Below, piece after piece: positions 1-64,000 of a stretch of 64,000 nucleotides of DNA. The DNA is from a virus. How positions within the stretch are numbered: the stretch's first letter is position 1; every line of letters starts with the position of its first letter. The notes below the pieces were generated by a model. That model made no database searches. It worked only from the letters and a program-made list of their open reading frames with translations, and was not told the origin of the DNA. The position numbers and the translations under genes are program-made. Location: IMG/VR virus record IMGVR_UViG_3300045996_002337, positions 1-64,000 of that record; one strand, written 5' to 3'.

Positions 1-53
1 AAGCCAGCGCATCCACTTAACGCCATCACCATTGCGGCTATGATCATCTTCAT
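1..53 (-). CDS. Lipoprotein, 5' end only (runs off left edge)
   Basis: Only the first 17 codons are in the window. They read MKMIIAAMVMALSGCAG, a short basic start, a hydrophobic stretch and a lipobox (L-S-G-C), so the product should be lipidated at Cys15 and placed in a membrane. An AGGAGG ribosome site at 61-66 lies 7 bases before the ATG. The gene follows a terminator (81-105) after the sheath genes. Phage lipoproteins of this kind are often outer-membrane spanin subunits or superinfection-exclusion proteins, but too little is visible to choose. Confidence 0.65.
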   Translation of the reverse strand, partial: MKMIIAAMVMALSGCAG

Positions 54-80
54 TCACATTCCTCCTCGGAGACCAGAAAA

Positions 81-105
81 GCCAAGGAGAGAAACCCTCC
101 TTGGC
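81..105 (-). terminator. Rho-independent terminator after the sheath operon
   Basis: A 9-bp perfect stem (GCCAAGGAG / CTCCTTGGC) with a 7-base loop is followed on the minus strand by TTTTCT. It closes the gp18 and Ig-like gene transcript. Confidence 0.8.
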
Positions 106-133
106 GCACTCTATGCGATGGCGTATCTTGTAT

Positions 134-592
134 TTAAGCGGCTGGGACAACGACTGCAGCAGAACGCTTTGTCGTGAAACCAACTGTGTTTGTTGCGCGA
201 ACTTCAGCCGAGATGCTTCCAGCAACGGCCGTAAATGTGGCAGTTGTGGCGCCTGGAACAACCACGTTGTTAACGAACCAACGATAGGTGTAGCCAGAAA
301 CTGCTGGCGAGGCTGACCATGTTCCGTTAGAAACAGTAAGAGTTGAACCGACCGTGAGCGTTCCTGTTACAACTGGGACCACAGTTGCCGAAGGGCGTGC
401 TGGTGGTACTACGGCTAGCGCTGCAGCCTTTGCAGCAGGATCCTCGGTAACGTCACCAACCTGAAGTTGACGTTCCAGTTGAATTTGCCAACGATTGAGG
501 GCACGTGTTGGATCATCGCTAGAAACTGGTACGTAGGTGAAACCTGCTTCAGTTTGGTACGAACGACCTTGAGCTTGAGTGTTGTTTGACAT
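134..592 (-). CDS. Ig-like domain virion protein
   Basis: A 152-residue protein encoded directly after the tail sheath. Residues 1-65 are polar and of unknown fold. Residues about 66-150 form one bacterial Ig-like domain: GTLTVGSTLTVSNGTW, then YTYRWFVNNVVVPGAT, then ATNTVGF, the usual strand pattern of surface-exposed Ig modules on phage particles. Such domains often bind cell-surface or matrix polysaccharide weakly. The position next to gp18 suggests a tail or virion surface protein. It does not look like the gp19 tail tube, which is not found in this window. A GGAGAG ribosome site precedes the start. Confidence 0.75.
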   Translation of the reverse strand: MSNNTQAQGRSYQTEAGFTYVPVSSDDPTRALNRWQIQLERQLQVGDVTEDPAAKAAALAVVPPARPSATVVPVVTGTLTVGSTLTVSNGTWSASPAVSGYTYRWFVNNVVVPGATTATFTAVAGSISAEVRATNTVGFTTKRSAAVVVPAA

Positions 593-634
593 GTGTCTCT
601 CCAGAGGGAGGAGGGGTTAAAACCCCTCCTGTTG

Positions 635-2485
635 TTAGATGTCTGCGTCTGTTGTGGTTACACGAATTGGGATGTAGATGAATTCAGCCGCTTTCGTTGG
701 CTTGATAGCCACGTCCAGCCAAAGTTCATTACGGTCAATTCGATCACCGGTGTTGTTCGACTCGTCGCAGTACGTCGCGTAGTCGATCAAGCCACGTTTG
801 ACCAAGATGTCGTTCAAGATGCCATCTGCAGCTGACTTCAGGTTGTCACGAGTGATCTTGTCGTTCGGCTCGAAGACGAAAGGCATCGCGCCCTTACGAA
901 GCGAGCGGCGGAGATACATGACCATACGAACAACGTTGACGCGGTCCAGTGCCGAAGCAGCAGGAGCCGAGGTCTTTTGACCCCAAACCAAGAGTCCACG
1001 TCCTGGGAAGAACACGATTGGGTTGATGTTCTTGTCGTATTCGTACAGGATATCGCGCTGGCCTTCGTTGAGGTTAGCTTCTACGAACGTAGTTGCCGTA
1101 CCTGGAGTTCCAGTGAAGTAACCAACCTTCGATACACCCGTTACGAGACCGCGTGCAACACCAGCAGGTGGAGTCCAAACGTAGCCAGCGTTGTCGCTGT
1201 AGGCGAGCGTGCGAAGTGCAACACCCGATGGAGCCCCGAGGACGTTACGACCATCAAGGTTGGACATCAATGCCCATGGGTAGTAGTAAGCAACCGACTC
1301 GGAGCTGAAGCGCTCAGATGTCAGGGCCCACTGAGCCGTCTGCTCAGGCGTCTTATTTCCGGGGGTGTCAGCAATAACGAATGCTTCTTCCTTGACGGCG
1401 ACCGACAGGGCGAGCAGCTCATCTACAACCTCTGGGAAACCAGGGCAGAGGATGAGGTTGTATTCGTACAGGCTTGAGCGAACTTCAGTGTTGCTGTTGA
1501 TTTCAGCTTGAAGAGCTGTTGCAACTGCAACGCGCTTAGCTGCGTCGTTGGCACCGAGCGGGTTCGTAACTGTGACGGATGACACGGTAACCGTGAACTC
1601 ATCGTCTGCTGCAAAAGCTGCGGTGCCTGGCACGATAGTGAAGTTCAGACGTTCGTTGTCGAAAGGCGAGTTAACAACACCGCTACCAGCGGGACCTGTT
1701 ACAGTGCCGGCAACAGAGAATGCTGTAGGCGAAGTGAACGTGATTGTGAACGTTTCCGGAACTGCAAGCGCATCGGCCGAAAGACCCAGTACGCGTCCGT
1801 TGCCGACGTTTCCAGCACCAGGAGCTGCCGCATAAGCGAGAGCAAAGGTGAAGCGGTCGCCAGTTGCAAAGGCTGAAGTGCCTGCATTAACGAGGAAGTT
1901 TACAACAGTTGACGCGAATGCAACACCAACCGCGCCTGTGCCGATGTGACCAGATACAGAGCCGGTGACCGAGAAGGTCGAAGGCGTAGTCATGGTGACC
2001 GAGATGGTCTGTGGCTTGACACGTGAATCGGTTGCAGTAACTGTCGAGATGAAACCATTGCCAACGCTACCAGCATCCAGTTGCGCGGGGGCAACAAGGG
2101 CTGGAGTACCAAGGCTGATGAATGTCTCAGGGTTGTCAGAAAGATCAATGTTGGCGCGGACGACGTATGCACGGCTGAGGGCGCCAAGGGCGTTGTTCAG
2201 CGCAAGCAGACCGTATTCGTTACGTGCATCACCGTGGAATTCATTGCCAGATGAATCACGACGGAACTTTGGCACGCCAAAGAGCTGCAGGGACTGCGCC
2301 ATCGAGGTGACAGTGCGAACCACGGAATGTTCAAGGGTGCCAGCTGCGGGTGTGACGCCGTCTGGTTGGGTCTTACCGGCTTCTGTCGCAACGAAGATCA
2401 ACGGAACTGTCGAAGCAGACACCGGAATGAAATAACTCTCGTTTGTAACAGTGACCGAGACGCCTGGGGCTACCAGTGTTGCCAT
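635..2485 (-). CDS. gp18: Tail sheath protein (T4 gp18 family)
   Basis: The 616-residue contractile sheath subunit (T4 gp18 is 659). The start MATLVAPGVSVTVTNES with IPVSASTVPLIFVAT and the C-terminal half (SERFSSESVAYYYPW, NPIVFFPGRGLLVWGQKT, NVVRMVMYLRRSL) are typical of myovirus sheaths. Residues about 139-216 and 225-301 are two tandem copies of one beta-rich insert (VGNG ... TPSTFSVTG ... VNFLVNAGTSAFATGDRFTF and the like). The same module occurs in gp14, gp6 and the giant protein of this window. The inserts probably project from the sheath surface. A late promoter lies about 50 bases upstream. Confidence 0.95.
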   Translation of the reverse strand: MATLVAPGVSVTVTNESYFIPVSASTVPLIFVATEAGKTQPDGVTPAAGTLEHSVVRTVTSMAQSLQLFGVPKFRRDSSGNEFHGDARNEYGLLALNNALGALSRAYVVRANIDLSDNPETFISLGTPALVAPAQLDAGSVGNGFISTVTATDSRVKPQTISVTMTTPSTFSVTGSVSGHIGTGAVGVAFASTVVNFLVNAGTSAFATGDRFTFALAYAAAPGAGNVGNGRVLGLSADALAVPETFTITFTSPTAFSVAGTVTGPAGSGVVNSPFDNERLNFTIVPGTAAFAADDEFTVTVSSVTVTNPLGANDAAKRVAVATALQAEINSNTEVRSSLYEYNLILCPGFPEVVDELLALSVAVKEEAFVIADTPGNKTPEQTAQWALTSERFSSESVAYYYPWALMSNLDGRNVLGAPSGVALRTLAYSDNAGYVWTPPAGVARGLVTGVSKVGYFTGTPGTATTFVEANLNEGQRDILYEYDKNINPIVFFPGRGLLVWGQKTSAPAASALDRVNVVRMVMYLRRSLRKGAMPFVFEPNDKITRDNLKSAADGILNDILVKRGLIDYATYCDESNNTGDRIDRNELWLDVAIKPTKAAEFIYIPIRVTTTDADI

Positions 2486-2533
2486 TGTTTTTCTCCTATT
2501 TGGGCAGATATCTGCTCTGGTTGTTCATGCGTG

Positions 2534-2541
2534 TATTTATG
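2534..2541 (-). promoter_or_regulatory. T4-type late promoter octamer before gp18
   Basis: CATAAATA on the minus strand, one mismatch from the T4 late -10 TATAAATA, 49 bases before the gp18 start. A gp55-type sigma factor is encoded at 46227-46685. Confidence 0.7.
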
Positions 2542-2580
2542 GCCGAGCCAGAAAACCGGTCGGAAAGAGGCAGCACTTTG

Positions 2581-3306
2581 TCAGTACTTGATGCCCAGCG
2601 CATCGCGCAGCGTCTGAAGATCACCTGAACCGTTGTACTCGAAGGCGATGTACTGGTCACAGTCGATCATGATCTCGGAGTCTGAAACAACTGCCTTGTC
2701 AAGATCATTGATCGTGTACTTCTTGCTCTCCATCCACTTGCCAACCAGCTCTGGATCAAAGCCTTCCTGTTCCTGATACTTGCCTGGCTTCTTGAAGATG
2801 TTGACCACGTCATTGCCTTCACGTTGCCACTGCTCATCAAAGACGTTGTTGTACAGGTCCATTACGTTTGGTGACCAGGTGTAGGTGAACTGCCCCACTG
2901 GAAAGAGCACGCAGTTGTGATTACCGTATCCCTGGGCGGTGCTACGCCCACGTTCACCATAGCAGAAGACGGCCTGGGATCGAGCTTTGATGCCCTTCTC
3001 TTCTTCAAACCAGTCGTCGATGACCTTGCTAAGCTTGGGGCTCGTGCTCATCGCTTCTCTGTCCTTGCGAACGGGCATAAGATAAACTGCCCAATCGTCG
3101 TCATTTTGGCTGCCGCTGTCACCGACCGTCACCGTACCTTGGTAATTCTTCAGCTGCTTTACACCGCGGTAGAGCAGGCCCTTCTTCCCAGACCGCTTAA
3201 GAAACGGCATGCAGTATTTTTCAATGAGCTGGCGCACGGTCATGTCCTTGCCCTCTAGCGTCATTGGGCCCTCAGTGAGGAACTCCTTGAATGTCTTATG
3301 CGTCAT
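2581..3306 (-). CDS. Packaged ADP-ribosyltransferase-like protein (R-S-E type), copy A
   Basis: A 241-residue protein. The start is set at MTHKTFKEFLTE, which is a capsid-targeting leader with an expected gp21 cut after LTE; it overlaps the preceding gene by 11 bases. ART-like motifs in order: LLYRG (Arg47, NAD-binding arginine), VRKDRE (80-84), RSQAVFC (Ser110, S-motif), FPVGQFTYTWSP (135-146), and SEIMIDC (Glu211, likely catalytic) followed by a YIAF strand. The layout matches R-S-E mono-ADP-ribosyltransferases such as T4 Alt and ModB, though it is much shorter than Alt (682). NAD-dependent modification of host proteins or RNA is inferred. Confidence 0.75.
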   Translation of the reverse strand: MTHKTFKEFLTEGPMTLEGKDMTVRQLIEKYCMPFLKRSGKKGLLYRGVKQLKNYQGTVTVGDSGSQNDDDWAVYLMPVRKDREAMSTSPKLSKVIDDWFEEEKGIKARSQAVFCYGERGRSTAQGYGNHNCVLFPVGQFTYTWSPNVMDLYNNVFDEQWQREGNDVVNIFKKPGKYQEQEGFDPELVGKWMESKKYTINDLDKAVVSDSEIMIDCDQYIAFEYNGSGDLQTLRDALGIKY

Positions 3307-3775
3307 AGACCTCTCGGCGAAGGTCACGCGGATCAGCGCCCTTCTTCTTACGTGTCCGCTTTGGAAGGTCGAAGAGGTATTCAGGGATGGAGCCGGTGAA
3401 GTGCTTTGCATCACCGGTTTTGATCGCGTATGTCTCCTTGCGCGCATCGGCGTTCTCAAGATAGCGCATGTCCTGAAGTTCTACGTCAGATAGCTGTGCG
3501 CGAACGTTCTGCTTGTTGTCAATCGTGAACTCACGCATCTCTGAACGACGCTTACCAGTTTTTGGATCAAGATCAGTCCAAACCTTGAGCTTGATCTTCA
3601 TTGGCGCACCGTCGTAGTAGGCGTCAAGCTTCGCTTGCTTATCCGCCTTCAGGCGATCAGAAGCTGCCTTGAGTTCCTTATCTACCTCTGACTTCTTTGT
3701 AGCTCGCTTCGCATCCTTCTCGGCACGTGTCAGGTTCTTGCTAGCCTTGTTTTCAAAGAGCTCTGTAATTTTCAT
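3296..3775 (-). CDS. Putative internal head protein, unknown function
   Basis: A 159-residue, highly charged protein lying between gp15 and ART copy A in the neck operon. It begins MKITELFEN, close to the leaders of the packaged proteins (compare MKITELLAE at 56091), though the cut site is weaker. Residues 10-50 are lysine-rich and probably helical; the C-terminus is basic (KRTRKKKG). No catalytic motif is recognised. It starts 4 bases inside the end of gp15 (ATGA overlap). A DNA-associated internal protein is a guess from charge and context. Confidence 0.7.
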   Translation of the reverse strand: MKITELFENKASKNLTRAEKDAKRATKKSEVDKELKAASDRLKADKQAKLDAYYDGAPMKIKLKVWTDLDPKTGKRRSEMREFTIDNKQNVRAQLSDVELQDMRYLENADARKETYAIKTGDAKHFTGSIPEYLFDLPKRTRKKKGADPRDLRREVYDA

Positions 3776-4560
3776 GGAAGCTGATCCAGTTGGAATGGTG
3801 TTGGGCCCTCAGGATCGCGATCGGTAATTTCAACCTGCGCGTAAGGGGTGCCGAATGGGGTAATGTTTCCAGTGTCATCGACTTCAACAACGTTCATAGA
3901 GCCAATATCGCCGATCTGAATAATGATCTTACGGACCAAGTCATCCTTCACACCCATTGGAATGCTTAGCCAAATTGGGATGGTGAAATTCAGCGTCCAA
4001 ACAATCATACGACGGTCAGTTCCCGACGGGTAGTTTTCCTCATTGGAAATGTCATCAAGTGAAACAGTTGTGATTCGCGTCCAATCGAAGGCGCCATCTG
4101 ACTTCTGAATCTGCAGGTCCGGGTTAAAGAGCACGAGGATCTGTTCCAAGATCTGGTGCATTTGCTGCGTATTGGACGCGTAGATTGAAAGCTCCATCGT
4201 CATGTTGTATGGAACTGGCATCACGCGCTTGACAACGGTCAGATCATCAGGAAACACTCCACCAGTCCGCATTGTAACGCGCTGGTCAATCATGCCTGGG
4301 GACCTACGGCGCTCATCAGCTCTTGCCAAGCCTGTCATGTAGGCGGCCATGGTTGGTAACGAGAATGAGCGATTGGCAGTGTTGCCAGACATGAGCGCGG
4401 CAACAACGCGATCTTTGTTCCCAATTACGATTGGCACAGAGATGAACTCGGGAACGTCGCACTCCCCAATGCCAGTTTGCACCTGAAGTCCATGAAAGAT
4501 GGAGACGAACTGCAGCATGTACTGCCGTAGCTGTGCGTCGTAAAAGTAGTGATTGATCAT
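3772..4560 (-). CDS. gp15: Proximal tail sheath stabiliser / tail terminator (T4 gp15 family)
   Basis: The 262-residue protein (T4 gp15 is 272) forms the ring that ends the tail and docks to the neck. Its start, INHYFYDAQLRQYMLQF, parallels T4 gp15 FGYFYNSSFRRYATLM. MELSIYASNTQQMHQILEQIL parallels the T4 segment MIYELSIFTRYEDDMFQIVEQIL. WTLNFTIPIW matches the later beta strand. It is separated from gp14 by four ART genes, unlike T4, where 13-14-15 are adjacent. Confidence 0.85.
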   Translation of the reverse strand: MINHYFYDAQLRQYMLQFVSIFHGLQVQTGIGECDVPEFISVPIVIGNKDRVVAALMSGNTANRSFSLPTMAAYMTGLARADERRRSPGMIDQRVTMRTGGVFPDDLTVVKRVMPVPYNMTMELSIYASNTQQMHQILEQILVLFNPDLQIQKSDGAFDWTRITTVSLDDISNEENYPSGTDRRMIVWTLNFTIPIWLSIPMGVKDDLVRKIIIQIGDIGSMNVVEVDDTGNITPFGTPYAQVEITDRDPEGPTPFQLDQLP

Positions 4561-5225
4561 TTAATGCCTAGAAGTTTTTCGAGAAGCCCACGATGCTCCT
4601 CATATTCAAACGCGTAGTATTTAGTGCAGGCCACCATGACTTCCATGCGGCCCTGAACGGCTTTTTCCAAACCGTGATTCTGATAATCCATCTTTGTCAT
4701 AAAGAGGTCGATACCTTCTTCCGCATCTATTGTGGAGTTCAGGGGGCCGTGCGTCCAATCCCTGCCGGCAGCTTCAGCGTACAGATCAGGAACCCGTGGA
4801 GACCAGACGTATTTGAAGGTGCCAGTTGGAAAGATGATGTAGGGATCGCCGTAGTTTCTGGCAGCTCTAACACCGGCTAGAGAGCTTCCGGTGCAGAAAA
4901 CAGCAGAGGACCTGGCAGCAATGTCGAAGTTATTCTTGAACCAATTGTTGATTAGCTTGTGATCGCTTTCACTCATGTCAGATGGCTTGCGATCCTGGCG
5001 AACGTCCAGTTCATGAAAAGTGACCTTACGTTCTTCAGGAGCTTCGGGGTTTGGAAGGGCGAGGTGGCGCGCACGGTCTACTCCCTTCATACCACGGATC
5101 AAGAACCCTTGCCGTTTTGACTCCTGTAGAAAAAACGAACAGTCACGCTCTAGCATGTCCTTGAGCGCGTCGTTCCCCATGGCGGAAGTTTCCTCGGCCT
5201 CAAGGAATTTTTTGAATGTAATCAT
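4557..5225 (-). CDS. Packaged ADP-ribosyltransferase-like protein (R-S-E type), copy B
   Basis: A 222-residue protein starting MITFKKFLEAEE, a capsid-targeting leader. Motifs: FLIRG (Arg44), VRQDRKPSD (75-83), RSSAVFC (Ser106/107), FPTGTFKYVWSP (132-143), MEVMVAC (Glu195) and YYAFEY. All are in the same order and spacing as the other copies. The Arg motif has Ile where most copies have Tyr or Trp before RG. It overlaps gp15 downstream and copy C upstream by ATGA. Paralogues are divergent at sequence level, so the array is old rather than a recent duplication. Target unknown. Confidence 0.75.
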   Translation of the reverse strand: MITFKKFLEAEETSAMGNDALKDMLERDCSFFLQESKRQGFLIRGMKGVDRARHLALPNPEAPEERKVTFHELDVRQDRKPSDMSESDHKLINNWFKNNFDIAARSSAVFCTGSSLAGVRAARNYGDPYIIFPTGTFKYVWSPRVPDLYAEAAGRDWTHGPLNSTIDAEEGIDLFMTKMDYQNHGLEKAVQGRMEVMVACTKYYAFEYEEHRGLLEKLLGIK

Positions 5226-5866
5226 AGAGGTATTGCGAGATAAGTTTTGCAGCCTAGCATTATTTCCATACCACTATCGTCATAGATGGCGTTACCGAGT
5301 TCGCCATCCTGGTATTCACCGATGATGCTTTTTGTCTCTGCTGCTATCTTTGCCAGATCTTCTGCAGAATACTCTAGATTTGGTGGGCGCTTAGGAACTT
5401 TAATATCGCCATGCAGCCGAAAAATCTTGTATGTCAAGTCAGGGATAGCTGGGTTCCACAGATATTTGAAGTTGCCAATAGGCACGATCTGATGAAGTTT
5501 GCCAAAATCTGTAGCGCCATGTTTTCTCTCTTTACTAAAGCAGAAGACACCCTGAGAGCGGGGTTTCCAGCCAAATTTTTCATTGAACTGATCGTCAATG
5601 AGCTTTGAAATTTGTGGATGCGTATCCAGCGGCTTGCGATCAGTGCGTGCGGTTTTGATTAGGCAGGTTTTTATCTCACCATCAACGTTTAGCTTAACTT
5701 TTTTGTCACCATCAGATGGATTCAGCCCGCGGTACAATGGATACTCAAAGGGATCAGAAGGATCGCCATCAACCTCTGAGAGAAATGGGCGGCAGTTGTC
5801 GATGATAAAATCAGCAAGATCTATTGGCGCATCTGCCTCGGACAGGAATTTTTTGAATGTAATCAT
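5222..5866 (-). CDS. Packaged ADP-ribosyltransferase-like protein (R-S-E type), copy C
   Basis: A 214-residue protein with leader MITFKKFLSE followed by Ala, a good gp21 site. Motifs: PLYRG (Arg46), ARTDRKPLD (73-81), RSQGVFC (Ser104), VPIGNFKYLWNP, then SGMEIMLGCKTYLAIPL with Glu201 as probable catalytic residue. It is closest to copy D: both share TCLIKTART and the LGCKTYLAIP ending. It is translationally coupled to its neighbours by ATGA overlaps. Confidence 0.75.
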   Translation of the reverse strand: MITFKKFLSEADAPIDLADFIIDNCRPFLSEVDGDPSDPFEYPLYRGLNPSDGDKKVKLNVDGEIKTCLIKTARTDRKPLDTHPQISKLIDDQFNEKFGWKPRSQGVFCFSKERKHGATDFGKLHQIVPIGNFKYLWNPAIPDLTYKIFRLHGDIKVPKRPPNLEYSAEDLAKIAAETKSIIGEYQDGELGNAIYDDSGMEIMLGCKTYLAIPL

Positions 5867-6498
5867 ACGGGAATTGCCAAGTAAGTTTTGCAGCCAAGCA
5901 TGATTTCTTTAGCTTGACCAAGGATTGCGCGCTCTAGATCAGCGTCTGTGTATGTTGCGACAAGGTCTTCAATGTACGGTTTAATTTGTTCAAGCTCTTT
6001 GGGCGAGTAGGGATCGTGCTTTGCGCGCTTCTTCATATTCGAGCCTTTGAGAATACGATGCATACTATTTGTAAAGTCTCTCACATCGGGGCTCCACACG
6101 TATCTGAACTCACCAATAGGCACGATCTGGTATAGACGACCAAAATCCGACGATAGACTTTTACCGCCCTCGCCATAGCAGAAAACAGATTCTGTTCGCG
6201 GTTTCCATGCGAACCTATTCTTTAGCAGCCGGTCGGCCATGTCAGACAGCTGAGAGTGTGTGTCTCTAGGCTGGCGATTAGTCCTGGCCGTTTTGATCAA
6301 GCACGTCTTGACCTCATCCTGAACAACCATTTGAATTTTTTGCCCACCATCTTCAGCTAGACCTCGATACAGGGGGAACCCGAACGCGTCAGTGTAGTCG
6401 ATGCCCAGCTCCTCAAAGAATGGCATGCAGTTCTCTTGAAGAAAGTCATCTAAATCTGTAGGTGCAGATTCTAAAATGAATTGCTTAAATGTTTTCAT
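5863..6498 (-). CDS. Packaged ADP-ribosyltransferase-like protein (R-S-E type), copy D
   Basis: A 211-residue protein. The start is set at MKTFKQFILE (a longer frame exists), because this leader closely resembles T4 MKTYQEFIAE and the ATG overlaps the preceding stop as ATGA. Motifs: PLYRG (Arg45), ARTNRQPRD, PRTESVFC (Thr102 and Ser104 at the S-motif), VPIGEFRYVWSP, KEIMLGCKTYLAIPV (Glu198). It is the nearest relative of copy C. The Ser/Thr change in the S-motif is tolerated in known ARTs (STS/STT). Confidence 0.75.
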   Translation of the reverse strand: MKTFKQFILESAPTDLDDFLQENCMPFFEELGIDYTDAFGFPLYRGLAEDGGQKIQMVVQDEVKTCLIKTARTNRQPRDTHSQLSDMADRLLKNRFAWKPRTESVFCYGEGGKSLSSDFGRLYQIVPIGEFRYVWSPDVRDFTNSMHRILKGSNMKKRAKHDPYSPKELEQIKPYIEDLVATYTDADLERAILGQAKEIMLGCKTYLAIPV

Positions 6499-7196
6499 TC
6501 TGATAGCGCCTCGTAGATGCAACCCTCAAGATCATCAGCGGAAAAACCAGGCTTCAGTGGGAAGGCGAGATATCTATCACAAAGAAGCATCATCTCGCCG
6601 CGACCTTTTCTTAGCCCTTCAACGTTTGACCCCTTCTTAAAGTCGAGCTCCGTTAACCGGCTTTTTATCCATTCAATTTGCATATCTGCGGTTGGCTCGT
6701 TACCTGCTCCAAGCTTCTTGTTCCAATATTCTTCTCCGCCAGCCGGGCCAGAGCTTTCGCCGCTTGCCAAATTTGGAAAGAGAGAAACTGTTAGATCTGT
6801 TGCTTCATCTGACCAGTAGAGTGAGTATTTTCCCACAGGAATGATGGCGTGTGGTCGACCATATGCCCCAGCCAGGATTTTTTCCGGGTAAACAAAAAGT
6901 GAGTTAGACCGAAGTCGAACTCCGAATTTGTCTTCCAAAAAGTCATCAACTACATTGTGCGCCCACAAGGGGGTGTCTCGCGGTTCACGATCTTTACGAA
7001 CAGTGCCAAATTTGACATCCGCCTTTAGCTCATCGCGGACAGACCACTTCTCATATGATGATTGTGCACCATCCATTCCACGCCAAAGCATGTAATTTGA
7101 TTCGACGATGTCCTGACAGGCAGGCTGGCAGTTCTCACGCAAGAAGGCAACAAGCTCCCGCTTTTCTTCAGATAGAAATTGTTTGAACGTAATCAT
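6495..7196 (-). CDS. Packaged ADP-ribosyltransferase-like protein (R-S-E type), copy E
   Basis: A 233-residue protein with leader MITFKQFLSE. Motifs: MLWRG (Arg39), VRKDREPRD (67-74), LRSNSLFVY (Ser97/99), IPVGKYSLYWSD, GEMMLLCDRYLAFPL (Glu201). It differs from the other copies by a C-terminal tail of about 20 residues (ADDLEGCIYEALSE). Its start codon shares one base with the gp14 stop (TAATG), so it is coupled to gp14 translation. Confidence 0.75.
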   Translation of the reverse strand: MITFKQFLSEEKRELVAFLRENCQPACQDIVESNYMLWRGMDGAQSSYEKWSVRDELKADVKFGTVRKDREPRDTPLWAHNVVDDFLEDKFGVRLRSNSLFVYPEKILAGAYGRPHAIIPVGKYSLYWSDEATDLTVSLFPNLASGESSGPAGGEEYWNKKLGAGNEPTADMQIEWIKSRLTELDFKKGSNVEGLRKGRGEMMLLCDRYLAFPLKPGFSADDLEGCIYEALSE

Positions 7197-9085
7197 TAGA
7201 TTTTCTTTGCAGTTGGCGAGATGCGCTCGGCCATGTTAAAAATTTCCCGCTGCGAGGCCGTGTGAGCAGAGCGTTTGTTGCGGCGATCAGTTTCCACGTA
7301 CAGCCACTTGTTCTTCACCTGAGAGAATTTATAGAGACGGGCGGGCAGGTTCAAGTTTGGAGCGTACTCTAACCTGAAGTACGTGCCGTCGGCAATCCCA
7401 GCTACATCAGGGAGACGGTCGAAGCCAGTCATGTACGAACCGCCATCGGGTGGCAGACCATCCTCTACGTAGAGGCCGACGCCGTCATATGAACCTGGTT
7501 GGTTAAAGCGGTTGGTGCCAGAGGCGAACTCACGTGTATTCGTCCCAGTTTCGGGAACGGCTTGAACCGCCTCAGCTTGATTATGTTCAGTAACGGTTAG
7601 CGGTGCTGTTTCAATCTGCTCGATGCCATCAAAGAAGCGACCATCGTCAATGATGTACTTTTGGGTGTCAATCGTTCCAAGCAGGTCGCGGTGTTCCTGC
7701 GAAGGGATAAGCTGCTGCGCCTGAAAACGGTAAATTGATGGAACCCAGCCAGTGGTGTAACCATCTGCGGCCCAGCCCGTATCGGTAACCTCTAGAAATT
7801 TACGAACTGGGCGAAGGTGCTGGTCATATTGCATCTCGGAAGGTAGCTCTAGAACGTCTCCAACTACGATTGGGCGGCCAAGCTTTCGAACCATGTCAGC
7901 AAAAGAGGCAGTGAAGCTGTAGATGTCGGCCATCTGAAAACCAAACTTTGACAGGTCTGAGACAGCATCAAATGGGGTGTACTGAACCTTGAGCTGAATT
8001 GACGCTTTTGCATAGTCTCGATCGCGGTTCTCCATGAACAGCATGTCCTGGATGTCATCGAGAGTCGTAGCTTGATAATCAAACAGCTCGAGCTTTGTAA
8101 CCGCCCAAGAACTGTCAGACGTGGCTCCAGCAAATGAGGTTGGCACAAGGCGCCAGTAGCGGGACGCCGCCGATTGCTTGATGCGGATAACCGGCGAGGT
8201 TGCAGTGTTTGGAATGTTGACAACATCAACGCGCTTCCAATCCATCTCAACTGGCAGCATGAAGCTATCATCCTCTGCAAATGGGACAGAGCCTGCAGAT
8301 ACAGTAAACGATCCAAGCGTGCTGTCAAACTGACGGTTCACAGTCGCTTCACCAAGAATTGAAGTGCCAGTTGCAGACGTGAATGAGACCATGAACTTCG
8401 TTGGGGAAGTTGCAAACAGCATGAAGGCGCCCGGCTGGCTTTCAATTCCTTGTTTGAATCCACCTACCGCACCGTTACCAACGTTTGTGGAGCCGACGAC
8501 GATCTTTAGCGGGTTGATAGAGAAGTTTCCATCTGCGCGTTCGATTCGAACTTGAAGGGCGCGAGATGCAGCAGTAGCTTGCGTAATTCGAAAGGCGGTG
8601 ATGTGCTTCGCGTCAGGCGTTCCAGGGACTGTCTCTGGTTGTCCGTACGATGTTAGTCGAACTCCAAAATCATAGCCAATGTATGCAGGTTCTTGCAGTA
8701 CGGCCAAGCCTTGCTGTGGAGATGACCATTCAGATTCGGTGTCGTCGAAGGCAAGCGAAGTGTCTGATGAGCCCAGCGGTTTTCCCGTGCCAGTTTGATC
8801 AATCAGCTTTCCCTGCTCATGCACGCCAAGCAGCTTAAAGACGTTGAGGGGGGCGCCAGAGATGTTCAGCGATTCAGCGATGAGCCCCTGCTGATACGTG
8901 TTTTCTGTTACCGCGCATGCACCCTGTGTAATTGTGTACGTGCCGACGCAAAACTCTGGCGGCACGTACGTTCCTGGGGGCGTTGGGGTACCAGGAACAG
9001 GCGGGAGTCCACTGTCGGGCGTAGTTGGATTGTTGAATGACCCGGCAGCGTCAAGGCATTCATCTAAGGTTGTACGATCAGCCAC
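7196..9085 (-). CDS. Neck protein, gp14-like, with large N-terminal extension
   Basis: A 629-residue protein between gp13 and gp15 homologues. Residues about 375-480 carry the gp14-like part: MADIYSFTASFADMVRKLG, then VVGDVLELPSEMQY, then VPSIYRFQAQQLIPSQEH, like the T4 gp14 block GDLIYFPMDNSLFEI...DPFYQLGQNAIRKI. T4 gp14 is only 256 residues. The N-terminal extension looks like a discoidin (F5/8C)-type beta sandwich (YIGYDFG, ITAFRIT, WRLVPTSFAG, WAVTKLELFDY). It is split by the shared beta insert found in the sheath (VGNG ... GSFTVSAGSVPFAEDDSF). It may form neck appendages that bind sugars. The gp14 call rests on context and weak motifs. Confidence 0.65.
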   Translation of the reverse strand: MADRTTLDECLDAAGSFNNPTTPDSGLPPVPGTPTPPGTYVPPEFCVGTYTITQGACAVTENTYQQGLIAESLNISGAPLNVFKLLGVHEQGKLIDQTGTGKPLGSSDTSLAFDDTESEWSSPQQGLAVLQEPAYIGYDFGVRLTSYGQPETVPGTPDAKHITAFRITQATAASRALQVRIERADGNFSINPLKIVVGSTNVGNGAVGGFKQGIESQPGAFMLFATSPTKFMVSFTSATGTSILGEATVNRQFDSTLGSFTVSAGSVPFAEDDSFMLPVEMDWKRVDVVNIPNTATSPVIRIKQSAASRYWRLVPTSFAGATSDSSWAVTKLELFDYQATTLDDIQDMLFMENRDRDYAKASIQLKVQYTPFDAVSDLSKFGFQMADIYSFTASFADMVRKLGRPIVVGDVLELPSEMQYDQHLRPVRKFLEVTDTGWAADGYTTGWVPSIYRFQAQQLIPSQEHRDLLGTIDTQKYIIDDGRFFDGIEQIETAPLTVTEHNQAEAVQAVPETGTNTREFASGTNRFNQPGSYDGVGLYVEDGLPPDGGSYMTGFDRLPDVAGIADGTYFRLEYAPNLNLPARLYKFSQVKNKWLYVETDRRNKRSAHTASQREIFNMAERISPTAKKI

Positions 9086-10013
9086 GTGATCTCCGTTGGG
9101 TGTGAGTTAGGGCATCAGCCGCGCTGATCTTATCAGGTTCAACGCGCCCGTCTTCCTCATCTTCAGGTTCGTCGATCCAGAACTGGCTCACCAGCAGCTT
9201 ATGAAGCTTAGGTGCATTTTCCTTAGACCAATCGAGAATCTCAAATTGATCAGTTGCTGAAATGCTGCTTTGATTGACGGGGATGAAAAGCGCCTCGCCA
9301 TCGACCCACACCTCGCCCTTCGTTGAGGTGGGCAGGTTTCCACCAGTCGCGAAGTCGTAAAGTGAAGGCGTAACAAGCTTTTCCCAAAGATCGAAGAGAT
9401 TGTCGACTTTGTGTCTGTTCATCATATCAACCAGCGTGGCGGGTGGGCCACGGAAGCCTTTCGCGCGAAGCTTATCATCCCACTGCGAAACGCTGGCCTG
9501 CTTAAGGCTGTCCCTAAGCTCGGCAAAGCTGGTCGGATAGTCATTCAGTTCAAGAAATTCAAGTGCGGCCTGAGTCATTTCATTGAAGTGCAGCAGGCGG
9601 GTGTCGTCAATCTTGGTCGCCCAGATGTCGGGGGTCTTGACTAGACCAATTTTTGCGTCATCCTTTGGGATAACAATGAACTGTTCGCCGTATCGAGCTG
9701 CTTGTTCAGGATTTGTCGTCGTGATGAATGCATTACCCCGACGTGGCAGGCCCTTCCAATCAGGGTGGTTGTCCATCCACAGGGTGTAGTAGTTGGCAGT
9801 GTTCGCACTTTTACGCGGTGCTCCGTGGCTTGCATCGCCATGTGTGACGCCCTGGTGTCGTTGGCCACCCGCCCCACGAAACAGGAAGACCCCCTTCTTC
9901 AGGTAGTCTTCAGCATAGTTTTCCATCCACTTGACGGCGTAGTCGACCTCAATCGGCGCTACACGTGACTGGCGCTCTTCTTCCTCACGGAGATATTGCT
10001 TAAAGGTGATCAT
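9078..10013 (-). CDS. Packaged ADP-ribosyltransferase-like protein, second subfamily, copy F
   Basis: A 311-residue protein with leader MITFKQYLRE. It forms a pair with copy G, apart from copies A-E. Shared features are FRG/VRG (Arg46 here), a block RKSANT..NYYTLWMDNH..WKG (67-88), a Ser/Thr strand GNAFITTT (Thr98/99), YGEQFIVIPKDDAKI (108-122), and a C-terminal GEVWVDGEALFIP that could hold the catalytic Glu. A long helical region separates these parts. R-S-E chemistry is likely but less certain than in A-E. Confidence 0.65.
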   Translation of the reverse strand: MITFKQYLREEEERQSRVAPIEVDYAVKWMENYAEDYLKKGVFLFRGAGGQRHQGVTHGDASHGAPRKSANTANYYTLWMDNHPDWKGLPRRGNAFITTTNPEQAARYGEQFIVIPKDDAKIGLVKTPDIWATKIDDTRLLHFNEMTQAALEFLELNDYPTSFAELRDSLKQASVSQWDDKLRAKGFRGPPATLVDMMNRHKVDNLFDLWEKLVTPSLYDFATGGNLPTSTKGEVWVDGEALFIPVNQSSISATDQFEILDWSKENAPKLHKLLVSQFWIDEPEDEEDGRVEPDKISAADALTHTQRRSRG

Positions 10014-10870
10014 GACGTGATTTCAATCTCATGCTTATTGAGGAATTCTTGGAAGAGCGCTGCAGCAGCGCTATCGCCGTGCGCAAGGCTATAGGAAATA
10101 AAGATGCAGCGTCCTTGAATGAAAAGCTCGCGCTCGCCATCCGCCAGGTATTTACTTGGGTTCGAAAAGAGCTCGAATTCAGAAGGCTCGATGACCTTCT
10201 CGAAAAGCTCATATACGCTCTCAACTGCCGCGTCGTCAATAAGGTTCATCAAGTCTAGCAAGTAGGGCGCGTTACCAGAACGGCTGTCCTTCTCCTCATT
10301 ATACAGAAAGCTTACATGATCAAACGTAAGCTTCTTCAAAGTTCTAACCAGCTCAGGGTACGTTTCAGGCGGCTCTTGCCCGTTTGCCTTGATGCCGCTG
10401 TGCACAATTTTCATGAAACGCGCCAGGTTTCCGGAAGGCATGATGTTGCGTAGTTCTTCGAATGACGTCCAAAGATCCTCATCAGCGCAGGCGGCGATCT
10501 TTGCATCATCAAATGGAAAGACGAGGTACGGCTTACCAAAACCACTTGCTATATTTGATGTTTCAGAGCAGATGAATGAACGAGACCGCTTTGGCCAGCC
10601 CTTCCAAGCTTCATGGTTGTCCATCCACAGCGTGTAGTAATTGAACGTGTTCGCAGAACGGCGAGCTTCACCCGCTTCGCTGTCACCAATTCCAGCTTCA
10701 CCATTTAGATTGAAGCCACGAACAATATCACCAACACCCGGCGCTTTTAGAAATTTTTGACAGTACTTTTCAATAAGGTCAATTGCCTCTACGATTTCGA
10801 GAGGTGACACTCGAGATGGTGCGTCGTATTGAATTGCACCCTCACCAAGAAATTGTTTGAATGTGATCAT
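10010..10870 (-). CDS. Packaged ADP-ribosyltransferase-like protein, second subfamily, copy G
   Basis: A 286-residue protein with leader MITFKQFLGE, encoded right after gp13. It matches copy F in RRSANTFNYYTLWMDNHEAW (70-89), RSRSFICSET (95-104, S-motif), FGKPYLVFPFDDAKI (111-125) and a C-terminal GERELFIQGRCIFIS block. VRG supplies Arg51. The conserved SANT..NYYTLWMDNH block has no counterpart in copies A-E and could bind a distinct target. It overlaps copy F by ATGA. Confidence 0.65.
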   Translation of the reverse strand: MITFKQFLGEGAIQYDAPSRVSPLEIVEAIDLIEKYCQKFLKAPGVGDIVRGFNLNGEAGIGDSEAGEARRSANTFNYYTLWMDNHEAWKGWPKRSRSFICSETSNIASGFGKPYLVFPFDDAKIAACADEDLWTSFEELRNIMPSGNLARFMKIVHSGIKANGQEPPETYPELVRTLKKLTFDHVSFLYNEEKDSRSGNAPYLLDLMNLIDDAAVESVYELFEKVIEPSEFELFSNPSKYLADGERELFIQGRCIFISYSLAHGDSAAAALFQEFLNKHEIEITS

Positions 10871-10873
10871 GAA

Positions 10874-12787
10874 TTAACCGAAAAGGAAAGAAACGTTACC
10901 AGAACCCACGTGACCACCGTACTCATAATTAAGGAGCTCTTCCTTGAGCTCAATCATATCCTGACGAGCTTCTGAAACGAGCAGCTCACCGTTTAGGTTG
11001 ATTGTGCCACCAGGACCTGGAGTTCCAGACGAGAACTTAGAACGAATTAGACCAAGCGTCATCTTCAGTTCAGCAAGCGCCCAGTTCTGAATGAACTGCT
11101 TGCACCAACGATCAAGAAGAATCTCCTGCTCACTGCGCTCAAGCATGCACTCAATGATTACAGTCTCATAGTTGCGAATGGCACGCGTGAAAAACAACTC
11201 GCGGGTAGCTTCATGCCATTGGAACATGAGGTCGCCGGCAAACATTCGTTGCAGCTCTTCACCGTATGAAGCAACAAGGTGGGTGCTTAGGAGATCGCCG
11301 TGACCAGCCGAAAGATTGTAGAACTGCTGAGCAAACGCCTGCGACCATACGTCGTTTGGCCCACCGCCAAAAGTGCCAAGTGGGCCCATGCGGTGCACCT
11401 TGTGGATATCCACAATGGTATTTGATTTGTCAATTGCTGAGTTCAGGTAATAGAGCTGCTGATTTGGGATCAACTTGTAGATGACAAAGCCCCGACGGTA
11501 TGCGCCATCGGAGAGCTGACGGTAGTTGTCGAGCGCGTTGTCAATCGCGATGTTAAACTGCTCTTCTTGAAGCTCAACGCACAGCTGAGGCCAACCAAGC
11601 TGGTTGTTGAGCACTTTGATAAGACGAATGCGTTCGTCATATGAACCATCCGTGCCAATTGAAATTTTGTCGGTGGTCGGGGTACCTTCTTGATCTGTGT
11701 TTACCTTATTCCAAGATGTGCCGTTCCAGGCGTTCAGTTCACGCGTTGTTTGATTGTAGAAAAGTTGGCCAACGTAAGGAGGACGTAGCAACTCAGCTTC
11801 AACGGTCATTCCTGTCACAAAGGCCGGGACGAGACCGCTCCCAGTGTTGAAAAGAACGTTCGTGGAGTTTGGATAAACCCATGTCGTACCATCCCAGTAG
11901 TGAACGCGTTCCAACGTGTAGTCATAGAACATGTCACCTAGGTTCGGGGCGGTAGGTGTTGTCGTTGTGGCTGTGACTCGTCCAAGCGGCACCCAAGTTC
12001 CATTTGAGCGAACTTGCATATTCAAAGGCGACGCATCTACCCAGATCTTGCCGTTGAAAACCTTCAACTGATTAGCTGCGTAGAGGTAGACTTGCCCGAG
12101 GATTCCTGGATTGTACGGGCCTGAAACGATGCTATCGGCGCGAGTTGGGATCCATGAGCCAGAAACACCGTCGTAGTACTGAACAATGTTCAGTTGCTCA
12201 TCGTGATACACCATGCCAGGTACGGGGGCTGTAGGAGCCGTAGGGTACGATGGAATGTTTCCGCTGTAGGCGCTGCTGTTACGCTCAGATTGCGATCCTT
12301 CAAGAGGATATGACTGAACGCCAATTGGATAGTACTGGAGAACGTTTGATGCCGCGTGAACTGAGGCGTAGTAGATCTTGCTGGCGTTCGTGTTTTGAAC
12401 CGTGATTGTGAACGACTCGAAGGTTGACGGGTAGCCAGTCACCTGCGCGTTTGCCTCGGTCTCTTCAGTTGCTGGGAACGGAACGTCCATGATGCCATAG
12501 TAGGCACCGACCACATGTGCTTCTCCAATTTTCTGGATGGGCGTGGCCCAGTCTGGCGCGACGTCAGCTGCGTACTGAACTCCATCTTTTGGATAGTTCG
12601 ATGCGGAGATTGGTTTCTCACTCAGAAGAACGACTGCGCCATCAGTCACCTGAAGTGATGCGGGGCGCTTAACAGTGAGCTGAATGCTTGTCGGAGTCGG
12701 TCTGGTGATGTCCAGTGTAAACTGCCGAGCGTCAACCCAAAGGTCGTGGGTGGTACGTGCTGAAATATCGGTAGGTGTCGATGCCAT
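10874..12787 (-). CDS. gp13: Neck protein gp13-like with extended N-terminus
   Basis: A 637-residue protein; T4 gp13 is 309. The C-terminal 260 residues resemble gp13: DERIRLIKVLNNQLGWP, QFNIAIDNALDNYRQLSDG, and near the end LLVSEARQDMIELKEELL, matching T4 RLIEEARLEKEALREELY. Residues about 1-375 are extra. They contain four repeats of roughly 45 residues of the type G-x-[VLM]-[FY]-x5-9-[YWF]-[DN]-G-x2-W (YYDGVSGSW, VFNGKIW, HYWDGTTW, NAWNGTSW), as in many phage fibre and appendage proteins. This suggests decoration or fibre attachment at the neck. A late promoter precedes it. Confidence 0.8.
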   Translation of the reverse strand: MASTPTDISARTTHDLWVDARQFTLDITRPTPTSIQLTVKRPASLQVTDGAVVLLSEKPISASNYPKDGVQYAADVAPDWATPIQKIGEAHVVGAYYGIMDVPFPATEETEANAQVTGYPSTFESFTITVQNTNASKIYYASVHAASNVLQYYPIGVQSYPLEGSQSERNSSAYSGNIPSYPTAPTAPVPGMVYHDEQLNIVQYYDGVSGSWIPTRADSIVSGPYNPGILGQVYLYAANQLKVFNGKIWVDASPLNMQVRSNGTWVPLGRVTATTTTPTAPNLGDMFYDYTLERVHYWDGTTWVYPNSTNVLFNTGSGLVPAFVTGMTVEAELLRPPYVGQLFYNQTTRELNAWNGTSWNKVNTDQEGTPTTDKISIGTDGSYDERIRLIKVLNNQLGWPQLCVELQEEQFNIAIDNALDNYRQLSDGAYRRGFVIYKLIPNQQLYYLNSAIDKSNTIVDIHKVHRMGPLGTFGGGPNDVWSQAFAQQFYNLSAGHGDLLSTHLVASYGEELQRMFAGDLMFQWHEATRELFFTRAIRNYETVIIECMLERSEQEILLDRWCKQFIQNWALAELKMTLGLIRSKFSSGTPGPGGTINLNGELLVSEARQDMIELKEELLNYEYGGHVGSGNVSFLFG

Positions 12788-12797
12788 CTTTGGGCCT

Positions 12798-12805
12798 CAT
12801 AAATA
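12798..12805 (+). promoter_or_regulatory. Late promoter octamer, plus strand
   Basis: CATAAATA in the plus direction, paired with its mirror at 12815-12822 as an inverted repeat with a 9-base gap. It could serve the plus gene at 12897. Confidence 0.45.
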
Positions 12806-12814
12806 CTATGAGGT

Positions 12815-12822
12815 TATTTATG
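12815..12822 (-). promoter_or_regulatory. T4-type late promoter octamer before gp13
   Basis: CATAAATA on the minus strand, 28 bases before the gp13 start, giving a leader of about 20 bases. Confidence 0.7.
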
Positions 12823-12866
12823 ACTCCGGCGCGTACCTAAGAAGCCGGCCGCTATTTAGCAACTAA

Positions 12867-12875
12867 TGCTATAAT
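12867..12875 (+). promoter_or_regulatory. Extended -10 promoter (TGCTATAAT)
   Basis: TGCTATAAT, 21 bases before the ATG at 12897, with no recognisable -35 box. The surrounding CAACTAATGCTATAATT recurs exactly at 36798-36814. Confidence 0.6.
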
Positions 12876-12896
12876 TCTTCGCGCTGAGTTAAGAGC

Positions 12897-13142
12897 ATGC
12901 GATACACATTACACAAATTTCGGCCATCGGAAACTATTGATGCGATCATTCGCCTTAAGGGCAGGCATGATTATACCCGAGCGGAACTTGAACCACTCAG
13001 GAAAATGTTTAATGAATTGAACGGCAACGTTGTGCCCAGGGCAGGTCAGACCTTCAAGATCCCACTACTTGATCCGGTCGATGTACAGGTGCCAATAGTA
13101 CCTGGTCCAGCTGGCGACGGTCAAGAACCAACCAATCGTTAA
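12897..13142 (+). CDS. Small LysM-like protein
   Basis: An 81-residue protein. Residues 3-58 fit a LysM pattern: YTLHKFRPSETIDAII, then MFNELNGNVV, then GQTFKIPLL, like the usual YTV..GDTL..IA...N......GQ.L.IP. LysM modules bind peptidoglycan or act as small structural folds (T4 gp53 has one). It is a lone plus gene among minus genes with its own promoter. Its last 78 bases overlap the convergent membrane-protein gene. The ribosome site is weak. Confidence 0.6.
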   Translation: MRYTLHKFRPSETIDAIIRLKGRHDYTRAELEPLRKMFNELNGNVVPRAGQTFKIPLLDPVDVQVPIVPGPAGDGQEPTNR

Positions 13143-13301
13143 AAACGCGCCAAACCAAGTGAGCCACCCGACGGTGTCCCATCCAAGCCAAAACCCGCTA
13201 ACTCCCCAGAAGATGCTTCCCAGCAAGATCGGGATGAGAAAATGGCCCCAAACCCGAGTAAGGAGCCATGCTAAAACGTTGATCCAGACCTTCTCGCCCA
13301 T
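13065..13301 (-). CDS. Small membrane protein
   Basis: A 78-residue, tryptophan-rich protein with two or three predicted membrane spans: residues about 7-35 (LAWLLTRVWGHFLIPILLG and on) and 45-65 (WLTWFGAFLTIGWFLTVASW). It ends with a basic tail. Its 3' end overlaps the LysM-like gene on the opposite strand. It could be holin-like or an inner-membrane exclusion protein; nothing in the sequence decides. Confidence 0.55.
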   Translation of the reverse strand: MGEKVWINVLAWLLTRVWGHFLIPILLGSIFWGVSGFWLGWDTVGWLTWFGAFLTIGWFLTVASWTRYYWHLYIDRIK

Positions 13302-13312
13302 GGGCGAACCCC

Positions 13313-13900
13313 TTAAGAGAGAAGTTGGCGCAGGATCTTTGCGATGTTATAGGCGTCATCACCACCGTTGTGGTGCTTGCCCTCAAGCGGCAGATTCAGC
13401 AGTTGAAGTGCCTTCTCCATCCCACACTCGCGCTTTAGCTTATGCTTCAGCCCAAAGAGTGTCTTCACATTCAAGTGCGAATGCATGTGATCAAATGGAT
13501 TGTCACGCTTTCCGTTCTTGAGCATATCATAAAGCTTGATTCCCTTACGGGTGTTCGTCATCAGCATCTGGCGATCATAGTCGCCATAGCTCGCCCACAT
13601 CGTAAAGCGGTCTGTATTGAAGTGGGCCTGAAACTCGTCAAGTGCTTGATAGATCGGCAGCCCTTCGGCATCGATCGTTTCTTGAGTCCAACCAGTCAGT
13701 TCTGCGCAGAACGCCGAGATCTCTGTAAACTCTGGCTTGACCGCAATAGAGATGCGGTCGGTGATCTCACCTGACTTAAGATTTAATTGGGCGGCGCCAA
13801 TCTCAATGATCTCGTTTGGTCGCGTGCCTTGCTCTTCCCGTGTACTCCAGCAGGTCGCTTCGACATCGACAACAATGATGCGGCTCAGGTCTGCGCTCAT
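13313..13900 (-). CDS. 3'-5' exonuclease, DnaQ-like (DEDDh)
   Basis: A 195-residue exonuclease of the DEDDh superfamily. Motif Exo I is IIVVDVEATCW (Asp12, Glu14), Exo II is WASYGDYDRQML, and Exo III is HHNGGDDAYNIAKIL (His177, Asp182). The set matches the ERI-1/KapD-like branch, which trims 3' ends of RNA or DNA. The length is that of a stand-alone enzyme, not a polymerase domain. It is coupled by ATGA to the gene before it. Confidence 0.85.
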   Translation of the reverse strand: MSADLSRIIVVDVEATCWSTREEQGTRPNEIIEIGAAQLNLKSGEITDRISIAVKPEFTEISAFCAELTGWTQETIDAEGLPIYQALDEFQAHFNTDRFTMWASYGDYDRQMLMTNTRKGIKLYDMLKNGKRDNPFDHMHSHLNVKTLFGLKHKLKRECGMEKALQLLNLPLEGKHHNGGDDAYNIAKILRQLLS

Positions 13901-14178
13901 GGTGTTACTCCCATGTCTGAAAGCACACGCAGTTCCATGCGAATCTCAACCTGTTCTGCGGTAAGCTTCATTAGGGCGCGCTGCATGTCATCGCGAACAC
14001 CCCCACCAGAGAGGGTATACATGGTAGCTTGGGCAAGCTTAATAGATGCCTCAACGACCTTAAGCCGAGATTGCAACCATTCTACGCGCTCGTGGGAGAT
14101 TGGGTTTGTCATTGTTTTGATCTGTGGTTTGGTATGCGCTGCAGAACGCCGGCGCAGCCAGGCGAAGAGCTTGTTCAT
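13897..14178 (-). CDS. Hypothetical protein
   Basis: A 93-residue protein with a basic N-terminus (WLRRRSAAH) and two helices likely to form a coiled-coil hairpin (residues about 28-55 and 64-85). Not recognised. Its transcript probably starts at or next to the ATG, because the -10 box sits only 5 bases upstream. Confidence 0.6.
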   Translation of the reverse strand: MNKLFAWLRRRSAAHTKPQIKTMTNPISHERVEWLQSRLKVVEASIKLAQATMYTLSGGGVRDDMQRALMKLTAEQVEIRMELRVLSDMGVTP

Positions 14179-14183
14179 GTTGA

Positions 14184-14192
14184 ATTATAACA
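14184..14192 (-). promoter_or_regulatory. Extended -10 promoter, likely leaderless
   Basis: TGTTATAAT on the minus strand, with 5 bases between the -10 box and the ATG at 14178, so the expected start of transcription falls on the start codon. Confidence 0.55.
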
Positions 14193-14225
14193 TGCGAGAT
14201 GTGGGAGCGTTCACTCGTGCGCAGG

Positions 14226-14684
14226 TCAGTTTTTCACGACCTCGAACTTATCCCATACTCTTGACGAGCTATCATCCTTTTTAAGGCTGTATCCCGGCGG
14301 AAGCAGTTTTGAGAAAAGCTTGTAATAGAGCTGACCGCGGTTACTCTCATCCTTATCGGACGTGAACTTAATCTTCTTGGGGTCGTACTCGTTTATGAAC
14401 TCCTCAATGATCTTGCGAATGGTGGCGAAGACTTCGAACTCCTTGCCGCCCTTTGTCACATCCCAACGCCCAGGGCCGCCCCTTGGATCTTTTTGTACGA
14501 AAGCAATCGCCCATACGCCCCTCTGTTCAGCGGCTTCGTCATCGGCGTCTGTGTAGTCGTACTCAAGGTCAGCATCAAATTTAATGATTCGCCCATTTGA
14601 CACGAACTCTGCCTGAAAGAAAGTTTTAGTTCTATCAGTAACAGAGTAATCTACGGCCTTATCAAGTATTTCAACAATTTTCAT
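14226..14684 (-). CDS. Putative internal protein, paralogue of 56806-57252
   Basis: A 152-residue protein starting MKIVEILDK, a weak form of the capsid-targeting leader. The region FTSDKDESNRGQLYYKLFSK followed by LLPPGYSL aligns with FSAKKDETSRVKFYKRLAKK followed by LEAVGYTD in the gene at 56806. Both also share an acidic beta-rich first half and an IIEEFINE / IVKEFVAA helix. Many T4-like phages carry proteins with this FxxxKDExxRxxxYxxL block, of unknown role. It is coupled by ATGA to the structural gene before it. Confidence 0.75.
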   Translation of the reverse strand: MKIVEILDKAVDYSVTDRTKTFFQAEFVSNGRIIKFDADLEYDYTDADDEAAEQRGVWAIAFVQKDPRGGPGRWDVTKGGKEFEVFATIRKIIEEFINEYDPKKIKFTSDKDESNRGQLYYKLFSKLLPPGYSLKKDDSSSRVWDKFEVVKN

Positions 14685-15535
14685 GGGCGTACCAGGACAT
14701 ACCCGATTTCGGCATTTGAGAACGTTACGGTCAACTGATTAGCCGTAACAAAGGTGACGTCTGACGGAATGATCATCTTTGGACCGTCCCCGCGGTCCAC
14801 GAAGAACTGCACGAACGCAATAAACGGTGCAGCCAGGGCGAGGCCGTGATTCACAGTCCAGGTGGTCGCAGGGGTTGACTGGGTGTGCTTGAACGTTGAG
14901 CCAAAGGATGCCTTATTAAGGAGATCCCATGTTGCCCCATTCCATACACGAACCTGACCATCATCGGTGTCGAACCACTGCTGACCAACCAGCGGGTTTG
15001 TCGGCGCCGCTGACTGAGCAAAGGTGCGGGCAAGTGACACGAAGTTCTGCGCGAAGACTTCACCCCAACCGCTTACGTTTCGTCCAAGAATCTCTACTGG
15101 TAGCGTGGTGTTGATTGTGCCAGGTGGAACAAAAATGTCTGCTGTTCCAGTAGAAATCAAATACGTGCTGATGTTGGTCAGGTAGCCGTCAGTTGCGTAC
15201 GCTGCAGAGTCACCAGCTACGAGCGGGCCGATGACCTCGTTTACTGAGATTGTTGTCTTGCTGTTGGAAAAGGAGCTGGAAGCCGTGTCAACTGCGCTGG
15301 CCGGCGTGTAGACCGTGTAGCGACCCGAGTATTTGGAATTCTCAACCAGGTCAAATGTGGTCGCAACGATTGCAGAATATGTTGACGGTGGGGCCACCGT
15401 GTACGCAGGAAGGGTTTGACCTGCCGCATTTCTAAAGAATCTTCCCTGGAACATCTGCACGAAGTTACCGGCGATCTCGATCGATCCTGGAACTGCAGTT
15501 GTTGGGTTTACCTTGAGTACTTTAATTTTGCGCAT
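14681..15535 (-). CDS. Virion structural / appendage protein
   Basis: A 284-residue, Ser/Thr-rich beta protein. Residues about 180-206 read PLVGQQWFDTDDGQVRVWNG followed by ATW, the GxxW...WNGxxW hook repeated in gp13 here and common at fibre attachment domains. The C-terminal part (TWTVNHGLALAAPF, then VTFVTANQLTVTFSNAEIG) resembles tail-fibre tip domains seen in other phages. It has its own late promoter. The exact position in the particle is unknown. Confidence 0.65.
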   Translation of the reverse strand: MRKIKVLKVNPTTAVPGSIEIAGNFVQMFQGRFFRNAAGQTLPAYTVAPPSTYSAIVATTFDLVENSKYSGRYTVYTPASAVDTASSSFSNSKTTISVNEVIGPLVAGDSAAYATDGYLTNISTYLISTGTADIFVPPGTINTTLPVEILGRNVSGWGEVFAQNFVSLARTFAQSAAPTNPLVGQQWFDTDDGQVRVWNGATWDLLNKASFGSTFKHTQSTPATTWTVNHGLALAAPFIAFVQFFVDRGDGPKMIIPSDVTFVTANQLTVTFSNAEIGYVLVRP

Positions 15536-15561
15536 GCGAAATACCTGTTCGTGATGTCAGG

Positions 15562-15569
15562 TATTTATT
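15562..15569 (-). promoter_or_regulatory. T4-type late promoter octamer
   Basis: AATAAATA on the minus strand, 27 bases before the structural gene starting at 15535. Confidence 0.65.
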
Positions 15570-15939
15570 GACCCACCTGTTTGCGTAGTTTAGCGGCACG
15601 GTAACGAATGTGGGCCTGATTCAGCGCTTCAATGTCCGGACGCCATTCGTCATTCCACTCGTATTGAAGGCATGATGTCATTGCCCGGATGGCAGCATCA
15701 AGCTCGGCCTCGGCCTTCTCAAGTGTATCCTCAACTAGCGAGTGGTCAAGTGAAAGCTCATAAGCAAGATACCAAACTGGTTCGCTTGACCGATCACGTT
15801 TGACCCAAATCTTGTCATCCTGAACACGCGTAACCACCCCACGTGCACCTTTATGAAAGCCAGCGGTCTGCAGCACCCGCACCCGAGTACCCGGCGTCAG
15901 AAAGATAGTGTTGATCGAATCTTTGGTGGGGCTGTCCAT
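15565..15939 (-). CDS. Hypothetical protein with SH3/KOW-like start
   Basis: A 124-residue protein. Residues 14-60 (PGTRVRVLQTAGFHKGARGV followed by VTRVQDDKIWVKRD) look like a KOW/SH3-type barrel, and the rest is helical. It overlaps the DUF488 gene by 43 bases, which is more than the usual 4 here, so the start could be downstream. Confidence 0.6.
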   Translation of the reverse strand: MDSPTKDSINTIFLTPGTRVRVLQTAGFHKGARGVVTRVQDDKIWVKRDRSSEPVWYLAYELSLDHSLVEDTLEKAEAELDAAIRAMTSCLQYEWNDEWRPDIEALNQAHIRYRAAKLRKQVGQ

Positions 15940-16286
15940 TCTGGAACCTCAATTTTTAGGTGCTCTTCAAACCAGTCGGCGACGATTCGACGATGGCAAA
16001 AATCACCCGGGTTTTCAATCTTTTCAAAGCACATGAGAGTAACCTCGTTACTGTACTCATCAACAATGGCATCATATACCTCACGAGGATCAAGGTGGGC
16101 TAACACGACCCGTTTGAACTCGTTAGTGTACACCTCTTTCGAGAGACCTTTGTGTGCCATCTCAACAAGTGACCATGGTGGAGCAAGGACCTTGAACTGC
16201 GCCCCAACATACCACTTTGGTGGGTGTTGTGAGATGCTTAACGGAACCTTGATGTTCCGAATGTTTGAGAAGTAAGATGTCTTCAT
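15897..16286 (-). CDS. DUF488-family protein
   Basis: A 129-residue protein. The C-terminal motif VTLMCFEKIENPGDFCHRRI followed by VADWF is the DUF488 signature (LMCFE....CHR..VA.wL), with paired Cys and a CHR core. Members are found in bacteria and T4-like phages; function is unknown, and nucleotide or thiol chemistry has been suggested. The perfect palindrome at 16295-16326 lies just before its start. Confidence 0.8.
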   Translation of the reverse strand: MKTSYFSNIRNIKVPLSISQHPPKWYVGAQFKVLAPPWSLVEMAHKGLSKEVYTNEFKRVVLAHLDPREVYDAIVDEYSNEVTLMCFEKIENPGDFCHRRIVADWFEEHLKIEVPEWTAPPKIRSTLSF

Positions 16287-16294
16287 ACCAACGC

Positions 16295-16326
16295 AGATGT
16301 AGGAGCGACGCGTCGCTCCTACATCT
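16295..16326. repeat. Perfect 32-bp palindrome
   Basis: AGATGTAGGAGCGACG followed by its exact reverse complement. It fills the gap between a small membrane-protein gene and the DUF488 gene. There is no T-run on the minus side, so a simple terminator is unlikely; it may be an operator or an RNA hairpin over the DUF488 leader. Confidence 0.8.
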
Positions 16327-16327
16327 C

Positions 16328-16465
16328 TTATCGTCTACCTAAGAAAGCCGCGATGGCCACGGCACCAAAAAGCACGGCAAGAAAGCCGACACCCAAGGCG
16401 ATATCAGCAACGAAGGCGCCGAGCTTAGCGCCAAATCCAAATACGAATGAGTTCCAGAAATCCAT
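16328..16465 (-). CDS. Small membrane protein (45 aa)
   Basis: A 45-residue protein starting MDFWNSFVFGFGAKLG, with one or two membrane spans (residues about 10-41, Ala/Gly/Val/Leu rich) and ending FLGRR. Its ATG shares one base with the stop of the preceding gene (TAATG), which supports translation. Function unknown. Confidence 0.6.
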   Translation of the reverse strand: MDFWNSFVFGFGAKLGAFVADIALGVGFLAVLFGAVAIAAFLGRR

Positions 16466-16725
16466 TATGACAGTCTAGCTTCAGTACCGTGCAGAGCCGC
16501 AAATTCGCATGCAAGCGCTGCACTATTAAACCAGAACTTAAAATCAAGTCCTTGACGATTGATTAGAACCTTTTGCTCCTGCCAAGCCAGAAGCCGGTTA
16601 TAGGCTTTGCTCACGCCGATCGTAGGAACCGCACCATGTGACTGATGCGAGTCGACCCAATCAATCAGCGCTTTAACTTGAGCAGGTTCGGCCGGCGTGT
16701 CAATGTTGACGACGAACCTGTACAT
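16465..16725 (-). CDS. Hypothetical protein
   Basis: An 86-residue protein starting MYRFVVNIDTPAEPAQV. It has a short alpha/beta layout and no recognised motif. The start was chosen just after the preceding stop (16727) rather than 42 bases upstream. Confidence 0.6.
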   Translation of the reverse strand: MYRFVVNIDTPAEPAQVKALIDWVDSHQSHGAVPTIGVSKAYNRLLAWQEQKVLINRQGLDFKFWFNSAALACEFAALHGTEARLS

Positions 16726-16726
16726 C

Positions 16727-17227
16727 TTACTCAAAAACCTTTGACAGCAGGCCGACGTTGTCAGCATGTGTAGGCGCTGTCCAGCCAGCCGGCTTGATCA
16801 GATCAGGCAGCCCCAGCGGATTTGGACGCGCAGGCTTGATGCCCGGTTCCTTCTGCATGTTCTTGTCATGAACACGTGCCCATGCCATATCAGCATCCAC
16901 CTCGAATGCGTCAAGCGTACCAATTGCAACGACGCAGAGGTCAATGGCAGCATCAACGACGTCTTCAGCGCGTGACGGATCAAGAGGTTCGCCAGTGCGA
17001 ACGGCATCGAACGTTACTTTGTAGCCAGCAGCCTCATATGCTTCAACGAGCTCTTCCTTCAGGAAGTCAAGGCGGAACTTAAGGAAGGTGCTGAGCTTTT
17101 CCTTATCAAGGTTGCGAATGACGGGATTCACGCCAAATTTGGTGTGCATCTCAGCGATATCAGTTACCCATTCGGTTTTCGTTGCGAATGTCGTTACTTC
17201 AGTGATTGTAGTTGTGGGTTGTCCCAT
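16727..17227 (-). CDS. All-alpha NTP pyrophosphatase (MazG / PRA-PH-like)
   Basis: A 166-residue protein. The pattern FRLDFLKEELVEAYEA (EExxE-type helix), then AEDVVDAAIDLCVVAIGTLD (DxxxD helix), then MAWARVHDKNMQK fits the all-alpha NTP-PPase superfamily, which hydrolyses NTPs or dNTPs to the monophosphate and PPi. Phage members usually adjust nucleotide pools or blunt the stringent response. Confidence 0.8.
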   Translation of the reverse strand: MGQPTTTITEVTTFATKTEWVTDIAEMHTKFGVNPVIRNLDKEKLSTFLKFRLDFLKEELVEAYEAAGYKVTFDAVRTGEPLDPSRAEDVVDAAIDLCVVAIGTLDAFEVDADMAWARVHDKNMQKEPGIKPARPNPLGLPDLIKPAGWTAPTHADNVGLLSKVFE

Positions 17228-17245
17228 TTTTCTCTCCTAGCGCGG

Positions 17246-17794
17246 TTACGGGGTTTGGAGAGTAGGAATCATTGTAACATCGTCGCGCGCTGGCGCCGCC
17301 TTCAATGTAGGTTCCTGTACGCCCGCAAATTTGTAAGCTGCCTGACGACTGAAGAAGAACGTACTGTCAAAATTGCTCGGACGAAGCAGCTCATGTTGGC
17401 ATAGAAGCTTGAAGGAAATTGCGCCGCGATACAGGTAGCGCATTTCATTTTGTTCCAGCTCCTCAAAGGAGTGAATGATAACGTCATCCTGACGTGACCA
17501 CGCTTCTACTTCTCTTGCTGAGATGGTGTGCGTGGTGGAAACCGAACCGTAGACGTTCATCATGGCAAGTTTATCATCCTGCCAAATTCCATCCACTATG
17601 CGGTCATAAACATTCGTGGTGAATGTTTCTTCATATGCCAGCCCTGCACGCACAAATGCCTCATTGTGCGTGTATTCGCAAATGAGGCCGTGCGCTAGAT
17701 TTTCCTTCGCGCTTTGGCGAAGGGCCAGCCAAACTTTGTCTAAAACATCATCGCTGGGTGAAATGATGTCTCCAATTTTTAGTGGTGTGTACAT
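17246..17794 (-). CDS. Hypothetical protein
   Basis: A 182-residue protein with a helical first half and EMRYLYRGAISFKLLCQHEL near residue 118. The YRG there echoes the Arg motif of ARTs, but no matching Ser or Glu motif follows, so no ART call is made. The -10 box is only 6 bases upstream, suggesting a leaderless message. Confidence 0.6.
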   Translation of the reverse strand: MYTPLKIGDIISPSDDVLDKVWLALRQSAKENLAHGLICEYTHNEAFVRAGLAYEETFTTNVYDRIVDGIWQDDKLAMMNVYGSVSTTHTISAREVEAWSRQDDVIIHSFEELEQNEMRYLYRGAISFKLLCQHELLRPSNFDSTFFFSRQAAYKFAGVQEPTLKAAPARDDVTMIPTLQTP

Positions 17795-17800
17795 GCTGCA

Positions 17801-17829
17801 ATTGTAACGCAGTCATGTACATTCTCCAA
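17801..17829 (-). promoter_or_regulatory. Sigma70-like promoter, likely leaderless
   Basis: TTGGAG, 17 bases, TACAAT on the minus strand. The -10 box ends 6 bases before the ATG at 17794. Confidence 0.5.
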
Positions 17830-17847
17830 TCAAGGTTTAGGACGTTG

Positions 17848-18225
17848 TCAGCGCCTAATGGCGTCCTTAAGGGCCTTGCTCAACGCATCCCCGGATTCGT
17901 ATGCCTTATGAAGCTTGTTGCTATCTTTGCATGAACCTGACCAATAATCAACGGCGTGAAGATCGCGCGCATGCTTATGGATCAGCTTCCAAATTGCTGC
18001 TTCTTCCTTCATCTCACGGTCGTCTTGTTCAAAAAACGGCGCAGGATAAACTTCATCGGGCGCCTCAGGCCACTCGCGGCGACACGCCTCGAAGTTGCCT
18101 TCATTCCAGCAGCGTAGGAAGTTCATGGGATCGTCAGTGGTCAGCAGGAACGCGCACAAGGCTCGCCAAGTATCACCCTCACGGACCGGGCCTGGCCCGC
18201 CGTTTGGTCGATCACCGCGACTCAT
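17848..18225 (-). CDS. Hypothetical protein
   Basis: A 125-residue, charged, mostly helical protein with an early EGDTWRALCAFLL helix. Not recognised. It overlaps the next gene upstream by 4 bases (ATGA). Confidence 0.55.
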   Translation of the reverse strand: MSRGDRPNGGPGPVREGDTWRALCAFLLTTDDPMNFLRCWNEGNFEACRREWPEAPDEVYPAPFFEQDDREMKEEAAIWKLIHKHARDLHAVDYWSGSCKDSNKLHKAYESGDALSKALKDAIRR

Positions 18226-18413
18226 TTGATTTCCTTATTTGTAAGTGCTGCCAACGCCGCAGCCTCATGTTCACTCTCCAGCTGCTCATCAACTTTCAGT
18301 TTCTCGGTGAATTCGTTGCGCGTGATGATAGTGAACCCGAGGCGGCAGAACCACCAAAGTGCGATACACGAGGCCACCCATTCGCCGATCAGTTCAATGT
18401 TTGCTTCAGTCAT
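18222..18413 (-). CDS. Hypothetical protein with hydrophobic helix
   Basis: A 63-residue protein starting MTEANIELIGEW, with one hydrophobic helix (ASCIALWWFCRLGFTII, residues 14-30) and an acidic C-terminal helix. It is probably a single-span membrane protein. The ATG at 18413 has AAGGAA 5 bases upstream. Confidence 0.55.
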   Translation of the reverse strand: MTEANIELIGEWVASCIALWWFCRLGFTIITRNEFTEKLKVDEQLESEHEAAALAALTNKEIK

Positions 18414-18421
18414 CAAGTTCC

Positions 18422-18673
18422 TTAGATTTTGCGAGCGGCCATCCAGGCGCGATAGGCCAATCTGCGATCACCGCCGGGTTCGCCTTCCTTTTCCCACCAT
18501 TCGGCGAAGGCTTCGTTCGCGTCATCGAGGCTATCAATGCTTTTTCGAACGAGGTTGTCCCACGCCATGGCACACACCTTCGGGTGATCAGTCAATTGTC
18601 GAGCTTCATCGCCCGGCATGACGTCGCGGTAGACGACGGTGAAGTAGCCTGGGGTTTTGCTAAGATCGCTCAT
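18422..18673 (-). CDS. Hypothetical protein
   Basis: An 83-residue protein starting MSDLSKTPGYF, with an acidic helical second half (DANEAFAEWWEKEGEP). The start shares one base with the preceding stop (TAATG). Not recognised. Confidence 0.55.
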   Translation of the reverse strand: MSDLSKTPGYFTVVYRDVMPGDEARQLTDHPKVCAMAWDNLVRKSIDSLDDANEAFAEWWEKEGEPGGDRRLAYRAWMAARKI

Positions 18674-18864
18674 TAGTACCACTCGCGCTTGACCACGTAG
18701 TTCGCGGTTGGGGTTTGGGGATCGGCTTCCTTGAGGGCGGCGTATTCATCCTTGAGCTTCTTCTCAAGCTCGCGCGCTTCCTTCACGTCGAACTTGGTTA
18801 CGTCCTTGATGGTCTTCCAACCGTCCATCACCACGATGTGCCAAGATTTCATGTGAGTTGCCAT
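18673..18864 (-). CDS. Hypothetical protein
   Basis: A 63-residue protein starting MATHMKSWHIVVMDGWKTIK, with a charged helix (VKEARELEKKLKDEYAALKE). It is the first gene after a good sigma70-like promoter and has AGGAA before the ATG. An earlier start 30 bases upstream lacks a ribosome site. Confidence 0.6.
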   Translation of the reverse strand: MATHMKSWHIVVMDGWKTIKDVTKFDVKEARELEKKLKDEYAALKEADPQTPTANYVVKREWY

Positions 18865-18893
18865 TTGATTTGTTCCTGAGAGTTGATAGAGCA

Positions 18894-18922
18894 ATTATAA
18901 CCTGGTGCGCTGGGATGTACAA
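18894..18922 (-). promoter_or_regulatory. Sigma70-like promoter TTGTAC-17-TATAAT
   Basis: -35 TTGTAC (18917-18922) and -10 TATAAT (18894-18899), spaced 17. The GTAC core of the -35 box recurs in three other promoters here. Confidence 0.75.
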
Positions 18923-18927
18923 CGCTG

Positions 18928-19173
18928 TTACAGACCTAGCGCACGTCGTTCTTCATCAGTCAGCTTCTTGAGGGCGCGCTCCCGGACCTTTTCCACCTGC
19001 GCACCTTCAGCTTCTTCGATTGTATCGAAGATTTCGAGCTGCACCTCGCTGAACCTCTCGTAGGTGTTCTTTGCCACATATTTCTCAGCTTCCGCCTTGG
19101 AGCTCAGATAGAACTTGTGGTTGTGACGATCAGCACCGTCCCAAATTTGAACAGAGTAGACGATCATTTTCAT
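18928..19173 (-). CDS. Hypothetical protein
   Basis: An 81-residue protein starting MKMIVYSVQIWDG. The first 50 residues have a beta-alpha-beta pattern; the C-terminus is a charged helix (EKVRERALKKLTDEERRALG). Not recognised. Confidence 0.55.
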   Translation of the reverse strand: MKMIVYSVQIWDGADRHNHKFYLSSKAEAEKYVAKNTYERFSEVQLEIFDTIEEAEGAQVEKVRERALKKLTDEERRALGL

Positions 19174-19181
19174 TTGGGACC

Positions 19182-19499
19182 TTACGACAGCTTGATGTTG
19201 AAGCGAGTGGCGAACTTCACGATGGCGTTCTTGTCGAAGCCGTTGTTGATCAGCATGCTGTTGGCCCGCTCGATCAACGTACCGAACGCCTCAACCATTC
19301 GGTTCATCTCCGAAACGCTGAAGATATTCTCGTTTCCGAGAGAGATGTCCATCGCCAGGACCAGCGTTTCCGCATGTTCGCTGCAGTTACCTTCAAGCAA
19401 GCGGTTCTTCAGCTTTGTTGCGAAGATGAATGAGGGGCTTTGTTCGAAGTCGAAGTCAAGCAGACCCTCGACCATTTGAACGATGTCTTCGGCGCGCAT
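19182..19499 (-). CDS. Hypothetical protein
   Basis: A 105-residue, helical protein starting MRAEDIVQMVEGLLDFDFEQ. No motif recognised. It lies in the same short minus operon as its neighbours, 8 bases after the gene at 19508. Confidence 0.55.
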   Translation of the reverse strand: MRAEDIVQMVEGLLDFDFEQSPSFIFATKLKNRLLEGNCSEHAETLVLAMDISLGNENIFSVSEMNRMVEAFGTLIERANSMLINNGFDKNAIVKFATRFNIKLS

Positions 19500-19507
19500 G
19501 CTCGTCC

Positions 19508-19786
19508 TTAGGCGTTGAAGCCGGGGACCAGGGCGTTCTGCACCTTGGCAAGCAGGGTTTCAAACTTCAGGCGGGTCAGATCAGACTTGGCGCCGACCTT
19601 GAGCTTGACGGCGTGAGCGACCAGCTTGTCCTTGTCAGACACGACACCACCGAGAACGGCGTTCGTCCAGGCGTTGCCGAAGGAGAAGCGCTGACGGGTT
19701 TCACGCTGAAGGAGGTACTTGGCCTTCTTGACAGCTTGTTCGGCGGTGGTCGTGTTGGAAACGGTGGTGTTAGTAGTGGTGTTCAT
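19508..19786 (-). CDS. Hypothetical protein
   Basis: A 92-residue protein with a Thr/Asn-rich start (MNTTTNTTVSNTTT) followed by a basic helical body. It is first in its operon, under the promoter at 19822-19850. The start was chosen at MNTTTN because AAGGCTTC precedes it. Confidence 0.55.
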   Translation of the reverse strand: MNTTTNTTVSNTTTAEQAVKKAKYLLQRETRQRFSFGNAWTNAVLGGVVSDKDKLVAHAVKLKVGAKSDLTRLKFETLLAKVQNALVPGFNA

Positions 19787-19821
19787 TTTGAAGCCTTTCA
19801 AAGATTGGTTGGTATAGATGA

Positions 19822-19850
19822 ATTATATCCAACCTGCCCATGATGTACAC
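19822..19850 (-). promoter_or_regulatory. Sigma70-like promoter GTGTAC-17-TATAAT
   Basis: -35 GTGTAC (19845-19850) and -10 TATAAT (19822-19827) on the minus strand, spaced 17. Confidence 0.7.
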
Positions 19851-19896
19851 TACTTCTAGCAACTGTTACATCTATCCTAAAGGCAATAAATAAACC

Positions 19897-20403
19897 ATGA
19901 TCACATTCAAGCAATACCTTCGTGAAGACACCCTCCCAAAACTGGCATGGGATCCAACCCCAAAAATCGGTTGGTGGCGAGATGCTGACCCACTTCGTCT
20001 ATATCATGGAACCAACCTAGCGCACCTAGATTCATTTGCTGAGCACGGCATGAACCGTCCAGACCCTCGAACAGGAATGTACTCATTCGCCTTTGAACCA
20101 TTCACGGCCCGGGCTTTCGCGATCATGGGCGGAGAGGCACGCCTTCTAGCGTCCAAGGCAAAGCCAGGTGTAGTACCCGAAAATCAACGGGTTGTGATCG
20201 TTTTCGATATTCCGCAGGATTGGATTGAACGCCATCAAGATCTTGATCTACGTGGCAATGATGAAGAACACCTGTCCCGTCTTCAGGACAAATCAAAGTA
20301 TGACGGCTGGAAGGGTTCTGATCAGCAGTACTATCAGCTGTGTGAGCTGCGCGTGGACGCAGCTGTGCCTGCGAAGTTCATCGCAGGCTACATGCTCAAA
20401 TAA
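19897..20403 (+). CDS. Packaged ART-like protein of a different (H-Y-E-like) type
   Basis: A 168-residue protein with leader MITFKQYLRE, identical in its first ten residues to ART copy F. The body differs: LRLYHGTNLAHLDSFAEHGM (His37), MYSFAFEPFTARAFAIMGGE (61-80), RVVIVFDIP, and YQLCELRVDAAVPAKFIAGY (Glu150). YHGT, then SF...A..yA, then E-[LV]-x-V...I fits the H-Y-E branch of ADP-ribosyltransferases (PARP/KptA/DarT-like) better than R-S-E. It is a lone plus gene in a minus region. NAD use and target are inferred. Confidence 0.7.
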   Translation: MITFKQYLREDTLPKLAWDPTPKIGWWRDADPLRLYHGTNLAHLDSFAEHGMNRPDPRTGMYSFAFEPFTARAFAIMGGEARLLASKAKPGVVPENQRVVIVFDIPQDWIERHQDLDLRGNDEEHLSRLQDKSKYDGWKGSDQQYYQLCELRVDAAVPAKFIAGYMLK

Positions 20404-20955
20404 TCATACCGCTTCCGTCTGCTTCAGAAGCCCTGCCTCATGGATGATCTGCAGCATCTCACGGTATGGTGCAAGCAGCCGGTTGCGAACAGAGAGCTTC
20501 TTGCTCATTGCTGCCTTCTTCAGTGCGTCGCGGTATAGCGCCTTAAACGAGCGCACGTTGACGTTATGAAGGTTCTTTCGAATTAATTCACGATCCTCGC
20601 GGATCTCATTTCCCCGCAGTGAATTGCAGGACGCACACGCGGCTCTGTAGTTCGAAGTGTGGTTGATGCCGCCCAGAGAAACTGGAACGATGTGGTCCTT
20701 CGTGAGAGAGTGAAGGGCCCCGTTCTTATGAATGAACGGGGTCACGGTCATCTGGACCTGCGTGTCTTTAGAGCCAACCCACGCGATCCAGCGATCTGCC
20801 TTTGAGTTGCAGATGTGACACAACAAGTCACGCCCCTTCCAGAACGTGGCGATGCTCACCTTCGTTCCCTGAATCACGACTTGGCCTTTGCCGCTGCTCA
20901 GAAGCAGCTCCTGCCCGGCCTCAAGGCTAAACTCGCGAAAGTAGATTTCTTGCAT
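20404..20955 (-). CDS. HNH endonuclease
   Basis: A 183-residue protein. LLCHICNSKADRWIAWVG gives a first CxxC, then LTKDHIVPVSLGGINHTSNY followed by RAACASCNSLRGNEI gives the HNH core (His near 93, Asn, His) with the second CxxC. This is a zinc-braced HNH nuclease, free-standing and convergent with the ART at 19897. It may be a homing endonuclease or a packaging-linked nuclease. Confidence 0.85.
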   Translation of the reverse strand: MQEIYFREFSLEAGQELLLSSGKGQVVIQGTKVSIATFWKGRDLLCHICNSKADRWIAWVGSKDTQVQMTVTPFIHKNGALHSLTKDHIVPVSLGGINHTSNYRAACASCNSLRGNEIREDRELIRKNLHNVNVRSFKALYRDALKKAAMSKKLSVRNRLLAPYREMLQIIHEAGLLKQTEAV

Positions 20956-20957
20956 GT

Positions 20958-21077
20958 TTACACCGCAAACATCAGGATGATGGAAATGACGGCCAGAAGG
21001 CTAAAGGATTTGAAATATCCGCTAGCCAAAAAAGGCAACGAAAGGATACCCAAACCCATCCCAATGATTCCAATCAT
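20958..21077 (-). CDS. Small membrane protein (39 aa)
   Basis: A 39-residue hydrophobic protein starting MIGIIGMGLGILSLP, with two short hydrophobic stretches around SGYFKSFS. CAAGGAG lies 7 bases before the ATG and a strong promoter precedes it, so expression is likely. Function unknown. Confidence 0.6.
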   Translation of the reverse strand: MIGIIGMGLGILSLPFLASGYFKSFSLLAVISIILMFAV

Positions 21078-21102
21078 GTTCACTCCTTGAGTTGATAGAT
21101 CT

Positions 21103-21131
21103 ATTATACCATCAACCTGCAAAAAGTACAT
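21103..21131 (-). promoter_or_regulatory. Sigma70-like promoter ATGTAC-17-TATAAT
   Basis: -35 ATGTAC (21126-21131) and -10 TATAAT (21103-21108) on the minus strand, spaced 17, driving the small membrane protein and HNH gene. Confidence 0.75.
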
Positions 21132-21146
21132 TACGCGCTGTGATTT

Positions 21147-21383
21147 TTACGTTGCTGAAGCGCCTTTCTTAAGAGCGAGCAAAAGTCTCAAGCGCTCGAC
21201 GCGCTTCTGAGCTTCATCGAGGGACTTCTCATCCTCAGCAAGTTCGCGCTCTTCCGCGTACAACCCAGGATTTGCCTCAAACTCGCGCCGTTGATTCCAG
21301 TAACACATACATTGGGGCCCAGCATAACCTGCAGCACCAGAAAAGATTGGGAGCCGGCAAGTAGCACAGATCGATGCGCTCAT
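21147..21383 (-). CDS. Small zinc-ribbon-like protein
   Basis: A 78-residue protein. SICATCRLPIF and YAGPQCMCYW provide four cysteines of a probable zinc ribbon; the rest is a charged coiled coil (EDEKSLDEAQKRVERLRLLL). It is last in the GC-rich accessory operon. Confidence 0.6.
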   Translation of the reverse strand: MSASICATCRLPIFSGAAGYAGPQCMCYWNQRREFEANPGLYAEERELAEDEKSLDEAQKRVERLRLLLALKKGASAT

Positions 21384-21688
21384 TCCTCACCTCTTTGCAC
21401 GGCGGCGTCGAATTGCTCCCTGATTGGGCGGTCGGTGTCGTAGCCCCAGGTGTCCCACTTGTAGCCCTTCGTGATGCCTTTAAGGCGTCGAGCCTCAAGC
21501 CACTCCACTCGCTCTGCATCCTTAGCCCCGCTGGCCGCCATGTCGCGCAGGCGATTGAGCGATTCGTACGCTTTAGCCAGAAGAACGACGGCTTGTGTCA
21601 GTGATTCATAACGTGCAGCCTTAAACGCTTCCGCCACTTTGCTTCTCACCTCTTCCACCAGCTCTTCCGGCGTTTGGTTAGTTTGCAT
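21380..21688 (-). CDS. Accessory operon protein
   Basis: A 102-residue helical protein. The start MQTNQTPEELVEE is nearly that of the gene at 21959 (MQTNQTPDALAEH). RLRDMAASGAKDAERVEWLE is like small beta-proteobacterial phage and prophage proteins of unknown role. Confidence 0.6.
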   Translation of the reverse strand: MQTNQTPEELVEEVRSKVAEAFKAARYESLTQAVVLLAKAYESLNRLRDMAASGAKDAERVEWLEARRLKGITKGYKWDTWGYDTDRPIREQFDAAVQRGEE

Positions 21689-21887
21689 TTGAGTTCCTTC
21701 TTAATTCTGCACGCTGATTGTCCCGCATAACAGCTATGCGCAACACATCAGCAAGGCAGGTGATGTTGTCAACCAACTCTGCCGGAATAGTGGTCCCGTC
21801 CCGTGTCCTATATGATTGGGTTAACGGGTCGAGTACAACCCATTCTCTCGACGGCACCTGCATGTCAAGTTTCTTTTTGATGATCAC
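21678..21887 (-). CDS. Accessory operon protein
   Basis: A 69-residue protein from a GTG start, or 61 residues from the ATG at 21863 (MQVPSREWVVLDP). It has no recognised domain and overlaps the next gene by 11 bases. Confidence 0.5.
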   Translation of the reverse strand: MIIKKKLDMQVPSREWVVLDPLTQSYRTRDGTTIPAELVDNITCLADVLRIAVMRDNQRAELRRNSNAN

Positions 21888-21922
21888 TCGTCAGCTCCTG
21901 ACCGGAGCCTGGAGCCTGTTGT

Positions 21923-21944
21923 ATGGGCGCGACAGCGCGCCCAT
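21923..21944. repeat. GC-rich hairpin in the operon spacer
   Basis: ATGGGCGCG, ACAG, CGCGCCCAT: a perfect 9-bp stem with a 4-base loop in the only real gap of the accessory operon. No T-run on either side. Confidence 0.6.
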
Positions 21945-21958
21945 CGGGGTTGATGTGC

Positions 21959-22339
21959 TCATCGCTGCTCCCCGGTGATGCCGTGGGCACGTTCGATGTC
22001 ATCAGCGAGCAGCTCAACGTCATACAGTTCGCCACCCTCAGGCGTGGTATGCAGCAGGTGCTTTGCAAACAACTCCCTTCTCTGTTCTGGCGTCAACGGC
22101 TCGCGCTTGCCCGCCTGCTCGTCCTCGGGATGCGCCGCCATGTCGCGCAGGCTGGTGAGTGATTCGCGTAGGCGGTCCATGCGACCCTGCGCCTTCTCCG
22201 TGTACCAGTCGTCCGGTACGGCTTGCTGCTCCGCGAGTTGGTCGATGACTATGCAAAGGCCAACGGCCTGCACGATGACATCGGCGAAGAAGTGTTCCGC
22301 CAGCGCATCCGGCGTTTGGTTGGTTTGCATATCAGACAT
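21959..22339 (-). CDS. Accessory operon protein
   Basis: A 126-residue helical protein. It carries SLRDMAAHPEDEQAGKREPLTPEQRRELF, a phrase type (REPLT.EQ) common in small proteins of beta-proteobacterial phages. It ends HGITGEQR, the same ending as the gene at 22761. Function unknown. Confidence 0.65.
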   Translation of the reverse strand: MSDMQTNQTPDALAEHFFADVIVQAVGLCIVIDQLAEQQAVPDDWYTEKAQGRMDRLRESLTSLRDMAAHPEDEQAGKREPLTPEQRRELFAKHLLHTTPEGGELYDVELLADDIERAHGITGEQR

Positions 22340-22568
22340 TGCGGTTCACTCCTTCACTGCCAGGGCAGTCGACACCTTCTTCAAAATAGCGCTTCCATTG
22401 GCCGGTGTAGTAGCCAATATGGCCACAGCGACGACACATGAAGCTACCGATGCTGATATCTTCTTGGATGCTGCGCTCGTACGGCTCTTGGTCATCCCAC
22501 TCTCCCGTCCAGTCGTTGTACGCCGGGGGTGGGTAGAACCACTCCTTGTGGTTGCAGTTGGTTTGCAT
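22332..22568 (-). CDS. Small zinc-ribbon protein
   Basis: A 78-residue protein starting MQTNCNHKEWFYPPPAYNDW. Cys5 and His7 with FMCRRCGHIGYY and a later Cys form a probable zinc site. The start was chosen at MQTNCN because it overlaps the preceding gene slightly and shares MQTN with its neighbours. Confidence 0.6.
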   Translation of the reverse strand: MQTNCNHKEWFYPPPAYNDWTGEWDDQEPYERSIQEDISIGSFMCRRCGHIGYYTGQWKRYFEEGVDCPGSEGVNRNV

Positions 22569-22569
22569 G

Positions 22570-22764
22570 TCAGCTTCCGGCGTAGGCCATACGTTCGCGG
22601 TAGTCGGGCGGGAACCTGCACCACTCGATATGGCAGTGGCTGATTTCCCGAAGGAAGTCCCGTTGGTGTGGGTTCGCCTCATCGTGGTGCGCCTTCTCGG
22701 CCTCGATCAAGCCGGCGATCTGTTGGTGCAGGGCTTCGATCTGCTGTCGCGTGGCATCTCTCAT
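22570..22764 (-). CDS. Small coiled-coil protein
   Basis: A 64-residue protein starting MRDATRQQIEALHQQIAGLI, a helical region followed by HCHIEWCRFPP with two Cys and two His. Not recognised. ATGA overlap with the preceding gene. Confidence 0.6.
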   Translation of the reverse strand: MRDATRQQIEALHQQIAGLIEAEKAHHDEANPHQRDFLREISHCHIEWCRFPPDYRERMAYAGS

Positions 22765-23873
22765 CGCTGCTCCCCGGTGATGCCGCGCAGAGCGAAGAGA
22801 GGTTCAGACGGACAGCCGACCGACTTGGCCGCGGCATCGGTGTCGTTCCAAACCGGATGGCGCTTTCCTCCCACAGCGGGCCATTGGAGAAGGAACCCTC
22901 GCGGAATCAAGTCCGGGTGGTCCGGCGTCAGCGGCTCGCGCTTGCCCGTAGTGGTGGCGGCGTTGAGAGTGTTGCACAACCACTGCGCGTAACTGTGCCG
23001 CGATGTGTCATCCTCAAAGTCACCGTAGACCTTGAGAGATGCGTCGTAGATGAAGTCGTCATCGTCGATCGATCGCCCGTCCGGCGATGCAACAAACCGC
23101 TCGCTACGGCTGCGCTGTGGGCTGCTGCGGGCGCTGACGGGCGGAATCTCGGGCTGCGCCTGGGTGGCCGCTGCGAGGGCTGCGCGGGCCATGTCGGCGA
23201 ACGTCGACCAGTAGCTCGTCGGGTTGAGGGTCACGCCGTGGTTTGGCTCGGCCTTGGCCCAGGCGGCTTGCAGCACGCGCGCCATGTCATCGACCGTCAG
23301 CACCTGACCGGAGCCCGTCGCCTGCAAGCCTGCAACGAGTTCTTTGGTCATCAGCCAACGGCGCACCTCACGAATGACGATGCTCATCGTGTTCCGCTCG
23401 ACCTTCAGGCCCGTTGCCACTTCAGCCTGCCGAATGCACTCGTCCCAATCCGGCTCATCACCCGTCGCCTGTTGCGCAGAGGGTGGGGCGAACTGCGCCT
23501 TCGCGTCATTGAAGCCGCGCATGTACTGCTCGGTTCCGCACTTCGTATCCGGCTCCCCGCTGCCCTGCCGCTGATAGGAGCCATCAGGCTGCTCCAGAGA
23601 ATCCAAATGCGCACGAGTAGCCTGCGCACGTTTCTGCATCTGCTGGCGAACTGGACCCGCGTCCATATCTACACTAAGGTTGTGCAGGGTCGCCCAAGCT
23701 TCCCGAAGGTGTTGAATCGTGGCTTGGCTCGCCTCGGCCATCGCTTGCAGTTGGTCGATGGTGGCGTGGAGGGCAGTGATCGCAGGTACTGTTTCAAACG
23801 ACACACGGGCAATTGCCATCGCGTGAGATGCCTCGCGCTTCGCCTTGTCCGCCAGTTCTTTCGGTGTGGTCAT
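22761..23873 (-). CDS. Accessory operon protein, 370 aa, mosaic
   Basis: The longest gene of the accessory operon. Residues 1-100 are helical and repeat phrases of the gene at 24223: MTTPKELADKAK and ALHATIDQLQAMAE. The middle (residues 175-245) is alpha-helical. The end has KREPLTPDHPDLIPRGFLL and RGITGEQR, shared with the gene at 21959. It looks assembled from modules that recur in the operon. No enzymatic motif seen. Confidence 0.65.
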   Translation of the reverse strand: MTTPKELADKAKREASHAMAIARVSFETVPAITALHATIDQLQAMAEASQATIQHLREAWATLHNLSVDMDAGPVRQQMQKRAQATRAHLDSLEQPDGSYQRQGSGEPDTKCGTEQYMRGFNDAKAQFAPPSAQQATGDEPDWDECIRQAEVATGLKVERNTMSIVIREVRRWLMTKELVAGLQATGSGQVLTVDDMARVLQAAWAKAEPNHGVTLNPTSYWSTFADMARAALAAATQAQPEIPPVSARSSPQRSRSERFVASPDGRSIDDDDFIYDASLKVYGDFEDDTSRHSYAQWLCNTLNAATTTGKREPLTPDHPDLIPRGFLLQWPAVGGKRHPVWNDTDAAAKSVGCPSEPLFALRGITGEQR

Positions 23874-24226
23874 TTGGTTTCCCTTTGCATGGCTGCGTCG
23901 ATGGCGGGTGGTTGTGGCAGGGGCATCCAGTGGGTGGGCTCACACTGGGGGTAGTCTTCGTTGGGCTCCCACCAACGGCCGCGCCAGAACTTGGTCACGT
24001 GAATGGCGCAGTCGTGCTGCCCGCCCATCCAGTAGCCCAAGATAGAAGTGCCATCCTTCGGCGCCGTCTCAATCGGCCGCCACCGCTGCGCATCCGCCGC
24101 CTCGTTGGCGGCGAGGTAACCAGCTATGAAGATGTTCTTGTTGTGGTGGGTATCCAGCAACCATGCACGGGCACTCACCCATTCGCGCCATGAGGCATCT
24201 GCTTCCAGTTCTTTCGGCGTAGTCAT
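23870..24226 (-). CDS. DUF551-type protein
   Basis: A 118-residue protein. WRPIETAPKDGTSILGYW, then WWEPNEDYPQCEPTHWMPLP followed by QPP, is the DUF551 pattern found in many phages and prophages, function unknown. The start MTTPKELEADASW echoes the other MTTPKEL genes. Confidence 0.75.
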   Translation of the reverse strand: MTTPKELEADASWREWVSARAWLLDTHHNKNIFIAGYLAANEAADAQRWRPIETAPKDGTSILGYWMGGQHDCAIHVTKFWRGRWWEPNEDYPQCEPTHWMPLPQPPAIDAAMQRETK

Positions 24227-24492
24227 TGGGCGTCCTTTTGTGTTGCTTTAAGAGCGGCTTCCAGCACTTCAACATCATGTTCCGCGTCATTGCGTTCAAG
24301 GATGGTTTTATTGAGTTCAGCCTCTAGGGATTCGGCCATCGCTTGCAGTTGGTCAATGGTGGCGTGAAGTGCTGCGCGTCTCTTGCCCTCGTCAACGATC
24401 ATGTAATTGGACGTGCCGTGCCTGCCTTGCTGTGCCGCATGTTCGTCGGCCTGCTGCTTCGCCTTGTCCGCTAGTTCTTTCGGTGTAGTCAT
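24223..24492 (-). CDS. Accessory operon coiled-coil protein
   Basis: An 89-residue helical protein starting MTTPKELADKAKQQADEHAA, with ALHATIDQLQAMAESLEAEL, a near copy of part of the 370-residue protein. The ATG at 24492 overlaps the preceding stop. Confidence 0.6.
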   Translation of the reverse strand: MTTPKELADKAKQQADEHAAQQGRHGTSNYMIVDEGKRRAALHATIDQLQAMAESLEAELNKTILERNDAEHDVEVLEAALKATQKDAQ

Positions 24493-24917
24493 TGGGTGTC
24501 CTTTTGCATGGCTTGAATGGCTGCATCCGCAACATCGCGGTAGTCCTGCCACCGGAACTCGTTGAAACCCACATTGCCAGGAAAATCAGGGCCTTCATCA
24601 CAGGCGATGCAGATTGCGCGAGCTACGGCATCCCGCTGCGTATCCGTCACCTCGGCGCGTCTGCGCGACTGTTCGATGTCGTCAGCCTCTTCGCTGTAGT
24701 AGTCCCCGTCCTCCGCCGGCTCGGCTTGCCGTTGCGTGGCGATGGCGGCGTAGTAGCGAACTGCTGCGATCAGGTCATACAGGAGCCGATGGGGCTTGTC
24801 AGTCCACGTGTAGTGCAAGGGGCCTGCGCCCGGGGCGATGTGGTAGTCATGCAAGCTATATTCTTCAAGCGGGCGGGGCTGAATACCGCACTCGAATAGT
24901 TGGTTCTCGTTGCTCAT
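24489..24917 (-). CDS. Accessory operon protein
   Basis: A 142-residue protein starting MSNENQLFECGIQPRPLEEY. The C-terminal part (TQRDAVARAICIACDEGPDF ... DYRDVADAAIQAMQ) resembles small phage proteins with an ARAI...W..Y...A..AI pattern. No function known. The ATG at 24917 is preceded by AGGAGA. Confidence 0.65.
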   Translation of the reverse strand: MSNENQLFECGIQPRPLEEYSLHDYHIAPGAGPLHYTWTDKPHRLLYDLIAAVRYYAAIATQRQAEPAEDGDYYSEEADDIEQSRRRAEVTDTQRDAVARAICIACDEGPDFPGNVGFNEFRWQDYRDVADAAIQAMQKDTQ

Positions 24918-25165
24918 GTCTTCTCCTGATAGGCCGCCAGGGCGGCGTCGATGTAGGCAGAGTCGCACTCGGAAGGCTTGACCATTCGGCGTGCGTACTT
25001 CAATGCTTCCGCCAACTGCTTCACTACAGCATCTTGCTGAACCGCAAGCTCTGCCGCCGCGTGGAGGGCGTCTCGGTGGCCGTACTGATATGCCTCGCGG
25101 GTGTTCGCCCACGGTTGCATTTCTTTCTCGCACTCAATGTTCATGATCTTTTCGTGCAAACTCAT
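24914..25165 (-). CDS. Accessory operon protein
   Basis: An 83-residue helical protein (VVKQLAEALKYARRMV, then CDSAYIDAALAAYQEK). The ending AALAAYQEK is like that of the next gene (AMTAYKEK), so the two may be relatives. ATGA overlaps on both sides. Confidence 0.6.
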   Translation of the reverse strand: MSLHEKIMNIECEKEMQPWANTREAYQYGHRDALHAAAELAVQQDAVVKQLAEALKYARRMVKPSECDSAYIDAALAAYQEKT

Positions 25166-25473
25166 TGCTTCTCCTTGTAGGCCGTCATGGCGGTGCGGGC
25201 ATTGATAACAGTAGAAGAATTCGACTTATCACCGAACTCGTACAAGAAACTGTTCAACGCTGCGGCCAACTGCTCCACCAGTGCCTTGGTCGCAAGGTGC
25301 TCCCGTTCCTTGCATTCGAGGTAGGCGCGAAGGGCGTTTTCTGCTTTCACAAACTCTTCGTCCGAGAGAGCGCCTGCCGCCTCATCGAAGTCCATTTCAG
25401 CACAACCCAGTACGTCAGCCAGATGCATTCCCTCCTCCACCCACTCGCTGGTGGCCTGCTTGTCGGCGGTCAT
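25162..25473 (-). CDS. Accessory operon protein
   Basis: A 103-residue helical protein with LATKALVEQLAAALNSFLYE and the ending AMTAYKEKQ, related in layout to the gene at 24914. No recognised function. Confidence 0.6.
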   Translation of the reverse strand: MTADKQATSEWVEEGMHLADVLGCAEMDFDEAAGALSDEEFVKAENALRAYLECKEREHLATKALVEQLAAALNSFLYEFGDKSNSSTVINARTAMTAYKEKQ

Positions 25474-25655
25474 GCTGCACCTCGCACCTCGAGCATCGCG
25501 TCAGCGTAGATGTACGCAAGCTCTGCGAAGTTACTCGGTGACACGGCGTTCTCACCGTGATCCATCATAAACCTGTTGGTAGCACCAACCATTGCGTTCA
25601 GCGCCTGGCCCGCGAAGTAATCGCGAAGCGTCATATCTGTAGGTGGGATAGTCAT
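25470..25655 (-). CDS. First gene of the accessory operon
   Basis: A 61-residue protein. MTLRDYFAGQALNAMV is a start seen in many small beta- and gamma-proteobacterial phage proteins, here preceded by MTIPPTD. The -10 box is 6 bases before the ATG at 25655, so the operon message is likely leaderless. Confidence 0.7.
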   Translation of the reverse strand: MTIPPTDMTLRDYFAGQALNAMVGATNRFMMDHGENAVSPSNFAELAYIYADAMLEVRGAA

Positions 25656-25661
25656 AGGAGC

Positions 25662-25691
25662 ATTTTACCACCAACCCCGTCCAAAGTACAC
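25662..25691 (-). promoter_or_regulatory. Sigma70-like promoter GTGTAC-18-TAAAAT
   Basis: -35 GTGTAC (25686-25691) and -10 TAAAAT (25662-25667) on the minus strand, driving the accessory operon. Confidence 0.65.
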
Positions 25692-25915
25692 TACTTTAAA
25701 CGGCCACCCTTTTCATTCAGGCCAGCTGTCTTGAGCGCTTTCACAAGCGCGAGCTCCAGCTTCTCATCGCCTCGTACGATGTGCTTGCGAAGAGTCTGAA
25801 CGATCTTCTGCGGCTTTTGAAAACCTTCACCGCTTGAGAAGATGATCCTGCTGCCGCTTTGGGCATTCCATCGCCAATCTCCGACGATGTCTTGATAGAT
25901 CTTGAACTTCATCAT
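25691..25915 (-). CDS. YegP/DUF1508-like protein
   Basis: A 74-residue protein. KFKIYQDIVGDWRWNAQSGS followed by RIIFSSGEGFQ fits one DUF1508 (YegP) repeat, F.iy.d..g.wRW.l...ng.iia.SgegY. The family is widespread and small; function unknown. Confidence 0.7.
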   Translation of the reverse strand: MMKFKIYQDIVGDWRWNAQSGSRIIFSSGEGFQKPQKIVQTLRKHIVRGDEKLELALVKALKTAGLNEKGGRLK

Positions 25916-25938
25916 AGTCTCCTATCATCGTAAAGGAT

Positions 25939-26547
25939 CTATTTAGTCTTTGTATTAGGCCTAGCGAACTGCTCGGGAAGTATTGCGGTCTGTTTGCCAT
26001 CGATACTGGAAAAATTTATCACGTTGATAAGCCGAGATTCTACTTTGAATAAGTTCTTCACTTCATGACTGCGTATGCTAAATTCATTGTTAAAAGTGCG
26101 AACAATCCCAGCCATCTCCAATTTCGCAAGGACCTCAGGATTCATTTCATGCATACTTAGACAAGGGTTAGGGCCATACGTTAAAAGCCATAAACAATAC
26201 GATGTTTTGTCGGCATCATAATGTGTTTCCATTGACCAACGAAGAATATCACGCGATTGATCAGACAACTCAAATAATTTCTTAATACTCGCGGCATTTT
26301 TATGCTGCTTTACATCACTTAGTTCCTGCTTTACATCCCTTAGTTCCTGCTTTACATCCCTTAGTTCCTGCTTTACATCCCTTAGTTCCTTAGCTAAAAC
26401 GGGGCGATGATCGCCGATCCAAGATTTGGTCGCGCGAAACCAGCGTTTGTATTTTACGTCATTTGAAACGAAATACTTTTTATACGGCTCAACAATGATG
26501 TATGTCCAAGCGGTCTCGACAACTCTAGTTAGAAACCATTCAATCAT
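25939..26547 (-). CDS. Coiled-coil protein with four perfect heptads
   Basis: A 202-residue protein. Residues 1-45 hold an amphipathic start (MIEWFLTRVVETAWTYIIV). Residues 54-81 are four copies of EL(R/S)DVKQ, which must form a coiled coil. The C-terminal 110 residues look like a winged-helix-type fold (VLAKLEMAGIVRTFNNEFSI). Base composition is more AT-rich than its neighbours. Function unknown. Confidence 0.65.
   Translation of the reverse strand: MIEWFLTRVVETAWTYIIVEPYKKYFVSNDVKYKRWFRATKSWIGDHRPVLAKELRDVKQELRDVKQELRDVKQELSDVKQHKNAASIKKLFELSDQSRDILRWSMETHYDADKTSYCLWLLTYGPNPCLSMHEMNPEVLAKLEMAGIVRTFNNEFSIRSHEVKNLFKVESRLINVINFSSIDGKQTAILPEQFARPNTKTK
26304..26387. repeat. Four tandem 21-bp repeats
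   Basis: Unit CCTGCTTTACATCCCTTAGTT, repeated four times with the first copy slightly changed. It codes for the ELRDVKQ heptads, one unit per heptad. Confidence 0.9.
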
Positions 26548-27149
26548 TTTCTTCCTTTTGATAGATTGTCAAATGCTGGAAGCATTTGCAGATTCTCTTT
26601 ACGCGCTACGTACTCTGGAGGATGACCCTGCTCGTAGCAATTTGCAATTGATTCGACGTGATCTAAATGATACGAACGCATGCCGCGCGGAAGATCAAGC
26701 GGATTGATTTCGGCTTTGAACTGCGCATACGTGTTTTCAGTCAGTCTCCTGACCACATCCTTGTACTCGATCCACCCAACTGGGTTCTTGATCTTTCGAT
26801 TTTCTGAAGAGACAGCGGTGCCGTTCTTTGTTCTACGTTTACCACCACAGTGCGAACATGGGGTAAATTCAGGGCCGGCTTTTGTTTGCTTCAAAAGATT
26901 TGTGAACGCCCATGTTTGGCTTTGCCCGCATTTTGGATGTTTGAATGTATATGTCGGCTGACCGAATTTATTCAGAAAAGGCCCTTCAACATCCGTATAC
27001 CCCAAAGAAGAAACAAACTCAAGCTCTTTTAAGACCTGATTGGCCCGTTTATTTTTCGCGTAGCATTTTATACACGTGTCTGAACGTGTCGCAGTATTAT
27101 ACTCGACATCTCCACAGCAAATGCACACACGGTCCCGAAATTTAGGCAT
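26544..27149 (-). CDS. HNH-like endonuclease with zinc ribbons
   Basis: A 201-residue protein. Zinc motifs are CICCGDVEYN ... CIKC and TPCSHCGGKRR. The C-terminus SYHLDHVESIANCYEQGHPP and ENLQMLPAFDNLSKG is an HNH-type active site (DH...N...L..NL). The family is common in phages as free-standing homing endonucleases. It lies just behind the major capsid gene and has a different, more AT-rich codon use, both consistent with a mobile gene. Confidence 0.7.
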   Translation of the reverse strand: MPKFRDRVCICCGDVEYNTATRSDTCIKCYAKNKRANQVLKELEFVSSLGYTDVEGPFLNKFGQPTYTFKHPKCGQSQTWAFTNLLKQTKAGPEFTPCSHCGGKRRTKNGTAVSSENRKIKNPVGWIEYKDVVRRLTENTYAQFKAEINPLDLPRGMRSYHLDHVESIANCYEQGHPPEYVARKENLQMLPAFDNLSKGRK

Positions 27150-27172
27150 GTTACATTTTAATACCGGGCATG

Positions 27173-27201
27173 AAAAAGGGACCTGAAAAATCAGGTCCCT
27201 T
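27173..27201 (-). terminator. Terminator after the head operon
   Basis: An 11-bp stem AAGGGACCTGA / TCAGGTCCCTT with a 4-base loop, followed on the minus strand by TTT. It separates the capsid operon from the HNH-like gene. Confidence 0.8.
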
Positions 27202-27254
27202 GGGGAGGGCTAGTGAACTAGCCTCTTGTTTTTGGTGTAACTTCTCAGTGAAGT

Positions 27255-27272
27255 GAAAGGCCGAAGCCTTTC
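27255..27272 (-). terminator. UUCG hairpin just after the capsid stop
   Basis: On the minus strand GAAAGGC, TTCG, GCCTTTC, starting 3 bases after the major capsid stop codon. A UUCG tetraloop is very stable. It has no T-run, so it may protect the 3' end or work with the terminator 55 bases on. Confidence 0.7.
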
Positions 27273-27275
27273 AAA

Positions 27276-28544
27276 TCAGGAAAACGCCACGTTCTTGACC
27301 AAAATTCTCGCATAGTAGTCGGCCGAATTGCCGAACGACGTAGACGCGTTCGTGAACGTTGCCTTACCATATCGTGTCGAGAGCGACACGGCTGGCATGA
27401 ACGTGTTAGCGTCCATAACAACACCAGTCGACATCAGCGGAACGTATGGGCAGTAGAAGTAACCTGCGTCAAGTTCGGAGTTACCGCCCTTGTAACCGAT
27501 CAGGATGTCTTCACCAGCCGTACCAGCAGCCGAGTTAACGCCACCAGCGATGTCGTAGTTGTCGTTCAGGCCCCAGTTGTAGGTGTAAACGCGCATCTGG
27601 CCGTTGAGCGTACCAACAAGGCGGTTGCCTGTAGGAGCGTCGAAGGTACCAGAGATTGCAGGTGCGAACACCGAACGCGAACCGGACTGGAGGAGCGAAG
27701 TGATCAGGTGACCACCAACGAGCCAGTTACCAGGACCACGCTTTGTACGTGCGCCGATTTCGTTGGCCATCTTGTTGACCAGGATGCCGAGTTCAGCATA
27801 ACGGTCGCCGATGTACGTTGGGTTGAAGCCCGTCGGTGCAGCTGCGAAGTCATACGTAGCGGTTGTGCCAGCAAGTGCGAGCAGGTCGGTCAGGATTTCG
27901 TTGTCGATTTCGTGGGCGATTTCGGCGGCCAGGGCAGCTGTCAGTTCGCTTTCGATATCGATGCCGTGGGTAGCGCTCATGTCTTGAGCAGCTTCCATTG
28001 TCCAGCGGGCTTGGAGCTTACGCGAACCAACGGTAACAGCTTGCTTCAGAACGGAGAGGCGCATCGAACGGCCGCCGTAGCCTTCGTAGTCTTCAGTCTT
28101 GGCAGCGAAGCCATCCGAAGTCGTTGCGGTCAGAGCAGGCGGATAGCCAGCGGTACCGACGTTAGCCGACGAATAGAAGCGCTTCATCTTGCCGTTGTAC
28201 ACGAAAGCTTCGTCACCTGGGGTGATGTCGTGCAGGGTGCCTGGAGCGTCAACAGCTTCAGCGAAAGCGAAGCGCAGCGAGTAGATCAGGCCGGTTGGGC
28301 CAGTCATTGGCTGAACGCCGACGAGTTCGCCGCCGATTGTGCCAGGGATGATACGACGGATCATAGGGATCATGATCTTCTGGAAGGTCGCAACGTCAGC
28401 CGAAACAACTGCGTTAGCAGGTGCGGTTTCAGCCAGAACGCGGCGCTGGTTTTCCATCAGCGTCGATACGATATTTTTCTTGGAACCTGAGAGGCCTTCG
28501 AGCAGAGCCTCTTTGGTTTCTTGCCAGTTTTCAATCAATTGCAT
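27276..28544 (-). CDS. gp23: Major capsid protein (T4 gp23 family)
   Basis: The 422-residue head shell subunit (T4 gp23 is 521). Conserved blocks are MIPMIRRIIPGTIGGELVGV followed by QPMTGPTGLIYSLRF, ARWTMEAAQDMSATHGIDIE followed by SELTAALAAEI, RGPGNWLVGG, DILIGYKGGNSELDAGYFYC followed by PYVP, and STRYG near the end. The N-terminus is an acidic helix, as in gp23. RRVLAE followed by Thr40 is a likely gp21 cut site, which would remove 39 residues on maturation. AAGGAG precedes the ATG. Confidence 0.97.
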   Translation of the reverse strand: MQLIENWQETKEALLEGLSGSKKNIVSTLMENQRRVLAETAPANAVVSADVATFQKIMIPMIRRIIPGTIGGELVGVQPMTGPTGLIYSLRFAFAEAVDAPGTLHDITPGDEAFVYNGKMKRFYSSANVGTAGYPPALTATTSDGFAAKTEDYEGYGGRSMRLSVLKQAVTVGSRKLQARWTMEAAQDMSATHGIDIESELTAALAAEIAHEIDNEILTDLLALAGTTATYDFAAAPTGFNPTYIGDRYAELGILVNKMANEIGARTKRGPGNWLVGGHLITSLLQSGSRSVFAPAISGTFDAPTGNRLVGTLNGQMRVYTYNWGLNDNYDIAGGVNSAAGTAGEDILIGYKGGNSELDAGYFYCPYVPLMSTGVVMDANTFMPAVSLSTRYGKATFTNASTSFGNSADYYARILVKNVAFS

Positions 28545-28568
28545 GGTTTTCTCCTTGTTGATGGCAGA

Positions 28569-29450
28569 TTACTTGATACCTGCGAGGCGCTTCAGGTTAG
28601 CCAATTCTTCATTGACAACCTTTGCTGGTGCAGCAGCTTCAGGGTCACCCGTAACTACTGTTGTGCGTGCTTCATTGGTCTTGCTCTCTTTGAGGACTGG
28701 TGCTGCAGGAGCAGCTTCGTCTTCTTTGAGAACTCGTCCGAGGAAGAACTTGTAGCTCTCTTCCAGACGGTTAGTGTCCACATTCTTGAGGACCATCGCC
28801 ATCTGTTCGCGCTTCTTGCCGGTCAGCGCAGACAGGACTTCGTCCATCTTTGCTTCACGAATCATCTTGTTGCGCTCTTCTTCGAGAGCTGCGAGCTGCT
28901 TCTCGGCGTCAGCAAGTTTGCTTTCTGCCACGACCAGCTTAGACTGTACTGCATCTTCGTCAACATAGCTGTTTGCGAATGTTGAAGAGAATGCTTCAAA
29001 AATCTTACGACCGAAGTCATTTTGCTTCACTACTTCGAGGTCTTCCTTGAGCTCTTCCATCTCGGCGGCAAGGCGCATCTCAAAGAATGCGTCAATCTTG
29101 TCTACGAGGGAGTCGAGTTCTTCGGCGACTTCGCCAGCGAGGCGATGCTTTTCTTCTACCAGTTTCTCAGCGTATTCAGCTTCGAGATCACGGAAACGCT
29201 CAACGTCTCCCTTGAACTCGTTCATCTCATTGGTCAGGGCCTCTGCTACAAACGCATCAACTTTTGTGATGAGCTCTTCGCGTTCGGTGATCCACTGACT
29301 TGCGAGCTCTGCACGAACTTCGCCAGAAACTTCTTCACGAACTTGCGTCTTGAAGGCTTCTACGGAAGAGGTCCATTGCTCGGAGATTTCAGCTTTCGTT
29401 TCTTCGCTGAGAAGCTCGGACTGAAGCAGCTTGTTCAGAATTTCGTCCAT
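28569..29450 (-). CDS. gp22: Prohead scaffold protein (T4 gp22 family)
   Basis: A 293-residue, very acidic, almost fully helical protein encoded just before the capsid gene, as in T4 (21-22-23). It ends VNEELANLKRLAGIK; the (L)RLAGI tail is typical of gp22-type core proteins. It has several LxE/IxE sites where gp21 could destroy the scaffold. It forms the prohead core and is degraded during maturation. Confidence 0.9.
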   Translation of the reverse strand: MDEILNKLLQSELLSEETKAEISEQWTSSVEAFKTQVREEVSGEVRAELASQWITEREELITKVDAFVAEALTNEMNEFKGDVERFRDLEAEYAEKLVEEKHRLAGEVAEELDSLVDKIDAFFEMRLAAEMEELKEDLEVVKQNDFGRKIFEAFSSTFANSYVDEDAVQSKLVVAESKLADAEKQLAALEEERNKMIREAKMDEVLSALTGKKREQMAMVLKNVDTNRLEESYKFFLGRVLKEDEAAPAAPVLKESKTNEARTTVVTGDPEAAAPAKVVNEELANLKRLAGIK

Positions 29451-29575
29451 TGCTTTTCTCCTTTGTGGTGTTGATGGGTGATAGGAGCAGTTTTAAGGCT
29501 GTCCAACTTGGATTTGGCGAGCTTTGTTGTTTTCACAACTTGAAAACTCAAGCGCATAGTCTTATATAGCGACGG

Positions 29576-29618
29576 GCGCAAAAAAGTAGCGTAAAACCCA
29601 AGCGTTTTACGCTACTTT
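29576..29618 (-). terminator. Strong terminator inside the head module
   Basis: A 15-bp perfect stem (AAAGTAGCGTAAAAC / GTTTTACGCTACTTT) with a 6-base loop, followed on the minus strand by TTT and GCGCC. It sits between the 55-residue gene and the scaffold gene. The capsid and scaffold genes therefore need their own promoter; TATATAAG at 29561-29568 on the minus strand is a candidate. Confidence 0.8.
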
Positions 29619-29634
29619 CAGCACTTTTACGTGC

Positions 29635-29802
29635 TTATTCATCGTCGCCGTTGTCGGCTTCAACTTCAGATTGGCCGGCAAGACCAGTCACTTCACGTGT
29701 CTTTGCGACGAAGTAATCGTGCATGGTGACAGAAGCTTGCTCTGTGCGATCGTTGATGATATCTTGTAGCATTGACTTCAATGCATCACTATGGTTAGCC
29801 AT
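29635..29802 (-). CDS. Small acidic prohead protein (55 aa)
   Basis: A 55-residue protein starting MANHSDALKSMLQDIIND, with VTMHDYFVAKTREVTGLAGQ and an acidic end (EVEADNGDDE). It is preceded by GGAGG and a late promoter. T4 has a small acidic core protein (gp67) in this neighbourhood; size, charge and place fit an equivalent, but sequence similarity cannot be shown here. Confidence 0.75.
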   Translation of the reverse strand: MANHSDALKSMLQDIINDRTEQASVTMHDYFVAKTREVTGLAGQSEVEADNGDDE

Positions 29803-29837
29803 GTGAGACCTCCTTCAGATTGGGTGGGTGATGAAGT

Positions 29838-29845
29838 TATTTATC
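29838..29845 (-). promoter_or_regulatory. T4-type late promoter octamer
   Basis: GATAAATA on the minus strand, 36 bases before the 55-residue gene. Confidence 0.65.
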
Positions 29846-29875
29846 GCCCACCGGGTGTGACTTCTAGCGGTTTTC

Positions 29876-30517
29876 TCAGCTTTTCGCTGTTACCCACTTC
29901 GATTCTTTGTCGGCGTCTTTTCCATAGCCGCTATAATCATCGCGAACGGTGACCTTGACGGTCCAACCACGAATGTCAGCATTTTTGAGCAGCTGCGCAA
30001 GAGTTCTTGCCGCCATCTTCTTTTGCTCGGGACTGTAGGTTTCTTGAGTTACCCAAAAGACTGTCTTGTCAGATACGCTGACGTCCCATTGTTTGTAGCG
30101 CGCTTCGTGATCGAGGTACCGTTCAGCGCCTCGAAGGGCGGCTTCGACTTCCTTCTCGCTAACACGTTTCGCTTCTACCGCGGGGCGACGCACAGCTTCA
30201 GGGCTCTTAGAAGGCTCTTCTTTCTTTTTGCCTGGAAATTGAATGACATCGCCTTCAGCAAGCTCATCATCAGCTACGAAATCCGACGCATTGGTGAAAA
30301 GTGTCAGGCGATCACCGGCGCTGTATGCACCCCAGAGACCATTCTTGATCTTTGTAAGTTTCCAACCGTCTGGAAGACCAAGCATCTTTGCGAGCTCTGC
30401 AATTTCTTTCGTGTATTCGAAATTGAGAAGATCGCCAAAACCACCCTGCTTACGATCAGAGAAGTGTGTATCGACTGCTGCTTCACGCAGGCCGACAAGC
30501 TCTTTTAGAATTGACAT
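29876..30517 (-). CDS. Putative internal head protein
   Basis: A 213-residue protein with leader MSILKELVGLRE followed by Ala, like MSILKELLSE at 41562. Encoded between gp21 and the small core protein, i.e. inside the head module. Residues about 40-95 (LGLPDGWKLTKIKNGLWGAY, AEGDVIQFPG) are beta-rich. A charged linker follows and then an alpha/beta C-terminal domain (VEAALRGAERYLDHEARYKQ). No known function. Confidence 0.75.
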   Translation of the reverse strand: MSILKELVGLREAAVDTHFSDRKQGGFGDLLNFEYTKEIAELAKMLGLPDGWKLTKIKNGLWGAYSAGDRLTLFTNASDFVADDELAEGDVIQFPGKKKEEPSKSPEAVRRPAVEAKRVSEKEVEAALRGAERYLDHEARYKQWDVSVSDKTVFWVTQETYSPEQKKMAARTLAQLLKNADIRGWTVKVTVRDDYSGYGKDADKESKWVTAKS

Positions 30518-30522
30518 TTTCT

Positions 30523-31137
30523 TTACTTACCTTTGCGAAGCGCTTCAAGGAATGCAGACATTTCTTTCTTAAAGAATGCCTGCGCTTTTGGATCGTGGAC
30601 CATTGCTTCAGCAAGCGTCATGACCTTCTTGGAACCCATTGCTTCAGCGATGACGTCAGGGTAAGCGTCAGGTGCCGAAGGCTGGGAAACGATGTCGACT
30701 GTTACGAACGAGAAGTCGGCAACTTGGCCAGACTCATTCACGTTACCCGTACCACGCGACGAGACGCCGAGGCGAACGCCACCCTCAATCAGGCCTTTGG
30801 CGATGTTACCAGAAGGGGTGTTGAGCAGCTTCATCTTGCCGACGGCGTTGTTGCCGTCCATGCGGCACTCAGTGATAGCGTGCGAGACGTTCGCAAGGTT
30901 GATCGAGAGAACATCAGGGTGATTCAGTTCACCGAGAATGTAGTGGCCTTCCTTGATGCGCTTAGCAGCTTCATCAACGGCGCGAGAAATTTCCTCGAGG
31001 GGGTAAACACGGCCGTTACCGTTCTTAAGGGCGGCCTGCATCATGATACCGTTGAGGTACAGTTGACCTCCAACGTTCTGTTCAGTGAGGCGCGCAGCAG
31101 TTGGATTCAGGTGTTCGGAGAGAAGTTGTTGCTTCAT
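30523..31137 (-). CDS. gp21: Prohead protease (T4 gp21 family)
   Basis: The 204-residue maturation protease (T4 gp21 is 212). LYLNGIMMQAALKNGNGRVY followed by P, then GHYILGELNHPDVLSIN (catalytic His73), then VRLGVSSRGTG (catalytic Ser126/127), then DIVSQPSAPDAYPD match gp21. It cuts after (L/I)xE and should process gp23, gp22 and the leader-bearing internal proteins listed here. Its own start, MKQQLLSE, also contains such a site, consistent with self-activation. Confidence 0.95.
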   Translation of the reverse strand: MKQQLLSEHLNPTAARLTEQNVGGQLYLNGIMMQAALKNGNGRVYPLEEISRAVDEAAKRIKEGHYILGELNHPDVLSINLANVSHAITECRMDGNNAVGKMKLLNTPSGNIAKGLIEGGVRLGVSSRGTGNVNESGQVADFSFVTVDIVSQPSAPDAYPDVIAEAMGSKKVMTLAEAMVHDPKAQAFFKKEMSAFLEALRKGK

Positions 31138-31167
31138 ATAATCCTTTTAGTGTGAGGCGTGACCTCT

Positions 31168-31175
31168 TATTTATG
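31168..31175 (-). promoter_or_regulatory. T4-type late promoter octamer before gp21
   Basis: CATAAATA on the minus strand, 31 bases before gp21 and directly after the portal stop codon. Confidence 0.7.
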
Positions 31176-32828
31176 TTAAGCGGCCTCTTCAGGCGGCGTT
31201 TCTTCAGCTGGTGGCTCAGCTGGTGCTGCTCCGCCACCTCCTCCAAAGAAACCAGTAGCGGTGCCATCCACGTCCTCACCGCCTCCAGCATCGCCAAGAT
31301 CACCCGATGCCTCAGCAGCACCAGCTTCAACCGTGATCCCCTCACGGTTGTCATACACTGCAGGGTCATAAATCTGCTGCAGTGGCGAGACGGTCTGTCC
31401 ATCAGTAATGCCACGCTCTTCCTTGAGCATTGCTTCGTTCATCTGGATCTCGTCATCGGTCAGACCGAGGTAGCGCTTGTGCATGAAGCGGCGAGCCAGC
31501 GTCTTATCCTGCGAGATGTTGTTGTACACACCAACAAGGTCAGCGTCAAGAGCAGCTTGGCGGTAAAGAGCGAAGTTAGCTGGATCTGGAAGCTTGATCT
31601 TGAAGATTTCGTCGTCGATACGAATACCGACGACCTTCAGGTAGACCTTAAATTCCTGGTCGAAGACCTCGTCAAGTCGGTCTTGAAGACGGCGAATGAA
31701 TTGAGCAAAACGCAATTCTTCAATGTACGCGATACCAACCTTGCCATCATTGTACTGGGCGCCCGCGCCATCAGTGCCTGACATGTACGATGTTGGGATG
31801 CGAAGCCCACGTGAAATCTTGTCTTGGAAAACCTTAATCAGCCCCGTTCCAAAATCCTCTGTGCCACCAGGCAGGGTCTCTACGCGTGAACCGCGTCCCG
31901 CGGCCGTTACCGGGAAGAACATATCCTCTTGAATTGAGGCGGCGTCAATTTGCCCATCCACTACATCCTTACCACCACCCTGGCCAGGTACCCGCTTCTG
32001 ACGCATTTCATTCTTGATCGACTCAAGGTACTGCTTCACCCGCTGCGGTGGCATGTTACCAACGTCAACGTAGAAAACGCGTCGCTCAGGGGCACGAACA
32101 ATACGATAGATCAGAACGGCATCCTCAAGCATTGTGAGCTGGCGGTGCACTCGAAGTACAGGACGGAGGATTGATTGCCCAAATGGAGCTGAATCACCCA
32201 TGTCATCAGACAGCGTGAAGTGAATCATCGCAGAAGCTGGAACAATTTCAAACTGTTCGTTCTTCAATCCATATTGAACGTTCGCGCTCGGCTTCTTGAT
32301 CCGATAGGAAAGAATTCCACCAAGCTCGTCAATCTCCACGCCATAGACATTTGAAGGATCAATGTAGACCCACTTCTTGGTGTCTGAGAGCTTGCGAAAG
32401 AAGCAGTCACCGTACTTGATCAAGCACCGGGCGATAGAGAATACGCGGCGCTGAAAGTCCTGCGTGTTGGACCACATGCGCACGGCTTGTCGAATTGTCA
32501 CGGCGGTGCTGTCGCTGACGTCTTCGTTGTCTTCTTTTTGATAGACAATTTCAAAAGGCAGGTCCGTCTTTTCATCCTTGCCAGACATTTCCTCAGCAAT
32601 AATGTCAAGCGAACGCGCGATGTCAATGTCCGCGTCCATCGCGTCGTATTGCTTGTAGCCGGCGGTGCGTCCAGGAGCCCCACGTAGGACCTGCGAGTAC
32701 CACTTCACCGTCGTCATTGACGAGACGTCTGTAGTTCTTGGATCGTACGCGTCAGTTGTGACCGTTGTGTAGAGCTGTTTTCTGCTTGCTGGAGTAATGA
32801 TTCTCCAGTAATTCTGTAGTTGCGACAA
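31176..32828 (-). CDS. gp20: Portal vertex protein (T4 gp20 family)
   Basis: The 550-residue portal subunit (T4 gp20 is 524), the ring through which DNA enters and leaves. Typical blocks are DADIDIARSLDIIAEEMSGK, ARCLIKYGDCFFRKL, YIDPSNVYGVEIDE, VYRI-type APERRVFYVDVGNMPPQRVK, and QDKISRGLRIPTSYMSGTDG. It starts at TTG (MSQLQNYWRI) with GGAG 8 bases upstream. It ends with a Glu/Pro-rich tail. Confidence 0.95.
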   Translation of the reverse strand: MSQLQNYWRIITPASRKQLYTTVTTDAYDPRTTDVSSMTTVKWYSQVLRGAPGRTAGYKQYDAMDADIDIARSLDIIAEEMSGKDEKTDLPFEIVYQKEDNEDVSDSTAVTIRQAVRMWSNTQDFQRRVFSIARCLIKYGDCFFRKLSDTKKWVYIDPSNVYGVEIDELGGILSYRIKKPSANVQYGLKNEQFEIVPASAMIHFTLSDDMGDSAPFGQSILRPVLRVHRQLTMLEDAVLIYRIVRAPERRVFYVDVGNMPPQRVKQYLESIKNEMRQKRVPGQGGGKDVVDGQIDAASIQEDMFFPVTAAGRGSRVETLPGGTEDFGTGLIKVFQDKISRGLRIPTSYMSGTDGAGAQYNDGKVGIAYIEELRFAQFIRRLQDRLDEVFDQEFKVYLKVVGIRIDDEIFKIKLPDPANFALYRQAALDADLVGVYNNISQDKTLARRFMHKRYLGLTDDEIQMNEAMLKEERGITDGQTVSPLQQIYDPAVYDNREGITVEAGAAEASGDLGDAGGGEDVDGTATGFFGGGGGAAPAEPPAEETPPEEAA

Positions 32829-32841
32829 AGGTAGTCTCCAG

Positions 32842-35622
32842 TTAACTGCGCTTGATCACGCGGTCGATCATCGTATCCGTGCTGCTAAAGACTGGACGGC
32901 CAGTGGCTCGGAGCATTGCTTCGGCGAAAGAAGCTTGTGCTTGCTCAGCGCTCAGGTTCTCACGAAGCAGGTTAATGATTGTTGCGAATTGCGCGGTCAA
33001 GGTATCGGTCACGGTAGCTGAGGTGCTTTCTGAAGCAGCTCCTGCCGGTCCCGTGTTGGTTGTTGGTTCTGCGGGTGTATTTACTGTAGGCGGGGTGACA
33101 GACGGGCGCGCGGTTTGACCAGGGGTGCCAATTGTTGCAGCTGTGCCCACGAGCGTTGACGTCAGGTTCTTAGTTGAGGTCAGAACACCAGCGGCCGTGT
33201 CAACCGCCTTGGATGTTTCTGCCACGGCCGCCGTTGACTTCTTCGCCGCAGCCGCCTGCTCATCTAACTTCTTGTTGTTCTTTTCACCGATGCTTGAAAT
33301 GGTTGCGGACTGGTCCTCTGAAAGTTGGTCAAGAACCTTGAATGAGTTGTCAGAGGCTTCTCTGAAGTAGCTTGAAACCTTATTCTCTTTGCCAAATGTA
33401 ACAGCTTCGGCAATACCCGCCAGGGCAGCAAAGAAGCCACCGCGCATGAGGGTGGCAAAGCGGTCCCATGCATTTTCCAAACCAAGACCATCACCACCGA
33501 AGAACTTAATTGCGCTGTCAACCAGACCAAAGATGCCGCCAAAGATGCCGTTCACCGCTGCGAAGACCGTGTTGCCGATTCGCTCAAGCCATCCACCACC
33601 ATCCGCGTTAAACGCAGCTGCGATGTTTCCGGTGAATGCCTCCCCAATCGAATCGATAAAGAACGAAGCGATGTTACCGATTGCAGGGATAAACTTTAGC
33701 AGGCGGCCGAAAGAACCACCGAGCTTGCCAAGAACACCACCCACTTCGCTGGCAGTGTTTACTGCCATGCCAAGCCAACTTTTCACAACCTTGAAAGCAT
33801 TCATGATTGTTGCGCCGACAGCTTTTAGGTTGTCAGCGATGTGAAAAGCAGAGACTTTGACATTAGAGACTCCAGCAATAAGACTTTGCCAGCCACCACG
33901 AAGGGTTGCCCAAAGTGCTTGGATGTCCTTAATCACGCCGGTTCCAGGTCCGACCTTAAATGGCTTGCTGATAACGTCAAAGATCTTTCCCACGCCACCC
34001 TTCACCGTATCAACGGTGGTGCTAACGAAGCGCTTGATGACACCGGGTCCCTCAGCAGCTGCGCTAACGCCACGCGCGCCACCACCCACTTTTCCGAGCA
34101 CTCGCCCAATTGCGTAGCCAAGACCGACGCTAAATGCTGCAGAGCCAACTGCACCTGCTAGGGCGGAGGCGATTGGGTTTTCTTTCAGCCCCTGCGCAAA
34201 TGCTAGAAGCTGTCCTGTACCCTTCACGAGATCAGATGCGCCTTTGGCGAAGTCTCGGTTTTGAACCTCACCAGATTGTGAGGTGAGCGCCACATTACCA
34301 GACGCCTGCAGGAAGCGGCCAACACCCGCGGAATTCAAACGTTCCTGCAGTTGCTCAGCGACGAACTCCTGCTGGACGTTGCCAGAGTTCATCATTGTTT
34401 CAATTTGCGCCTGTAGACGACCGCCAATCTGAGTTGCGAGGGCCGCCTCTTCAGCGCTTAGGTTCTTCTTTCGAGAAAGTCGCGCCAAGGTTTCAGTTTG
34501 ACCGGCGTCCATCCCGGTGATTGCACCCGCCTGACGAATGGTTCCAGCCGATTGGAAGCGCTGCTGGGCAGTTAGTTTGCGTTGCTCGATGATCGCATCA
34601 CCAAGGGCTTTTGACGCCTCCTTCGTGGCGCCCATCTGCAGACCAAGGGCTCTAATCTGGGTGAGCTCACTAAACCGTGCCTGCCGCTCCGCTCCGTTCA
34701 GACCGAGGAGCTGGGATTGAACCTCTTGGTTGCTCGCAAGCTCGGCAACTAGTTCATCAAACCCGGCTGCTGTCATGAGGGTCGAGGAACGAAGCTTTTC
34801 AAAAACTCCGAGCTGAGAGCTCATGGCCTGACCAAGTTGCTCCTGAGGAACCCCCAAGGTAGTGGCTGAGTTTGCTAGAGTGGCAGCGAGTGAACTTGCC
34901 TGCTTCCCAAAGACGCCAAGACCTGCTAACTGGTCTGATGAGCTGCGCAGCGTGTTGTTGAATTCATCAAAGCTAGATGCACGCGCCACTGCAGGCCCAG
35001 CCTTGTCGAGCATCTCAGTGTAGTCTTGCAGGCTCATGCCTGCCCTGATGGCATCTACATAAAGGCCCGCGAGGGAGGAGGACGCGCTGATTCCACGGGA
35101 CTGAAGGGCAAAGAAGTCATCGACAACGTCAAGGACGACTCCTTTCAATTGAGAGAAGACGCCAACGACTGCTAAGCCGGCTGTAGAGACTGCACCAAGG
35201 GCGGCAACCGTGTTGCGCATCTCGCGTGGCGCATTGGCTCCGCCGAACATACCCGCAAGCATATCACGTGGGGTGCGAGGTGGAGGTGGCGGGGCAGCGT
35301 CAATCGGTTTTACCCCACCAACAACACGATTTGCCGACCGCATCGTCTTGTTCATAGCGACAAAATTGCTTCGTGTGGCTTGAACGGTCTTGTTCAAGCC
35401 ACTGAAGGACTTACCTAGGCGGTCTGCTTTGTCGCTCAAATCATCAAAGGCAACTCCTGTCGCCTTATATGTCTTTTGATTCGGGTCTTTTGCGTTGTTC
35501 GTTTGCTGGTTGCGACCACCGGGAACGCGTGGCGCCGCTCGACCACCAGCCGAACCGGTAGATGACGCTAAAAGCTTTTCAATTCGCTCTAGCGTTTTCA
35601 GTGTATCAATGTCGATTGCCAT
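32842..35622 (-). CDS. Tail tape measure protein
   Basis: A 926-residue protein. The first 130 residues are polar. A long helical body follows (200-480, e.g. LRSSSDQLAGLGVFGKQASS), then several hydrophobic segments (for example ALAGAVGSAAFSVGLGYAIG near 500 and FFAALAGIAEAVTF), and finally a Thr/Pro-rich linker with a short helical end. This is the usual layout of tape measures, which set tail length and enter the host membrane on infection. T4 gp29 is 590 residues, so a longer tail is expected. Confidence 0.85.
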   Translation of the reverse strand: MAIDIDTLKTLERIEKLLASSTGSAGGRAAPRVPGGRNQQTNNAKDPNQKTYKATGVAFDDLSDKADRLGKSFSGLNKTVQATRSNFVAMNKTMRSANRVVGGVKPIDAAPPPPPRTPRDMLAGMFGGANAPREMRNTVAALGAVSTAGLAVVGVFSQLKGVVLDVVDDFFALQSRGISASSSLAGLYVDAIRAGMSLQDYTEMLDKAGPAVARASSFDEFNNTLRSSSDQLAGLGVFGKQASSLAATLANSATTLGVPQEQLGQAMSSQLGVFEKLRSSTLMTAAGFDELVAELASNQEVQSQLLGLNGAERQARFSELTQIRALGLQMGATKEASKALGDAIIEQRKLTAQQRFQSAGTIRQAGAITGMDAGQTETLARLSRKKNLSAEEAALATQIGGRLQAQIETMMNSGNVQQEFVAEQLQERLNSAGVGRFLQASGNVALTSQSGEVQNRDFAKGASDLVKGTGQLLAFAQGLKENPIASALAGAVGSAAFSVGLGYAIGRVLGKVGGGARGVSAAAEGPGVIKRFVSTTVDTVKGGVGKIFDVISKPFKVGPGTGVIKDIQALWATLRGGWQSLIAGVSNVKVSAFHIADNLKAVGATIMNAFKVVKSWLGMAVNTASEVGGVLGKLGGSFGRLLKFIPAIGNIASFFIDSIGEAFTGNIAAAFNADGGGWLERIGNTVFAAVNGIFGGIFGLVDSAIKFFGGDGLGLENAWDRFATLMRGGFFAALAGIAEAVTFGKENKVSSYFREASDNSFKVLDQLSEDQSATISSIGEKNNKKLDEQAAAAKKSTAAVAETSKAVDTAAGVLTSTKNLTSTLVGTAATIGTPGQTARPSVTPPTVNTPAEPTTNTGPAGAASESTSATVTDTLTAQFATIINLLRENLSAEQAQASFAEAMLRATGRPVFSSTDTMIDRVIKRS

Positions 35623-35655
35623 CCTGAGGTGCCCCAGTGGTGCTTTTGGCTACCA

Positions 35656-35663
35656 CGTAAATA
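35656..35663 (+). promoter_or_regulatory. Late promoter octamer, plus strand
   Basis: CGTAAATA, 31 bases before the plus hub gene at 35694. It pairs back to back with the minus octamer at 35672-35679. Confidence 0.5.
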
Positions 35664-35671
35664 TGATTCTA

Positions 35672-35679
35672 TATTTATC
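35672..35679 (-). promoter_or_regulatory. T4-type late promoter octamer before the tape measure
   Basis: GATAAATA on the minus strand, 50 bases before the tape measure start. Confidence 0.6.
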
Positions 35680-35693
35680 ACAAAGGACAGCAT

Positions 35694-36536
35694 ATGGATA
35701 ACGCATCAAACCCGCTCCTTGCCAAGATTAAACTCCCAGGTCGCACGTTTCAACTTCCTTCCCGCGGAGCTCTCTACAAAAATGGTGAGCTTGCTGCGCA
35801 GGATGGTGAAATTCATGTGCACCCAATGTCGGCCTTGGCGGAAATTTCACTAAAGAACCCCGATCAATTGTTCAACGGCAAGGCGCTTAATCAAGTTTTC
35901 AGTGAGTGCATCCCAGAAATTAAGAAGCCAACTGAGCTTTACGGGCGGGACATTGACGCCATCATGTACTACCTTCGCCTGGTAACGTATGGCCCGGAAT
36001 TTGAGGTGAATGTTGCGCACGACTGCAAGGAGTCTGAGCTTAAGGACCTAGAAGGCAACACAGTCGTGGATCCAAAGAACGGTCAAGTTCGCCACAAGAC
36101 GCACTCGTACCTGATTAACCTTGAAGAGTTGATTCAGAAGATGCGCTACCTAGATCCAACCGTGGCAGAGGAGCAGTTCCAAACCACGCTGCCAAATGGT
36201 CAGGTTGTAAAGGTTCATCCTGTGAAGTTTGACCACATGATCAAGCTCTTCCAAATGAACTCAGGTAAGGATGAGTTCACTGAGGCTGATGTAAAACGTA
36301 ATGTGGTGTTCAACCTGGTTTCACTCATTGATTCGGTTGACGGAGAGACGGATAAAAAGAACATCGAGGAATGGGTCTCTGCGATCACGTCGCCGTACCA
36401 AAATAGAATCACTGAAACTATCGAGCGCACAAACGAATGGGGACCAGAGCAAACCGTCTCTCTCAAGTGCAGGGACTGTGGTGCGCCAATGGCTGTTGAA
36501 CTTCCACTGAACCCAATCTCTTTTTTCACAGAATGA
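35694..36536 (+). CDS. Baseplate hub assembly protein (tentative gp26-like)
   Basis: A 280-residue protein. IKLPGRTFQLPSRGALYKNG opens it, then IHVHPMSALAEISLKNPDQL, then RDIDAIMYYLRLVTYGPEFE, and it ends in a zinc-ribbon-like LKCRDCGAPMAVELPLNPIS with one visible CxxC plus DCKE earlier. Similar LPSRG..Y proteins with C-terminal CxxC are annotated as baseplate hub subunits in T4-like phages. It lies opposite the tape measure, as expected for a hub or tail-assembly factor. Confidence 0.6.
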   Translation: MDNASNPLLAKIKLPGRTFQLPSRGALYKNGELAAQDGEIHVHPMSALAEISLKNPDQLFNGKALNQVFSECIPEIKKPTELYGRDIDAIMYYLRLVTYGPEFEVNVAHDCKESELKDLEGNTVVDPKNGQVRHKTHSYLINLEELIQKMRYLDPTVAEEQFQTTLPNGQVVKVHPVKFDHMIKLFQMNSGKDEFTEADVKRNVVFNLVSLIDSVDGETDKKNIEEWVSAITSPYQNRITETIERTNEWGPEQTVSLKCRDCGAPMAVELPLNPISFFTE

Positions 36537-36757
36537 TCATGACAGGCGATGGGAGCAGAATCGCCGACATGATCAACACTCTGGCTCTTGACACCCGTAA
36601 TCTGCTCAAGGCCGCCTTCGAGATTTCTTATTTTTCTCGAGGTGCTTGGCCTTACGACTTGGTTCTTCAAATGTCTCCATTAGAGCGGGACCTGGCTGTT
36701 GAGTTCATCAACAAACGGCTAGAAGCTGCAGCCAAGTCGGCTTTCCCTGTCTTCTAA
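36533..36757 (+). CDS. Small hub or tail assembly factor
   Basis: A 74-residue helical protein. ISYFSRGAWPYDLVLQMSPL followed by ERDLAVEFINKRLE is a pattern seen in small tail assembly chaperones. ATGA overlap with the hub gene. It may be a gp51-like assembly catalyst; not certain. Confidence 0.6.
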   Translation: MIMTGDGSRIADMINTLALDTRNLLKAAFEISYFSRGAWPYDLVLQMSPLERDLAVEFINKRLEAAAKSAFPVF

Positions 36758-36762
36758 AACGA

Positions 36763-36792
36763 AAAAGGGTTCCTCACGGAACCCTTTTCTTA
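36763..36792. terminator. Bidirectional terminator
   Basis: An 11-bp stem AAAAGGGTTCC / GGAACCCTTTT with TCAC loop and T-rich flanks on both strands. It ends the plus hub genes and the minus polymerase-like operon. Confidence 0.85.
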
Positions 36793-36804
36793 TTTGACAA
36801 CTAA

Positions 36805-36813
36805 TGCTATAAT
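36805..36813 (+). promoter_or_regulatory. Extended -10 promoter pointing into minus genes
   Basis: TGCTATAAT within TTGACAACTAATGCTATAAT. The 17-base core CAACTAATGCTATAATT is the same as at 12860-12876. There is no convincing plus gene downstream, so it may make an antisense or small RNA. Confidence 0.5.
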
Positions 36814-36827
36814 TGTCGCGCGCTGTG

Positions 36828-36935
36828 TTAGATTAGCCCTTGGCTTTGCGCAATGTACACCAGCGTAACCACAACTCCGATGAAGCAGAGCAACGCGATA
36901 AAGACCCACCTGGCAACGATATCTTTTGGTTTCAT
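36828..36935 (-). CDS. Small membrane protein (35 aa)
   Basis: A 35-residue protein starting MKPKDIVARWVFIALLCF, with a single span (residues about 11-28) and the tail YIAQSQGLI. It is coupled by ATGA to the polymerase-like gene. Positively charged N-terminus suggests the C-terminus faces outward. Function unknown. Confidence 0.65.
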   Translation of the reverse strand: MKPKDIVARWVFIALLCFIGVVVTLVYIAQSQGLI

Positions 36936-38173
36936 GACAGCCTTATGTTCAAACTCTTGACGAGTGATGGGATATCACGAAGGTATTCACTTGGGATCCC
37001 ATCAATCCCATCGTGCACCATGATTCCATGCCGGCCAACCGCTTCCCAGATCAGGTAACGCGCCTCTCGTTCCCATTGAAAGTAGCTCGAGAAGACCTTC
37101 TTTTGGTTCAGCCGTGTTGGTTTGAAGCCCATCTCCATGGTGCACACCACCTTTCGAGCCTGAATGTACTGCTTCGAGATCTTTGAGAGCCGAGCACCGA
37201 TTCTGGCAAGGTTGGATGGCGTGATGTTCTGCGTCTTCTCAATGATGATGTCACGCGTCACGGAGTAGCTTGCGCCTCCTACCATGATGGCGGGTGAAAT
37301 TCGCGAGCCGTTAGCCAAGCTCATGCAGATCTTTTTGACGATCGCGATGTTCTCTTCATTGTGCTCTAGACCGAGAATGTCACAGCAGATCTCACGTCTC
37401 CATTCTGCCTTATCCTCCAGGGAGCGGAGTAGATCGGGGAAGAGGGTGTTCAGCAGAGCTGGGCTGTCTGCGTAGGCATCACGCACGTGCTCAATCAGGA
37501 ACTGTGTGTAGGCCGATTCAATGTCGATGCCAGCCCCAAATAGCGCTTCACGCAGCCAGGAAGGCCAGGTCTCAATTGCGACGACGGGCCAAGTTGACGT
37601 GTCTCTCAGTTGGAGCTTGCCAGACGGGGCAAAGTAGAAGTTGACCTCGTTCGATGGCATGTTCAACAACCACTCTACCGGTGCATGAAGATCCAATCGC
37701 CCTGACACCGCAAGCCGGGCCAAAATCTCATCCTTCTTCTCTTGTTGCACGTACACCTTCGACACCACCCCATCGGTTGGCAGAGGTGGCGGCACGTACA
37801 CGAGCTTGCGCTTTGCGATTGGTCCGAACACGTCATCAATTTCTAGACGGCGCGGAATGACGATGCTGATCTCGTGCTTGTCACGCAGATTGTAGCCTGT
37901 TTGAACGACTTGGAAGAAGTGATCGAACACCCGCTTGTAGTCGTACACCCAGTCACGAAGCGTCATGAGACGCATGGGGATCCGGCAGAACCCCAGCGGC
38001 TGACCCGATTTCACCGCGGCAGAATGAATCTTTGCCAAGTAGAGAATGAGGTCCTGCCGGTCCTGCATGAGGCGCGGATGGTTCCGTTCTGTGTGTGGAT
38101 AGAACCTGCCAACATGGAGAGGGTCAGAGTGGTGGAGCCGCTCAGGGCTCGACACTCTGTAGATTGTTGTCAT
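36932..38173 (-). CDS. Possible polymerase-palm protein, unknown
   Basis: A 413-residue protein with no recognised family. Three spaced motifs look like polymerase motifs A, B and C: GIDIESAYTQFL (Asp217, Tyr222); IVKKICMSLANGSRISP (Lys280, NG288-289); and FQWEREARYLIWEAV followed by GIMVHDGIDGIP (His387, Asp388). Order and spacing resemble family A or B DNA polymerases or single-subunit RNA polymerases, where D..S.Y, K...N.(Y)G and (H/T)D hold metals and substrate. Residues 1-200 have no match. A replicative or RNA-priming enzyme is inference only. Confidence 0.6.
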   Translation of the reverse strand: MTTIYRVSSPERLHHSDPLHVGRFYPHTERNHPRLMQDRQDLILYLAKIHSAAVKSGQPLGFCRIPMRLMTLRDWVYDYKRVFDHFFQVVQTGYNLRDKHEISIVIPRRLEIDDVFGPIAKRKLVYVPPPLPTDGVVSKVYVQQEKKDEILARLAVSGRLDLHAPVEWLLNMPSNEVNFYFAPSGKLQLRDTSTWPVVAIETWPSWLREALFGAGIDIESAYTQFLIEHVRDAYADSPALLNTLFPDLLRSLEDKAEWRREICCDILGLEHNEENIAIVKKICMSLANGSRISPAIMVGGASYSVTRDIIIEKTQNITPSNLARIGARLSKISKQYIQARKVVCTMEMGFKPTRLNQKKVFSSYFQWEREARYLIWEAVGRHGIMVHDGIDGIPSEYLRDIPSLVKSLNIRLS

Positions 38174-38367
38174 GGCTTGCCGACTTTGCCGCTGACGACG
38201 CCCTTCTTGATGGTTCGGTAGATGCCCTTGACTGAGTCAGGACGGTTGAGGATCGTTCCATCGGTGGTCATTTGCTCATCCTTGCTGATCTTTCGACCTG
38301 CTTCATCGAAGGTTGCGGCCAGGCCGATTGCGGCCCGACGAAGACGCTTTGCTTGCTTTCCGTTCAT
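38170..38367 (-). CDS. Small basic phage protein
   Basis: A 65-residue basic protein: MNGKQAKRLRRAAIGLAATF, then NRPDSVKGIYRTIKKG. Small proteins with K..KRLRR and a later N.P.S.rg.YR..K are widespread in phages, without known role. It shares an operon and an ATGA overlap with the polymerase-like gene, which hints at nucleic-acid binding. Confidence 0.7.
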   Translation of the reverse strand: MNGKQAKRLRRAAIGLAATFDEAGRKISKDEQMTTDGTILNRPDSVKGIYRTIKKGVVSGKVGKP

Positions 38368-38391
38368 ACAATGCTCCAGAGTTATTGAAGC

Positions 38392-38400
38392 ATTGTAACA
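38392..38400 (-). promoter_or_regulatory. Extended -10 promoter TGTTACAAT
   Basis: Minus strand, 25 bases before the small basic protein, with GGAG before the ATG. The same nonamer precedes gp55 at 46730-46738. Confidence 0.6.
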
Positions 38401-38403
38401 CGT

Positions 38404-39024
38404 TTAAGCGAGGCCTGCTTTACGCTTTAGCGATTCGAGGCACGAATCATAGCGTGTTGCCCATGAAGTCATTTGCTTAAGAAGACCTGCTGCCCAGTCC
38501 TTGAGCTTCATCAGGTTGTCCATGATGCCTTCGCTTACGACTTCCTTGGAAACGGACAGACGCTTCGTTGGTGCTTTTGGAGGAATGACCTTCGTGTACT
38601 TTGCGGTGATCTCGTCAACCTTTGCCTGAAGCTCGTTGGGAATCAGAACAGAGAGCGCTGCGATGATCGACTTGTAGTCGACCTCAGTGCTACCCTCAGC
38701 CTTCTGGACTTCCTTCGCGAGGGTCAGAGTGAACTGCGCAGTCTCAACTACGCGGGTGAGAACTACGTCTTCGGCGTCAAAGAGGCCACCGACGTCTTCC
38801 TTCAAGCGCGAATTGAGCTCGTCATGCTTTTCTTTCATGGCCTTGAGACTGACTTCCAGGCGGGCATAGCGCTTAGCAAGCTTTGTCATGTTGGCAGCAT
38901 CAGCGCCCTTCAAAGTTGCGGTAACCCGGTCAAGTGTGTCCTTAACCTTTTTCTCAGTGTACTTGACACCAGGTTGGCGGGCTTCACTAAGGAAGAGATG
39001 TTCTTTGAAGGTGATGTGTTTCAT
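38404..39024 (-). CDS. Putative internal head protein, helical
   Basis: A 206-residue protein with leader MKHITFKEHLFLSE followed by Ala. Long lysine-rich helices (residues 20-75 and 115-150) suggest a coiled-coil bundle. A second gp21-type site lies at VVSE followed by Gly (near residue 166), so the mature protein may be cut twice. The late promoter is at 39052-39059. Resembles T4 IPIII in size and charge only. Confidence 0.75.
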   Translation of the reverse strand: MKHITFKEHLFLSEARQPGVKYTEKKVKDTLDRVTATLKGADAANMTKLAKRYARLEVSLKAMKEKHDELNSRLKEDVGGLFDAEDVVLTRVVETAQFTLTLAKEVQKAEGSTEVDYKSIIAALSVLIPNELQAKVDEITAKYTKVIPPKAPTKRLSVSKEVVSEGIMDNLMKLKDWAAGLLKQMTSWATRYDSCLESLKRKAGLA

Positions 39025-39051
39025 GTTGCTCTATTGAAGGAACGATGCAGC

Positions 39052-39059
39052 TATTTAGC
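39052..39059 (-). promoter_or_regulatory. Late promoter octamer
   Basis: GCTAAATA on the minus strand, 28 bases before the internal protein at 39024. It overlaps the stop of the gene before. Confidence 0.55.
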
Positions 39060-39258
39060 CGTTCAGCTGCTGGCCAACGCTTCGGCGTTCGCTTTCCCAG
39101 ACGCGCTGCTGTGCAATGAGCTCAGACATCTTGAATGTCTTACCGGCAAAAACGAAATGGCTACCTCGACCTTCAAGTGTCAGCCCAACGGTGGCGCCCT
39201 TGAGTGCCTGGAGTTCACGTTCATTCAACGATGAGATTGGGGTGTATTCGACTAGCAT
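39055..39258 (-). CDS. Hypothetical protein
   Basis: A 67-residue protein starting MLVEYTPISSLNEREL; AAGGA 7 bases upstream favours this ATG over a TTG 15 bases earlier. It looks like a small beta-rich fold followed by a helix (MSELIAQQRVWESERR). Not recognised. Confidence 0.6.
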   Translation of the reverse strand: MLVEYTPISSLNERELQALKGATVGLTLEGRGSHFVFAGKTFKMSELIAQQRVWESERRSVGQQLNG

Positions 39259-39269
39259 GTGCCATCCTT

Positions 39270-39872
39270 TCAATTGATAAGACCGCTGTAACGCGGATTT
39301 AACTGTGAGTCAGCCCAGTCAGCAATGTAACCTACTGGGGTGCGGTAGAACAGCACTTCCCAGTTCGAGGCTGAAGCTGTTCCTAACTTGCTCAATTTTG
39401 GTCGAGCAATGATGAACTTTACAGTTTCAGGATCACGAAGACCCTTCACGATCAGTGGTGTTTCAATACCGAGAATGTGAACCTGTGTTTCACCAGGCTT
39501 AACCGTTTTTAGTTCAAACGCGGGTACTGGAAGCTGCAATGAGTGAATTGTCGAAGGATGCGCCGAAGGAACCGCCCTCAGCCCCTTGTGCTGCTCACAG
39601 AACCTGATGATGCTATTTAAGTAAGCTGAGTAGCTAAAGTCATTCATGCCGCCCTGTTTAACAAGCTGCCGAAGTGTTTCACGATCTGGCGGTGAATATG
39701 GATATTGAGATGAACGCTGCTTTGCGTTGTACGGCCCAAGAAATTGTTCTGCAGACTGATGAACGCGAAAGTGTGAGTTAATAAGTGGGATCAGGTCACC
39801 AAAACCTGGTGACCCTGGTGGACGAGCAGCATCGAGCCGCACGCTCCAACGTGGAAGACTATTATCGGACAT
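39270..39872 (-). CDS. Hypothetical protein
   Basis: A 200-residue protein starting MSDNSLPRWSVRLDAARPPG. The middle has a helical block (SYSAYLNSIIRFCEQHKGL) and the C-terminus is beta-rich (VHILGIETPLIVKGLRDPET). It lies 2 bases after the nuclease gene stop. No family recognised. Confidence 0.6.
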   Translation of the reverse strand: MSDNSLPRWSVRLDAARPPGSPGFGDLIPLINSHFRVHQSAEQFLGPYNAKQRSSQYPYSPPDRETLRQLVKQGGMNDFSYSAYLNSIIRFCEQHKGLRAVPSAHPSTIHSLQLPVPAFELKTVKPGETQVHILGIETPLIVKGLRDPETVKFIIARPKLSKLGTASASNWEVLFYRTPVGYIADWADSQLNPRYSGLIN

Positions 39873-39874
39873 GG

Positions 39875-40492
39875 TTATACTTTTTGAACCCAAAAATCGG
39901 GGTGCTTGAGGAGCTCATCGAGCTCATAAATGTCAAGGCTTCTGCCTGGACGTGAAATAGAGATAGCTGGGGATACCAATCCTGCGTTGGTGCCAGCAAG
40001 GACAGCAACGAAGACCGGCGTTCTGTTCCAAGTAAAGATCAAAACAGGCTGACGACCAATCTTGGCAGCATCGACGACTGCTTCCTCAAACCATTTGAAA
40101 AGATTAGCAGCCCCAGAGGCAAGTGCTGTAAAGTGATCCTGCGTTGCGTAGAACTTGCATTCAACTGAGAAGAGGAATTTGAACCCAACCTGCGACTCAT
40201 TCACTGGAACGACGTCCGCGTTGAACAGCTTCATCGCCTCTTCGCCCATCATTGCGCCGATGGTTGCGAAGTTCTTACCACCGATGCGAGCACCTGAACC
40301 CGGCGATCGAATGAAGTTGATTGGTAGGGCGGCCGACAGCTTCTTGGCAATCGCCGACTCAAATCCCGAGCCTTTAGCCTTACCGCCCCCAGGGCGCATT
40401 TTACGTTTTGGTTTATCTACCTTCACTGCCTTTGGTTTTTTGACCTTAGGCAAAGTGGTGTGTTCTGGCAGACCAGATGAATCAAGTGACAT
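39875..40492 (-). CDS. PD-(D/E)XK nuclease-like, resolvase type
   Basis: A 205-residue protein. After a basic tail (KRKMRPGGGKAKGSGFESAI, Glu45), RSPGSGARIGG, NADVVPVNES (Asp93) and FLFSVECKFY (Glu111, Lys113) give the E...D...ExK order of archaeal-type Holliday junction resolvases and related nucleases. SGSGAR fits the R.pgSG motif of that family. It likely acts on branched DNA in recombination or packaging. Confidence 0.7.
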   Translation of the reverse strand: MSLDSSGLPEHTTLPKVKKPKAVKVDKPKRKMRPGGGKAKGSGFESAIAKKLSAALPINFIRSPGSGARIGGKNFATIGAMMGEEAMKLFNADVVPVNESQVGFKFLFSVECKFYATQDHFTALASGAANLFKWFEEAVVDAAKIGRQPVLIFTWNRTPVFVAVLAGTNAGLVSPAISISRPGRSLDIYELDELLKHPDFWVQKV

Positions 40493-40516
40493 ATAGAGGA
40501 TCTCCGTTGGATCCTC

Positions 40517-40524
40517 TATTTACT
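40517..40524 (-). promoter_or_regulatory. Late promoter octamer
   Basis: AGTAAATA on the minus strand, 25 bases before the nuclease gene at 40492. Confidence 0.5.
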
Positions 40525-41230
40525 GTGCCCGGTTGATCAGTTTCTTGATAAGCCCTCTGTGCATGCCTTCGTCAAGCGCATAGTACTTGTCGCACACTAC
40601 CATCATTTCATTGCCAGTTGACAACGCCTGAGCCAGCCCCTCATCGAACTTGTATATCTCAGCACCGTGGTGCTCGATGATGTACTCCATCACTTTCACC
40701 TGTTGTTCCCATTTCAAGTCTCTGAACTCCACCCACCCATCTTCTTCTCCATCATCAGCCTGAGGGTACCGGAAGTCTAAAGTCTCAATCGTTTTCTCTA
40801 CGAGCTTAGTGAAGGCACGATTGCTAAACGACCCATCTTCAAAAACTGAAAATGCGTCTGCCACGAGTGGTGACCAGGCATAATGCCACTCACCTATTGG
40901 AAACATAGCATGCACGATACCGTAGTCGGCCGCAACGATCTTACTGGTAGAGCAGAATACTGATGCTGAACGTAGCGGGACCCCGACAGCCTTCGTAAAC
41001 ATGCCGTTGAGAGCGTCGTGAAGCCAATCACTTGAATCTTTGGACCGGCGGTCATTACGGACGCCCACGATGTAAGCACCCGTTTCAATTTCGCGAGACA
41101 GGCGCGATTGGGCGGGATAGAGTCCTCGATACACTGGCTTATTGACGGCGTCGAGGAAAGGCTTGCAGTCCCGATTGATCACAGCTGCAATGTCATCCGG
41201 GCCCTCATTGAGCAGTTCGAAGATTTTCAT
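40520..41230 (-). CDS. Packaged ADP-ribosyltransferase-like protein (R-S-E type), copy H
   Basis: A 236-residue protein with leader MKIFELLNE followed by Gly. Motifs: PVYRG (Arg35), VRNDRRSKDSS (58-68), LRSASVFC (Ser88/90), FPIGEWHYAWSP (110-121), and NEMMVVCDKYYALDE (Glu208). It belongs with copies A-E and the copy at 56091, with which it shares FPIG..QY/HY-WSP..ADA. It lies in an operon of four leader-bearing genes. Confidence 0.75.
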   Translation of the reverse strand: MKIFELLNEGPDDIAAVINRDCKPFLDAVNKPVYRGLYPAQSRLSREIETGAYIVGVRNDRRSKDSSDWLHDALNGMFTKAVGVPLRSASVFCSTSKIVAADYGIVHAMFPIGEWHYAWSPLVADAFSVFEDGSFSNRAFTKLVEKTIETLDFRYPQADDGEEDGWVEFRDLKWEQQVKVMEYIIEHHGAEIYKFDEGLAQALSTGNEMMVVCDKYYALDEGMHRGLIKKLINRAQ

Positions 41231-41562
41231 TTCTTTACATCGGGCTTGTAGGCCTTGAGCTGACCCTTCAACTGCTCGATGCCCTGTTTTGTTTCACGCA
41301 GCTCACGACTCAGGCCGTACAGGTCCTTGACGTTTTCGACACCGACCCAAATGTTGTACTCTTTTGGGTTGTTCAGGTTGTTCAGGTTGCCGCTGTGGAT
41401 GTGTTGACGATACAGGCTAGGAAGCGTCGAGGACAGCTCCTTGACTTCACGCATTGCCTGCTCAACCTTTTCGATTTTCTTTTCAACCTTCAACAGAACC
41501 TTGAGCAGTTCTTGTGGGGACTTGCCCTCAGCCTCAGATAGGAGTTCTTTGAGAATTGACAT
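41227..41562 (-). CDS. Putative internal head protein, coiled coil
   Basis: A 111-residue protein with leader MSILKELLSE followed by Ala, one of the clearest gp21 sites. The rest is a coiled coil (LLKVEKKIEKVEQAMREVKE and LSRELRETKQGIEQLKGQLK) around a short loop with NLNNLNN. Function unknown. Confidence 0.75.
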   Translation of the reverse strand: MSILKELLSEAEGKSPQELLKVLLKVEKKIEKVEQAMREVKELSSTLPSLYRQHIHSGNLNNLNNPKEYNIWVGVENVKDLYGLSRELRETKQGIEQLKGQLKAYKPDVKK

Positions 41563-41564
41563 GA

Positions 41565-42050
41565 TCAGGTCTTTTTCGTATAATTGTTGTCGAAGAAGTT
41601 GGCGCGCTCCACGGTATAGGTGAAGTCGTTGCCATCGTCTTGGCGAAGCAGGTAATCGCCCTTGTTTAGCTTAACTGTTTGACCACCTGGGTTCTCACCA
41701 TCCGTCGAAGCACCGAGCGTGACTTTCACAGGATCGCCACCGTACTTGAACGCGTCATAAACGTCAGCCGAACGATAGGCTAAGAAGCCCTCGGCATCAG
41801 GTCTCTGATTGGGGCGAATTGGCGCGAAAGCTGCATTCAGATCTTCCTCGTCCATGACGCCGTAGGGCTTACGCTTGCCCTTGTCATCGAAGAGGACCTC
41901 GTAGCGATTAGCGTCGCCCCTGAGAGGGCGAACATAATAAACGGTGGTCGTGATAAACTGGGAGGCATCTGAACCAAGTTCGGCCCAAATTTCCTCGGCG
42001 GAGCGAGTTTGAATTGGCTCTTCAAAGAGCTTGAGTTCGTGTAGCTTCAT
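41565..42050 (-). CDS. Putative internal head protein
   Basis: A 161-residue acidic beta-rich protein with a leader-like start MKLHELKLFEE followed by Pro. Segments such as VYYVRPLRGDANRYEVLFDD and TVKLNKGDYLLRQDDG suggest small barrels. It lies between two leader-bearing genes. No known family. Confidence 0.7.
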   Translation of the reverse strand: MKLHELKLFEEPIQTRSAEEIWAELGSDASQFITTTVYYVRPLRGDANRYEVLFDDKGKRKPYGVMDEEDLNAAFAPIRPNQRPDAEGFLAYRSADVYDAFKYGGDPVKVTLGASTDGENPGGQTVKLNKGDYLLRQDDGNDFTYTVERANFFDNNYTKKT

Positions 42051-42697
42051 TTGTTTTTGACCACCACGGTGAGCCAGCCCTTTTCGCCGGTAAAATACTC
42101 GATGTCTACCTTGTAGAACTTGGAGAGCTTTGCAACCTTGTCCTCAATCGCTTTTCGTGTGGCAGCTGTTGGGACTTGGAAATCGTTGTCACCATCGTCG
42201 TACCAGTCATCGCCATGATCTTCCCGATCATAGTTGTCAGACGGTTCATCTTCCCAGACACCCCAATCTCGGAATTCAAACACGTAGGCGCCAGCGGCAT
42301 CCTTCTCCGGTTTGTGGTCCTGATGGCTCCAGCGCGCTTGCGCATCATTCTTGAAAGAATCGTACACATGACCAGCTGTGATTCGCAGCTGGCTATCGGT
42401 CAGCGAGCCGCGCGGCTCAGCCTTAGGTTCTTCCTTCTTTGGCTCTTCCTTTGCGGGTGCCTTAGCATCTGCATGATCATCAGGAATGAGGCTGACCCGG
42501 CCCTTACCGGTCTTGTTCTTGTGCGCGGCTGCAGGAATGGTGACGTCGAGCTCACGTGCAAGAGCTACGACGTCAGACCATTTGATGTCCTTCACGGCTT
42601 GTGCACCGTACTTCTTTTTGGCGGCGGCATAGAAGTCGTTCATTGTCGACCGCTTCGCCATTTCGCCAAGTTGCAATAGCTCTTTGAGAATCAGCAT
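42047..42697 (-). CDS. Putative internal head protein
   Basis: A 216-residue protein with leader MLILKELLQLGE. Residues 15-75 form a helical, basic domain (MNDFYAAAKKKYGAQAVKDI). A Lys/Glu/Pro linker (APAKEEPKKEEPKAEP) follows, then a very acidic C-terminal domain (NYDREDHGDDWYDDGDNDF) ending in beta strands. The two-domain layout with linker suits an injected effector. Late promoter at 42721-42728. Confidence 0.75.
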   Translation of the reverse strand: MLILKELLQLGEMAKRSTMNDFYAAAKKKYGAQAVKDIKWSDVVALARELDVTIPAAAHKNKTGKGRVSLIPDDHADAKAPAKEEPKKEEPKAEPRGSLTDSQLRITAGHVYDSFKNDAQARWSHQDHKPEKDAAGAYVFEFRDWGVWEDEPSDNYDREDHGDDWYDDGDNDFQVPTAATRKAIEDKVAKLSKFYKVDIEYFTGEKGWLTVVVKNK

Positions 42698-42720
42698 TTT
42701 CTCTCCAGTTTCAATGGAGC

Positions 42721-42728
42721 TATTTAGT
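42721..42728 (-). promoter_or_regulatory. Late promoter octamer
   Basis: ACTAAATA on the minus strand, 24 bases before the internal protein at 42697. Confidence 0.5.
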
Positions 42729-44463
42729 CAAAAACCACAGAGCTGAACCCGTTTTCTTTTCTGATCTTCAAATCCTTATCCAGCCGTCCCTGAACTGATG
42801 GATGATGTGAGATAATGAAGACGGACATCTCTTCTTCTCGCGCCTTCTCTTTGAGAATCTTAATGATGGAGTCAATGCCTTGTTGATCAAGTGCACCATC
42901 CAGCTCATCGATAACCAGCAAGTTTGTCTTGGCATGCAGGTGATGAAGTACATCGCGGAACGCCATTGCCATTGCCGTATTCACGCGTTTTTTCTCACCT
43001 GCAGACAGGTTACCGAAGTCCAACTCGCGCCCAAACTCAGCCACCGTGCAGGACATGTCAGCATCAAACTTTACAACGTGCGGCAAGCCGAGCGAGTTCG
43101 TGTAGAAGTTCAAGCGGTTGTTCAAGAATGGAATTGTCTTGTTGATGATCCGGCGGCGGAGGAACGAGTTCTTGTCTGTGAGAAGCTTCAGCAGAAACTG
43201 TTGGTGATCCAGTCTTCGACGAAGCGAGTCGACTTTAACCGTGCTAACAGCCTCACAACCTTCAGCGAGAAGCTTCTCATAGGCCTCAGTGTGTGGGTTA
43301 GCGGCAACCTTCAACTCTTGAACCTTTTTCCGCAGAACTGCAGAATTGGTTCGAGCGTCAATTAGTTCATTCAGGTCAGTATGCTTGATGCTCTTAAGCA
43401 CCTCGCCGAGCCTGGCCTTGCGGGCATCTTCCTCAGCTTCTAGTGCTGTGACCTGCTCTTCAATCTCTAGCAGCTTTGCTCCGCGTTCCTCAAGCTCGTT
43501 CTCAATTGACGCGAGCTTCAAAGGTGCGTCTGCGTACTGCTGAGTGCAGTACGGGCACTTGGCGTCCGCGAGGTGGATCTGCTCCTTGAGCAGGCTCTCT
43601 ACCTTGTTCGTGAGGATCGTTCTATCCTTTCGAGCGGGTGCAAGCTTAGCGGCAAGATAGGCCCCGCGTTGCTGAAGCTCAACCTTCTCATCATGAAGAA
43701 TCTGCTCGCCCTCGAAGTCAATGGTTGTAATCTTACCAAGAGTCGCTTCAATGTCTGCAATCTCGTTGACACGGGTATCTTCCCAGCGGTTGATGCGCTG
43801 CTCGGCTTCGCGAATGTGCTTCTTATGCAGCTCGATCGCAACTTCCTGCTGCTTCACTACTGCTTCAGCAACCTTGATATCGCCTTCAGTCGTCTTGATC
43901 TTCTCCTTAAGCTGCTTCGCCTTTTCAGACAGCATCGTGATGTTGAAGAGCTCTTCAATCTGGGTGCGTTGCTGATGGATTGGGAGCTGCAGAAACGCCG
44001 GCGAATTGCCAGAGAAGATGATTGTCTTGGTGAAGAGCTCGTATGAGATGCCAATGATCTCGAGGATCATGTCATCCGTTTCATACACCCCCTTGCCAGG
44101 CGTGATGTCTTCGCCGTCGCGACGAACCTCAATGCGGTAGTCCTCACCTCGCGCGCGGTAGATCTCGTACTCGACACCGTCCTTCTCGAAGACCAACCGA
44201 ACCTCCATAAGGGTGTTCTTTGTGGCGTTAGTGGAGTTGATCAGCCTCTGCAGGGAGATGCTGTCGAACGGCTTATTGTACAGAGCGTAGCAGAGGGCGT
44301 TGATGATCGTGGTCTTGCCTGACCCGTTTGAACCGCCCTGGTCCAGGTTCTCACCGGTGATTGTGACCGTACCCTGCCCGTCCAGGTCGATAACGGATTC
44401 GCAATTTCCAAACGAGAGAAAATTGCGAATGGAGATTGTTTTGAAGATAAGTGGTGTTGTCAT
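42724..44463 (-). CDS. gp46: Recombination endonuclease subunit (T4 gp46, SbcC/Rad50-like)
   Basis: The 579-residue ATPase of the Mre11-Rad50-type nuclease (T4 gp46 is 560). Walker A is GGSNGSGKTT (43-52); a zinc-hook CPYC lies mid-protein in a long coiled coil; the ABC signature LSAGEKKRV and Walker B LLVIDELDGALD come near the end. It resects DNA ends for recombination-dependent replication with gp47. Confidence 0.95.
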   Translation of the reverse strand: MTTPLIFKTISIRNFLSFGNCESVIDLDGQGTVTITGENLDQGGSNGSGKTTIINALCYALYNKPFDSISLQRLINSTNATKNTLMEVRLVFEKDGVEYEIYRARGEDYRIEVRRDGEDITPGKGVYETDDMILEIIGISYELFTKTIIFSGNSPAFLQLPIHQQRTQIEELFNITMLSEKAKQLKEKIKTTEGDIKVAEAVVKQQEVAIELHKKHIREAEQRINRWEDTRVNEIADIEATLGKITTIDFEGEQILHDEKVELQQRGAYLAAKLAPARKDRTILTNKVESLLKEQIHLADAKCPYCTQQYADAPLKLASIENELEERGAKLLEIEEQVTALEAEEDARKARLGEVLKSIKHTDLNELIDARTNSAVLRKKVQELKVAANPHTEAYEKLLAEGCEAVSTVKVDSLRRRLDHQQFLLKLLTDKNSFLRRRIINKTIPFLNNRLNFYTNSLGLPHVVKFDADMSCTVAEFGRELDFGNLSAGEKKRVNTAMAMAFRDVLHHLHAKTNLLVIDELDGALDQQGIDSIIKILKEKAREEEMSVFIISHHPSVQGRLDKDLKIRKENGFSSVVFD

Positions 44464-44469
44464 TTCAAA

Positions 44470-44688
44470 TCAGGGAATAGTGCCATCGAACGATTCCGCT
44501 TGTCCAGATGGCTCTTGACCGAGGTCTTGTAGGTCATACGCCGAAGCGCACATATCGCATGTTGATCCGTCAGCTAGGGTGCCGTACCCTCCGTTGCAGC
44601 AGTTGTTTCCACACTTGCCACAAATTACAGGTCCACAGCAGGGGCACGTGTCCCAGCGGTGCTTCATAAAGTAGTCTGATTGTTCCAT
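44470..44688 (-). CDS. Cysteine-rich zinc-binding protein
   Basis: A 72-residue protein with nine cysteines in DTCPCCGPVICGKCGNNCCN followed by GGYG and CDMCASAY. Similar tiny Cys-rich proteins with NNCCNGG occur in other T4-like phages. An AAGGTG site supports MEQSDYF as the start, but a second ATG (44667, MKHRWDTC) overlaps the preceding stop as ATGA and is possible. Confidence 0.7.
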   Translation of the reverse strand: MEQSDYFMKHRWDTCPCCGPVICGKCGNNCCNGGYGTLADGSTCDMCASAYDLQDLGQEPSGQAESFDGTIP

Positions 44689-44813
44689 TTTACACCTTTG
44701 TTCTTCAGCCACTCCTTGAGTTTCTGAACAAACGTCTTCGGCGTCTTTGGGTTCAGGAAATTGATCGTGTCTGCTGATTGAGGCAGCGGCTTATCGCGCG
44801 AGTTGATCTTCAT
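44664..44813 (-). CDS. Small basic protein (49 aa)
   Basis: A 49-residue protein: MKINSRDKPLPQSADTINFL, then PKTPKTFVQKLKEWLKNKG. It overlaps both neighbours by about 24 bases, in line with the compact gp46-gp47 region. Unknown. Confidence 0.5.
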   Translation of the reverse strand: MKINSRDKPLPQSADTINFLNPKTPKTFVQKLKEWLKNKGVKWNNQTTL

Positions 44814-44988
44814 TTCGGACAGTCCTCATGATGCGTTGCTGAATTTCTGTGGGAGATCGGCTGCTTTCTCTAAGCTTCACGTTGACTTCTTCGATTTGCT
44901 CGGCCGTCATTCCTGGAATGTACGGACAGAAGAAATACGAAGTGTCAAGGTTCGATGCGCCTTTGTAGCCAACTAACACATCAATCAT
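44791..44988 (-). CDS. Small protein with a major-capsid-like segment
   Basis: A 65-residue protein. Its first 25 residues, MIDVLVGYKGASNLDTSYFF followed by CPYIP, clearly match gp23 residues DILIGYKGGNSELDAGYFYC followed by PYVP, the C-terminal capsid block. The remaining 40 residues (AEQIEEVNVKLRESSRSPTE) are helical and unrelated. It starts 8 bases inside the preceding gene. It could be an assembly regulator mimicking the capsid, or a relic of a copied capsid gene. Confidence 0.65.
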   Translation of the reverse strand: MIDVLVGYKGASNLDTSYFFCPYIPGMTAEQIEEVNVKLRESSRSPTEIQQRIMRTVRNEDQLAR

Positions 44989-45160
44989 TAGCGTTCTCCA
45001 CATCTTTAAAAACACCGTCAACTAAGACTTCTTCGCGCACGACTTGGCAATTGACAACAGTCGTTCTAAACGTACCATACCGGGTCTCAACCACTACCAC
45101 ATCATCTGCCTTGTCAGGCTCACCATAAATCTGAAGTGGAATATACGTAGCGCCAATCAT
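44981..45160 (-). CDS. Hypothetical protein (59 aa)
   Basis: A 59-residue beta-rich protein starting MIGATYIPLQIYGEPDKADD, with VVETRYGTFRTTVVNC. ATGA overlap with gp47. Of note, RYGTFRTT follows a VV-E strand as STRYGKATFTN does at the end of gp23, so this and the next gene together may derive from one capsid-like gene; tentative. Confidence 0.6.
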   Translation of the reverse strand: MIGATYIPLQIYGEPDKADDVVVVETRYGTFRTTVVNCQVVREEVLVDGVFKDVENAND

Positions 45161-46224
45161 GACAGTTCCTCGTAGAGTTTGATCAGTGAGTGTGGATCAA
45201 TCGTCGGCGATGGGCTCACCCCTTCTGTGATCAACTGGCGGACAGTGTTGTCGAGCGAAGACAGATCAAGATCATTCTCAAGCTCAAGGCCTTCGGCGAT
45301 CATTTCCTTCCGAGCTGCGATGTCCTCTTCAACCGAGAACTCGCGAAGCCCCAAGCCCTTGATCATCTCATCGCGCAGTTGCTGAACTTCAGAGTAACCA
45401 ATGTCCATGTCCAGTGTGCAGCGAACACGAGCCTTCGCGGGAAACTCTGCTTCTCCGCCAATCACCCGCGACAAACGAGTCTTGAAGAAGAGCGGCGCCC
45501 CTTCCCAATCATGGAAGTAGACATCGTCATTCTCTACGTCGAAGACGCACATGCCACGTGCAGAGTCGCCAGCGTCACCAAAGTTTGTTGGGAACGTGTT
45601 GCCAATGTAGACGATGTTCTTGTTTGTTTGCCGCTTGTGAAAGTGGCCGGAGAAAATGTACTTTGGCCCCGCAAAGGCATCCGCATCAGGGCCGTGGTCC
45701 ATAACACGATCAGCGCCTGTCACAACAAAGTTACGAAATTCAAAGTGCCCCATCACGTACTTTGACGAGTTGATGTCTGCCACAAGGTTAGGATACTCTG
45801 CACGGAACAGGTAAGGAGCTACGAACCAGTCTTTTGACAGCTTCATGGGCTCGCTCACGAGCAGGAAGTTCTCAAGGTCAGAGAAGATGTCCGTTGAGAA
45901 GATGCTCCGATCTGAGCGATGATACAGGTCGTGGTTCCCCACTATCCAAATGATGGGAATGCCTAGCGAGTTCAGCTTACGACAGCACTCGGCAGCCCGA
46001 TCCATCGTTCGAACGTTGATCGCATTTCGGTTCTCAAAGAAGTCGCCAAGGAACGCAATGTGCGATGGCTTCTCCTCCTTGACCTTCTCAATGAACCAGT
46101 CAACGAACTCAAGGTTGTCGAGGTTATGCTGATCTGAATTGTTCCGGGCACCAAAGTGGATGTCCGTAAACATGCACAGCTTCGTGATGTTCTTGTATTC
46201 CGACATGGTGGATGTCACCTTCAT
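45157..46224 (-). CDS. gp47: Recombination endonuclease subunit (T4 gp47, SbcD/Mre11-like)
   Basis: The 355-residue nuclease partner of gp46. Phosphoesterase motifs: FTDIHFG (Asp and His), IAFLGDFFENRN, WIVGNHDLYHR, YVMGHFEF and IFSGHFHKRQ. These hold two metal ions. A GTG two codons upstream overlaps the gp55 stop, but GGGGAG 5 bases before the ATG at 46224 favours that start. Confidence 0.95.
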   Translation of the reverse strand: MKVTSTMSEYKNITKLCMFTDIHFGARNNSDQHNLDNLEFVDWFIEKVKEEKPSHIAFLGDFFENRNAINVRTMDRAAECCRKLNSLGIPIIWIVGNHDLYHRSDRSIFSTDIFSDLENFLLVSEPMKLSKDWFVAPYLFRAEYPNLVADINSSKYVMGHFEFRNFVVTGADRVMDHGPDADAFAGPKYIFSGHFHKRQTNKNIVYIGNTFPTNFGDAGDSARGMCVFDVENDDVYFHDWEGAPLFFKTRLSRVIGGEAEFPAKARVRCTLDMDIGYSEVQQLRDEMIKGLGLREFSVEEDIAARKEMIAEGLELENDLDLSSLDNTVRQLITEGVSPSPTIDPHSLIKLYEELS

Positions 46225-46226
46225 GC

Positions 46227-46685
46227 TCACTCCCCGCTGGACGAAGAACGGAAGGCGGTGTCATCTGAGGTTGCGGCTGTCTTCGACCGTTCTTGGAATG
46301 AGAACGATGGGTTGGCGCCGGCGTCGACCAGCATCTGGTCGCGAATATCTCGTTGCTTCTTCTCATCCGCCAGGTACTGTAGGAACGAGCGATAGGCAGC
46401 GGTTGTGTAGAAGGCAAATGGGTTGTCTGATTTCGCAGGGTCAAACTTGTACCAATTGGCACACAGGTTTACAACGGCGAAGGACACCATGTCTTCACGG
46501 AAGGAGTACCCCGCGAATGACGAGCTGAATGAATAGCGCTCAGCGATCATGTAAAGGTACTTTGCAAGCTTTGGACTAAGTTTCTGTCCATTGGCTTTAT
46601 CTTCTGCGATTGCTTCAAGGAGTTGGGCATTTGTAACATAGTGCCCACGGGTGCTGGTTGATTTGGCTTTTTTAGTCGTCGCCAT
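46227..46685 (-). CDS. gp55: Late-transcription sigma factor (T4 gp55 family)
   Basis: A 152-residue protein (T4 gp55 is 185). HYVTNAQLLEAIAEDK, then AERYSFSSSFAGYSFREDMV, then WYKFDPAKSDNPFAFYTTAA followed by YRSFLQYLADEKKQRD match T4 YVNNKELLQAIIDWK, RFNFSGYTQSWKQEM and [20 protein letters not shown]. It directs host RNA polymerase to late promoters, matching the TAAATA octamers here. The long Ser-rich end may hold the clamp-binding part. Start at MATTKKAKS with AAGGGAAA upstream. Confidence 0.9.
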   Translation of the reverse strand: MATTKKAKSTSTRGHYVTNAQLLEAIAEDKANGQKLSPKLAKYLYMIAERYSFSSSFAGYSFREDMVSFAVVNLCANWYKFDPAKSDNPFAFYTTAAYRSFLQYLADEKKQRDIRDQMLVDAGANPSFSFQERSKTAATSDDTAFRSSSSGE

Positions 46686-46729
46686 GATATTTCCCTTCTT
46701 ACGGGTAGTTAATAAGCGACGTTGAATAG

Positions 46730-46738
46730 ATTGTAACA
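46730..46738 (-). promoter_or_regulatory. Extended -10 promoter TGTTACAAT before gp55
   Basis: Minus strand, 45 bases before the gp55 start. It is not a late octamer, so gp55 is made by the host sigma factor, as needed for a late regulator. Confidence 0.6.
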
Positions 46739-46791
46739 TCGCGGTCATATTTACTCGGCCTAAACGATGAACCAGGCCGTTTTCCTGGTCC

Positions 46792-46799
46792 CATAAATA
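46792..46799 (+). promoter_or_regulatory. T4-type late promoter octamer
   Basis: CATAAATA, 25 bases before the gene at 46824, at the head of the plus-strand baseplate operon. A 6-bp hairpin (ACCAGG / CCTGGT) lies just upstream. Confidence 0.7.
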
Positions 46800-46823
46800 T
46801 CCGACATAATTGAGGCAAACCCC

Positions 46824-47519
46824 ATGGAAGAATTCATTTTTGAGGCGACGGTCGGTCCACAGAAGAAACGCGCGGCGGTTATGATTGGGCGGCTCAACCC
46901 ACCTACCGCAGGACACTATCGTGTGATGGACGCCATGAAGGCCTTCATTCGGGAAGAGCGTGACCTAAAGCTAGATGCTGCCGTGGTTGTCATCGTTGCT
47001 GGTGAAAAGAGCAGTCAGGATAAAGAGAAGAACCCACTTACGGCTGAAGAACGGGTTAAGTTTATCGAGGCATCGGGTAGGGCCAACGGCATCAAGATTC
47101 TAACTGCGCCATCAGGTTTTGCTGCGTTCGAGGAGGTTCGAAAGGCAGGGTTTGAGCCAATCGCCATCGCCGCCGGCTCTGACCGGGCTGACAACTACAT
47201 TGAGCTCCTTGACAAGTACTTCCTTAACGCCGATGGAGAAAAGCTCAAGCACGTAAAAATTGATGGGTTAGACCGAGAGGGCGTTGAAGGAAAGAGCGCT
47301 CAGCGGAAAAGTACGATGGAAAAAGCGCTCGATGACCTGAAACAAGGCGGGGAGCTTGACCTGGCTGAAGTTTCAGGTTCGATGGCGAGACGGGCAGTTG
47401 AGCTTGGTTATGCAGAGGAGTTTGCACAGATCGTCGGGCTAGAGAAGAAGCCGCGCCTTGCCCAGCTCATGTTCAATAAGGTGAAGGCAGCAATGAATAG
47501 TGAGGAATCAAATGTCTGA
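46824..47519 (+). CDS. Nucleotidyltransferase (NMNAT/cytidylyltransferase-like)
   Basis: A 231-residue protein of the HxGH nucleotidyltransferase superfamily: VMIGRLNPPTAGHYRVMDAM (the T/HxGH motif at about 28-31), VVVIVAGEKSSQDKEKNPLT, PIAIAAGSDRADNY, and EVSGSMARRAVELG (an ISGTxxR-like motif near 182). Members make NAD, FAD, CDP- or ADP-linked compounds. The start MEEFIFE followed by Ala looks like a short capsid leader. If it makes NAD it could feed the ARTs; this is speculation. Confidence 0.75.
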   Translation: MEEFIFEATVGPQKKRAAVMIGRLNPPTAGHYRVMDAMKAFIREERDLKLDAAVVVIVAGEKSSQDKEKNPLTAEERVKFIEASGRANGIKILTAPSGFAAFEEVRKAGFEPIAIAAGSDRADNYIELLDKYFLNADGEKLKHVKIDGLDREGVEGKSAQRKSTMEKALDDLKQGGELDLAEVSGSMARRAVELGYAEEFAQIVGLEKKPRLAQLMFNKVKAAMNSEESNV

Positions 47520-48549
47520 CGCAATGACTCCCGAAGAGCGGGAAGCCTATGCTCAATTGGGCAAGGACCTGAACGCCAAAACGGTAAACCCAAATACCCT
47601 CGGTCAGCGTCTGCCTTCCTCTGAGACCTACAGCACCACCACGACAGTCAAAGAAACGGTTGCTGGTGCTGCAACAGGTGCGATTGGTTTTTCATTATCC
47701 AATGCAGCAACGAAGCTTGGAGAAGCAGCTAAGGCTACGTTCAACACGTTCGCAGGATCAACCCCGTTTGCAAAGCTGGGTGCAAACCTGCCATCATTTG
47801 GCGCCATCTCCGCTGCAGTCATGAAATCAAACAGCGCCCTGTCTGGTGGGGTTGGCAATCTCGTGAATCAGCAGATCGCGGGCATTCAAAATCGCGCGCT
47901 TGAAACAGCATCGGCTAGCTCAGTGAAGGCGGCAGCTGGGGTAAGCACGGTTACAAATGACCACATCATTTCACTGGTCGATGACCTAGGCTACGCTGTC
48001 CCATTTGATGTGATGCCTGAAGTTGTTGAGTCGAGGACCGTTCAATACGAGGCCGTTGCACCTGCCCAATTTCCGGGCGCCTTCCAAAAATACAAGGGCA
48101 CCGACAGCGTTCAATGGACTCTCAACGTCACGTTCATCGCTCGCACATCGCGAGAAGCCGCCCGAAACCTGCGATACCTCAATCGACTTCGCGGTTGGAC
48201 AATGCCGTATTTTGGTTCGAACACTGCAGCCGAGTACAAGGGCCAGCTCGGGGCCCCGCCTCCTGTCCTTACATTGTCAGGCCTTAGAAAGAAGATCATT
48301 GGCCCAGTTCCAGTTGTGATCACAAGCCTGAACTGGAACTGGCCGAAGGATGTTGACTATCTCCCGTGTGAAAATGAGCTTGACGACAACGGTGCGCCCA
48401 TCCCGTTTCCAGCCGTCATGAACATTGCAATTCAATGCGTTGAAAGCTTCTCGACAAGCCAATTCAACAAATTCAGTTTGCAGGATTACCGCAGCGGGAA
48501 CATGGTTGAGGCGTTCAACACCGTGATTGTTGGAGAAGGCAATGAGTAA
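47512..48549 (+). CDS. gp48: Baseplate tail-tube cap protein (gp48-like)
   Basis: A 345-residue protein starting MSDAMTPEEREAYAQLG. After a low-complexity N-terminus, YKGTDSVQWTLNVTFIARTS followed by REAARNLRYLNRLRGWTMPY resembles the gp48 block with NLxxLNRLRAW. PVVITSLNWNWPKDVDYLPC and FPAVMNIAIQCVESFS match its later strands. It caps the baseplate hub and starts tube growth. Overlaps its neighbours by 8 bases on each side. Confidence 0.7.
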   Translation: MSDAMTPEEREAYAQLGKDLNAKTVNPNTLGQRLPSSETYSTTTTVKETVAGAATGAIGFSLSNAATKLGEAAKATFNTFAGSTPFAKLGANLPSFGAISAAVMKSNSALSGGVGNLVNQQIAGIQNRALETASASSVKAAAGVSTVTNDHIISLVDDLGYAVPFDVMPEVVESRTVQYEAVAPAQFPGAFQKYKGTDSVQWTLNVTFIARTSREAARNLRYLNRLRGWTMPYFGSNTAAEYKGQLGAPPPVLTLSGLRKKIIGPVPVVITSLNWNWPKDVDYLPCENELDDNGAPIPFPAVMNIAIQCVESFSTSQFNKFSLQDYRSGNMVEAFNTVIVGEGNE

Positions 48550-48916
48550 CGAGAAGAACAGTGTTCAGCGAAGAAAGAGTCGCTATGTAAGTGGTGGCGA
48601 CACCGAGGTGAATCAAAATGCCCTAGAATGGTGGGAACGCGCGGTGTTTACTACCGGCCCAACAGACATCACCTACACCGTGGAGCGTAAATTCGCAGGC
48701 CGAATTGACCAAATTGCTTCGCTGTTTCTTGGTGAGCCTCGCCACTGGTGGATCATCGCCCAATACAACAACATCCTAGATCCCACTGCAGAAATTGTAG
48801 AGGGAGCCACATTAGTTATTCCATCTCCAGAAAGAGTAGAAGCAATTCTTAACGGCAAAACTGGAGGCGTCGTCTCCACCCGCGAAGTTAAGCCAACTGT
48901 TCTTCCGATTGTCTAA
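48542..48916 (+). CDS. gp53: Baseplate wedge protein (gp53-like, LysM)
   Basis: A 124-residue protein. LEWWERAVFTTGPTDITYTV followed by ERKFAGRIDQIASLFLGEPR and WWIIAQYNNILDPTAEIVEG followed by ATLVIPSPERV matches gp53-type wedge proteins, whose centre is a LysM-like fold (YTV....gr.d.iA......w..i...N......i..G..L.IP). The start at 48542 (MSNEKNS) overlaps the gp48 stop. Confidence 0.85.
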   Translation: MSNEKNSVQRRKSRYVSGGDTEVNQNALEWWERAVFTTGPTDITYTVERKFAGRIDQIASLFLGEPRHWWIIAQYNNILDPTAEIVEGATLVIPSPERVEAILNGKTGGVVSTREVKPTVLPIV

Positions 48917-51004
48917 ATGCCATCATCGACCCTCTATAATCCGCTTGATGAGTTCAACTCATACTCTGTTCACTACGTCATGCTCGCCTGCCGAACAACA
49001 GAGGATGCGCGTGTCTTCACCGACGAGAAAAATAACGCCGCAACTCTGCAGGCAATTGAGCAGGTTAACCTGCTCGGTGAAGCCGTGCCATATGGAAATG
49101 CAAACACCGCGTTCCTCATGATGGACACGCGCCGCTTTTCTCAGTTCACTATCGACAACCTGAAGTATGAGGTACTGATCAATGGCATTGAAAAGGCGGG
49201 CTCCCATGGAAACCTTGCCACGACGATTAACATGACGATTCTAGATTCCGTCGGAATCTCATTCATCAACTTCTTACAGTGGCTCATGGACGAGAAGATG
49301 CAGGCCAATTTTGATGGCATCATCTACATGCTGCGAGTCATCTTCGTTGGCCATAAGTCTGATGGTTCGACCTCAACGGTCCAAACTGTTACGATTCCAA
49401 TGCACCTGACCAAGCTGGAACTCAACCTTGATTATGCGAAGGGTGCGTATGAGGCGGAGTTCATGCCTAACGTAAACTTCGACGCGCAGGAACACTCTCG
49501 CTGGCTCAACATCTCATCTGCGTCTTCGTACTTCACGGGAGCTGGCAACAACACCCTAGGCGGCATGGTTGACAGCTTTGAGGCCGCGCTGAATGATGCC
49601 TCAACGCGGTACTACAATGACGCTTCGTCGCTGTTGGAGAAGGCAGGTAGAACCAGAAACGCGAAGGGCAAGTTTGGTCGACAGGTACAGTACATGATTA
49701 CCATTCCTGAAGCCTGGCGCGCATTTGAGTTCACCGGCTCTGGAACTGCCGGGGCCACCGAAACTGTCTTTAAGAAGCAGCTCGCGGAACGCGATGGAAC
49801 TGCTAAGACAGAGGTAGCTAAACCTGCAAAAGCCACTGACTCTCACATGTCGGTTGAATCGGGCATGCAGATCACCGAGGTTCTTGACCTCATGTTTCGC
49901 CAGGTCAAAGAAATTGCAGACCTGGGAAATGGTAGAAAAACGCAGAAGGGCGAAGCTGTTACCTTCTACAAGCACATCGTCGGGATTACGAGTGACGACA
50001 ACGTTGTGGTTGTTCACGTTGACGTCGTCCCTTTCGTGGTTCCAAACGTTGTGGTCGAGAAGCAAGCAACCGCGCAACCTGTTTCACAGAATGAAGCTGA
50101 CTTCTACGACATCGACGAGAATGGTGTTAGACGCCCACGTAATTATGCCGAGTTTGACTACATCTTCACGGGCAGAAACAAGGACATCTTGAATTTTGAC
50201 ATGAAGCTTCAAGATCTTCAATGGATGCTTGCGTCTAACCTGGAGCTTGGGGCCGGGGCGATGGCTGGTGTGACAGAGGCTGGACAGTCTAATGAGAAAG
50301 AAATTGCACCCAACAAGACCGCAGAACTGGTGCGGCTTCGCGCCTATGATCCGCTGCTGTTACCAAAGAACACCCAAGCCGAGCTTGAAAACTTCAACCG
50401 TTATTCATCACTGCTTCAGCGGGATGACGATGGTGGCGTTATCAAGTCTGCGCAAGATTACACACGTAATCTATCAATGTTCTATGCCGCATCGCCGATC
50501 ACCACGGTTGTAACGATCCGTGGCAACCCGGACATCATGACGAAGTTTAACATTGGGTCATTTTTACCGCACCGCCTCGCTGTCACAAATACTGGATCGG
50601 GAAACACCACAGTAAATGTTTCTGAGAAACAGAAATATCGCCGTGAGTTGGAAGAGAAGATCATCAATGACAACACCACCGCTAGGGGCGAACGTACCAT
50701 CGTGCGCGATTCTGATGGTAACCTGGCAGTAGCAACCCTTGGTTCTGGGAGCTACACCACGTCCCCGGTCTTTGTCAAGATTAACATCAAGGGCCCAAAC
50801 GTAAACTTTCTCACGAGCGAGCTTGTCAAGGGCGAGGAATTCTCAAAACAAATTCTCTACGACAACTATTACGTGGTAATGAAGGTTACAAACATCATAG
50901 AGGCTGGCGCGTTCAGACAAGAGCTGGAGCTTTTCTCCCACAACGTGTTTGGGCAGGGTAAGCTTTCGGCGGCGACCCAAGAAAAATCGGTGAAAACGAT
51001 ATGA
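48917..51004 (+). CDS. gp27: Baseplate hub protein (gp27-like)
   Basis: A 695-residue protein (T4 gp27 is 391) directly before gp5, the usual partner. The N-terminal 200 residues are beta-rich (MTILDSVGISFINFLQWLMD). The C-terminal half has NMSMFYAASPITTVVTIRG-type hub strands (YTRNLSMFYAASPITTVVTI, then GNPDIMTKFNIGSFLP). The hub trimer links the tail tube to the spike. The middle insertion (about 200-420) is extra. Confidence 0.75.
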   Translation: MPSSTLYNPLDEFNSYSVHYVMLACRTTEDARVFTDEKNNAATLQAIEQVNLLGEAVPYGNANTAFLMMDTRRFSQFTIDNLKYEVLINGIEKAGSHGNLATTINMTILDSVGISFINFLQWLMDEKMQANFDGIIYMLRVIFVGHKSDGSTSTVQTVTIPMHLTKLELNLDYAKGAYEAEFMPNVNFDAQEHSRWLNISSASSYFTGAGNNTLGGMVDSFEAALNDASTRYYNDASSLLEKAGRTRNAKGKFGRQVQYMITIPEAWRAFEFTGSGTAGATETVFKKQLAERDGTAKTEVAKPAKATDSHMSVESGMQITEVLDLMFRQVKEIADLGNGRKTQKGEAVTFYKHIVGITSDDNVVVVHVDVVPFVVPNVVVEKQATAQPVSQNEADFYDIDENGVRRPRNYAEFDYIFTGRNKDILNFDMKLQDLQWMLASNLELGAGAMAGVTEAGQSNEKEIAPNKTAELVRLRAYDPLLLPKNTQAELENFNRYSSLLQRDDDGGVIKSAQDYTRNLSMFYAASPITTVVTIRGNPDIMTKFNIGSFLPHRLAVTNTGSGNTTVNVSEKQKYRRELEEKIINDNTTARGERTIVRDSDGNLAVATLGSGSYTTSPVFVKINIKGPNVNFLTSELVKGEEFSKQILYDNYYVVMKVTNIIEAGAFRQELELFSHNVFGQGKLSAATQEKSVKTI

Positions 51005-52101
51005 GAAACCAATTTAACATCGTAGATGGGGTCGTGGTCGACACATCTGACCCCCAACAGATGGGGCGGGTTAAGGTTTGGTGTCCGGCTATTGACGGAG
51101 ATGCACCTAACTATGACAGCTTGCCTTGGGCCATCTACACGAGCCAGTTTGCTGGGCAAACAAGCAATTTTCCTGGTGGTTCAACCGCTAAACAGACACC
51201 GGGCTTTCAATCCTACGGATTGTGGGCGGTGCCAAAAGTCGGTGCCAATGTGCTGGTAATCATGCTCTATGGCGACGTTAATCGCCGCTTCTACCTTGGT
51301 TCATTTTTCGGTGACCACGGCAATCGTTCGCTCCCAACTGGCCGAAACCGCCCTGACATTTCTAACGTACCTGTCTCTGATACGCTAGATCCCGTTGAAC
51401 CACAGAAGACGAACCTTAACGTTCAATTTGGTGGTAACCTTGACGCGCCAGAAGCACGAACCCGTGGAGCGTATGAACGCCAGGTGGCTCAGGACAAAGA
51501 CATCAAAGATGGTACTGAGGGATATCAAAAAGGTGTCGCTGAAACAGGGCTTGATCCGCAGACGTACTGCCTGACCACGCCCGGTCGACACACGATTCTC
51601 TTTCAAGATAATCCTTCAAACTCGAGGCTTCGGGTAAAGTCAGCCGATGGTCATCAAATCATCTTTGATGACGCGAATGAGCGCATCTATGTGTCTACCT
51701 GTCATGGTAAAACATGGATCGAGATGGACCGCGACGGCCATATTCACATGTACGGCGCGTCATCGGTGTCAGTGGGGGCTGGTGGTGACATTAACCTGGC
51801 AGCCAACGGCAACGTCAACATCTCTGCAGGCGGAAGTCTAAATCTTTCAGCCGCTGGATCGGCACGCATGACCGCGTGCGGCGATCTTTCACTTTCTGGC
51901 GGTACCGTAAATATCACCAGTGGTGGAGGGTTCAACATCCTTGCAAGTGGGACGCTGCTACAAACAGCAAGCACCATTCACCTAAATGGCCCTGAAGCAC
52001 CTGAAGCGCCGTGCGCAACAGCTCCTTCAATTGTGCCGGAACATGAACCTTGGATTCGACCAGCCACTAAAGGCAAGCGCGGACCAAACTGGAAAAAATG
52101 A
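51001..52101 (+). CDS. gp5: Baseplate central spike (gp5-like, no lysozyme domain)
   Basis: A 366-residue protein (T4 gp5 is 575). Residues 1-110 form the OB-fold (NIVDGVVVDTSDPQQMGRVK and VPKVGANVLVIMLYGDVNRR). Residues about 205-330 form a triple-stranded beta-helix needle with DDANERIYVSTCHGKTWIEM and repeats like GGDINLAANGNVNISAGGSL. No T4-lysozyme-like domain is visible between them, so cell-wall cutting must come from another protein. It overlaps gp27 by 4 bases. Confidence 0.9.
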   Translation: MRNQFNIVDGVVVDTSDPQQMGRVKVWCPAIDGDAPNYDSLPWAIYTSQFAGQTSNFPGGSTAKQTPGFQSYGLWAVPKVGANVLVIMLYGDVNRRFYLGSFFGDHGNRSLPTGRNRPDISNVPVSDTLDPVEPQKTNLNVQFGGNLDAPEARTRGAYERQVAQDKDIKDGTEGYQKGVAETGLDPQTYCLTTPGRHTILFQDNPSNSRLRVKSADGHQIIFDDANERIYVSTCHGKTWIEMDRDGHIHMYGASSVSVGAGGDINLAANGNVNISAGGSLNLSAAGSARMTACGDLSLSGGTVNITSGGGFNILASGTLLQTASTIHLNGPEAPEAPCATAPSIVPEHEPWIRPATKGKRGPNWKK

Positions 52102-52460
52102 TGAAGTACATCGGGTTTTCAACCTTTGGCGCAAAGAAAAGCTTCTCACTTAGCGGGGTGCAGCTTGTCAACCGTGACCTGCTTAATCACATCTACACCC
52201 TTCGTGGAGAACGGGTAATGATGCCAGGTTTTGGCACTCGCATTCCGCTCCTCGCTTTTGAACCGCTTGATCAAACGACGCTGAGTGCCGTTGAGGAAGA
52301 TCTTCGTGCCGTTGCTGAATATGATCCGCGGGTTCAACTAATTGACATTGCTGTGATGGCCCTTCCCGACAACAACGCAATTGTGGCCCTCATGGATCTT
52401 CGATATCTCCAGCTGAATGTGGTCGAAACGCTCCGCCTCGAGTTCCCCACCGGGTCTTAA
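52098..52460 (+). CDS. gp25: Baseplate wedge protein (gp25 family)
   Basis: A 120-residue protein (T4 gp25 is 132). RDLLNHIYTLRGERVMMPGF followed by GTRIPLLAFEPLD and EEDLRAVAEYDPRVQLIDIA match the gp25/lysozyme-like wedge family (R.MrP.fG..i...ife..). It is the core of sheath-baseplate contact in all contractile injection systems. Confidence 0.92.
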   Translation: MMKYIGFSTFGAKKSFSLSGVQLVNRDLLNHIYTLRGERVMMPGFGTRIPLLAFEPLDQTTLSAVEEDLRAVAEYDPRVQLIDIAVMALPDNNAIVALMDLRYLQLNVVETLRLEFPTGS

Positions 52461-52463
52461 ATA
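52456..52463 (+). promoter_or_regulatory. Late promoter octamer before gp6
   Basis: CTTAAATA, overlapping the gp25 stop and 26 bases before gp6. Confidence 0.45.
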
Positions 52464-52488
52464 GCTCGATAACGCACACAGGATTAAA

Positions 52489-55400
52489 ATGGCGCTCAGA
52501 ACAACAAATTCAGCGGAGTCTTGGGAAAAGATCTACCAAGCCTACAATGAGGTTAGCTTCGTTTCATATGACTTCGACAGCATCAAGCAGTCGCTGATTG
52601 ACTACACCAAGACGTACTACCCGGAGGTTTTCTCAGATTACATCGAGTCGTCTGAGTTCATCGCCATGCTTGAAATGTTCGCCTATGTGGCAGAACAGCT
52701 GGCGTATCGGGTTGACATGGTTGCGCATGAAAACTTTATTACGACTGCGCAGCGCAAGCAGTCAATTCTACGTCTGGCCAAGCTCATCTCATACAAGGCC
52801 ACGCGGAACATCCCTGTACGCGGCCTAGTAAAGTTCAACAGCGTTACCACGACTGAAAGAATTCTCGATTCACGCGGAACTGACTTGTCCGGGCTGACAA
52901 TCACCTGGAACGATCCGAACAACGCAAACTGGAAAGAGCAATTCATTCTAGTAATGAACCGCGTTCTCTCAAATCGTTTTGGTCAACCATCAAAGTCGTT
53001 CCAAATTGGCGACGTGGTGATGGACCTTTATTCATTGAGAAATGATCCTGACGGTCTCCGCAATGGTGTCTTTCCATTCTCTGCCGCCGCCGGTCTTGAC
53101 ACCTATCCGATGGAAATTGTTCCATCTGACCTCGATGAAAACGGCCCATTTGAACGTGAGCCTGATCTAACCTCGCCGATGTCAATCATCTACGCCAATG
53201 ACGGCATTGGCGACGGCTCTGATTACACGGGCTTCCTTGGATATGTGAAGCAAGGAACGCTCACGCGCATCGATTACAACATCGCAGCTAAACAGCCAGA
53301 TCGACGCGTCGATTTTCAGCCAACTGACATCAACCAAACGGACGTTTGGGTTCAAAAGATCGAGAACGATTCGGTTTCTGAACGCTGGAAGCAAGTAAGC
53401 ACCATCTCTGAACAGAACTTGGTGTTTAATGAACTGCGCGATACCCGTAAAAAGTTTGAAGTTGACACCCGTGAAAATGACCAGATCACGGTGATCTTTG
53501 GCGACGGTGACTTCTCGGACATGCCACATGGCCAGTTCCGTTTTTGGATGCGTCAATCAGCGAATCGCTCGATCGTTGTTCAGAAGAACAAGATCCAAAA
53601 TGAGCCGTTCGGTTTCTCGTACACATCTACGCTAGGCAACACTGAGACGTGCACTTTTACATTTGGTTTGACCACAACCCTGCAGAACGGGGCTGCATCA
53701 GAAACGATTGAACACATTCGTCAGTCCGCCCCATCGACGTACTATGCGCAGAACCGCATGGTTAACGGGCAGGACCATAACACCTACATGCTCAAGGACC
53801 CGACGATTATTCGGTTGAAGACCATCAACCGAACGTTTGCGGGCCAGCCAAAGCACATTGATTGGCATGACGCGTCAGGCAAATATGAAAACATCAAGCT
53901 GTTTGGTGATGATCTGTCCATGCAGTACACGCTTGGGATCAGTTCGCAGACGACGTCAGTGTCGGGTCAATCGCTTATTGACTCGGTCATTGAACCGCTG
54001 TTGTCATCAAGCGGAGTAATCAACGCGCTCCTCCATACCTCAGCCACCGACCCAGTAATGGCAGGGGTCATCAGCGCCCCTCGCCGTAAGTTCATTGAAG
54101 ACAACCGCGGCAACATTTACCGGAACAAGGATGGAGCACCAGTTGCACTAATTTCTACTGCGACGGCCGACGGCTCATTGAAAGAAAAAACGGCTATTCA
54201 AGGCCTGATTGATCGACACTGGTACGGTGAGCCACTTGAGTACGTTCAGGACGAAGCATCTGGCACAGTGATGGCCCGCATCCCAGATCCTGATGATTTT
54301 CCAAAGGACGACAGCCGGATCTACGCCGCCTCAGTCCCTCGTACTATTGATGGCGTAAACAAATTCCCGCCCGGCGACATCGGCTCGGGCCTTCAGCCGA
54401 TCGCTGAGCAGGACTATTTTGCGCTTCGTTACAACCGTTACATGCAAGGCATCGGCAATGGGGACATCGTCATTCAGAGCGCCCCGCAAGGCACGACGCC
54501 GGCCGAGGTGTGGACGATCGAGGTGGCTGCCGATGGTGTAACGATTGATGTTCGCTCAAACCTGCGCGGTACATTCCCATCTGGTTCGATTGGCACGGAT
54601 TATTACATTCAACCTGAAGGGTTTCAAGATCGCCGCTTGTTCTTTACGATCACGCAAGGGACGACTGCTTTTGAGCAGGGTGATGCTTTCATTCTTGAAA
54701 ACGGTGACGACCTGTCCGCCACACCACCATCGCCACGGGCAACCTTCCCTTGGCTTCAAAATGGCTCAATGTTCTCGCCGACCGCACCAGTCGTTAACCT
54801 CAATGGTTGGTGGGAAATTCTCGGCTATTCTCAGCTGCCAGACTATGCATCAGGCATCCTCGAGAGCGAGCACCACGATCTGAAGTTCACGTCTTCGGCG
54901 GCGGATCAGGGCGACGCGCTTAAACAACACAGCTGGATGATCTTCATTCGTAAGGTGCGTCAGCAGCCAACAAACACAATCATTGGCTATGAAATTCACA
55001 ACCGTGATTTGAAGCTGACGGTGACATCACCGACTACCAAGTTTTGGTACAACTCCGTTGACCAAGTTCTTGATAATGAAACAAAGAATCGGGTGTTCGA
55101 CAACATCAAGGTTCTCCGTTCAAATAAAGATGCGCAGGGCAACGTGCTGGCAAAAAGTCAGAAATACGATGTGGTTGGTGCGGTTAAGAACGAAGATGGC
55201 GTCATTGACTTCAATTCACTTGAGGTGGTTCCAACTGACCTGCTTCAGGAAGACAGCTCTGGTGACCTCGTACCTGATCGTCTGCTGCAGTTTGAAACAT
55301 TCGCTGCAAGCTCCACCGCAGAGGCAAGCTATGAGTATTTTGAGTTGGAGAACCCAGGTCAGGTGCTCATCGAGCAGGCAGCCCTCGACGCCGCAAACTC

Positions 55401-56094
55401 GGCATGGGAAGTTGGGGCATTTGTTGACAACAGCCTCACCTACGGCCGCCGCCTAACTATGCCCGGCGAGGGCGGCGAAGGTCTTGATTTTATGTGGCAG
55501 CACTTCTCACCACACACGAACATCATCGACCCTTCACCAACAAACATTCATGATGCGTATGTCATGACACGCGGTTATTATGACAATGTAATCAGTTATG
55601 TGCGCGGCACATCTACATATGCGCCGGCCCCACCGACGCCGCTTGAGCTTCGCAACTCTTACGGTTACCTCTTGGAAAACAAGATGCTGTCGGACACGAT
55701 CGTGATGCATCCAGGCAAGATTCGGCTGCTCTTTGGAGGGCTGGCTGAGCCACAACTTCGCGCGAAGTTTAAGGTCGTTCGCTCGCAGGCCGGCACTCTC
55801 ACGAACGAGCGCCTCAAGGAAGAAATTTTAAACGTTATCAATACGTTCTTTGACATCGACAACTGGGACTTCGGCGATACATTCTACGCCACAAAGCTGA
55901 TCTCGTTGATTCATCAACGCCTGCCCGCAGATATTGCCTCTGTGGTGTTGGTGCCGGTTTACAGCACGAACTCATTCGGCTCGCTGTTCACAGTCGAGCC
56001 AGGCTTTGATGAAATCCTACAATCGGCAGCTGAGCTTAGCGACATTGAGGTTGTTGAATCCCTTACGCCAACAATCATTAGGCAGGCCAAATGA
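52489..56094 (+). CDS. gp6: Baseplate wedge protein (gp6-like), very long
   Basis: A 1,201-residue protein (T4 gp6 is 660). The N-terminal region is gp6/gpJ-like: DSIKQSLIDYTKTYYPEVFS, ESSEFIAMLEMFAYVAEQLA followed by YRVDMVAHENFI, TAQRKQSILRLAKLISYKAT. The C-terminus has PGKIRLLFGGLAEPQLRAKF, then LISLIHQRLPADIASVVLVP, again wedge-like. Residues about 650-745 carry the shared beta insert (GIGNGDIVI ... LFFTITQGTTAFEQGDAFIL). gp6 forms the inner baseplate ring. Confidence 0.9.
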   Translation: MALRTTNSAESWEKIYQAYNEVSFVSYDFDSIKQSLIDYTKTYYPEVFSDYIESSEFIAMLEMFAYVAEQLAYRVDMVAHENFITTAQRKQSILRLAKLISYKATRNIPVRGLVKFNSVTTTERILDSRGTDLSGLTITWNDPNNANWKEQFILVMNRVLSNRFGQPSKSFQIGDVVMDLYSLRNDPDGLRNGVFPFSAAAGLDTYPMEIVPSDLDENGPFEREPDLTSPMSIIYANDGIGDGSDYTGFLGYVKQGTLTRIDYNIAAKQPDRRVDFQPTDINQTDVWVQKIENDSVSERWKQVSTISEQNLVFNELRDTRKKFEVDTRENDQITVIFGDGDFSDMPHGQFRFWMRQSANRSIVVQKNKIQNEPFGFSYTSTLGNTETCTFTFGLTTTLQNGAASETIEHIRQSAPSTYYAQNRMVNGQDHNTYMLKDPTIIRLKTINRTFAGQPKHIDWHDASGKYENIKLFGDDLSMQYTLGISSQTTSVSGQSLIDSVIEPLLSSSGVINALLHTSATDPVMAGVISAPRRKFIEDNRGNIYRNKDGAPVALISTATADGSLKEKTAIQGLIDRHWYGEPLEYVQDEASGTVMARIPDPDDFPKDDSRIYAASVPRTIDGVNKFPPGDIGSGLQPIAEQDYFALRYNRYMQGIGNGDIVIQSAPQGTTPAEVWTIEVAADGVTIDVRSNLRGTFPSGSIGTDYYIQPEGFQDRRLFFTITQGTTAFEQGDAFILENGDDLSATPPSPRATFPWLQNGSMFSPTAPVVNLNGWWEILGYSQLPDYASGILESEHHDLKFTSSAADQGDALKQHSWMIFIRKVRQQPTNTIIGYEIHNRDLKLTVTSPTTKFWYNSVDQVLDNETKNRVFDNIKVLRSNKDAQGNVLAKSQKYDVVGAVKNEDGVIDFNSLEVVPTDLLQEDSSGDLVPDRLLQFETFAASSTAEASYEYFELENPGQVLIEQAALDAANSAWEVGAFVDNSLTYGRRLTMPGEGGEGLDFMWQHFSPHTNIIDPSPTNIHDAYVMTRGYYDNVISYVRGTSTYAPAPPTPLELRNSYGYLLENKMLSDTIVMHPGKIRLLFGGLAEPQLRAKFKVVRSQAGTLTNERLKEEILNVINTFFDIDNWDFGDTFYATKLISLIHQRLPADIASVVLVPVYSTNSFGSLFTVEPGFDEILQSAAELSDIEVVESLTPTIIRQAK

Positions 56095-56819
56095 AAATCA
56101 CTGAACTTCTTGCAGAAGACATCTCTCAGCTTAATGTTCTCATCAAGCTCCTGAAGCGGGACTGCGCCCCGTTTTTACGCGAAGTAGAGGCCCCGCTATA
56201 TCGCGGCATATACACCCGCAGCTCGTCCCTGAAGAAGATGGGCCCCGATTTGTTTCGTGGCACTGTTCGCAAAGATCGGCGGCCAAAGGACTCAAGTGAG
56301 GAACTCAATGCGAATTTGAACATGGGCATTGAGCGACACTTGGGCATTAAAAACGCTCGTGATACCTCATTATTTTGCTCGTTTTCAATGTCGCAAGCTA
56401 ACTCTTATGGCACCGAGGTTTTCTTGGTCTTTCCGATTGGCGATTTTCAGTACATCTGGTCACCCTTCATCGCAGATGCTTATGCCGCCCTTGAAGATAA
56501 CTGGGGTGATTGGGATGACAGCGTTGCGTTTTACGTAGATCGCGTTATTGCGTCGCTCGCCCTCAAAAATGATGACGACGAGCCGATGGAATACTGGGAT
56601 ATTCATGATCGTGAAATGCAAGAAAACATCGTCCATCACCTGATGTTTGATTACGCAGACAAAATTTATCGAACTAACAGGATCAAGGCGGCGTACAACA
56701 CGTCAAATGAGATTATGGTGCAGTGCGATCACTACTATGCGATTTCTGTTGGCACCCTTTATAAGCACTATGAGGTTAGCCCCGATGAACTCATGAAAGC
56801 CCTTCATGGTGCTAGCTGA
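56091..56819 (+). CDS. Packaged ADP-ribosyltransferase-like protein (R-S-E type), copy I
   Basis: A 242-residue protein with leader MKITELLAE followed by Asp. Motifs: PLYRG (Arg38), VRKDRRPKDSS (59-69), ARDTSLFC (Thr92/Ser93), FPIGDFQYIWSP (114-125) and NEIMVQCDHYYAISV (Glu207). It is closest to copy H (40520). It lies in the baseplate operon between gp6 and the giant protein, coupled to gp6 by ATGA, so it is expressed late with the virion. Confidence 0.75.
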   Translation: MKITELLAEDISQLNVLIKLLKRDCAPFLREVEAPLYRGIYTRSSSLKKMGPDLFRGTVRKDRRPKDSSEELNANLNMGIERHLGIKNARDTSLFCSFSMSQANSYGTEVFLVFPIGDFQYIWSPFIADAYAALEDNWGDWDDSVAFYVDRVIASLALKNDDDEPMEYWDIHDREMQENIVHHLMFDYADKIYRTNRIKAAYNTSNEIMVQCDHYYAISVGTLYKHYEVSPDELMKALHGAS

Positions 56820-57252
56820 GCTTTTAGATTCTACGTACGACTGGGGTGCTCTCGAGGGCAATGATCAGAATCACTACTCGGCCGAATTCACTGACGAACA
56901 GGGCAAAGAGATTGAGGTTAATATCTCTTTCTGGCGTGGTATGTGGGACATTGAGTTCTCACGCGATGGCACCCACGGAATCACGGGTGAAGGTAATGCT
57001 CTCAAGATCTTTGGAACGGTCGTTGCCATCGTCAAGGAGTTCGTAGCCGCTGAAAAGCCGGAGTTCATGACTTTTTCAGCGAAAAAGGATGAGACAAGCC
57101 GAGTGAAGTTTTACAAGCGGTTGGCTAAGAAGCTTGAAGCTGTCGGTTACACTGACGTTACCGACAGCGGCGATTTTGAAAAGTATGGAGAGAAGATCGC
57201 CAAACATATGGCCAACGAACATGAGAAGTGGTTCCTGCTAGTTCGCAATTAA
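56806..57252 (+). CDS. Putative internal protein, paralogue of 14226-14684
   Basis: A 148-residue protein starting MVLAELLDS, a degenerate leader. FSAKKDETSRVKFYKRLAKK followed by LEAVGY matches the block in the 14226 gene. SAEFTDEQGKEIEVNISFW parallels its first half. It overlaps ART copy I by 14 bases. Function unknown; location suggests a virion or late role. Confidence 0.75.
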   Translation: MVLAELLDSTYDWGALEGNDQNHYSAEFTDEQGKEIEVNISFWRGMWDIEFSRDGTHGITGEGNALKIFGTVVAIVKEFVAAEKPEFMTFSAKKDETSRVKFYKRLAKKLEAVGYTDVTDSGDFEKYGEKIAKHMANEHEKWFLLVRN

Positions 57253-57288
57253 CGTCCTGAAGTGCTCCCGCGGGGAAACCTGCAAGGT

Positions 57289-57296
57289 CATAAATA
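57289..57296 (+). promoter_or_regulatory. T4-type late promoter octamer before the giant gene
   Basis: CATAAATA, 31 bases before the ATG at 57327; expected leader about 20-25 bases. Confidence 0.7.
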
Positions 57297-57326
57297 ACCT
57301 ACACCACATAGGCTACTTGACCCGCG

Positions 57327-60300
57327 ATGGCACAGAACAAAGACTTCAAACTCCCGTCCACAGACCTGAAAAACTTCATTCCGCAGAACCTACGGAATGG
57401 CGTGAACACGTCCTTGATGGACAACCTGTTCAATCGGTTTCTGACCCATGACGAAAGCGTCCCGCTGTATGGGTACGCCGGCCGCAAACCATCTAGTCTG
57501 GATGATCGGTCACCGCGCGTTCCTGCCGCGACAGTTGAGCGCGACATTAACTCCATCATTCCAGTTCTGAACTTCAAAGTTGGTTCTGAGACGCATGCTT
57601 TTACCGTACAGGACCTGATCAACAAGGCCCACGCGTTGGGGGTGTCATCAGCCGGTCTTCAGTGGCTCTACTCGCAGGCCAACAACTACCTGCCGCCAAT
57701 CAATCTTGATAAGTTCACGAACTTCTTCAATTATTACTGGGTTGCCCGGTCCGTTGAAGCGGTTCCCGAGATGCCTTGGAACCCAGATCTTCTTCCAGAA
57801 TACTACACGATCGCTGCACCAGTCCCAGGTGATCTAAACAAGCTCAACGTTGTGGCTGCCACAACCCAGGCAATTGTTCGCACTGGAAGCGGCTTTGAGA
57901 AGATGACATTCATTGTCAAGTTTACCGATCCAACGCATTTCACAATCACCCCTACTGGCTCACTGGGCGACTACGCACCAGTTCAGTCTGATTTCGAGCT
58001 CAACTCAAACGATCAACATATCGAATTTGAAGTCTTCGGGGCGAGCGGTGTAAAGAAGCTCGTTGAGTTTAACATTCTTCGCGAAGAAATCTACGACCAG
58101 AACGGGGACCCTGTTGGCGTCGCCCAGTTTGAGGCGGATGACCAGTTCGTCGTTGACGTCACGTTCCTTTCGCGCACTTATACCACGACATTCAGCGGTG
58201 GATCTGGGGTCAAGGGCAAGATAACAAAGGTGAAGGCGCTTAACGACTATCAAACGGTCGATGGGGTGCTGCTCCGTGCAGGCGACCGTGTTCTCGTTAA
58301 GAATGCAAACCCGGCTGATGCTGGAATTTATGTAGTCGGTCCTGGTATTTGGGAACGCGCAGAAGACTTTAACGGGGCTACGCGTGTTGCGGGAGCTAAG
58401 GTCTTTGTTAAAGGTGGCATCGTAAATGCAAACACCACCTTTGTTTCAATTGAAGGCCCGGGTGGTTTCGGTTGGCAGCTTGTTCCAGGTGAAACTGAGA
58501 GCAACACCAATCAATGGCAGGAAGGTAACTTCTGGGTGAGCGGTGACAAGCTAAGCGAGCTTGGCTTGGGGCGCTCTGACGCCATTCAGGCAGTTCGGCC
58601 GATCATTGAGTATGATGGTAGCTTGCAGCTCAACGCCTTCATTGAGGCAGGTAGTCCTTCAGATAAGGGCGCACCATACAAACAAATCAAGACTGAGTTT
58701 AACCAGCTCCCAATGTTTGACCTCTATCGCTATGATGGCACGCATTCAGGAAAGGTAAGCGCGGTTTTCTTTTACGAAGAGGACATGACTGCAACGCTTG
58801 ACGTGCCACTACAAAAGCGGGTGCTCAAGTCGACAAATGACAGCGCTGACTTTATCTTCAACCACGGTATGGCCGATGATTCTGGCGAGCTGTTGTTTGT
58901 CAAGAAAAATGGCGCCCTCAAAACAATTTGGCATGCAGGATATGTAGAGCCTACGATCGTTGATGTTACATTCGGAGGCACTGGCAATGGGGCGCTTACA
59001 ACTCCTAGCGCTGCAAACTTTGCACAGCAACAGATCTGGACCATCACTGCTGACACAGCCACATCATTCTCAGTAACCGGGTCAAAGATGAAGGACGTGC
59101 CTGTAAAGGCATACGTCGGGGTTCCTTACTCCAATGGAGAAATTGGATTCACCATTACAGCAGGTTCGACATCATTCGAGCCGGGCGACACCTTTACGCT
59201 GCGTGTAGGTAACCTTGAGAGTCCTCGATATGTGGTTCGCGCTGAAAGCGATGAGGTTTTTGACCTTCATGGTGGGCCGACAGGTGATACAACGGGACAG
59301 GGTGCATGGCAGATTCCGCGCATGTTCTACAACAACCCGTACAATGACAGCCGTTCACCAACTGGTGAGGGTGTTCTCTACTCCCACTTCCGCGGAATTC
59401 TAGCAAATCAAATCGAAGGCCAGTCAACAGATTTCGCGTTTGGCGGAAGCATCAAGCTGTGGAGCGAGCAGGAAACTCTTCTTGCTTCACTGCTCATGCA
59501 ACGTGATTTGACCCCAATCTCGGTCATTGACCTTGCGCAGCGCCAGTATGAGTCAGCGCTGAATAGCCTGCGCGATGTCTTTCAGCAAAACATTGTTCAA
59601 TACATTGCCAATAAAGGCCCCATCATCACTCTTGAGGACTTGAATGCGCTGCTAGACTGGGTGCTTTCAGTTCGCGCGAGCGACAACGATGTTCGCACGG
59701 TTCTTTACGATAGCACATCACCTCTCGTTGGTTTCCCTGCCACCCTTCCGCAGCTTGGCATCGCGCCTCTTGTTCGCCCTTCAGTAAAGCTAGATGAGGT
59801 TCTGGGACGGGTGCTCCTACAGCACCATGATGGTCACATGTCACCACTTGTGGAAGACACGCTTGAGTTCCGCCAATCAATTCTTGGTTCGTTGACAAGT
59901 CTTCAAATCAAGCGCTCTAATGGCTCGTACACGGCTGCAATTGGTTCGTTCACGAACACCGCTCCTGTCAAGCCGTTCATGGGCGAGTTGTGGGTCCGCC
60001 CCGACGGCACGATGTTGTCCTTTGACGTTGATTCTGACAGCTATGCCCCAGCAAATCCAACTATTGGATCCCGCTGGTACCAACGCAGCGCCAACGTTCT
60101 GGCCGTGTGGAACGGAGCAGAGTGGATTGGACAGCCTTCGGTGGCGGCAGCATGGGTCGAAATTAACTTGGCGAACATTCTGAACTCGATGGTCCTTCGA
60201 GCTGAAACTCGGCTCTTTGAAGGCATCAACCCCAATGCGCGCAAATTTGATTTCGCTGAGCTAAAAACAAATCCAGCCTTCAAGGCGCAGCTCCGTAAGG

Positions 60301-63300
60301 AACTCTTCACATTTGCTGCTATTAACGGCTTCGATCCACTGGGAGCGGACTATGTGGCAGCCGATGCATTTACATGGAACTACTCGCAGGCTGACGCCGC
60401 CAGCTTACCATCACTTGCCACACCAACTGTTCCTGCCCGCTGGCACAACCTATTGAAGGCCCACCAATCTAGTATTGCCGGGGTTATCGCAACAGAACGT
60501 CCAAATTTGGAACCATGGAAGCTCTTTGGATTCGAAACATTCCAGGCATGGTGGGCAACGCTTGACACAACGAAGCAAGCACAATACACGCCATTCATCC
60601 AGCTCAATGACATCGATGACACCTACATCAATGCGGGAACGGTGCGGGTCGTTAAGATCACAAATGACATCACTACATTTAATGGGCTTCAGGTAATTGA
60701 CGGCGTCCAGCTTACAACAGGCGACCGTGTTCTCATTCAAAATGACGTTAGCTCTCCAAACAACGGCATTTACACAGTTGGCGCCGGTACATGGTCTCGC
60801 GATAACACGCCTCTTATCGCAAAAACATTTGTAACCGTCACCGCCGGCAATTTGCAAAAGGGCACAACTTGGGTTCTAACCGCGACTCCAACGCTGAATG
60901 GTCCGGTCATTTTTGAACAAGCCCGTTCGTGGTCAAGTCAACTCTGGGATGATGTAAAGACAGCTCGTCCTGGCCTCCGCATCTCCGTTGATGCGGCCAA
61001 TGACACGCTTCTTCCACCTTATGTAAGCTCCTCAAACGCATGGTCGATCAATGCGCTGACCACATTCATCCCACCTGGTGCATCTCTTGGATACTCATTT
61101 GAGGACGATTCTCCGGTTGAGGCAGTTTGGGAGCGAACGCTCGGCTATAACTATTCACTGGCGCGCGCACTGTTCCGCTATGATCCACTTGCATTCCTCG
61201 GCTTTTGCTGGGGCTTTAACTGGGTTGAAGTTGATGGTATTCTGTACGATGGCTTTGATATGCAGATGCCAGGCCATAAGCGATTCAAGCTACATGGTGA
61301 GCCGATTGATTTGATCAATCGGGGCCCGATTGAAGTTGTCGGAACCGGCGATCCTATCACGCTCACGTACGACGCTTACGATGGCGATCGTCGCCAAAAC
61401 TTTACCGTGAAGCAGAACGGTGCTGTGATTGGATACGCCCAAGAAGGCATTGAAGCTACACTTGGCGGATATACGTTTACAATTGAGGACGCAGGTCGCC
61501 CTTTCAGAATTGGTGATCGCTTTGAAGTTGCAGGGGATCTTGGTCTCTTTGTGCCAGCCGCCACCCACAAGTTCTTGGGCTTCGGTCAAACTTTCACCCA
61601 TGCTTTGCGTGAGACGTCAATTGACACTCAATCGAGCTTCGCGGTTTCTGCGTACCGCGAGTGGGATGTCCAAATGGGATACCGCGCTGGGGGCTTAGTT
61701 GCAACTGATGATCTTTCAGTCTACACCGACTCTGAAACGCTGTCGAACTCGGCGTTCAATCTCCTGTTCAAGCGCAATCAAATCGCGCGAAATGAATGGG
61801 TTCAGGCGCTCCGCGTAAGCGTGATTCAGTTTGGTGCCTACAAGGAAGTTGAGGGCGGTGCCCGTTCACCAGATGGAACTGGTGAAGATTGGATTTTTAG
61901 AATCGAGGGCTACAACCCACGGTTTATCGACATCGCCTACTACGCCATGTCAAATCAGGATCAAACGACATTCAATGTCCTGAGCGGTGCACACACTAAT
62001 TTGGTGTGGAAACAACCTACAGTGCCGATGGGTGTTGTCAGCACGACCCTTCCATTGACGATCACAGGTATCCAGAACGTTGTCAACTTCCTGTACGGAT
62101 ATGCGGCCTACTTGACCGATCGCGGATGGGAATTCAATCAACCATCTGAACACAACATTGACGCTGAAACTGGTCGCACCCGCAACTTCCAATTGGAAAT
62201 TGAAAAATTCGTGGATGCTTGCTACGTTGGTCTAGAAGTAGATCAAGGCCACGTTGTGAACCCTTTCATTGATAGGGCGTGGTTCAATCAAGAAACTGGC
62301 CTGATGTCTGAGTTCATTGACACATCCCTCTTTGATGTCACAGGTCACCCTGGCGTCTTTGACGCCCTAGGCGTGAAGTACAAGAAAGATGATCTCGATG
62401 TTGTTCGCACTAATGCGCAGTCGTCGTTTGGCGCAACCGGACCGATGTTCTCTGCTCATATTCAGGTAGACGACTTCGAGCACCTGTTCATCTTTAACAA
62501 CTTCTCGCAGCCTTCGACAGCATCTGGTCTTCTGTACGATCCATTTTCGGGCGGGCGCGTGATGACCTACAAGTTCAATGGGCGCAAACAGGCCTCGACG
62601 ACCATGCGACCAGAGTTTGGTGGTCACTTCCTGGTCGGAAACAAGGTTCACCAGAACTTGCAGGCGTCAACTGATAACGTTGCAAACTTCTACGATCCTA
62701 ACCGCGCGTTTGAGAATGAAACCACATCGCGTCACGCCCTCGCTCTTCTTGGCTTCAATACCAAGCAGTACTTTGACGACCTCGACATCTCAAACAAGAC
62801 GCAGTTCAATTTCTGGCGTGGCCTGATTCAGGCCAAGGGCACGAACATGTCTATCGCCGCCTACCTCAACAACAATCGTTTTGATGATGCGAAGATTGAT
62901 GAGTATTGGGCCTACAAGGTGGCGGAGTACGGCGATGCCCGACAGCGCGAGTATCCTGAGCTTAAGCTTTCTGTCAACGACGCCCTGACACAGTTCACAC
63001 AGCTTCAATTTGACGCAGCAGGTGGCGAGGGGCCAGGTGAACTAAGCGGCTTCTCGCAGATTAGTCGTTTCGATGAAAGTCGGTGGTTCAGCATCGATGA
63101 TATGGATCAAGACACTTACTTCAAAGCTGAGGTCGTAGGCACCTTCAAGAAGCAGGCGGTAGAGGGTGAGATCATCACGTTGCCGTTTATTGCTGACAAC
63201 CTTGAGCCAACAAGTGTAACTGGAGCTGCGGGATCTTTCGAGATCATTAACGCCACCACTATCATGGTGACAACGCTCGGCTCTGTCCAGGCTGACGGCA

Positions 63301-64000
63301 CGAACTTCAGCGTGATTGGTTATGGTCCTGCACGGCCACGTTTCAACCCAGTCAAACTATTCAACTACGTTGAAGATGAGTTGGTTGCTGAAATTTCGCT
63401 ATGGCATCCCGCTGCTGGCATCCATACCCCAGCAGCGATCGAAAGCATCAATGTAATCTCAGATCAAAACCCAGCGAAGTACAACTACTCGACGCTGTCT
63501 CTAAACAACAGCTCGTACGATCCGCTCCGGGCCTGGGGTGAGAATGAAGTTGGCCGCGTTTGGTTTGATACCCGTAACCTTGACTACCTCCCGTACTATG
63601 ATGAAAATGTCTTCTTGACACTTGATGAGAGATTGAGCCGTTGGGGCACTCTCGCCGATTACGCAAGCGTTGATGTATACGAATGGGTTCAATCTTCAGT
63701 GCCGCCGTCAGAGTACAACGTGCTGGCACAAGAGCAGGCTGGAGATGCGGATTTAGATCCAAACACAAAGGCAGCAGGTGAAGTCGCCAACCGCCAAACT
63801 TACGTACGTAACCGCCTGTGGTCTATTCGCCCTGTCGCATGGTCTTACTCGCCAGTTCCTGTTGACGTAGATTGGGGAGCAACACCGCCGTTTGTTGGCG
63901 GTTCTACTGATGCGCAACTTTCATTCAGCGATGGTTTGGCGTCACTTGACCGTGGCACATTTGCAGAATATGGCATCTTTGCGGGCATGCGTATTGGCGC
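57327..64000 (+). CDS. Giant virion structural protein (>2,220 aa, open at right edge)
   Basis: An uninterrupted frame of 2,224 codons with no stop before the edge. It begins MAQNKDFKLPSTDLKNFIPQ, with LYSQANNYLPPINLDKFTNF followed by FNYYW. It carries one shared beta insert (58957-59215: GGTGNG ... GFTITAGSTSFEPGDTFTLR), two GDRVLVKN/GDRVLIQN ... GIY.VG.G.W.R modules (around 58280 and 60720), and a WNGAEW hook near 60110. Directly after gp6 T4 has gp7 (1,032), so a gp7-like wedge role is possible but not shown. The ATG at 57327 is the first after an in-frame TGA and has a weak ribosome site. Confidence 0.85.
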   Translation, partial: MAQNKDFKLPSTDLKNFIPQNLRNGVNTSLMDNLFNRFLTHDESVPLYGYAGRKPSSLDDRSPRVPAATVERDINSIIPVLNFKVGSETHAFTVQDLINKAHALGVSSAGLQWLYSQANNYLPPINLDKFTNFFNYYWVARSVEAVPEMPWNPDLLPEYYTIAAPVPGDLNKLNVVAATTQAIVRTGSGFEKMTFIVKFTDPTHFTITPTGSLGDYAPVQSDFELNSNDQHIEFEVFGASGVKKLVEFNILREEIYDQNGDPVGVAQFEADDQFVVDVTFLSRTYTTTFSGGSGVKGKITKVKALNDYQTVDGVLLRAGDRVLVKNANPADAGIYVVGPGIWERAEDFNGATRVAGAKVFVKGGIVNANTTFVSIEGPGGFGWQLVPGETESNTNQWQEGNFWVSGDKLSELGLGRSDAIQAVRPIIEYDGSLQLNAFIEAGSPSDKGAPYKQIKTEFNQLPMFDLYRYDGTHSGKVSAVFFYEEDMTATLDVPLQKRVLKSTNDSADFIFNHGMADDSGELLFVKKNGALKTIWHAGYVEPTIVDVTFGGTGNGALTTPSAANFAQQQIWTITADTATSFSVTGSKMKDVPVKAYVGVPYSNGEIGFTITAGSTSFEPGDTFTLRVGNLESPRYVVRAESDEVFDLHGGPTGDTTGQGAWQIPRMFYNNPYNDSRSPTGEGVLYSHFRGILANQIEGQSTDFAFGGSIKLWSEQETLLASLLMQRDLTPISVIDLAQRQYESALNSLRDVFQQNIVQYIANKGPIITLEDLNALLDWVLSVRASDNDVRTVLYDSTSPLVGFPATLPQLGIAPLVRPSVKLDEVLGRVLLQHHDGHMSPLVEDTLEFRQSILGSLTSLQIKRSNGSYTAAIGSFTNTAPVKPFMGELWVRPDGTMLSFDVDSDSYAPANPTIGSRWYQRSANVLAVWNGAEWIGQPSVAAAWVEINLANILNSMVLRAETRLFEGINPNARKFDFAELKTNPAFKAQLRKELFTFAAINGFDPLGADYVAADAFTWNYSQADAASLPSLATPTVPARWHNLLKAHQSSIAGVIATERPNLEPWKLFGFETFQAWWATLDTTKQAQYTPFIQLNDIDDTYINAGTVRVVKITNDITTFNGLQVIDGVQLTTGDRVLIQNDVSSPNNGIYTVGAGTWSRDNTPLIAKTFVTVTAGNLQKGTTWVLTATPTLNGPVIFEQARSWSSQLWDDVKTARPGLRISVDAANDTLLPPYVSSSNAWSINALTTFIPPGASLGYSFEDDSPVEAVWERTLGYNYSLARALFRYDPLAFLGFCWGFNWVEVDGILYDGFDMQMPGHKRFKLHGEPIDLINRGPIEVVGTGDPITLTYDAYDGDRRQNFTVKQNGAVIGYAQEGIEATLGGYTFTIEDAGRPFRIGDRFEVAGDLGLFVPAATHKFLGFGQTFTHALRETSIDTQSSFAVSAYREWDVQMGYRAGGLVATDDLSVYTDSETLSNSAFNLLFKRNQIARNEWVQALRVSVIQFGAYKEVEGGARSPDGTGEDWIFRIEGYNPRFIDIAYYAMSNQDQTTFNVLSGAHTNLVWKQPTVPMGVVSTTLPLTITGIQNVVNFLYGYAAYLTDRGWEFNQPSEHNIDAETGRTRNFQLEIEKFVDACYVGLEVDQGHVVNPFIDRAWFNQETGLMSEFIDTSLFDVTGHPGVFDALGVKYKKDDLDVVRTNAQSSFGATGPMFSAHIQVDDFEHLFIFNNFSQPSTASGLLYDPFSGGRVMTYKFNGRKQASTTMRPEFGGHFLVGNKVHQNLQASTDNVANFYDPNRAFENETTSRHALALLGFNTKQYFDDLDISNKTQFNFWRGLIQAKGTNMSIAAYLNNNRFDDAKIDEYWAYKVAEYGDARQREYPELKLSVNDALTQFTQLQFDAAGGEGPGELSGFSQISRFDESRWFSIDDMDQDTYFKAEVVGTFKKQAVEGEIITLPFIADNLEPTSVTGAAGSFEIINATTIMVTTLGSVQADGTNFSVIGYGPARPRFNPVKLFNYVEDELVAEISLWHPAAGIHTPAAIESINVISDQNPAKYNYSTLSLNNSSYDPLRAWGENEVGRVWFDTRNLDYLPYYDENVFLTLDERLSRWGTLADYASVDVYEWVQSSVPPSEYNVLAQEQAGDADLDPNTKAAGEVANRQTYVRNRLWSIRPVAWSYSPVPVDVDWGATPPFVGGSTDAQLSFSDGLASLDRGTFAEYGIFAGMRIG

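Follow-up and report, generated by a model that had tools for sequence, protein, structure and literature searches.

The gene at positions 19897-20403 (plus strand) of the window, by which we mean the whole 64,000-nucleotide stretch analysed here, probably encodes a single-domain ADP-ribosyltransferase (ART) that carries a T4-type capsid targeting sequence (CTS), is packaged in the phage head, cut by the gp21 protease and injected to act on a host macromolecule, and whose nearest fold is the catalytic lobe of Tpt1/KptA. It belongs to a new, so far unlisted, small phage ART subfamily with a His...Glu signature, placed in a delivery scheme that is already known. Comprising the first 64 kb of a virus record of 349,660 bp, the window comes from a giant, or jumbo, T4-like bacteriophage whose T4-like genes encode gp23, gp20, the tail sheath and the gp21 prohead protease. 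The open reading frame starts with ATG, has 168 residues, begins MITFKQYLREDTLPKLAWDP and is the single plus-strand gene in surroundings of minus-strand genes; a convergent HNH endonuclease gene (20404..20955, minus; PF14279, E 6.8e-11) immediately adjoins it. The frame is a real gene, since relatives exist in other phages at 47-55% identity.

Two IMG/VR contigs carry such relatives, one of 331 kb (L002) and one of 48 kb (L028), and so do Vibrio phage Kuja and some 43 further Vibrio phage records of the Ackermannviridae type. None were found in plasmids or in one-per-species cellular genome contigs at the search sensitivities used, and scanning viral contigs with the Vibrio and L028 proteins gained no further lineage. 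An alignment of eight sequences, one of which (L025) is cut short at its N-terminus, so that its first two conserved blocks are missing, shows with small exceptions the blocks GWW, YHG, GM.S.A.EP[FY]TA.A, GGE, DQQ.YQ, E.R and P. Both motifs of the catalytic part that an earlier note on this DNA had read as YHGT ... E-L-R-V were located, at residues 36-39 and 150-153, respectively. His37 (20005..20007, plus) lies on the first core strand of the model (residues 33-40), is kept in all seven sequences that cover the position and aligns with the HGT of KptA/Tpt1, while Glu150 (20344..20346, plus) lies in strand 150-153 and is invariant in all eight. Published ART clades are H-H-h, H-Y-[EDQ] and R-S-E (PMC9503650). 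The family has its His in the first strand of the core and its Glu at the last motif, where the H-Y-[EDQ] clade has Glu, Asp or Gln, but the candidate for the middle residue, Tyr62 (20080..20082, plus), occurs in the window copy only and is Ile in the other seven sequences. For lack of a conserved middle Tyr we do not file the family under H-Y-[EDQ]; the "H-Y-E type" of the earlier note is thus right about His and Glu, but as a label it fits one sequence and not the family.

Some order is shared around these genes. The window gene immediately before the ART gene (19508-19801, minus) has a similar protein near the relative in the 331-kb contig (L002:3422-3793), a trace of common gene order. Downstream of the ART gene, that contig encodes a NUDIX hydrolase (PF00293, E 3e-11) and then an HNH endonuclease (L002:5605-6054 and L002:6083-6679), which suggests mobility and a small cluster of genes concerned with NAD/ADP-ribose.

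The AlphaFold2 model, built from a shallow alignment of four sequences, predicts an ART fold for the window protein (pLDDT 79.3, pTM 0.78), with leader residues 1-8 below pLDDT 50. Its best matches among solved structures are nearly all ARTs. Foldseek against the PDB ranked Tpt1/KptA, DarT, PARPs and ART toxins; the E-values were marginal, 1.6e-3 at best, but the probability for Tpt1 was 1.00. A second structure aligner gave Tpt1 (8tg4) a Z of 9.2 over 88 residues (rmsd 2.3), followed by TreX (6.8), PARP13 (6.3), DarT (6.0) and tankyrase (about 6). The fold prediction thus agrees with what the earlier note had anticipated, as does the likeness to PARP/KptA/DarT-like enzymes, the closest folds being the Tpt1/KptA catalytic lobe and then ART toxins, PARPs and DarT, the last at fold level only. 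In profile searches, the window protein matched ART-PolyVal (PF18760) with E 0.012 and 16.8 bits, below the Pfam cut-off of 31.2 bits, and four family members scored sub-threshold on KptA profiles (E 0.01 to 0.17), always at the YHGT motif, one of them, from a Vibrio phage (L003), also on the Pfam KptA model. ART-PolyVal and other head-packaged phage ARTs (PMC9503650) are likewise effectors thought to be injected, but they are large multi-domain proteins or MuF fusions, whereas the window protein is a lone leadered domain. Among predicted viral structures in BFVD, a neighbour is R9TEX3 (E 1.3e-5), which is probably ORF157 of Vibrio phage nt-1, a correspondence made by phage and length only. 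This PARP-like protein of 368 residues shares the YHGT motif and has a leader-like start (MKNLKSFMEE), but it can be aligned to the window protein over just 22 residues around YHGT and has large extra regions. ORF157 (L055:22583-23689) itself matches PF00644 with E 3e-5, just under the cut-off.

Two other readings of this fold have to be weighed against that of an active ART. One is that the protein is an RNA-repair enzyme, a cut-down version of the Tpt1/KptA RNA 2'-phosphotransferase of the H-H-h clade, with which it shares the YHGT motif and which provides both the closest solved structures and the closest sub-threshold profiles. Nevertheless, the structural alignment spans only Tpt1 residues of about 86-180, the C-terminal ART lobe, and a protein of 168 residues, leader included, leaves no room for the N-terminal lobe. 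In Tpt1, that N-terminal lobe carries catalytic residues. The window protein also differs from Tpt1/KptA in having Glu at the last motif and a capsid leader at its start, and we regard a repair function as very improbable. The other reading, which we hold to be unlikely though less so, is that the ART fold was kept and catalysis lost, so that the packaged protein would bind NAD, ADP-ribose or a host protein, for instance as a decoy or inhibitor. Ile at the middle position in seven of the eight members speaks for it, and so does the presence among the structural neighbours of the small protein CC0527 (2o0q), which we take to be a DUF952 protein without known activity. Against it, His37 and Glu150 are kept wherever they are covered, together with DQQxYQ and EP[FY]TA, as would be expected of an active site under selection.

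The case for packaging of this putative enzyme rests on its first ten residues, MITFKQYLRE (19897..19926, plus), which have the features of a T4-type CTS. In T4, the ten N-terminal residues of IPIII are enough for entry into the capsid; positions 4 and 7 serve targeting, positions 8 and 10 serve processing, and gp21 cuts after L/I-X-E (PMC9026906). The window leader has F4, Y7, L8 and E10, with L-R-E as the predicted cleavage site at 8-10, and the phage encodes a gp21-like prohead protease (Peptidase_S77; 30523..31137, minus; PF03420, E 5.4e-26), the enzyme expected to cut it. Given these key positions and the gp21 gene, packaging and cleavage are, by analogy with T4, our best inference. A loose leader pattern, sought in all six frames of the full record (699,256 residues), has ten matches; as nine of the ten stand directly behind a start codon, the leader at the start of the ART gene is not a chance occurrence.

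This arrangement has clear counterparts in T4. Its internal proteins IPI, IPII and IPIII begin with a leader of ten residues that has its key positions in common with the window leader and likewise ends in L/I-X-E for gp21, and they too are diverse proteins behind one leader (PMC9026906, PMC3012670), but they are not known to be ARTs, and the packaging of the window protein is predicted from its sequence. T4 Alt is a packaged ART, and the window protein is likewise expected to be packaged in the head, processed, injected and NAD+-using, whereas Alt belongs to the R-S-E clade and the window protein is far smaller, with a His...Glu signature. Phage ARTs in general are often head-packaged in myoviruses, as documented by genome context (PMC9503650).

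The same leader stands in front of several other proteins of this phage. Its leadered set comprises an ART-like array at 2.5-10.9 kb, two copies near 343-344 kb, the lone ART and a Zeta-toxin-like P-loop kinase at 342.5 kb (record positions 341793-342524, minus; L022:17793-18524; PF06414, E 2.9e-12; leader MITFKQFLDE). The array copies, all on the minus strand, begin with MITFKQYLRE (copy F, 9078..10013, an R...E protein of the R-type family), MITFKQFLGE (10010..10870), MITFKQFLSE (6495..7196), MKTFKQFILE (5863..6498), MITFKKFLSE (5222..5866), the leader-like MITFKKFLEAE (4557..5225) and MTHKTFKEFLTE (2581..3306). The first ten residues of the ART protein are identical to those of copy F (10/10), as had been noted earlier, and little else is shared: BLASTP gave a convincing alignment over residues 1-11 only, and in a profile-profile comparison of the ART family with the array family residues 1-6 aligned and nothing else. 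The proposal that one leader stands on unrelated catalytic domains is therefore borne out, and the kinase with the same leader strengthens it. The idea of such a leader as a means by which T4-like phages load diverse proteins has been published before (PMC9026906, PMC3012670): one review proposed that the targeting sequence allows T4-like phages to take in various proteins (PMC9026906), and an earlier one described the T-even internal proteins as a diverse set with only the targeting sequence in common (PMC3012670). A further enzyme type behind a capsid leader is a 528-residue Amidoligase_2-like protein (L032:8081-9664; G002:28081; PF12224, E 5e-10; leader MISFKQFLAE).

The array copies themselves are plausibly ARTs of the R-S-E type, judging from sequence and model. 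Arg46 and Glu234 are invariant in 13 sequences of the array family, and Rifampin ART (Z 5.0) headed the 11 weak matches of copy F in the second structure aligner, several others of which were ARTs too. On the other hand, the AlphaFold model of copy F is poor (pLDDT 62), Foldseek returned no significant match for it, and the middle motif, Ser in most copies, is Gly in copy F; the R-S-E label of the earlier note is suggestive for this copy and weakly supported. A scan with copy F alone gave no matches, and an array query against the three contigs carrying ART relatives gave none in a search that had no positive control. Homologous arrays are present in Agrobacterium phage Atu_ph07, whose copies begin with MRWEQLTE and similar sequences, and in Salicola phage SCTP-2. 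In Atu_ph07 gp053 (L053:9847-12183), a Zeta-toxin domain (PF06414, E 1.5e-14) and an ART-like copy of the array type form one fusion protein; in the window phage, each of the two activities has a leadered gene of its own. Virion proteomics of Atu_ph07, as described in PMC6102473, spans the homologous array region (CDS 31-76), with 29 proteins detected.

How the ART gene came by its leader is a separate question. A recent recombination graft of an array leader onto an unrelated gene would explain the 10/10 identity, and the HNH endonuclease that adjoins the ART gene in the window, with another near the L002 relative, fits such an event. The DNA argues otherwise: the leaders of the ART gene and copy F agree at 25 of 30 nucleotides, all five differences are synonymous, two random encodings under the codon usage of the phage would be expected to agree at 24.7 of 30 (sd 1.5), and the flanking bases are unrelated. 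Since the identity is at the codon-usage expectation and the flanks are unrelated, the shared leader is kept by selection acting on the peptide level, and its DNA does not have the appearance of a recent copy. Furthermore, the L028 orthologue, in another phage, starts with its own full leader (MLTFKQFIAE), and the pairing of leader and ART is thus old. A recent acquisition from the array is therefore not supported as a form of the leader acquisition proposed in the earlier note, and a graft seems a distinctly improbable origin. We consider it equally improbable that the ten residues are an ordinary part of the ART protein with no role as a packaging signal. Leader presence across the family is indeed not uniform, as the L002 relative starts with MKLFELQDQT, which has no L-x-E cleavage site, and the Vibrio relatives are annotated with leaderless starts. 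However, some ten further proteins of the source phage, the kinase among them, have the leader too, almost solely at their starts; it fits the T4 rules; and the low pLDDT over residues 1-8 is as expected of a detachable tail.

Under the reading that we prefer, that of a packaged and active ART, the protein would be synthesized late, its leader would take it into the prohead core, and gp21 would cut after L-R-E (residue 10), leaving a mature enzyme that begins at Asp11. The mature ART would be packaged with the DNA and ejected into the host, where it would use NAD+ to ADP-ribosylate a host macromolecule at an early stage of infection, thereby aiding takeover or blocking defence.

The Vibrio orthologues may point to another form of coupling between leader and ART. 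Those of the 144E46.1 type are annotated at an internal start without a leader, where there is a strong ribosome-binding site, and they lie directly downstream of genes for giant proteins with leader-like starts (MALFKQLVES, or MGLFKNLVTE in Kuja). The ART frame is open upstream, in the -1 frame, into the end of the giant gene (L003, L004, L005 and L026), and similarity to the L002 protein reaches into this stretch. The gene upstream of the ART frame in Kuja has A AAA AAG TAG at its end (L024:5955-5995), a classic -1 slip sequence, and the corresponding end in other Vibrio phages is GTA AAG TAG. Thus, a programmed -1 frameshift that fuses the Vibrio giant protein to the ART is possible. A bolder combination of these ideas, in which an unlisted ART subfamily delivered from the virion by a T4-type leader modifies not protein but nucleic acid within minutes of the onset of infection, as Tpt1/KptA and DarT, its closest folds, have RNA or DNA as substrates, and in which the Vibrio Ackermannviridae domain is perhaps coupled to a leadered giant protein by such a frameshift, strikes us as rather unlikely as a whole.

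If the window ART is packaged, a single tag would serve this phage to inject no fewer than three kinds of effector, namely the R-type ART-like array, the His...Glu ART and the Zeta-toxin-like kinase. The leader would then offer an inexpensive way to recognize injected anti-host proteins by sequence in metagenomic T4-like jumbo phages, in which most genes are unannotated. Leader-based loading was already known from T4; what is new is this subfamily of enzymes and the fact that it is paired with such a leader, and with it comes a small ART with a predicted mature N-terminus.

Some observations concern the rest of the window. Boxes of the form [ACG]ATAAATA at positions 2541, 12822, 15569 and 35679 (minus strand) lie 34-57 nt upstream of structural genes and resemble T4-type late promoters of the source phage. 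A late-promoter-like AATAAATA stands 12 nt before the ATG of the ART gene, too close when compared with those 34-57 nt, and is probably due to chance. Finally, a plus-strand block at 48917-51004 and 52489-56094 encodes a baseplate wedge protein (phrog_10646) and a virion structural protein, while the head genes are on the opposite strand.

What the first reader, a model, noticed from the sequence alone, without database searches (positions are those of the whole stretch)
40520..41230. A new-looking ART subfamily signature: [FIV]P[VIT]G-x3-Y-x-WSP with VRxDR-x-[PSA]-x-D
Copies A, B, C, D, E, H and I share, between the Arg and Glu motifs, a DR.P.D stretch and FPIG..xY.WSP..xD, then E-[IMV]-M-x3-C-x2-Y-[YL]-A. 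These blocks are not part of the textbook R-S-E definition. They may define a phage-specific family with its own substrate pocket.
Basis: seen in the sequence. Interest (0 to 1): 0.75.

Follow-up and report, generated by a model that had tools for sequence, protein, structure and literature searches.

The report
Head-packaged ADP-ribosyltransferase-like phage effector family
A giant bacterial virus carries 13 related copies of an undescribed enzyme-like protein, most tagged to be packed in its head and probably injected into the host; they resemble ADP-ribosyltransferases in motif order, but that chemistry is not shown.

Summary
The ORF at 40520-41230 (-) and six other window ORFs share the DR.P.D, FPxG..Y.WSP and E[IMV]M..C..Y blocks. 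An HMM from the seven finds 255 ORFs, redundancy included, in 82 searched sequences. Alignment of 121 non-redundant members gives R87 and E208 100%, R61 and D125 98%, R35 88%. They match only PHROGs of unknown function (11975, 15932, 12810) and no Pfam or NCBIfam family. The family occurs in 4-15 copies in each of 17 phage records drawn from its hits, 13 in this 349,660-base phage.

They match the T4 capsid-targeting sequence (M-x-T-F-K-x-[FY]-[LI]-x-E), ending at a prohead-protease-type (L/I)xE site. The tag is phage-specific, is shared with unrelated proteins, and co-occurs with a gp21-type protease. In Atu_ph07 the tandem array lies inside a published virion-protein cluster. So these are most likely head-packaged proteins injected with the DNA.

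ADP-ribosyltransferase chemistry is plausible from motif order and predicted secondary structure but unproven. Two confident AlphaFold models match no solved ADP-ribosyltransferase in Foldseek, and the serine motif is only about 62-67% kept. Verdict: a new variant of a known kind (T4 Alt-like injected effectors).

The parts
40520..41230 (-). Copy H, the ORF of the finding: 236-aa protein, N-terminal tag plus ART-like domain
   Evidence: phrog_11975 E=2.8e-27; AF2 model pLDDT 90.5, pTM 0.84
41204..41230 (-). Capsid-targeting-like tag of copy H, MKIFELLNE (residues 1-9), ending at an L-x-E site
   Evidence: E9 kept in 92% of 121 members; low model confidence over residues 1-10; T4 CTS rule from PMC9026906
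41126..41128 (-). R35 in VYRG, candidate Arg of the R-S-E triad, on the first strand
   Evidence: R in 88%; most of the others have YSGR, K or H
41048..41050 (-). R61 of the VRxDRxPxD block
   Evidence: 98% conserved
40970..40972 (-). R87 of RSxSVF
   Evidence: 100% conserved in 121 members
40943..40951 (-). S94-T95-S96, candidate STS motif at the end of the second core strand
   Evidence: S or T at position 94 in 67% of the family
40892..40903 (-). FPIG (residues 110-113)
   Evidence: P111 98%, G113 88%
40856..40858 (-). D125 after YxWSP
   Evidence: 98% conserved
40607..40609 (-). E208, candidate catalytic Glu at the start of a core strand (EMMVVC)
   Evidence: 100% conserved; hhalign places it on the Glu strand of T4 ModB (Prob 4.5% only)
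2581..3306 (-). Copy A; ATG start MTHKTFKEFLTE (longer TTG ORF to 3459 unlikely)
   Evidence: phrog_11975 5e-27; sequence read
4557..5225 (-). Copy B (MITFKKFLEAE)
   Evidence: phrog_11975 9e-29
5222..5866 (-). Copy C (MITFKKFLSE)
   Evidence: phrog_11975 1.5e-33
5863..6498 (-). Copy D (MKTFKQFILE); sister of C
   Evidence: phrog_11975 1e-29; tag pattern hit; tree
6495..7196 (-). Copy E (MITFKQFLSE)
   Evidence: phrog_11975 4e-20; tag pattern hit
9078..10013 (-). Copy F, related subfamily (MITFKQYLRE)
   Evidence: phrog_12810 3e-31; homologous to the H type
10010..10870 (-). Copy G, related subfamily (MITFKQFLGE) with R, RS, PKRS, D, E invariants
   Evidence: phrog_12810 5e-35; hhalign 99.5%; A7 invariants
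56091..56819 (+). Copy I (MKITELLAE)
   Evidence: phrog_11975 9e-32
19897..20403 (+). Tagged protein MITFKQYLRE followed by an H-Y-E-style ART-like domain (LYHGT)
   Evidence: tag pattern hit; ART-PolyVal E=0.012, below cut-off
41227..42697 (-). Three small ORFs next to H with tag-like starts (MSILKELLSE, MKLHELKLFEE, MLILKELLQLGE)
   Evidence: sequence; no informative family match
30523..31137 (-). gp21-type prohead protease, the enzyme expected to cut the tags
   Evidence: phrog_207 head maturation protease E=1e-55

Best explanation
The ORF belongs to an expanded family of small internal head proteins of jumbo T4-like phages. Each has an N-terminal capsid-targeting tag of about 10 residues. 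The tag draws it into the prohead core and is cut off after (L/I)xE by the gp21-type protease. The mature domain is packed with the DNA, injected at infection and acts on the host at once. The domain most likely binds NAD+ through R35, with R61 and R87 as extra basic contacts, and uses E208 to transfer ADP-ribose to host targets, as T4 Alt does. Having 13 diverged copies would let one phage hit several targets or track host variants. Shown here: the family, its conservation, the tag and its phage-specificity, co-occurrence with the protease, and the predicted secondary structure. Inferred: packaging, injection, NAD chemistry and targets.
For: Tag: E at its end in 109 of 118 members and L/I two residues earlier in 101 of 118; T4 ipII and ipIII begin MKTYQEFIAE|A and ipI begins MKTFKEF. 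T4 capsid-targeting work puts targeting at residues 4 and 7 and processing at 8 and 10, with gp21 cutting after L/I-X-E (PMC9026906); MITFKQFLSE fits each position. Tag identity is 0.49 within a genome against 0.24 between genomes (largest of 2,000 permutation differences 0.08), while bodies are 0.33 against 0.29. (L/I)xE near the start: 143/188 family ORFs against 102/482 others, p=1e-39 (the 'others' include non-genes). The DNA form of the tag occurs 6 times in 349,660 bases, 0 for the control pattern. Unrelated proteins carry the same tag, including a zeta-toxin-like kinase. Protease in 10 of 12 records. Atu_ph07: the array is CDS about 55-66 by my count from the record, inside cluster CDS 31-76, in which 29 virion proteins were identified by mass spectrometry (PMC6102473). 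ART-like: R, S/T, E order with each on or next to a core strand in models of pLDDT 90.5 and 92.3; E208 100%; position 35 is R, or K/H, or YSGR with the Arg two residues on; phage ARTs are often head-packaged (PMC9503650).
Against: Foldseek finds no solved structure for either model (best E 0.24 and 0.49; no ART listed), though no known ART was run as a positive control. The profile match to T4 ModA/B is 4.5% probability. R/H + S/T + E all hold in only 75 of 121 members. R61, R87 and D125, which textbook ARTs do not need, are conserved better than R35. Virion identity of each Atu_ph07 paralogue could not be read (supplement not available). Copy B's tag lacks a clean (L/I)xE.
Confidence: 0.62

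Rival explanations
1. Packaged and injected effector, but not an ART: a distinct enzyme with an unrecorded fold and an Arg/Arg/Asp/Glu active site.
For: Two confident models match nothing in PDB; significant BFVD matches (E<=1e-3) are jumbo or uncultured phage proteins, those named being uncharacterised family members. The best conserved residues are R61, R87, D125 and E208, not R-S-E.
Against: The order YRG strand, then F-x-[ST] strand, then Glu strand is that of R-S-E ARTs, and H or K replaces R as across the ART superfamily. Two ART-PolyVal proteins appear among the weak BFVD matches (ranks 37 and 41, E about 1, not significant).
Confidence: 0.27
2. Non-enzymatic internal proteins, such as prohead core filler or DNA-binding proteins, or stoichiometric inhibitors like T4 IPI.
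For: T4 IPI-III carry such tags and IPI is a restriction inhibitor (PMC9026906); copy numbers of 4-15 genes per phage.
Against: Invariant polar residues spread along the chain but placed at strand ends look like an active site; paralogues diverge to 25-36% identity yet keep them.
Confidence: 0.09
3. Ordinary members of the T4 Alt or Mod families.
For: Same delivery logic as Alt; Alt itself begins MELITELFDE.
Against: No match to phrog_802 or phrog_832, which T4 Alt and ModA/B hit at 1e-262 to 1e-33; size and motif context differ.
Confidence: 0.02

Closest known systems
T4 Alt (phrog_802, ADPrib_exo_Tox PF03496)
   Same: N-terminal tag cut by gp21, packaged in the head, injected, R-S-E active site (PMC9026906, PMC9503650)
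   Different: 682 aa, single gene, canonical STS and ExE; no detectable sequence relation to this family
T4 ModA and ModB (phrog_832)
   Same: About 200-aa domain with LYRG, F-x-x-S and Glu strand in the same order
   Different: Not tagged and not packaged; profile match only 4.5%
T4 internal proteins IPI, IPII, IPIII
   Same: Near-identical tag (MKTFKEF, MKTYQEFIAE) and delivery logic
   Different: Mature parts are unrelated; IPI is an inhibitor, not an enzyme
phrog_11975, phrog_15932, phrog_12810
   Same: These are this family
   Different: Listed as unknown function; phrog_12810 also contains a fused zeta-toxin-like kinase region
ART-PolyVal (PF18760)
   Same: Phage-delivered ARTs of the polyvalent proteins; weak match to the tagged protein at 19897-20403
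   Different: H-Y-E type; does not match the H-type family

Membership tests
ADP-ribosyltransferase superfamily, R-S-E clade | Arg on the first core strand | tested here: met
   R35 88%, else mostly YSGR, K or H; strand E33-37 / E38-42
ADP-ribosyltransferase superfamily, R-S-E clade | S-T-S type motif on the second core strand | tested here: inconclusive
   STS in copy H, S/T in 67% at position 94, FxTG commonest overall; the F/G subfamily has SFICSTS
ADP-ribosyltransferase superfamily, R-S-E clade | Catalytic Glu at the start of a late core strand | tested here: met
   E208 100%; strand from about 209 / E160-164
ADP-ribosyltransferase superfamily, R-S-E clade | ExE or QxE (Arg-specific enzymes) | tested here: not met
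   Position 206 is mainly G, K, R or D; this bears on substrate, not on superfamily membership
ADP-ribosyltransferase superfamily, R-S-E clade | ART fold (split two three-stranded sheets) | tested here: inconclusive
   Element order fits, but Foldseek finds no ART and no known ART was run as control; coordinates not available
ADP-ribosyltransferase superfamily, R-S-E clade | Profile similarity to described ART families | tested here: inconclusive
   None found; T4 ModA/B also lack Pfam matches and Alt vs Mod fails too
ADP-ribosyltransferase superfamily, R-S-E clade | NAD+-dependent transfer or hydrolysis | not testable with these tools
   Needs protein
T4-type internal head proteins with capsid-targeting sequence | N-terminal tag of about 10 residues with T4 determinants and (L/I)xE site | tested here: met
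T4-type internal head proteins with capsid-targeting sequence | gp21-type protease in the same phage | tested here: met
   Window 30523-31137; 10 of 12 records
T4-type internal head proteins with capsid-targeting sequence | Present and cleaved in virions, ejected into the host | not tested
   Only cluster-level proteomics read for Atu_ph07 (PMC6102473); supplement not available

The most novel reading that the evidence does not exclude
A previously undescribed enzyme superfamily, or a deeply diverged ART branch with a five-residue Arg/Arg/Arg/Asp/Glu centre, forms a many-copy arsenal that giant phages load into their heads through an interchangeable 10-residue tag, beside tagged kinases and H-Y-E-type ART-like proteins. 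A minimal form has escaped to bacterial plasmids next to a protein kinase.
Probability: 0.4. Interest if true: 0.8.

Novelty: new variant of a known kind. Interest (0 to 1): 0.6.

Why it matters
If right, reading the tag gives a sequence-only way to list everything a jumbo T4-like phage injects. It also points to a large set of uncharacterised host-takeover enzymes (4-15 per genome) whose targets, activity and host responses can be tested directly. It extends the T4 Alt theme from one injected enzyme to a diversified arsenal.

Tried and rejected
Membership of a described family: rejected, no Pfam or NCBIfam match, PHROGs of unknown function only. Consensus-sequence, profile and PDB sequence searches: nothing meaningful; hits fell in the helical insert or to designed helical proteins. 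Profile test against T4 Alt and Mod: uninformative because the positive control failed. Foldseek on both models against PDB: nothing. Refolding a compact member (L042) to avoid the insert did not help. Bacterial genomes: two genome-contig scans confirmed no relative. Searching the library for an earlier description of this family gave none; subscription papers are not held.

Full report
What is there. The window is bases 1-64000 of a 349,660-base virus record with T4-type head genes: major head protein 27276-28544, prohead protease 30523-31137 and portal 31176-32828. The ORF of the finding, 40520-41230 on the minus strand, encodes 236 residues. Copies F and G belong to a related subfamily (phrog_12810; hhalign 99.5%). 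Four more copies lie elsewhere in the record, 13 in all. The exact motifs as written are too strict: 28 of 121 relatives keep [FIV]P[VIT]G-x3-Y-x-WSP, and the Glu block has two, not three, residues before Cys.

Distribution. A scan of viral contigs gave 70 loci, and an HMM of the seven copies then found 255 ORFs, redundancy included, in the sequences held. Among named phages only Agrobacterium phage Atu_ph07 and Salicola phage SCTP-2 have relatives; both are jumbo phages, with 12 copies each. All 17 records examined, themselves chosen because they had hits, have 4-15 copies. Nearest neighbours in a tree lie in the same genome for 43% of multi-copy members against 3% expected, so the family grows by repeated local duplication on top of old divergence. 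The only homologue seen outside phages is a 150-residue untagged protein on two Pantoea agglomerans plasmids, HMM E=1.9e-18, directly upstream of a protein kinase gene.

Conserved residues. In 121 non-redundant members R87 and E208 are invariant; R61, P111 and D125 are 98%, G36 96%, C22, G104 and C213 93-94%, and R35 88%. The search pattern itself contained the Glu block, which favours E208 in the first hit of each locus, but the tandem neighbours were found by HMM alone. The F/G subfamily keeps the same set (R51, R70, R95, D132, E248). Where R35 is lost, the sequence is often YSGR, with Arg two residues further along the strand, or K or H.

The N-terminal tag. The first ten residues of most copies read M-x-T-F-K-x-[FY]-[LI]-x-E, or M-K-I-x-E-L-L-x-E in H and I. 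T4 internal proteins II and III begin MKTYQEFIAE|A and I begins MKTFKEF. A review of T4 head assembly (PMC9026906) states that the first 10 residues of IPIII suffice for packaging, that residues 4 and 7 matter for targeting and 8 and 10 for processing, and that gp21 cuts after L/I-X-E. The tag is more alike within a phage than between phages, while the bodies hardly differ in that respect. It is carried by unrelated proteins of the same phage, for example a zeta-toxin-like kinase at about 341.8-342.5 kb and an H-Y-E-style ART-like protein at 19897-20403. Its DNA form occurs six times in the record and its control pattern not at all; five of the six are starts of ORFs read in the window, the sixth is the kinase. 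Both models have low confidence over the tag and high confidence after it. A gp21-type protease is found in 10 of 12 records. In Atu_ph07 the tandem array falls, by my count from the first CDS of the record, at about CDS 55-66, inside cluster CDS 31-76, in which 29 proteins were identified in virions, only two of them predicted structural (PMC6102473). Packaging is therefore likely (about 0.9); injection follows from the T4 precedent.

The enzyme question. Two AlphaFold models, copy H (pLDDT 90.5, pTM 0.84) and a compact relative (92.3, 0.87), show helix-helix-strand(YRG)-strand-long helix-strand(VFx[ST])-helix-strand(FPIG)-strand(YxWS)-helices-strand(E-x-M)-strand. Against it, Foldseek finds no solved structure for either model, and its significant BFVD matches are jumbo or uncultured phage proteins, those named being uncharacterised. 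The profile match to T4 ModA/B covers only the Glu strand with 4.5% probability, but Alt against Mod gives 1.7%, so that test says little. T4 ModA and ModB also lack Pfam matches, so the lack of Pfam matches here says little either. Membership of the ART superfamily is unproven (about 0.65); working like T4 Alt, as an injected effector, is better supported.

Comparison with the literature. A survey of viral NAD+ systems already reports that phage ARTs are enriched in myoviruses and often head-packaged, naming Alt/VIP2, Mod, N4-like, PART, ORF28 and p0068 families (PMC9503650), and a jumbo-phage survey notes several ARTs per phage (PMC7824862). I found no description of this family in the library, although the two surveys' supplements were not read and may include some members. 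The general idea, a packaged ART, is known; the family, its many copies and its portable tag appear new. Hence 'new variant of a known kind'.

Copy H and its neighbours. H lies apart from the A-G array, next to three small ORFs with tag-like starts (41227-42697), none with an informative match.

Noticed in passing
window 19897-20403 (+): Tagged (MITFKQYLRE) protein with LYHGT, weak ART-PolyVal match (E=0.012); probably an H-Y-E-type injected ART.
   Followed up: partly
L112:5791-6525 (-), record 341.8-342.5 kb: Tagged zeta-toxin/polynucleotide-kinase-like protein (Zeta_toxin 2.9e-12). The same kinase region lies beside an F/G-type domain in phrog_12810, and an Atu_ph07 protein named Zeta toxin domain-containing matches the family fold.
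   Followed up: partly
L113:5929-7458 (Pantoea agglomerans plasmid NZ_CP134730.1; same protein in NZ_CP134739.1): 150-aa untagged homologue directly followed by a Ser/Thr protein kinase gene; looks like a two-gene module, perhaps toxin and kinase.
   Followed up: partly
window 41227-42697 (-), 29876-30517 (-), 38404-39024 (-), 3296-3775 (-): Further ORFs with tag-like N termini ending in L-x-E (MSILKELLSE, MKLHELKLFEE, MLILKELLQLGE, MSILKELVGLRE, MKHITFKEHLFLSE, MKITELFE) and no informative family: likely more head cargo.
   Followed up: no
window 46824-47519 (+): Nucleotidylyltransferase nearest to NMN adenylyltransferases, below cut-off; possible NAD+ supply.
   Followed up: no
L015 4499-5155, L022 6654-7307: Family members with YHGT instead of YRG, the residue swap that separates H-Y-E from R-S-E ARTs.
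   Followed up: no
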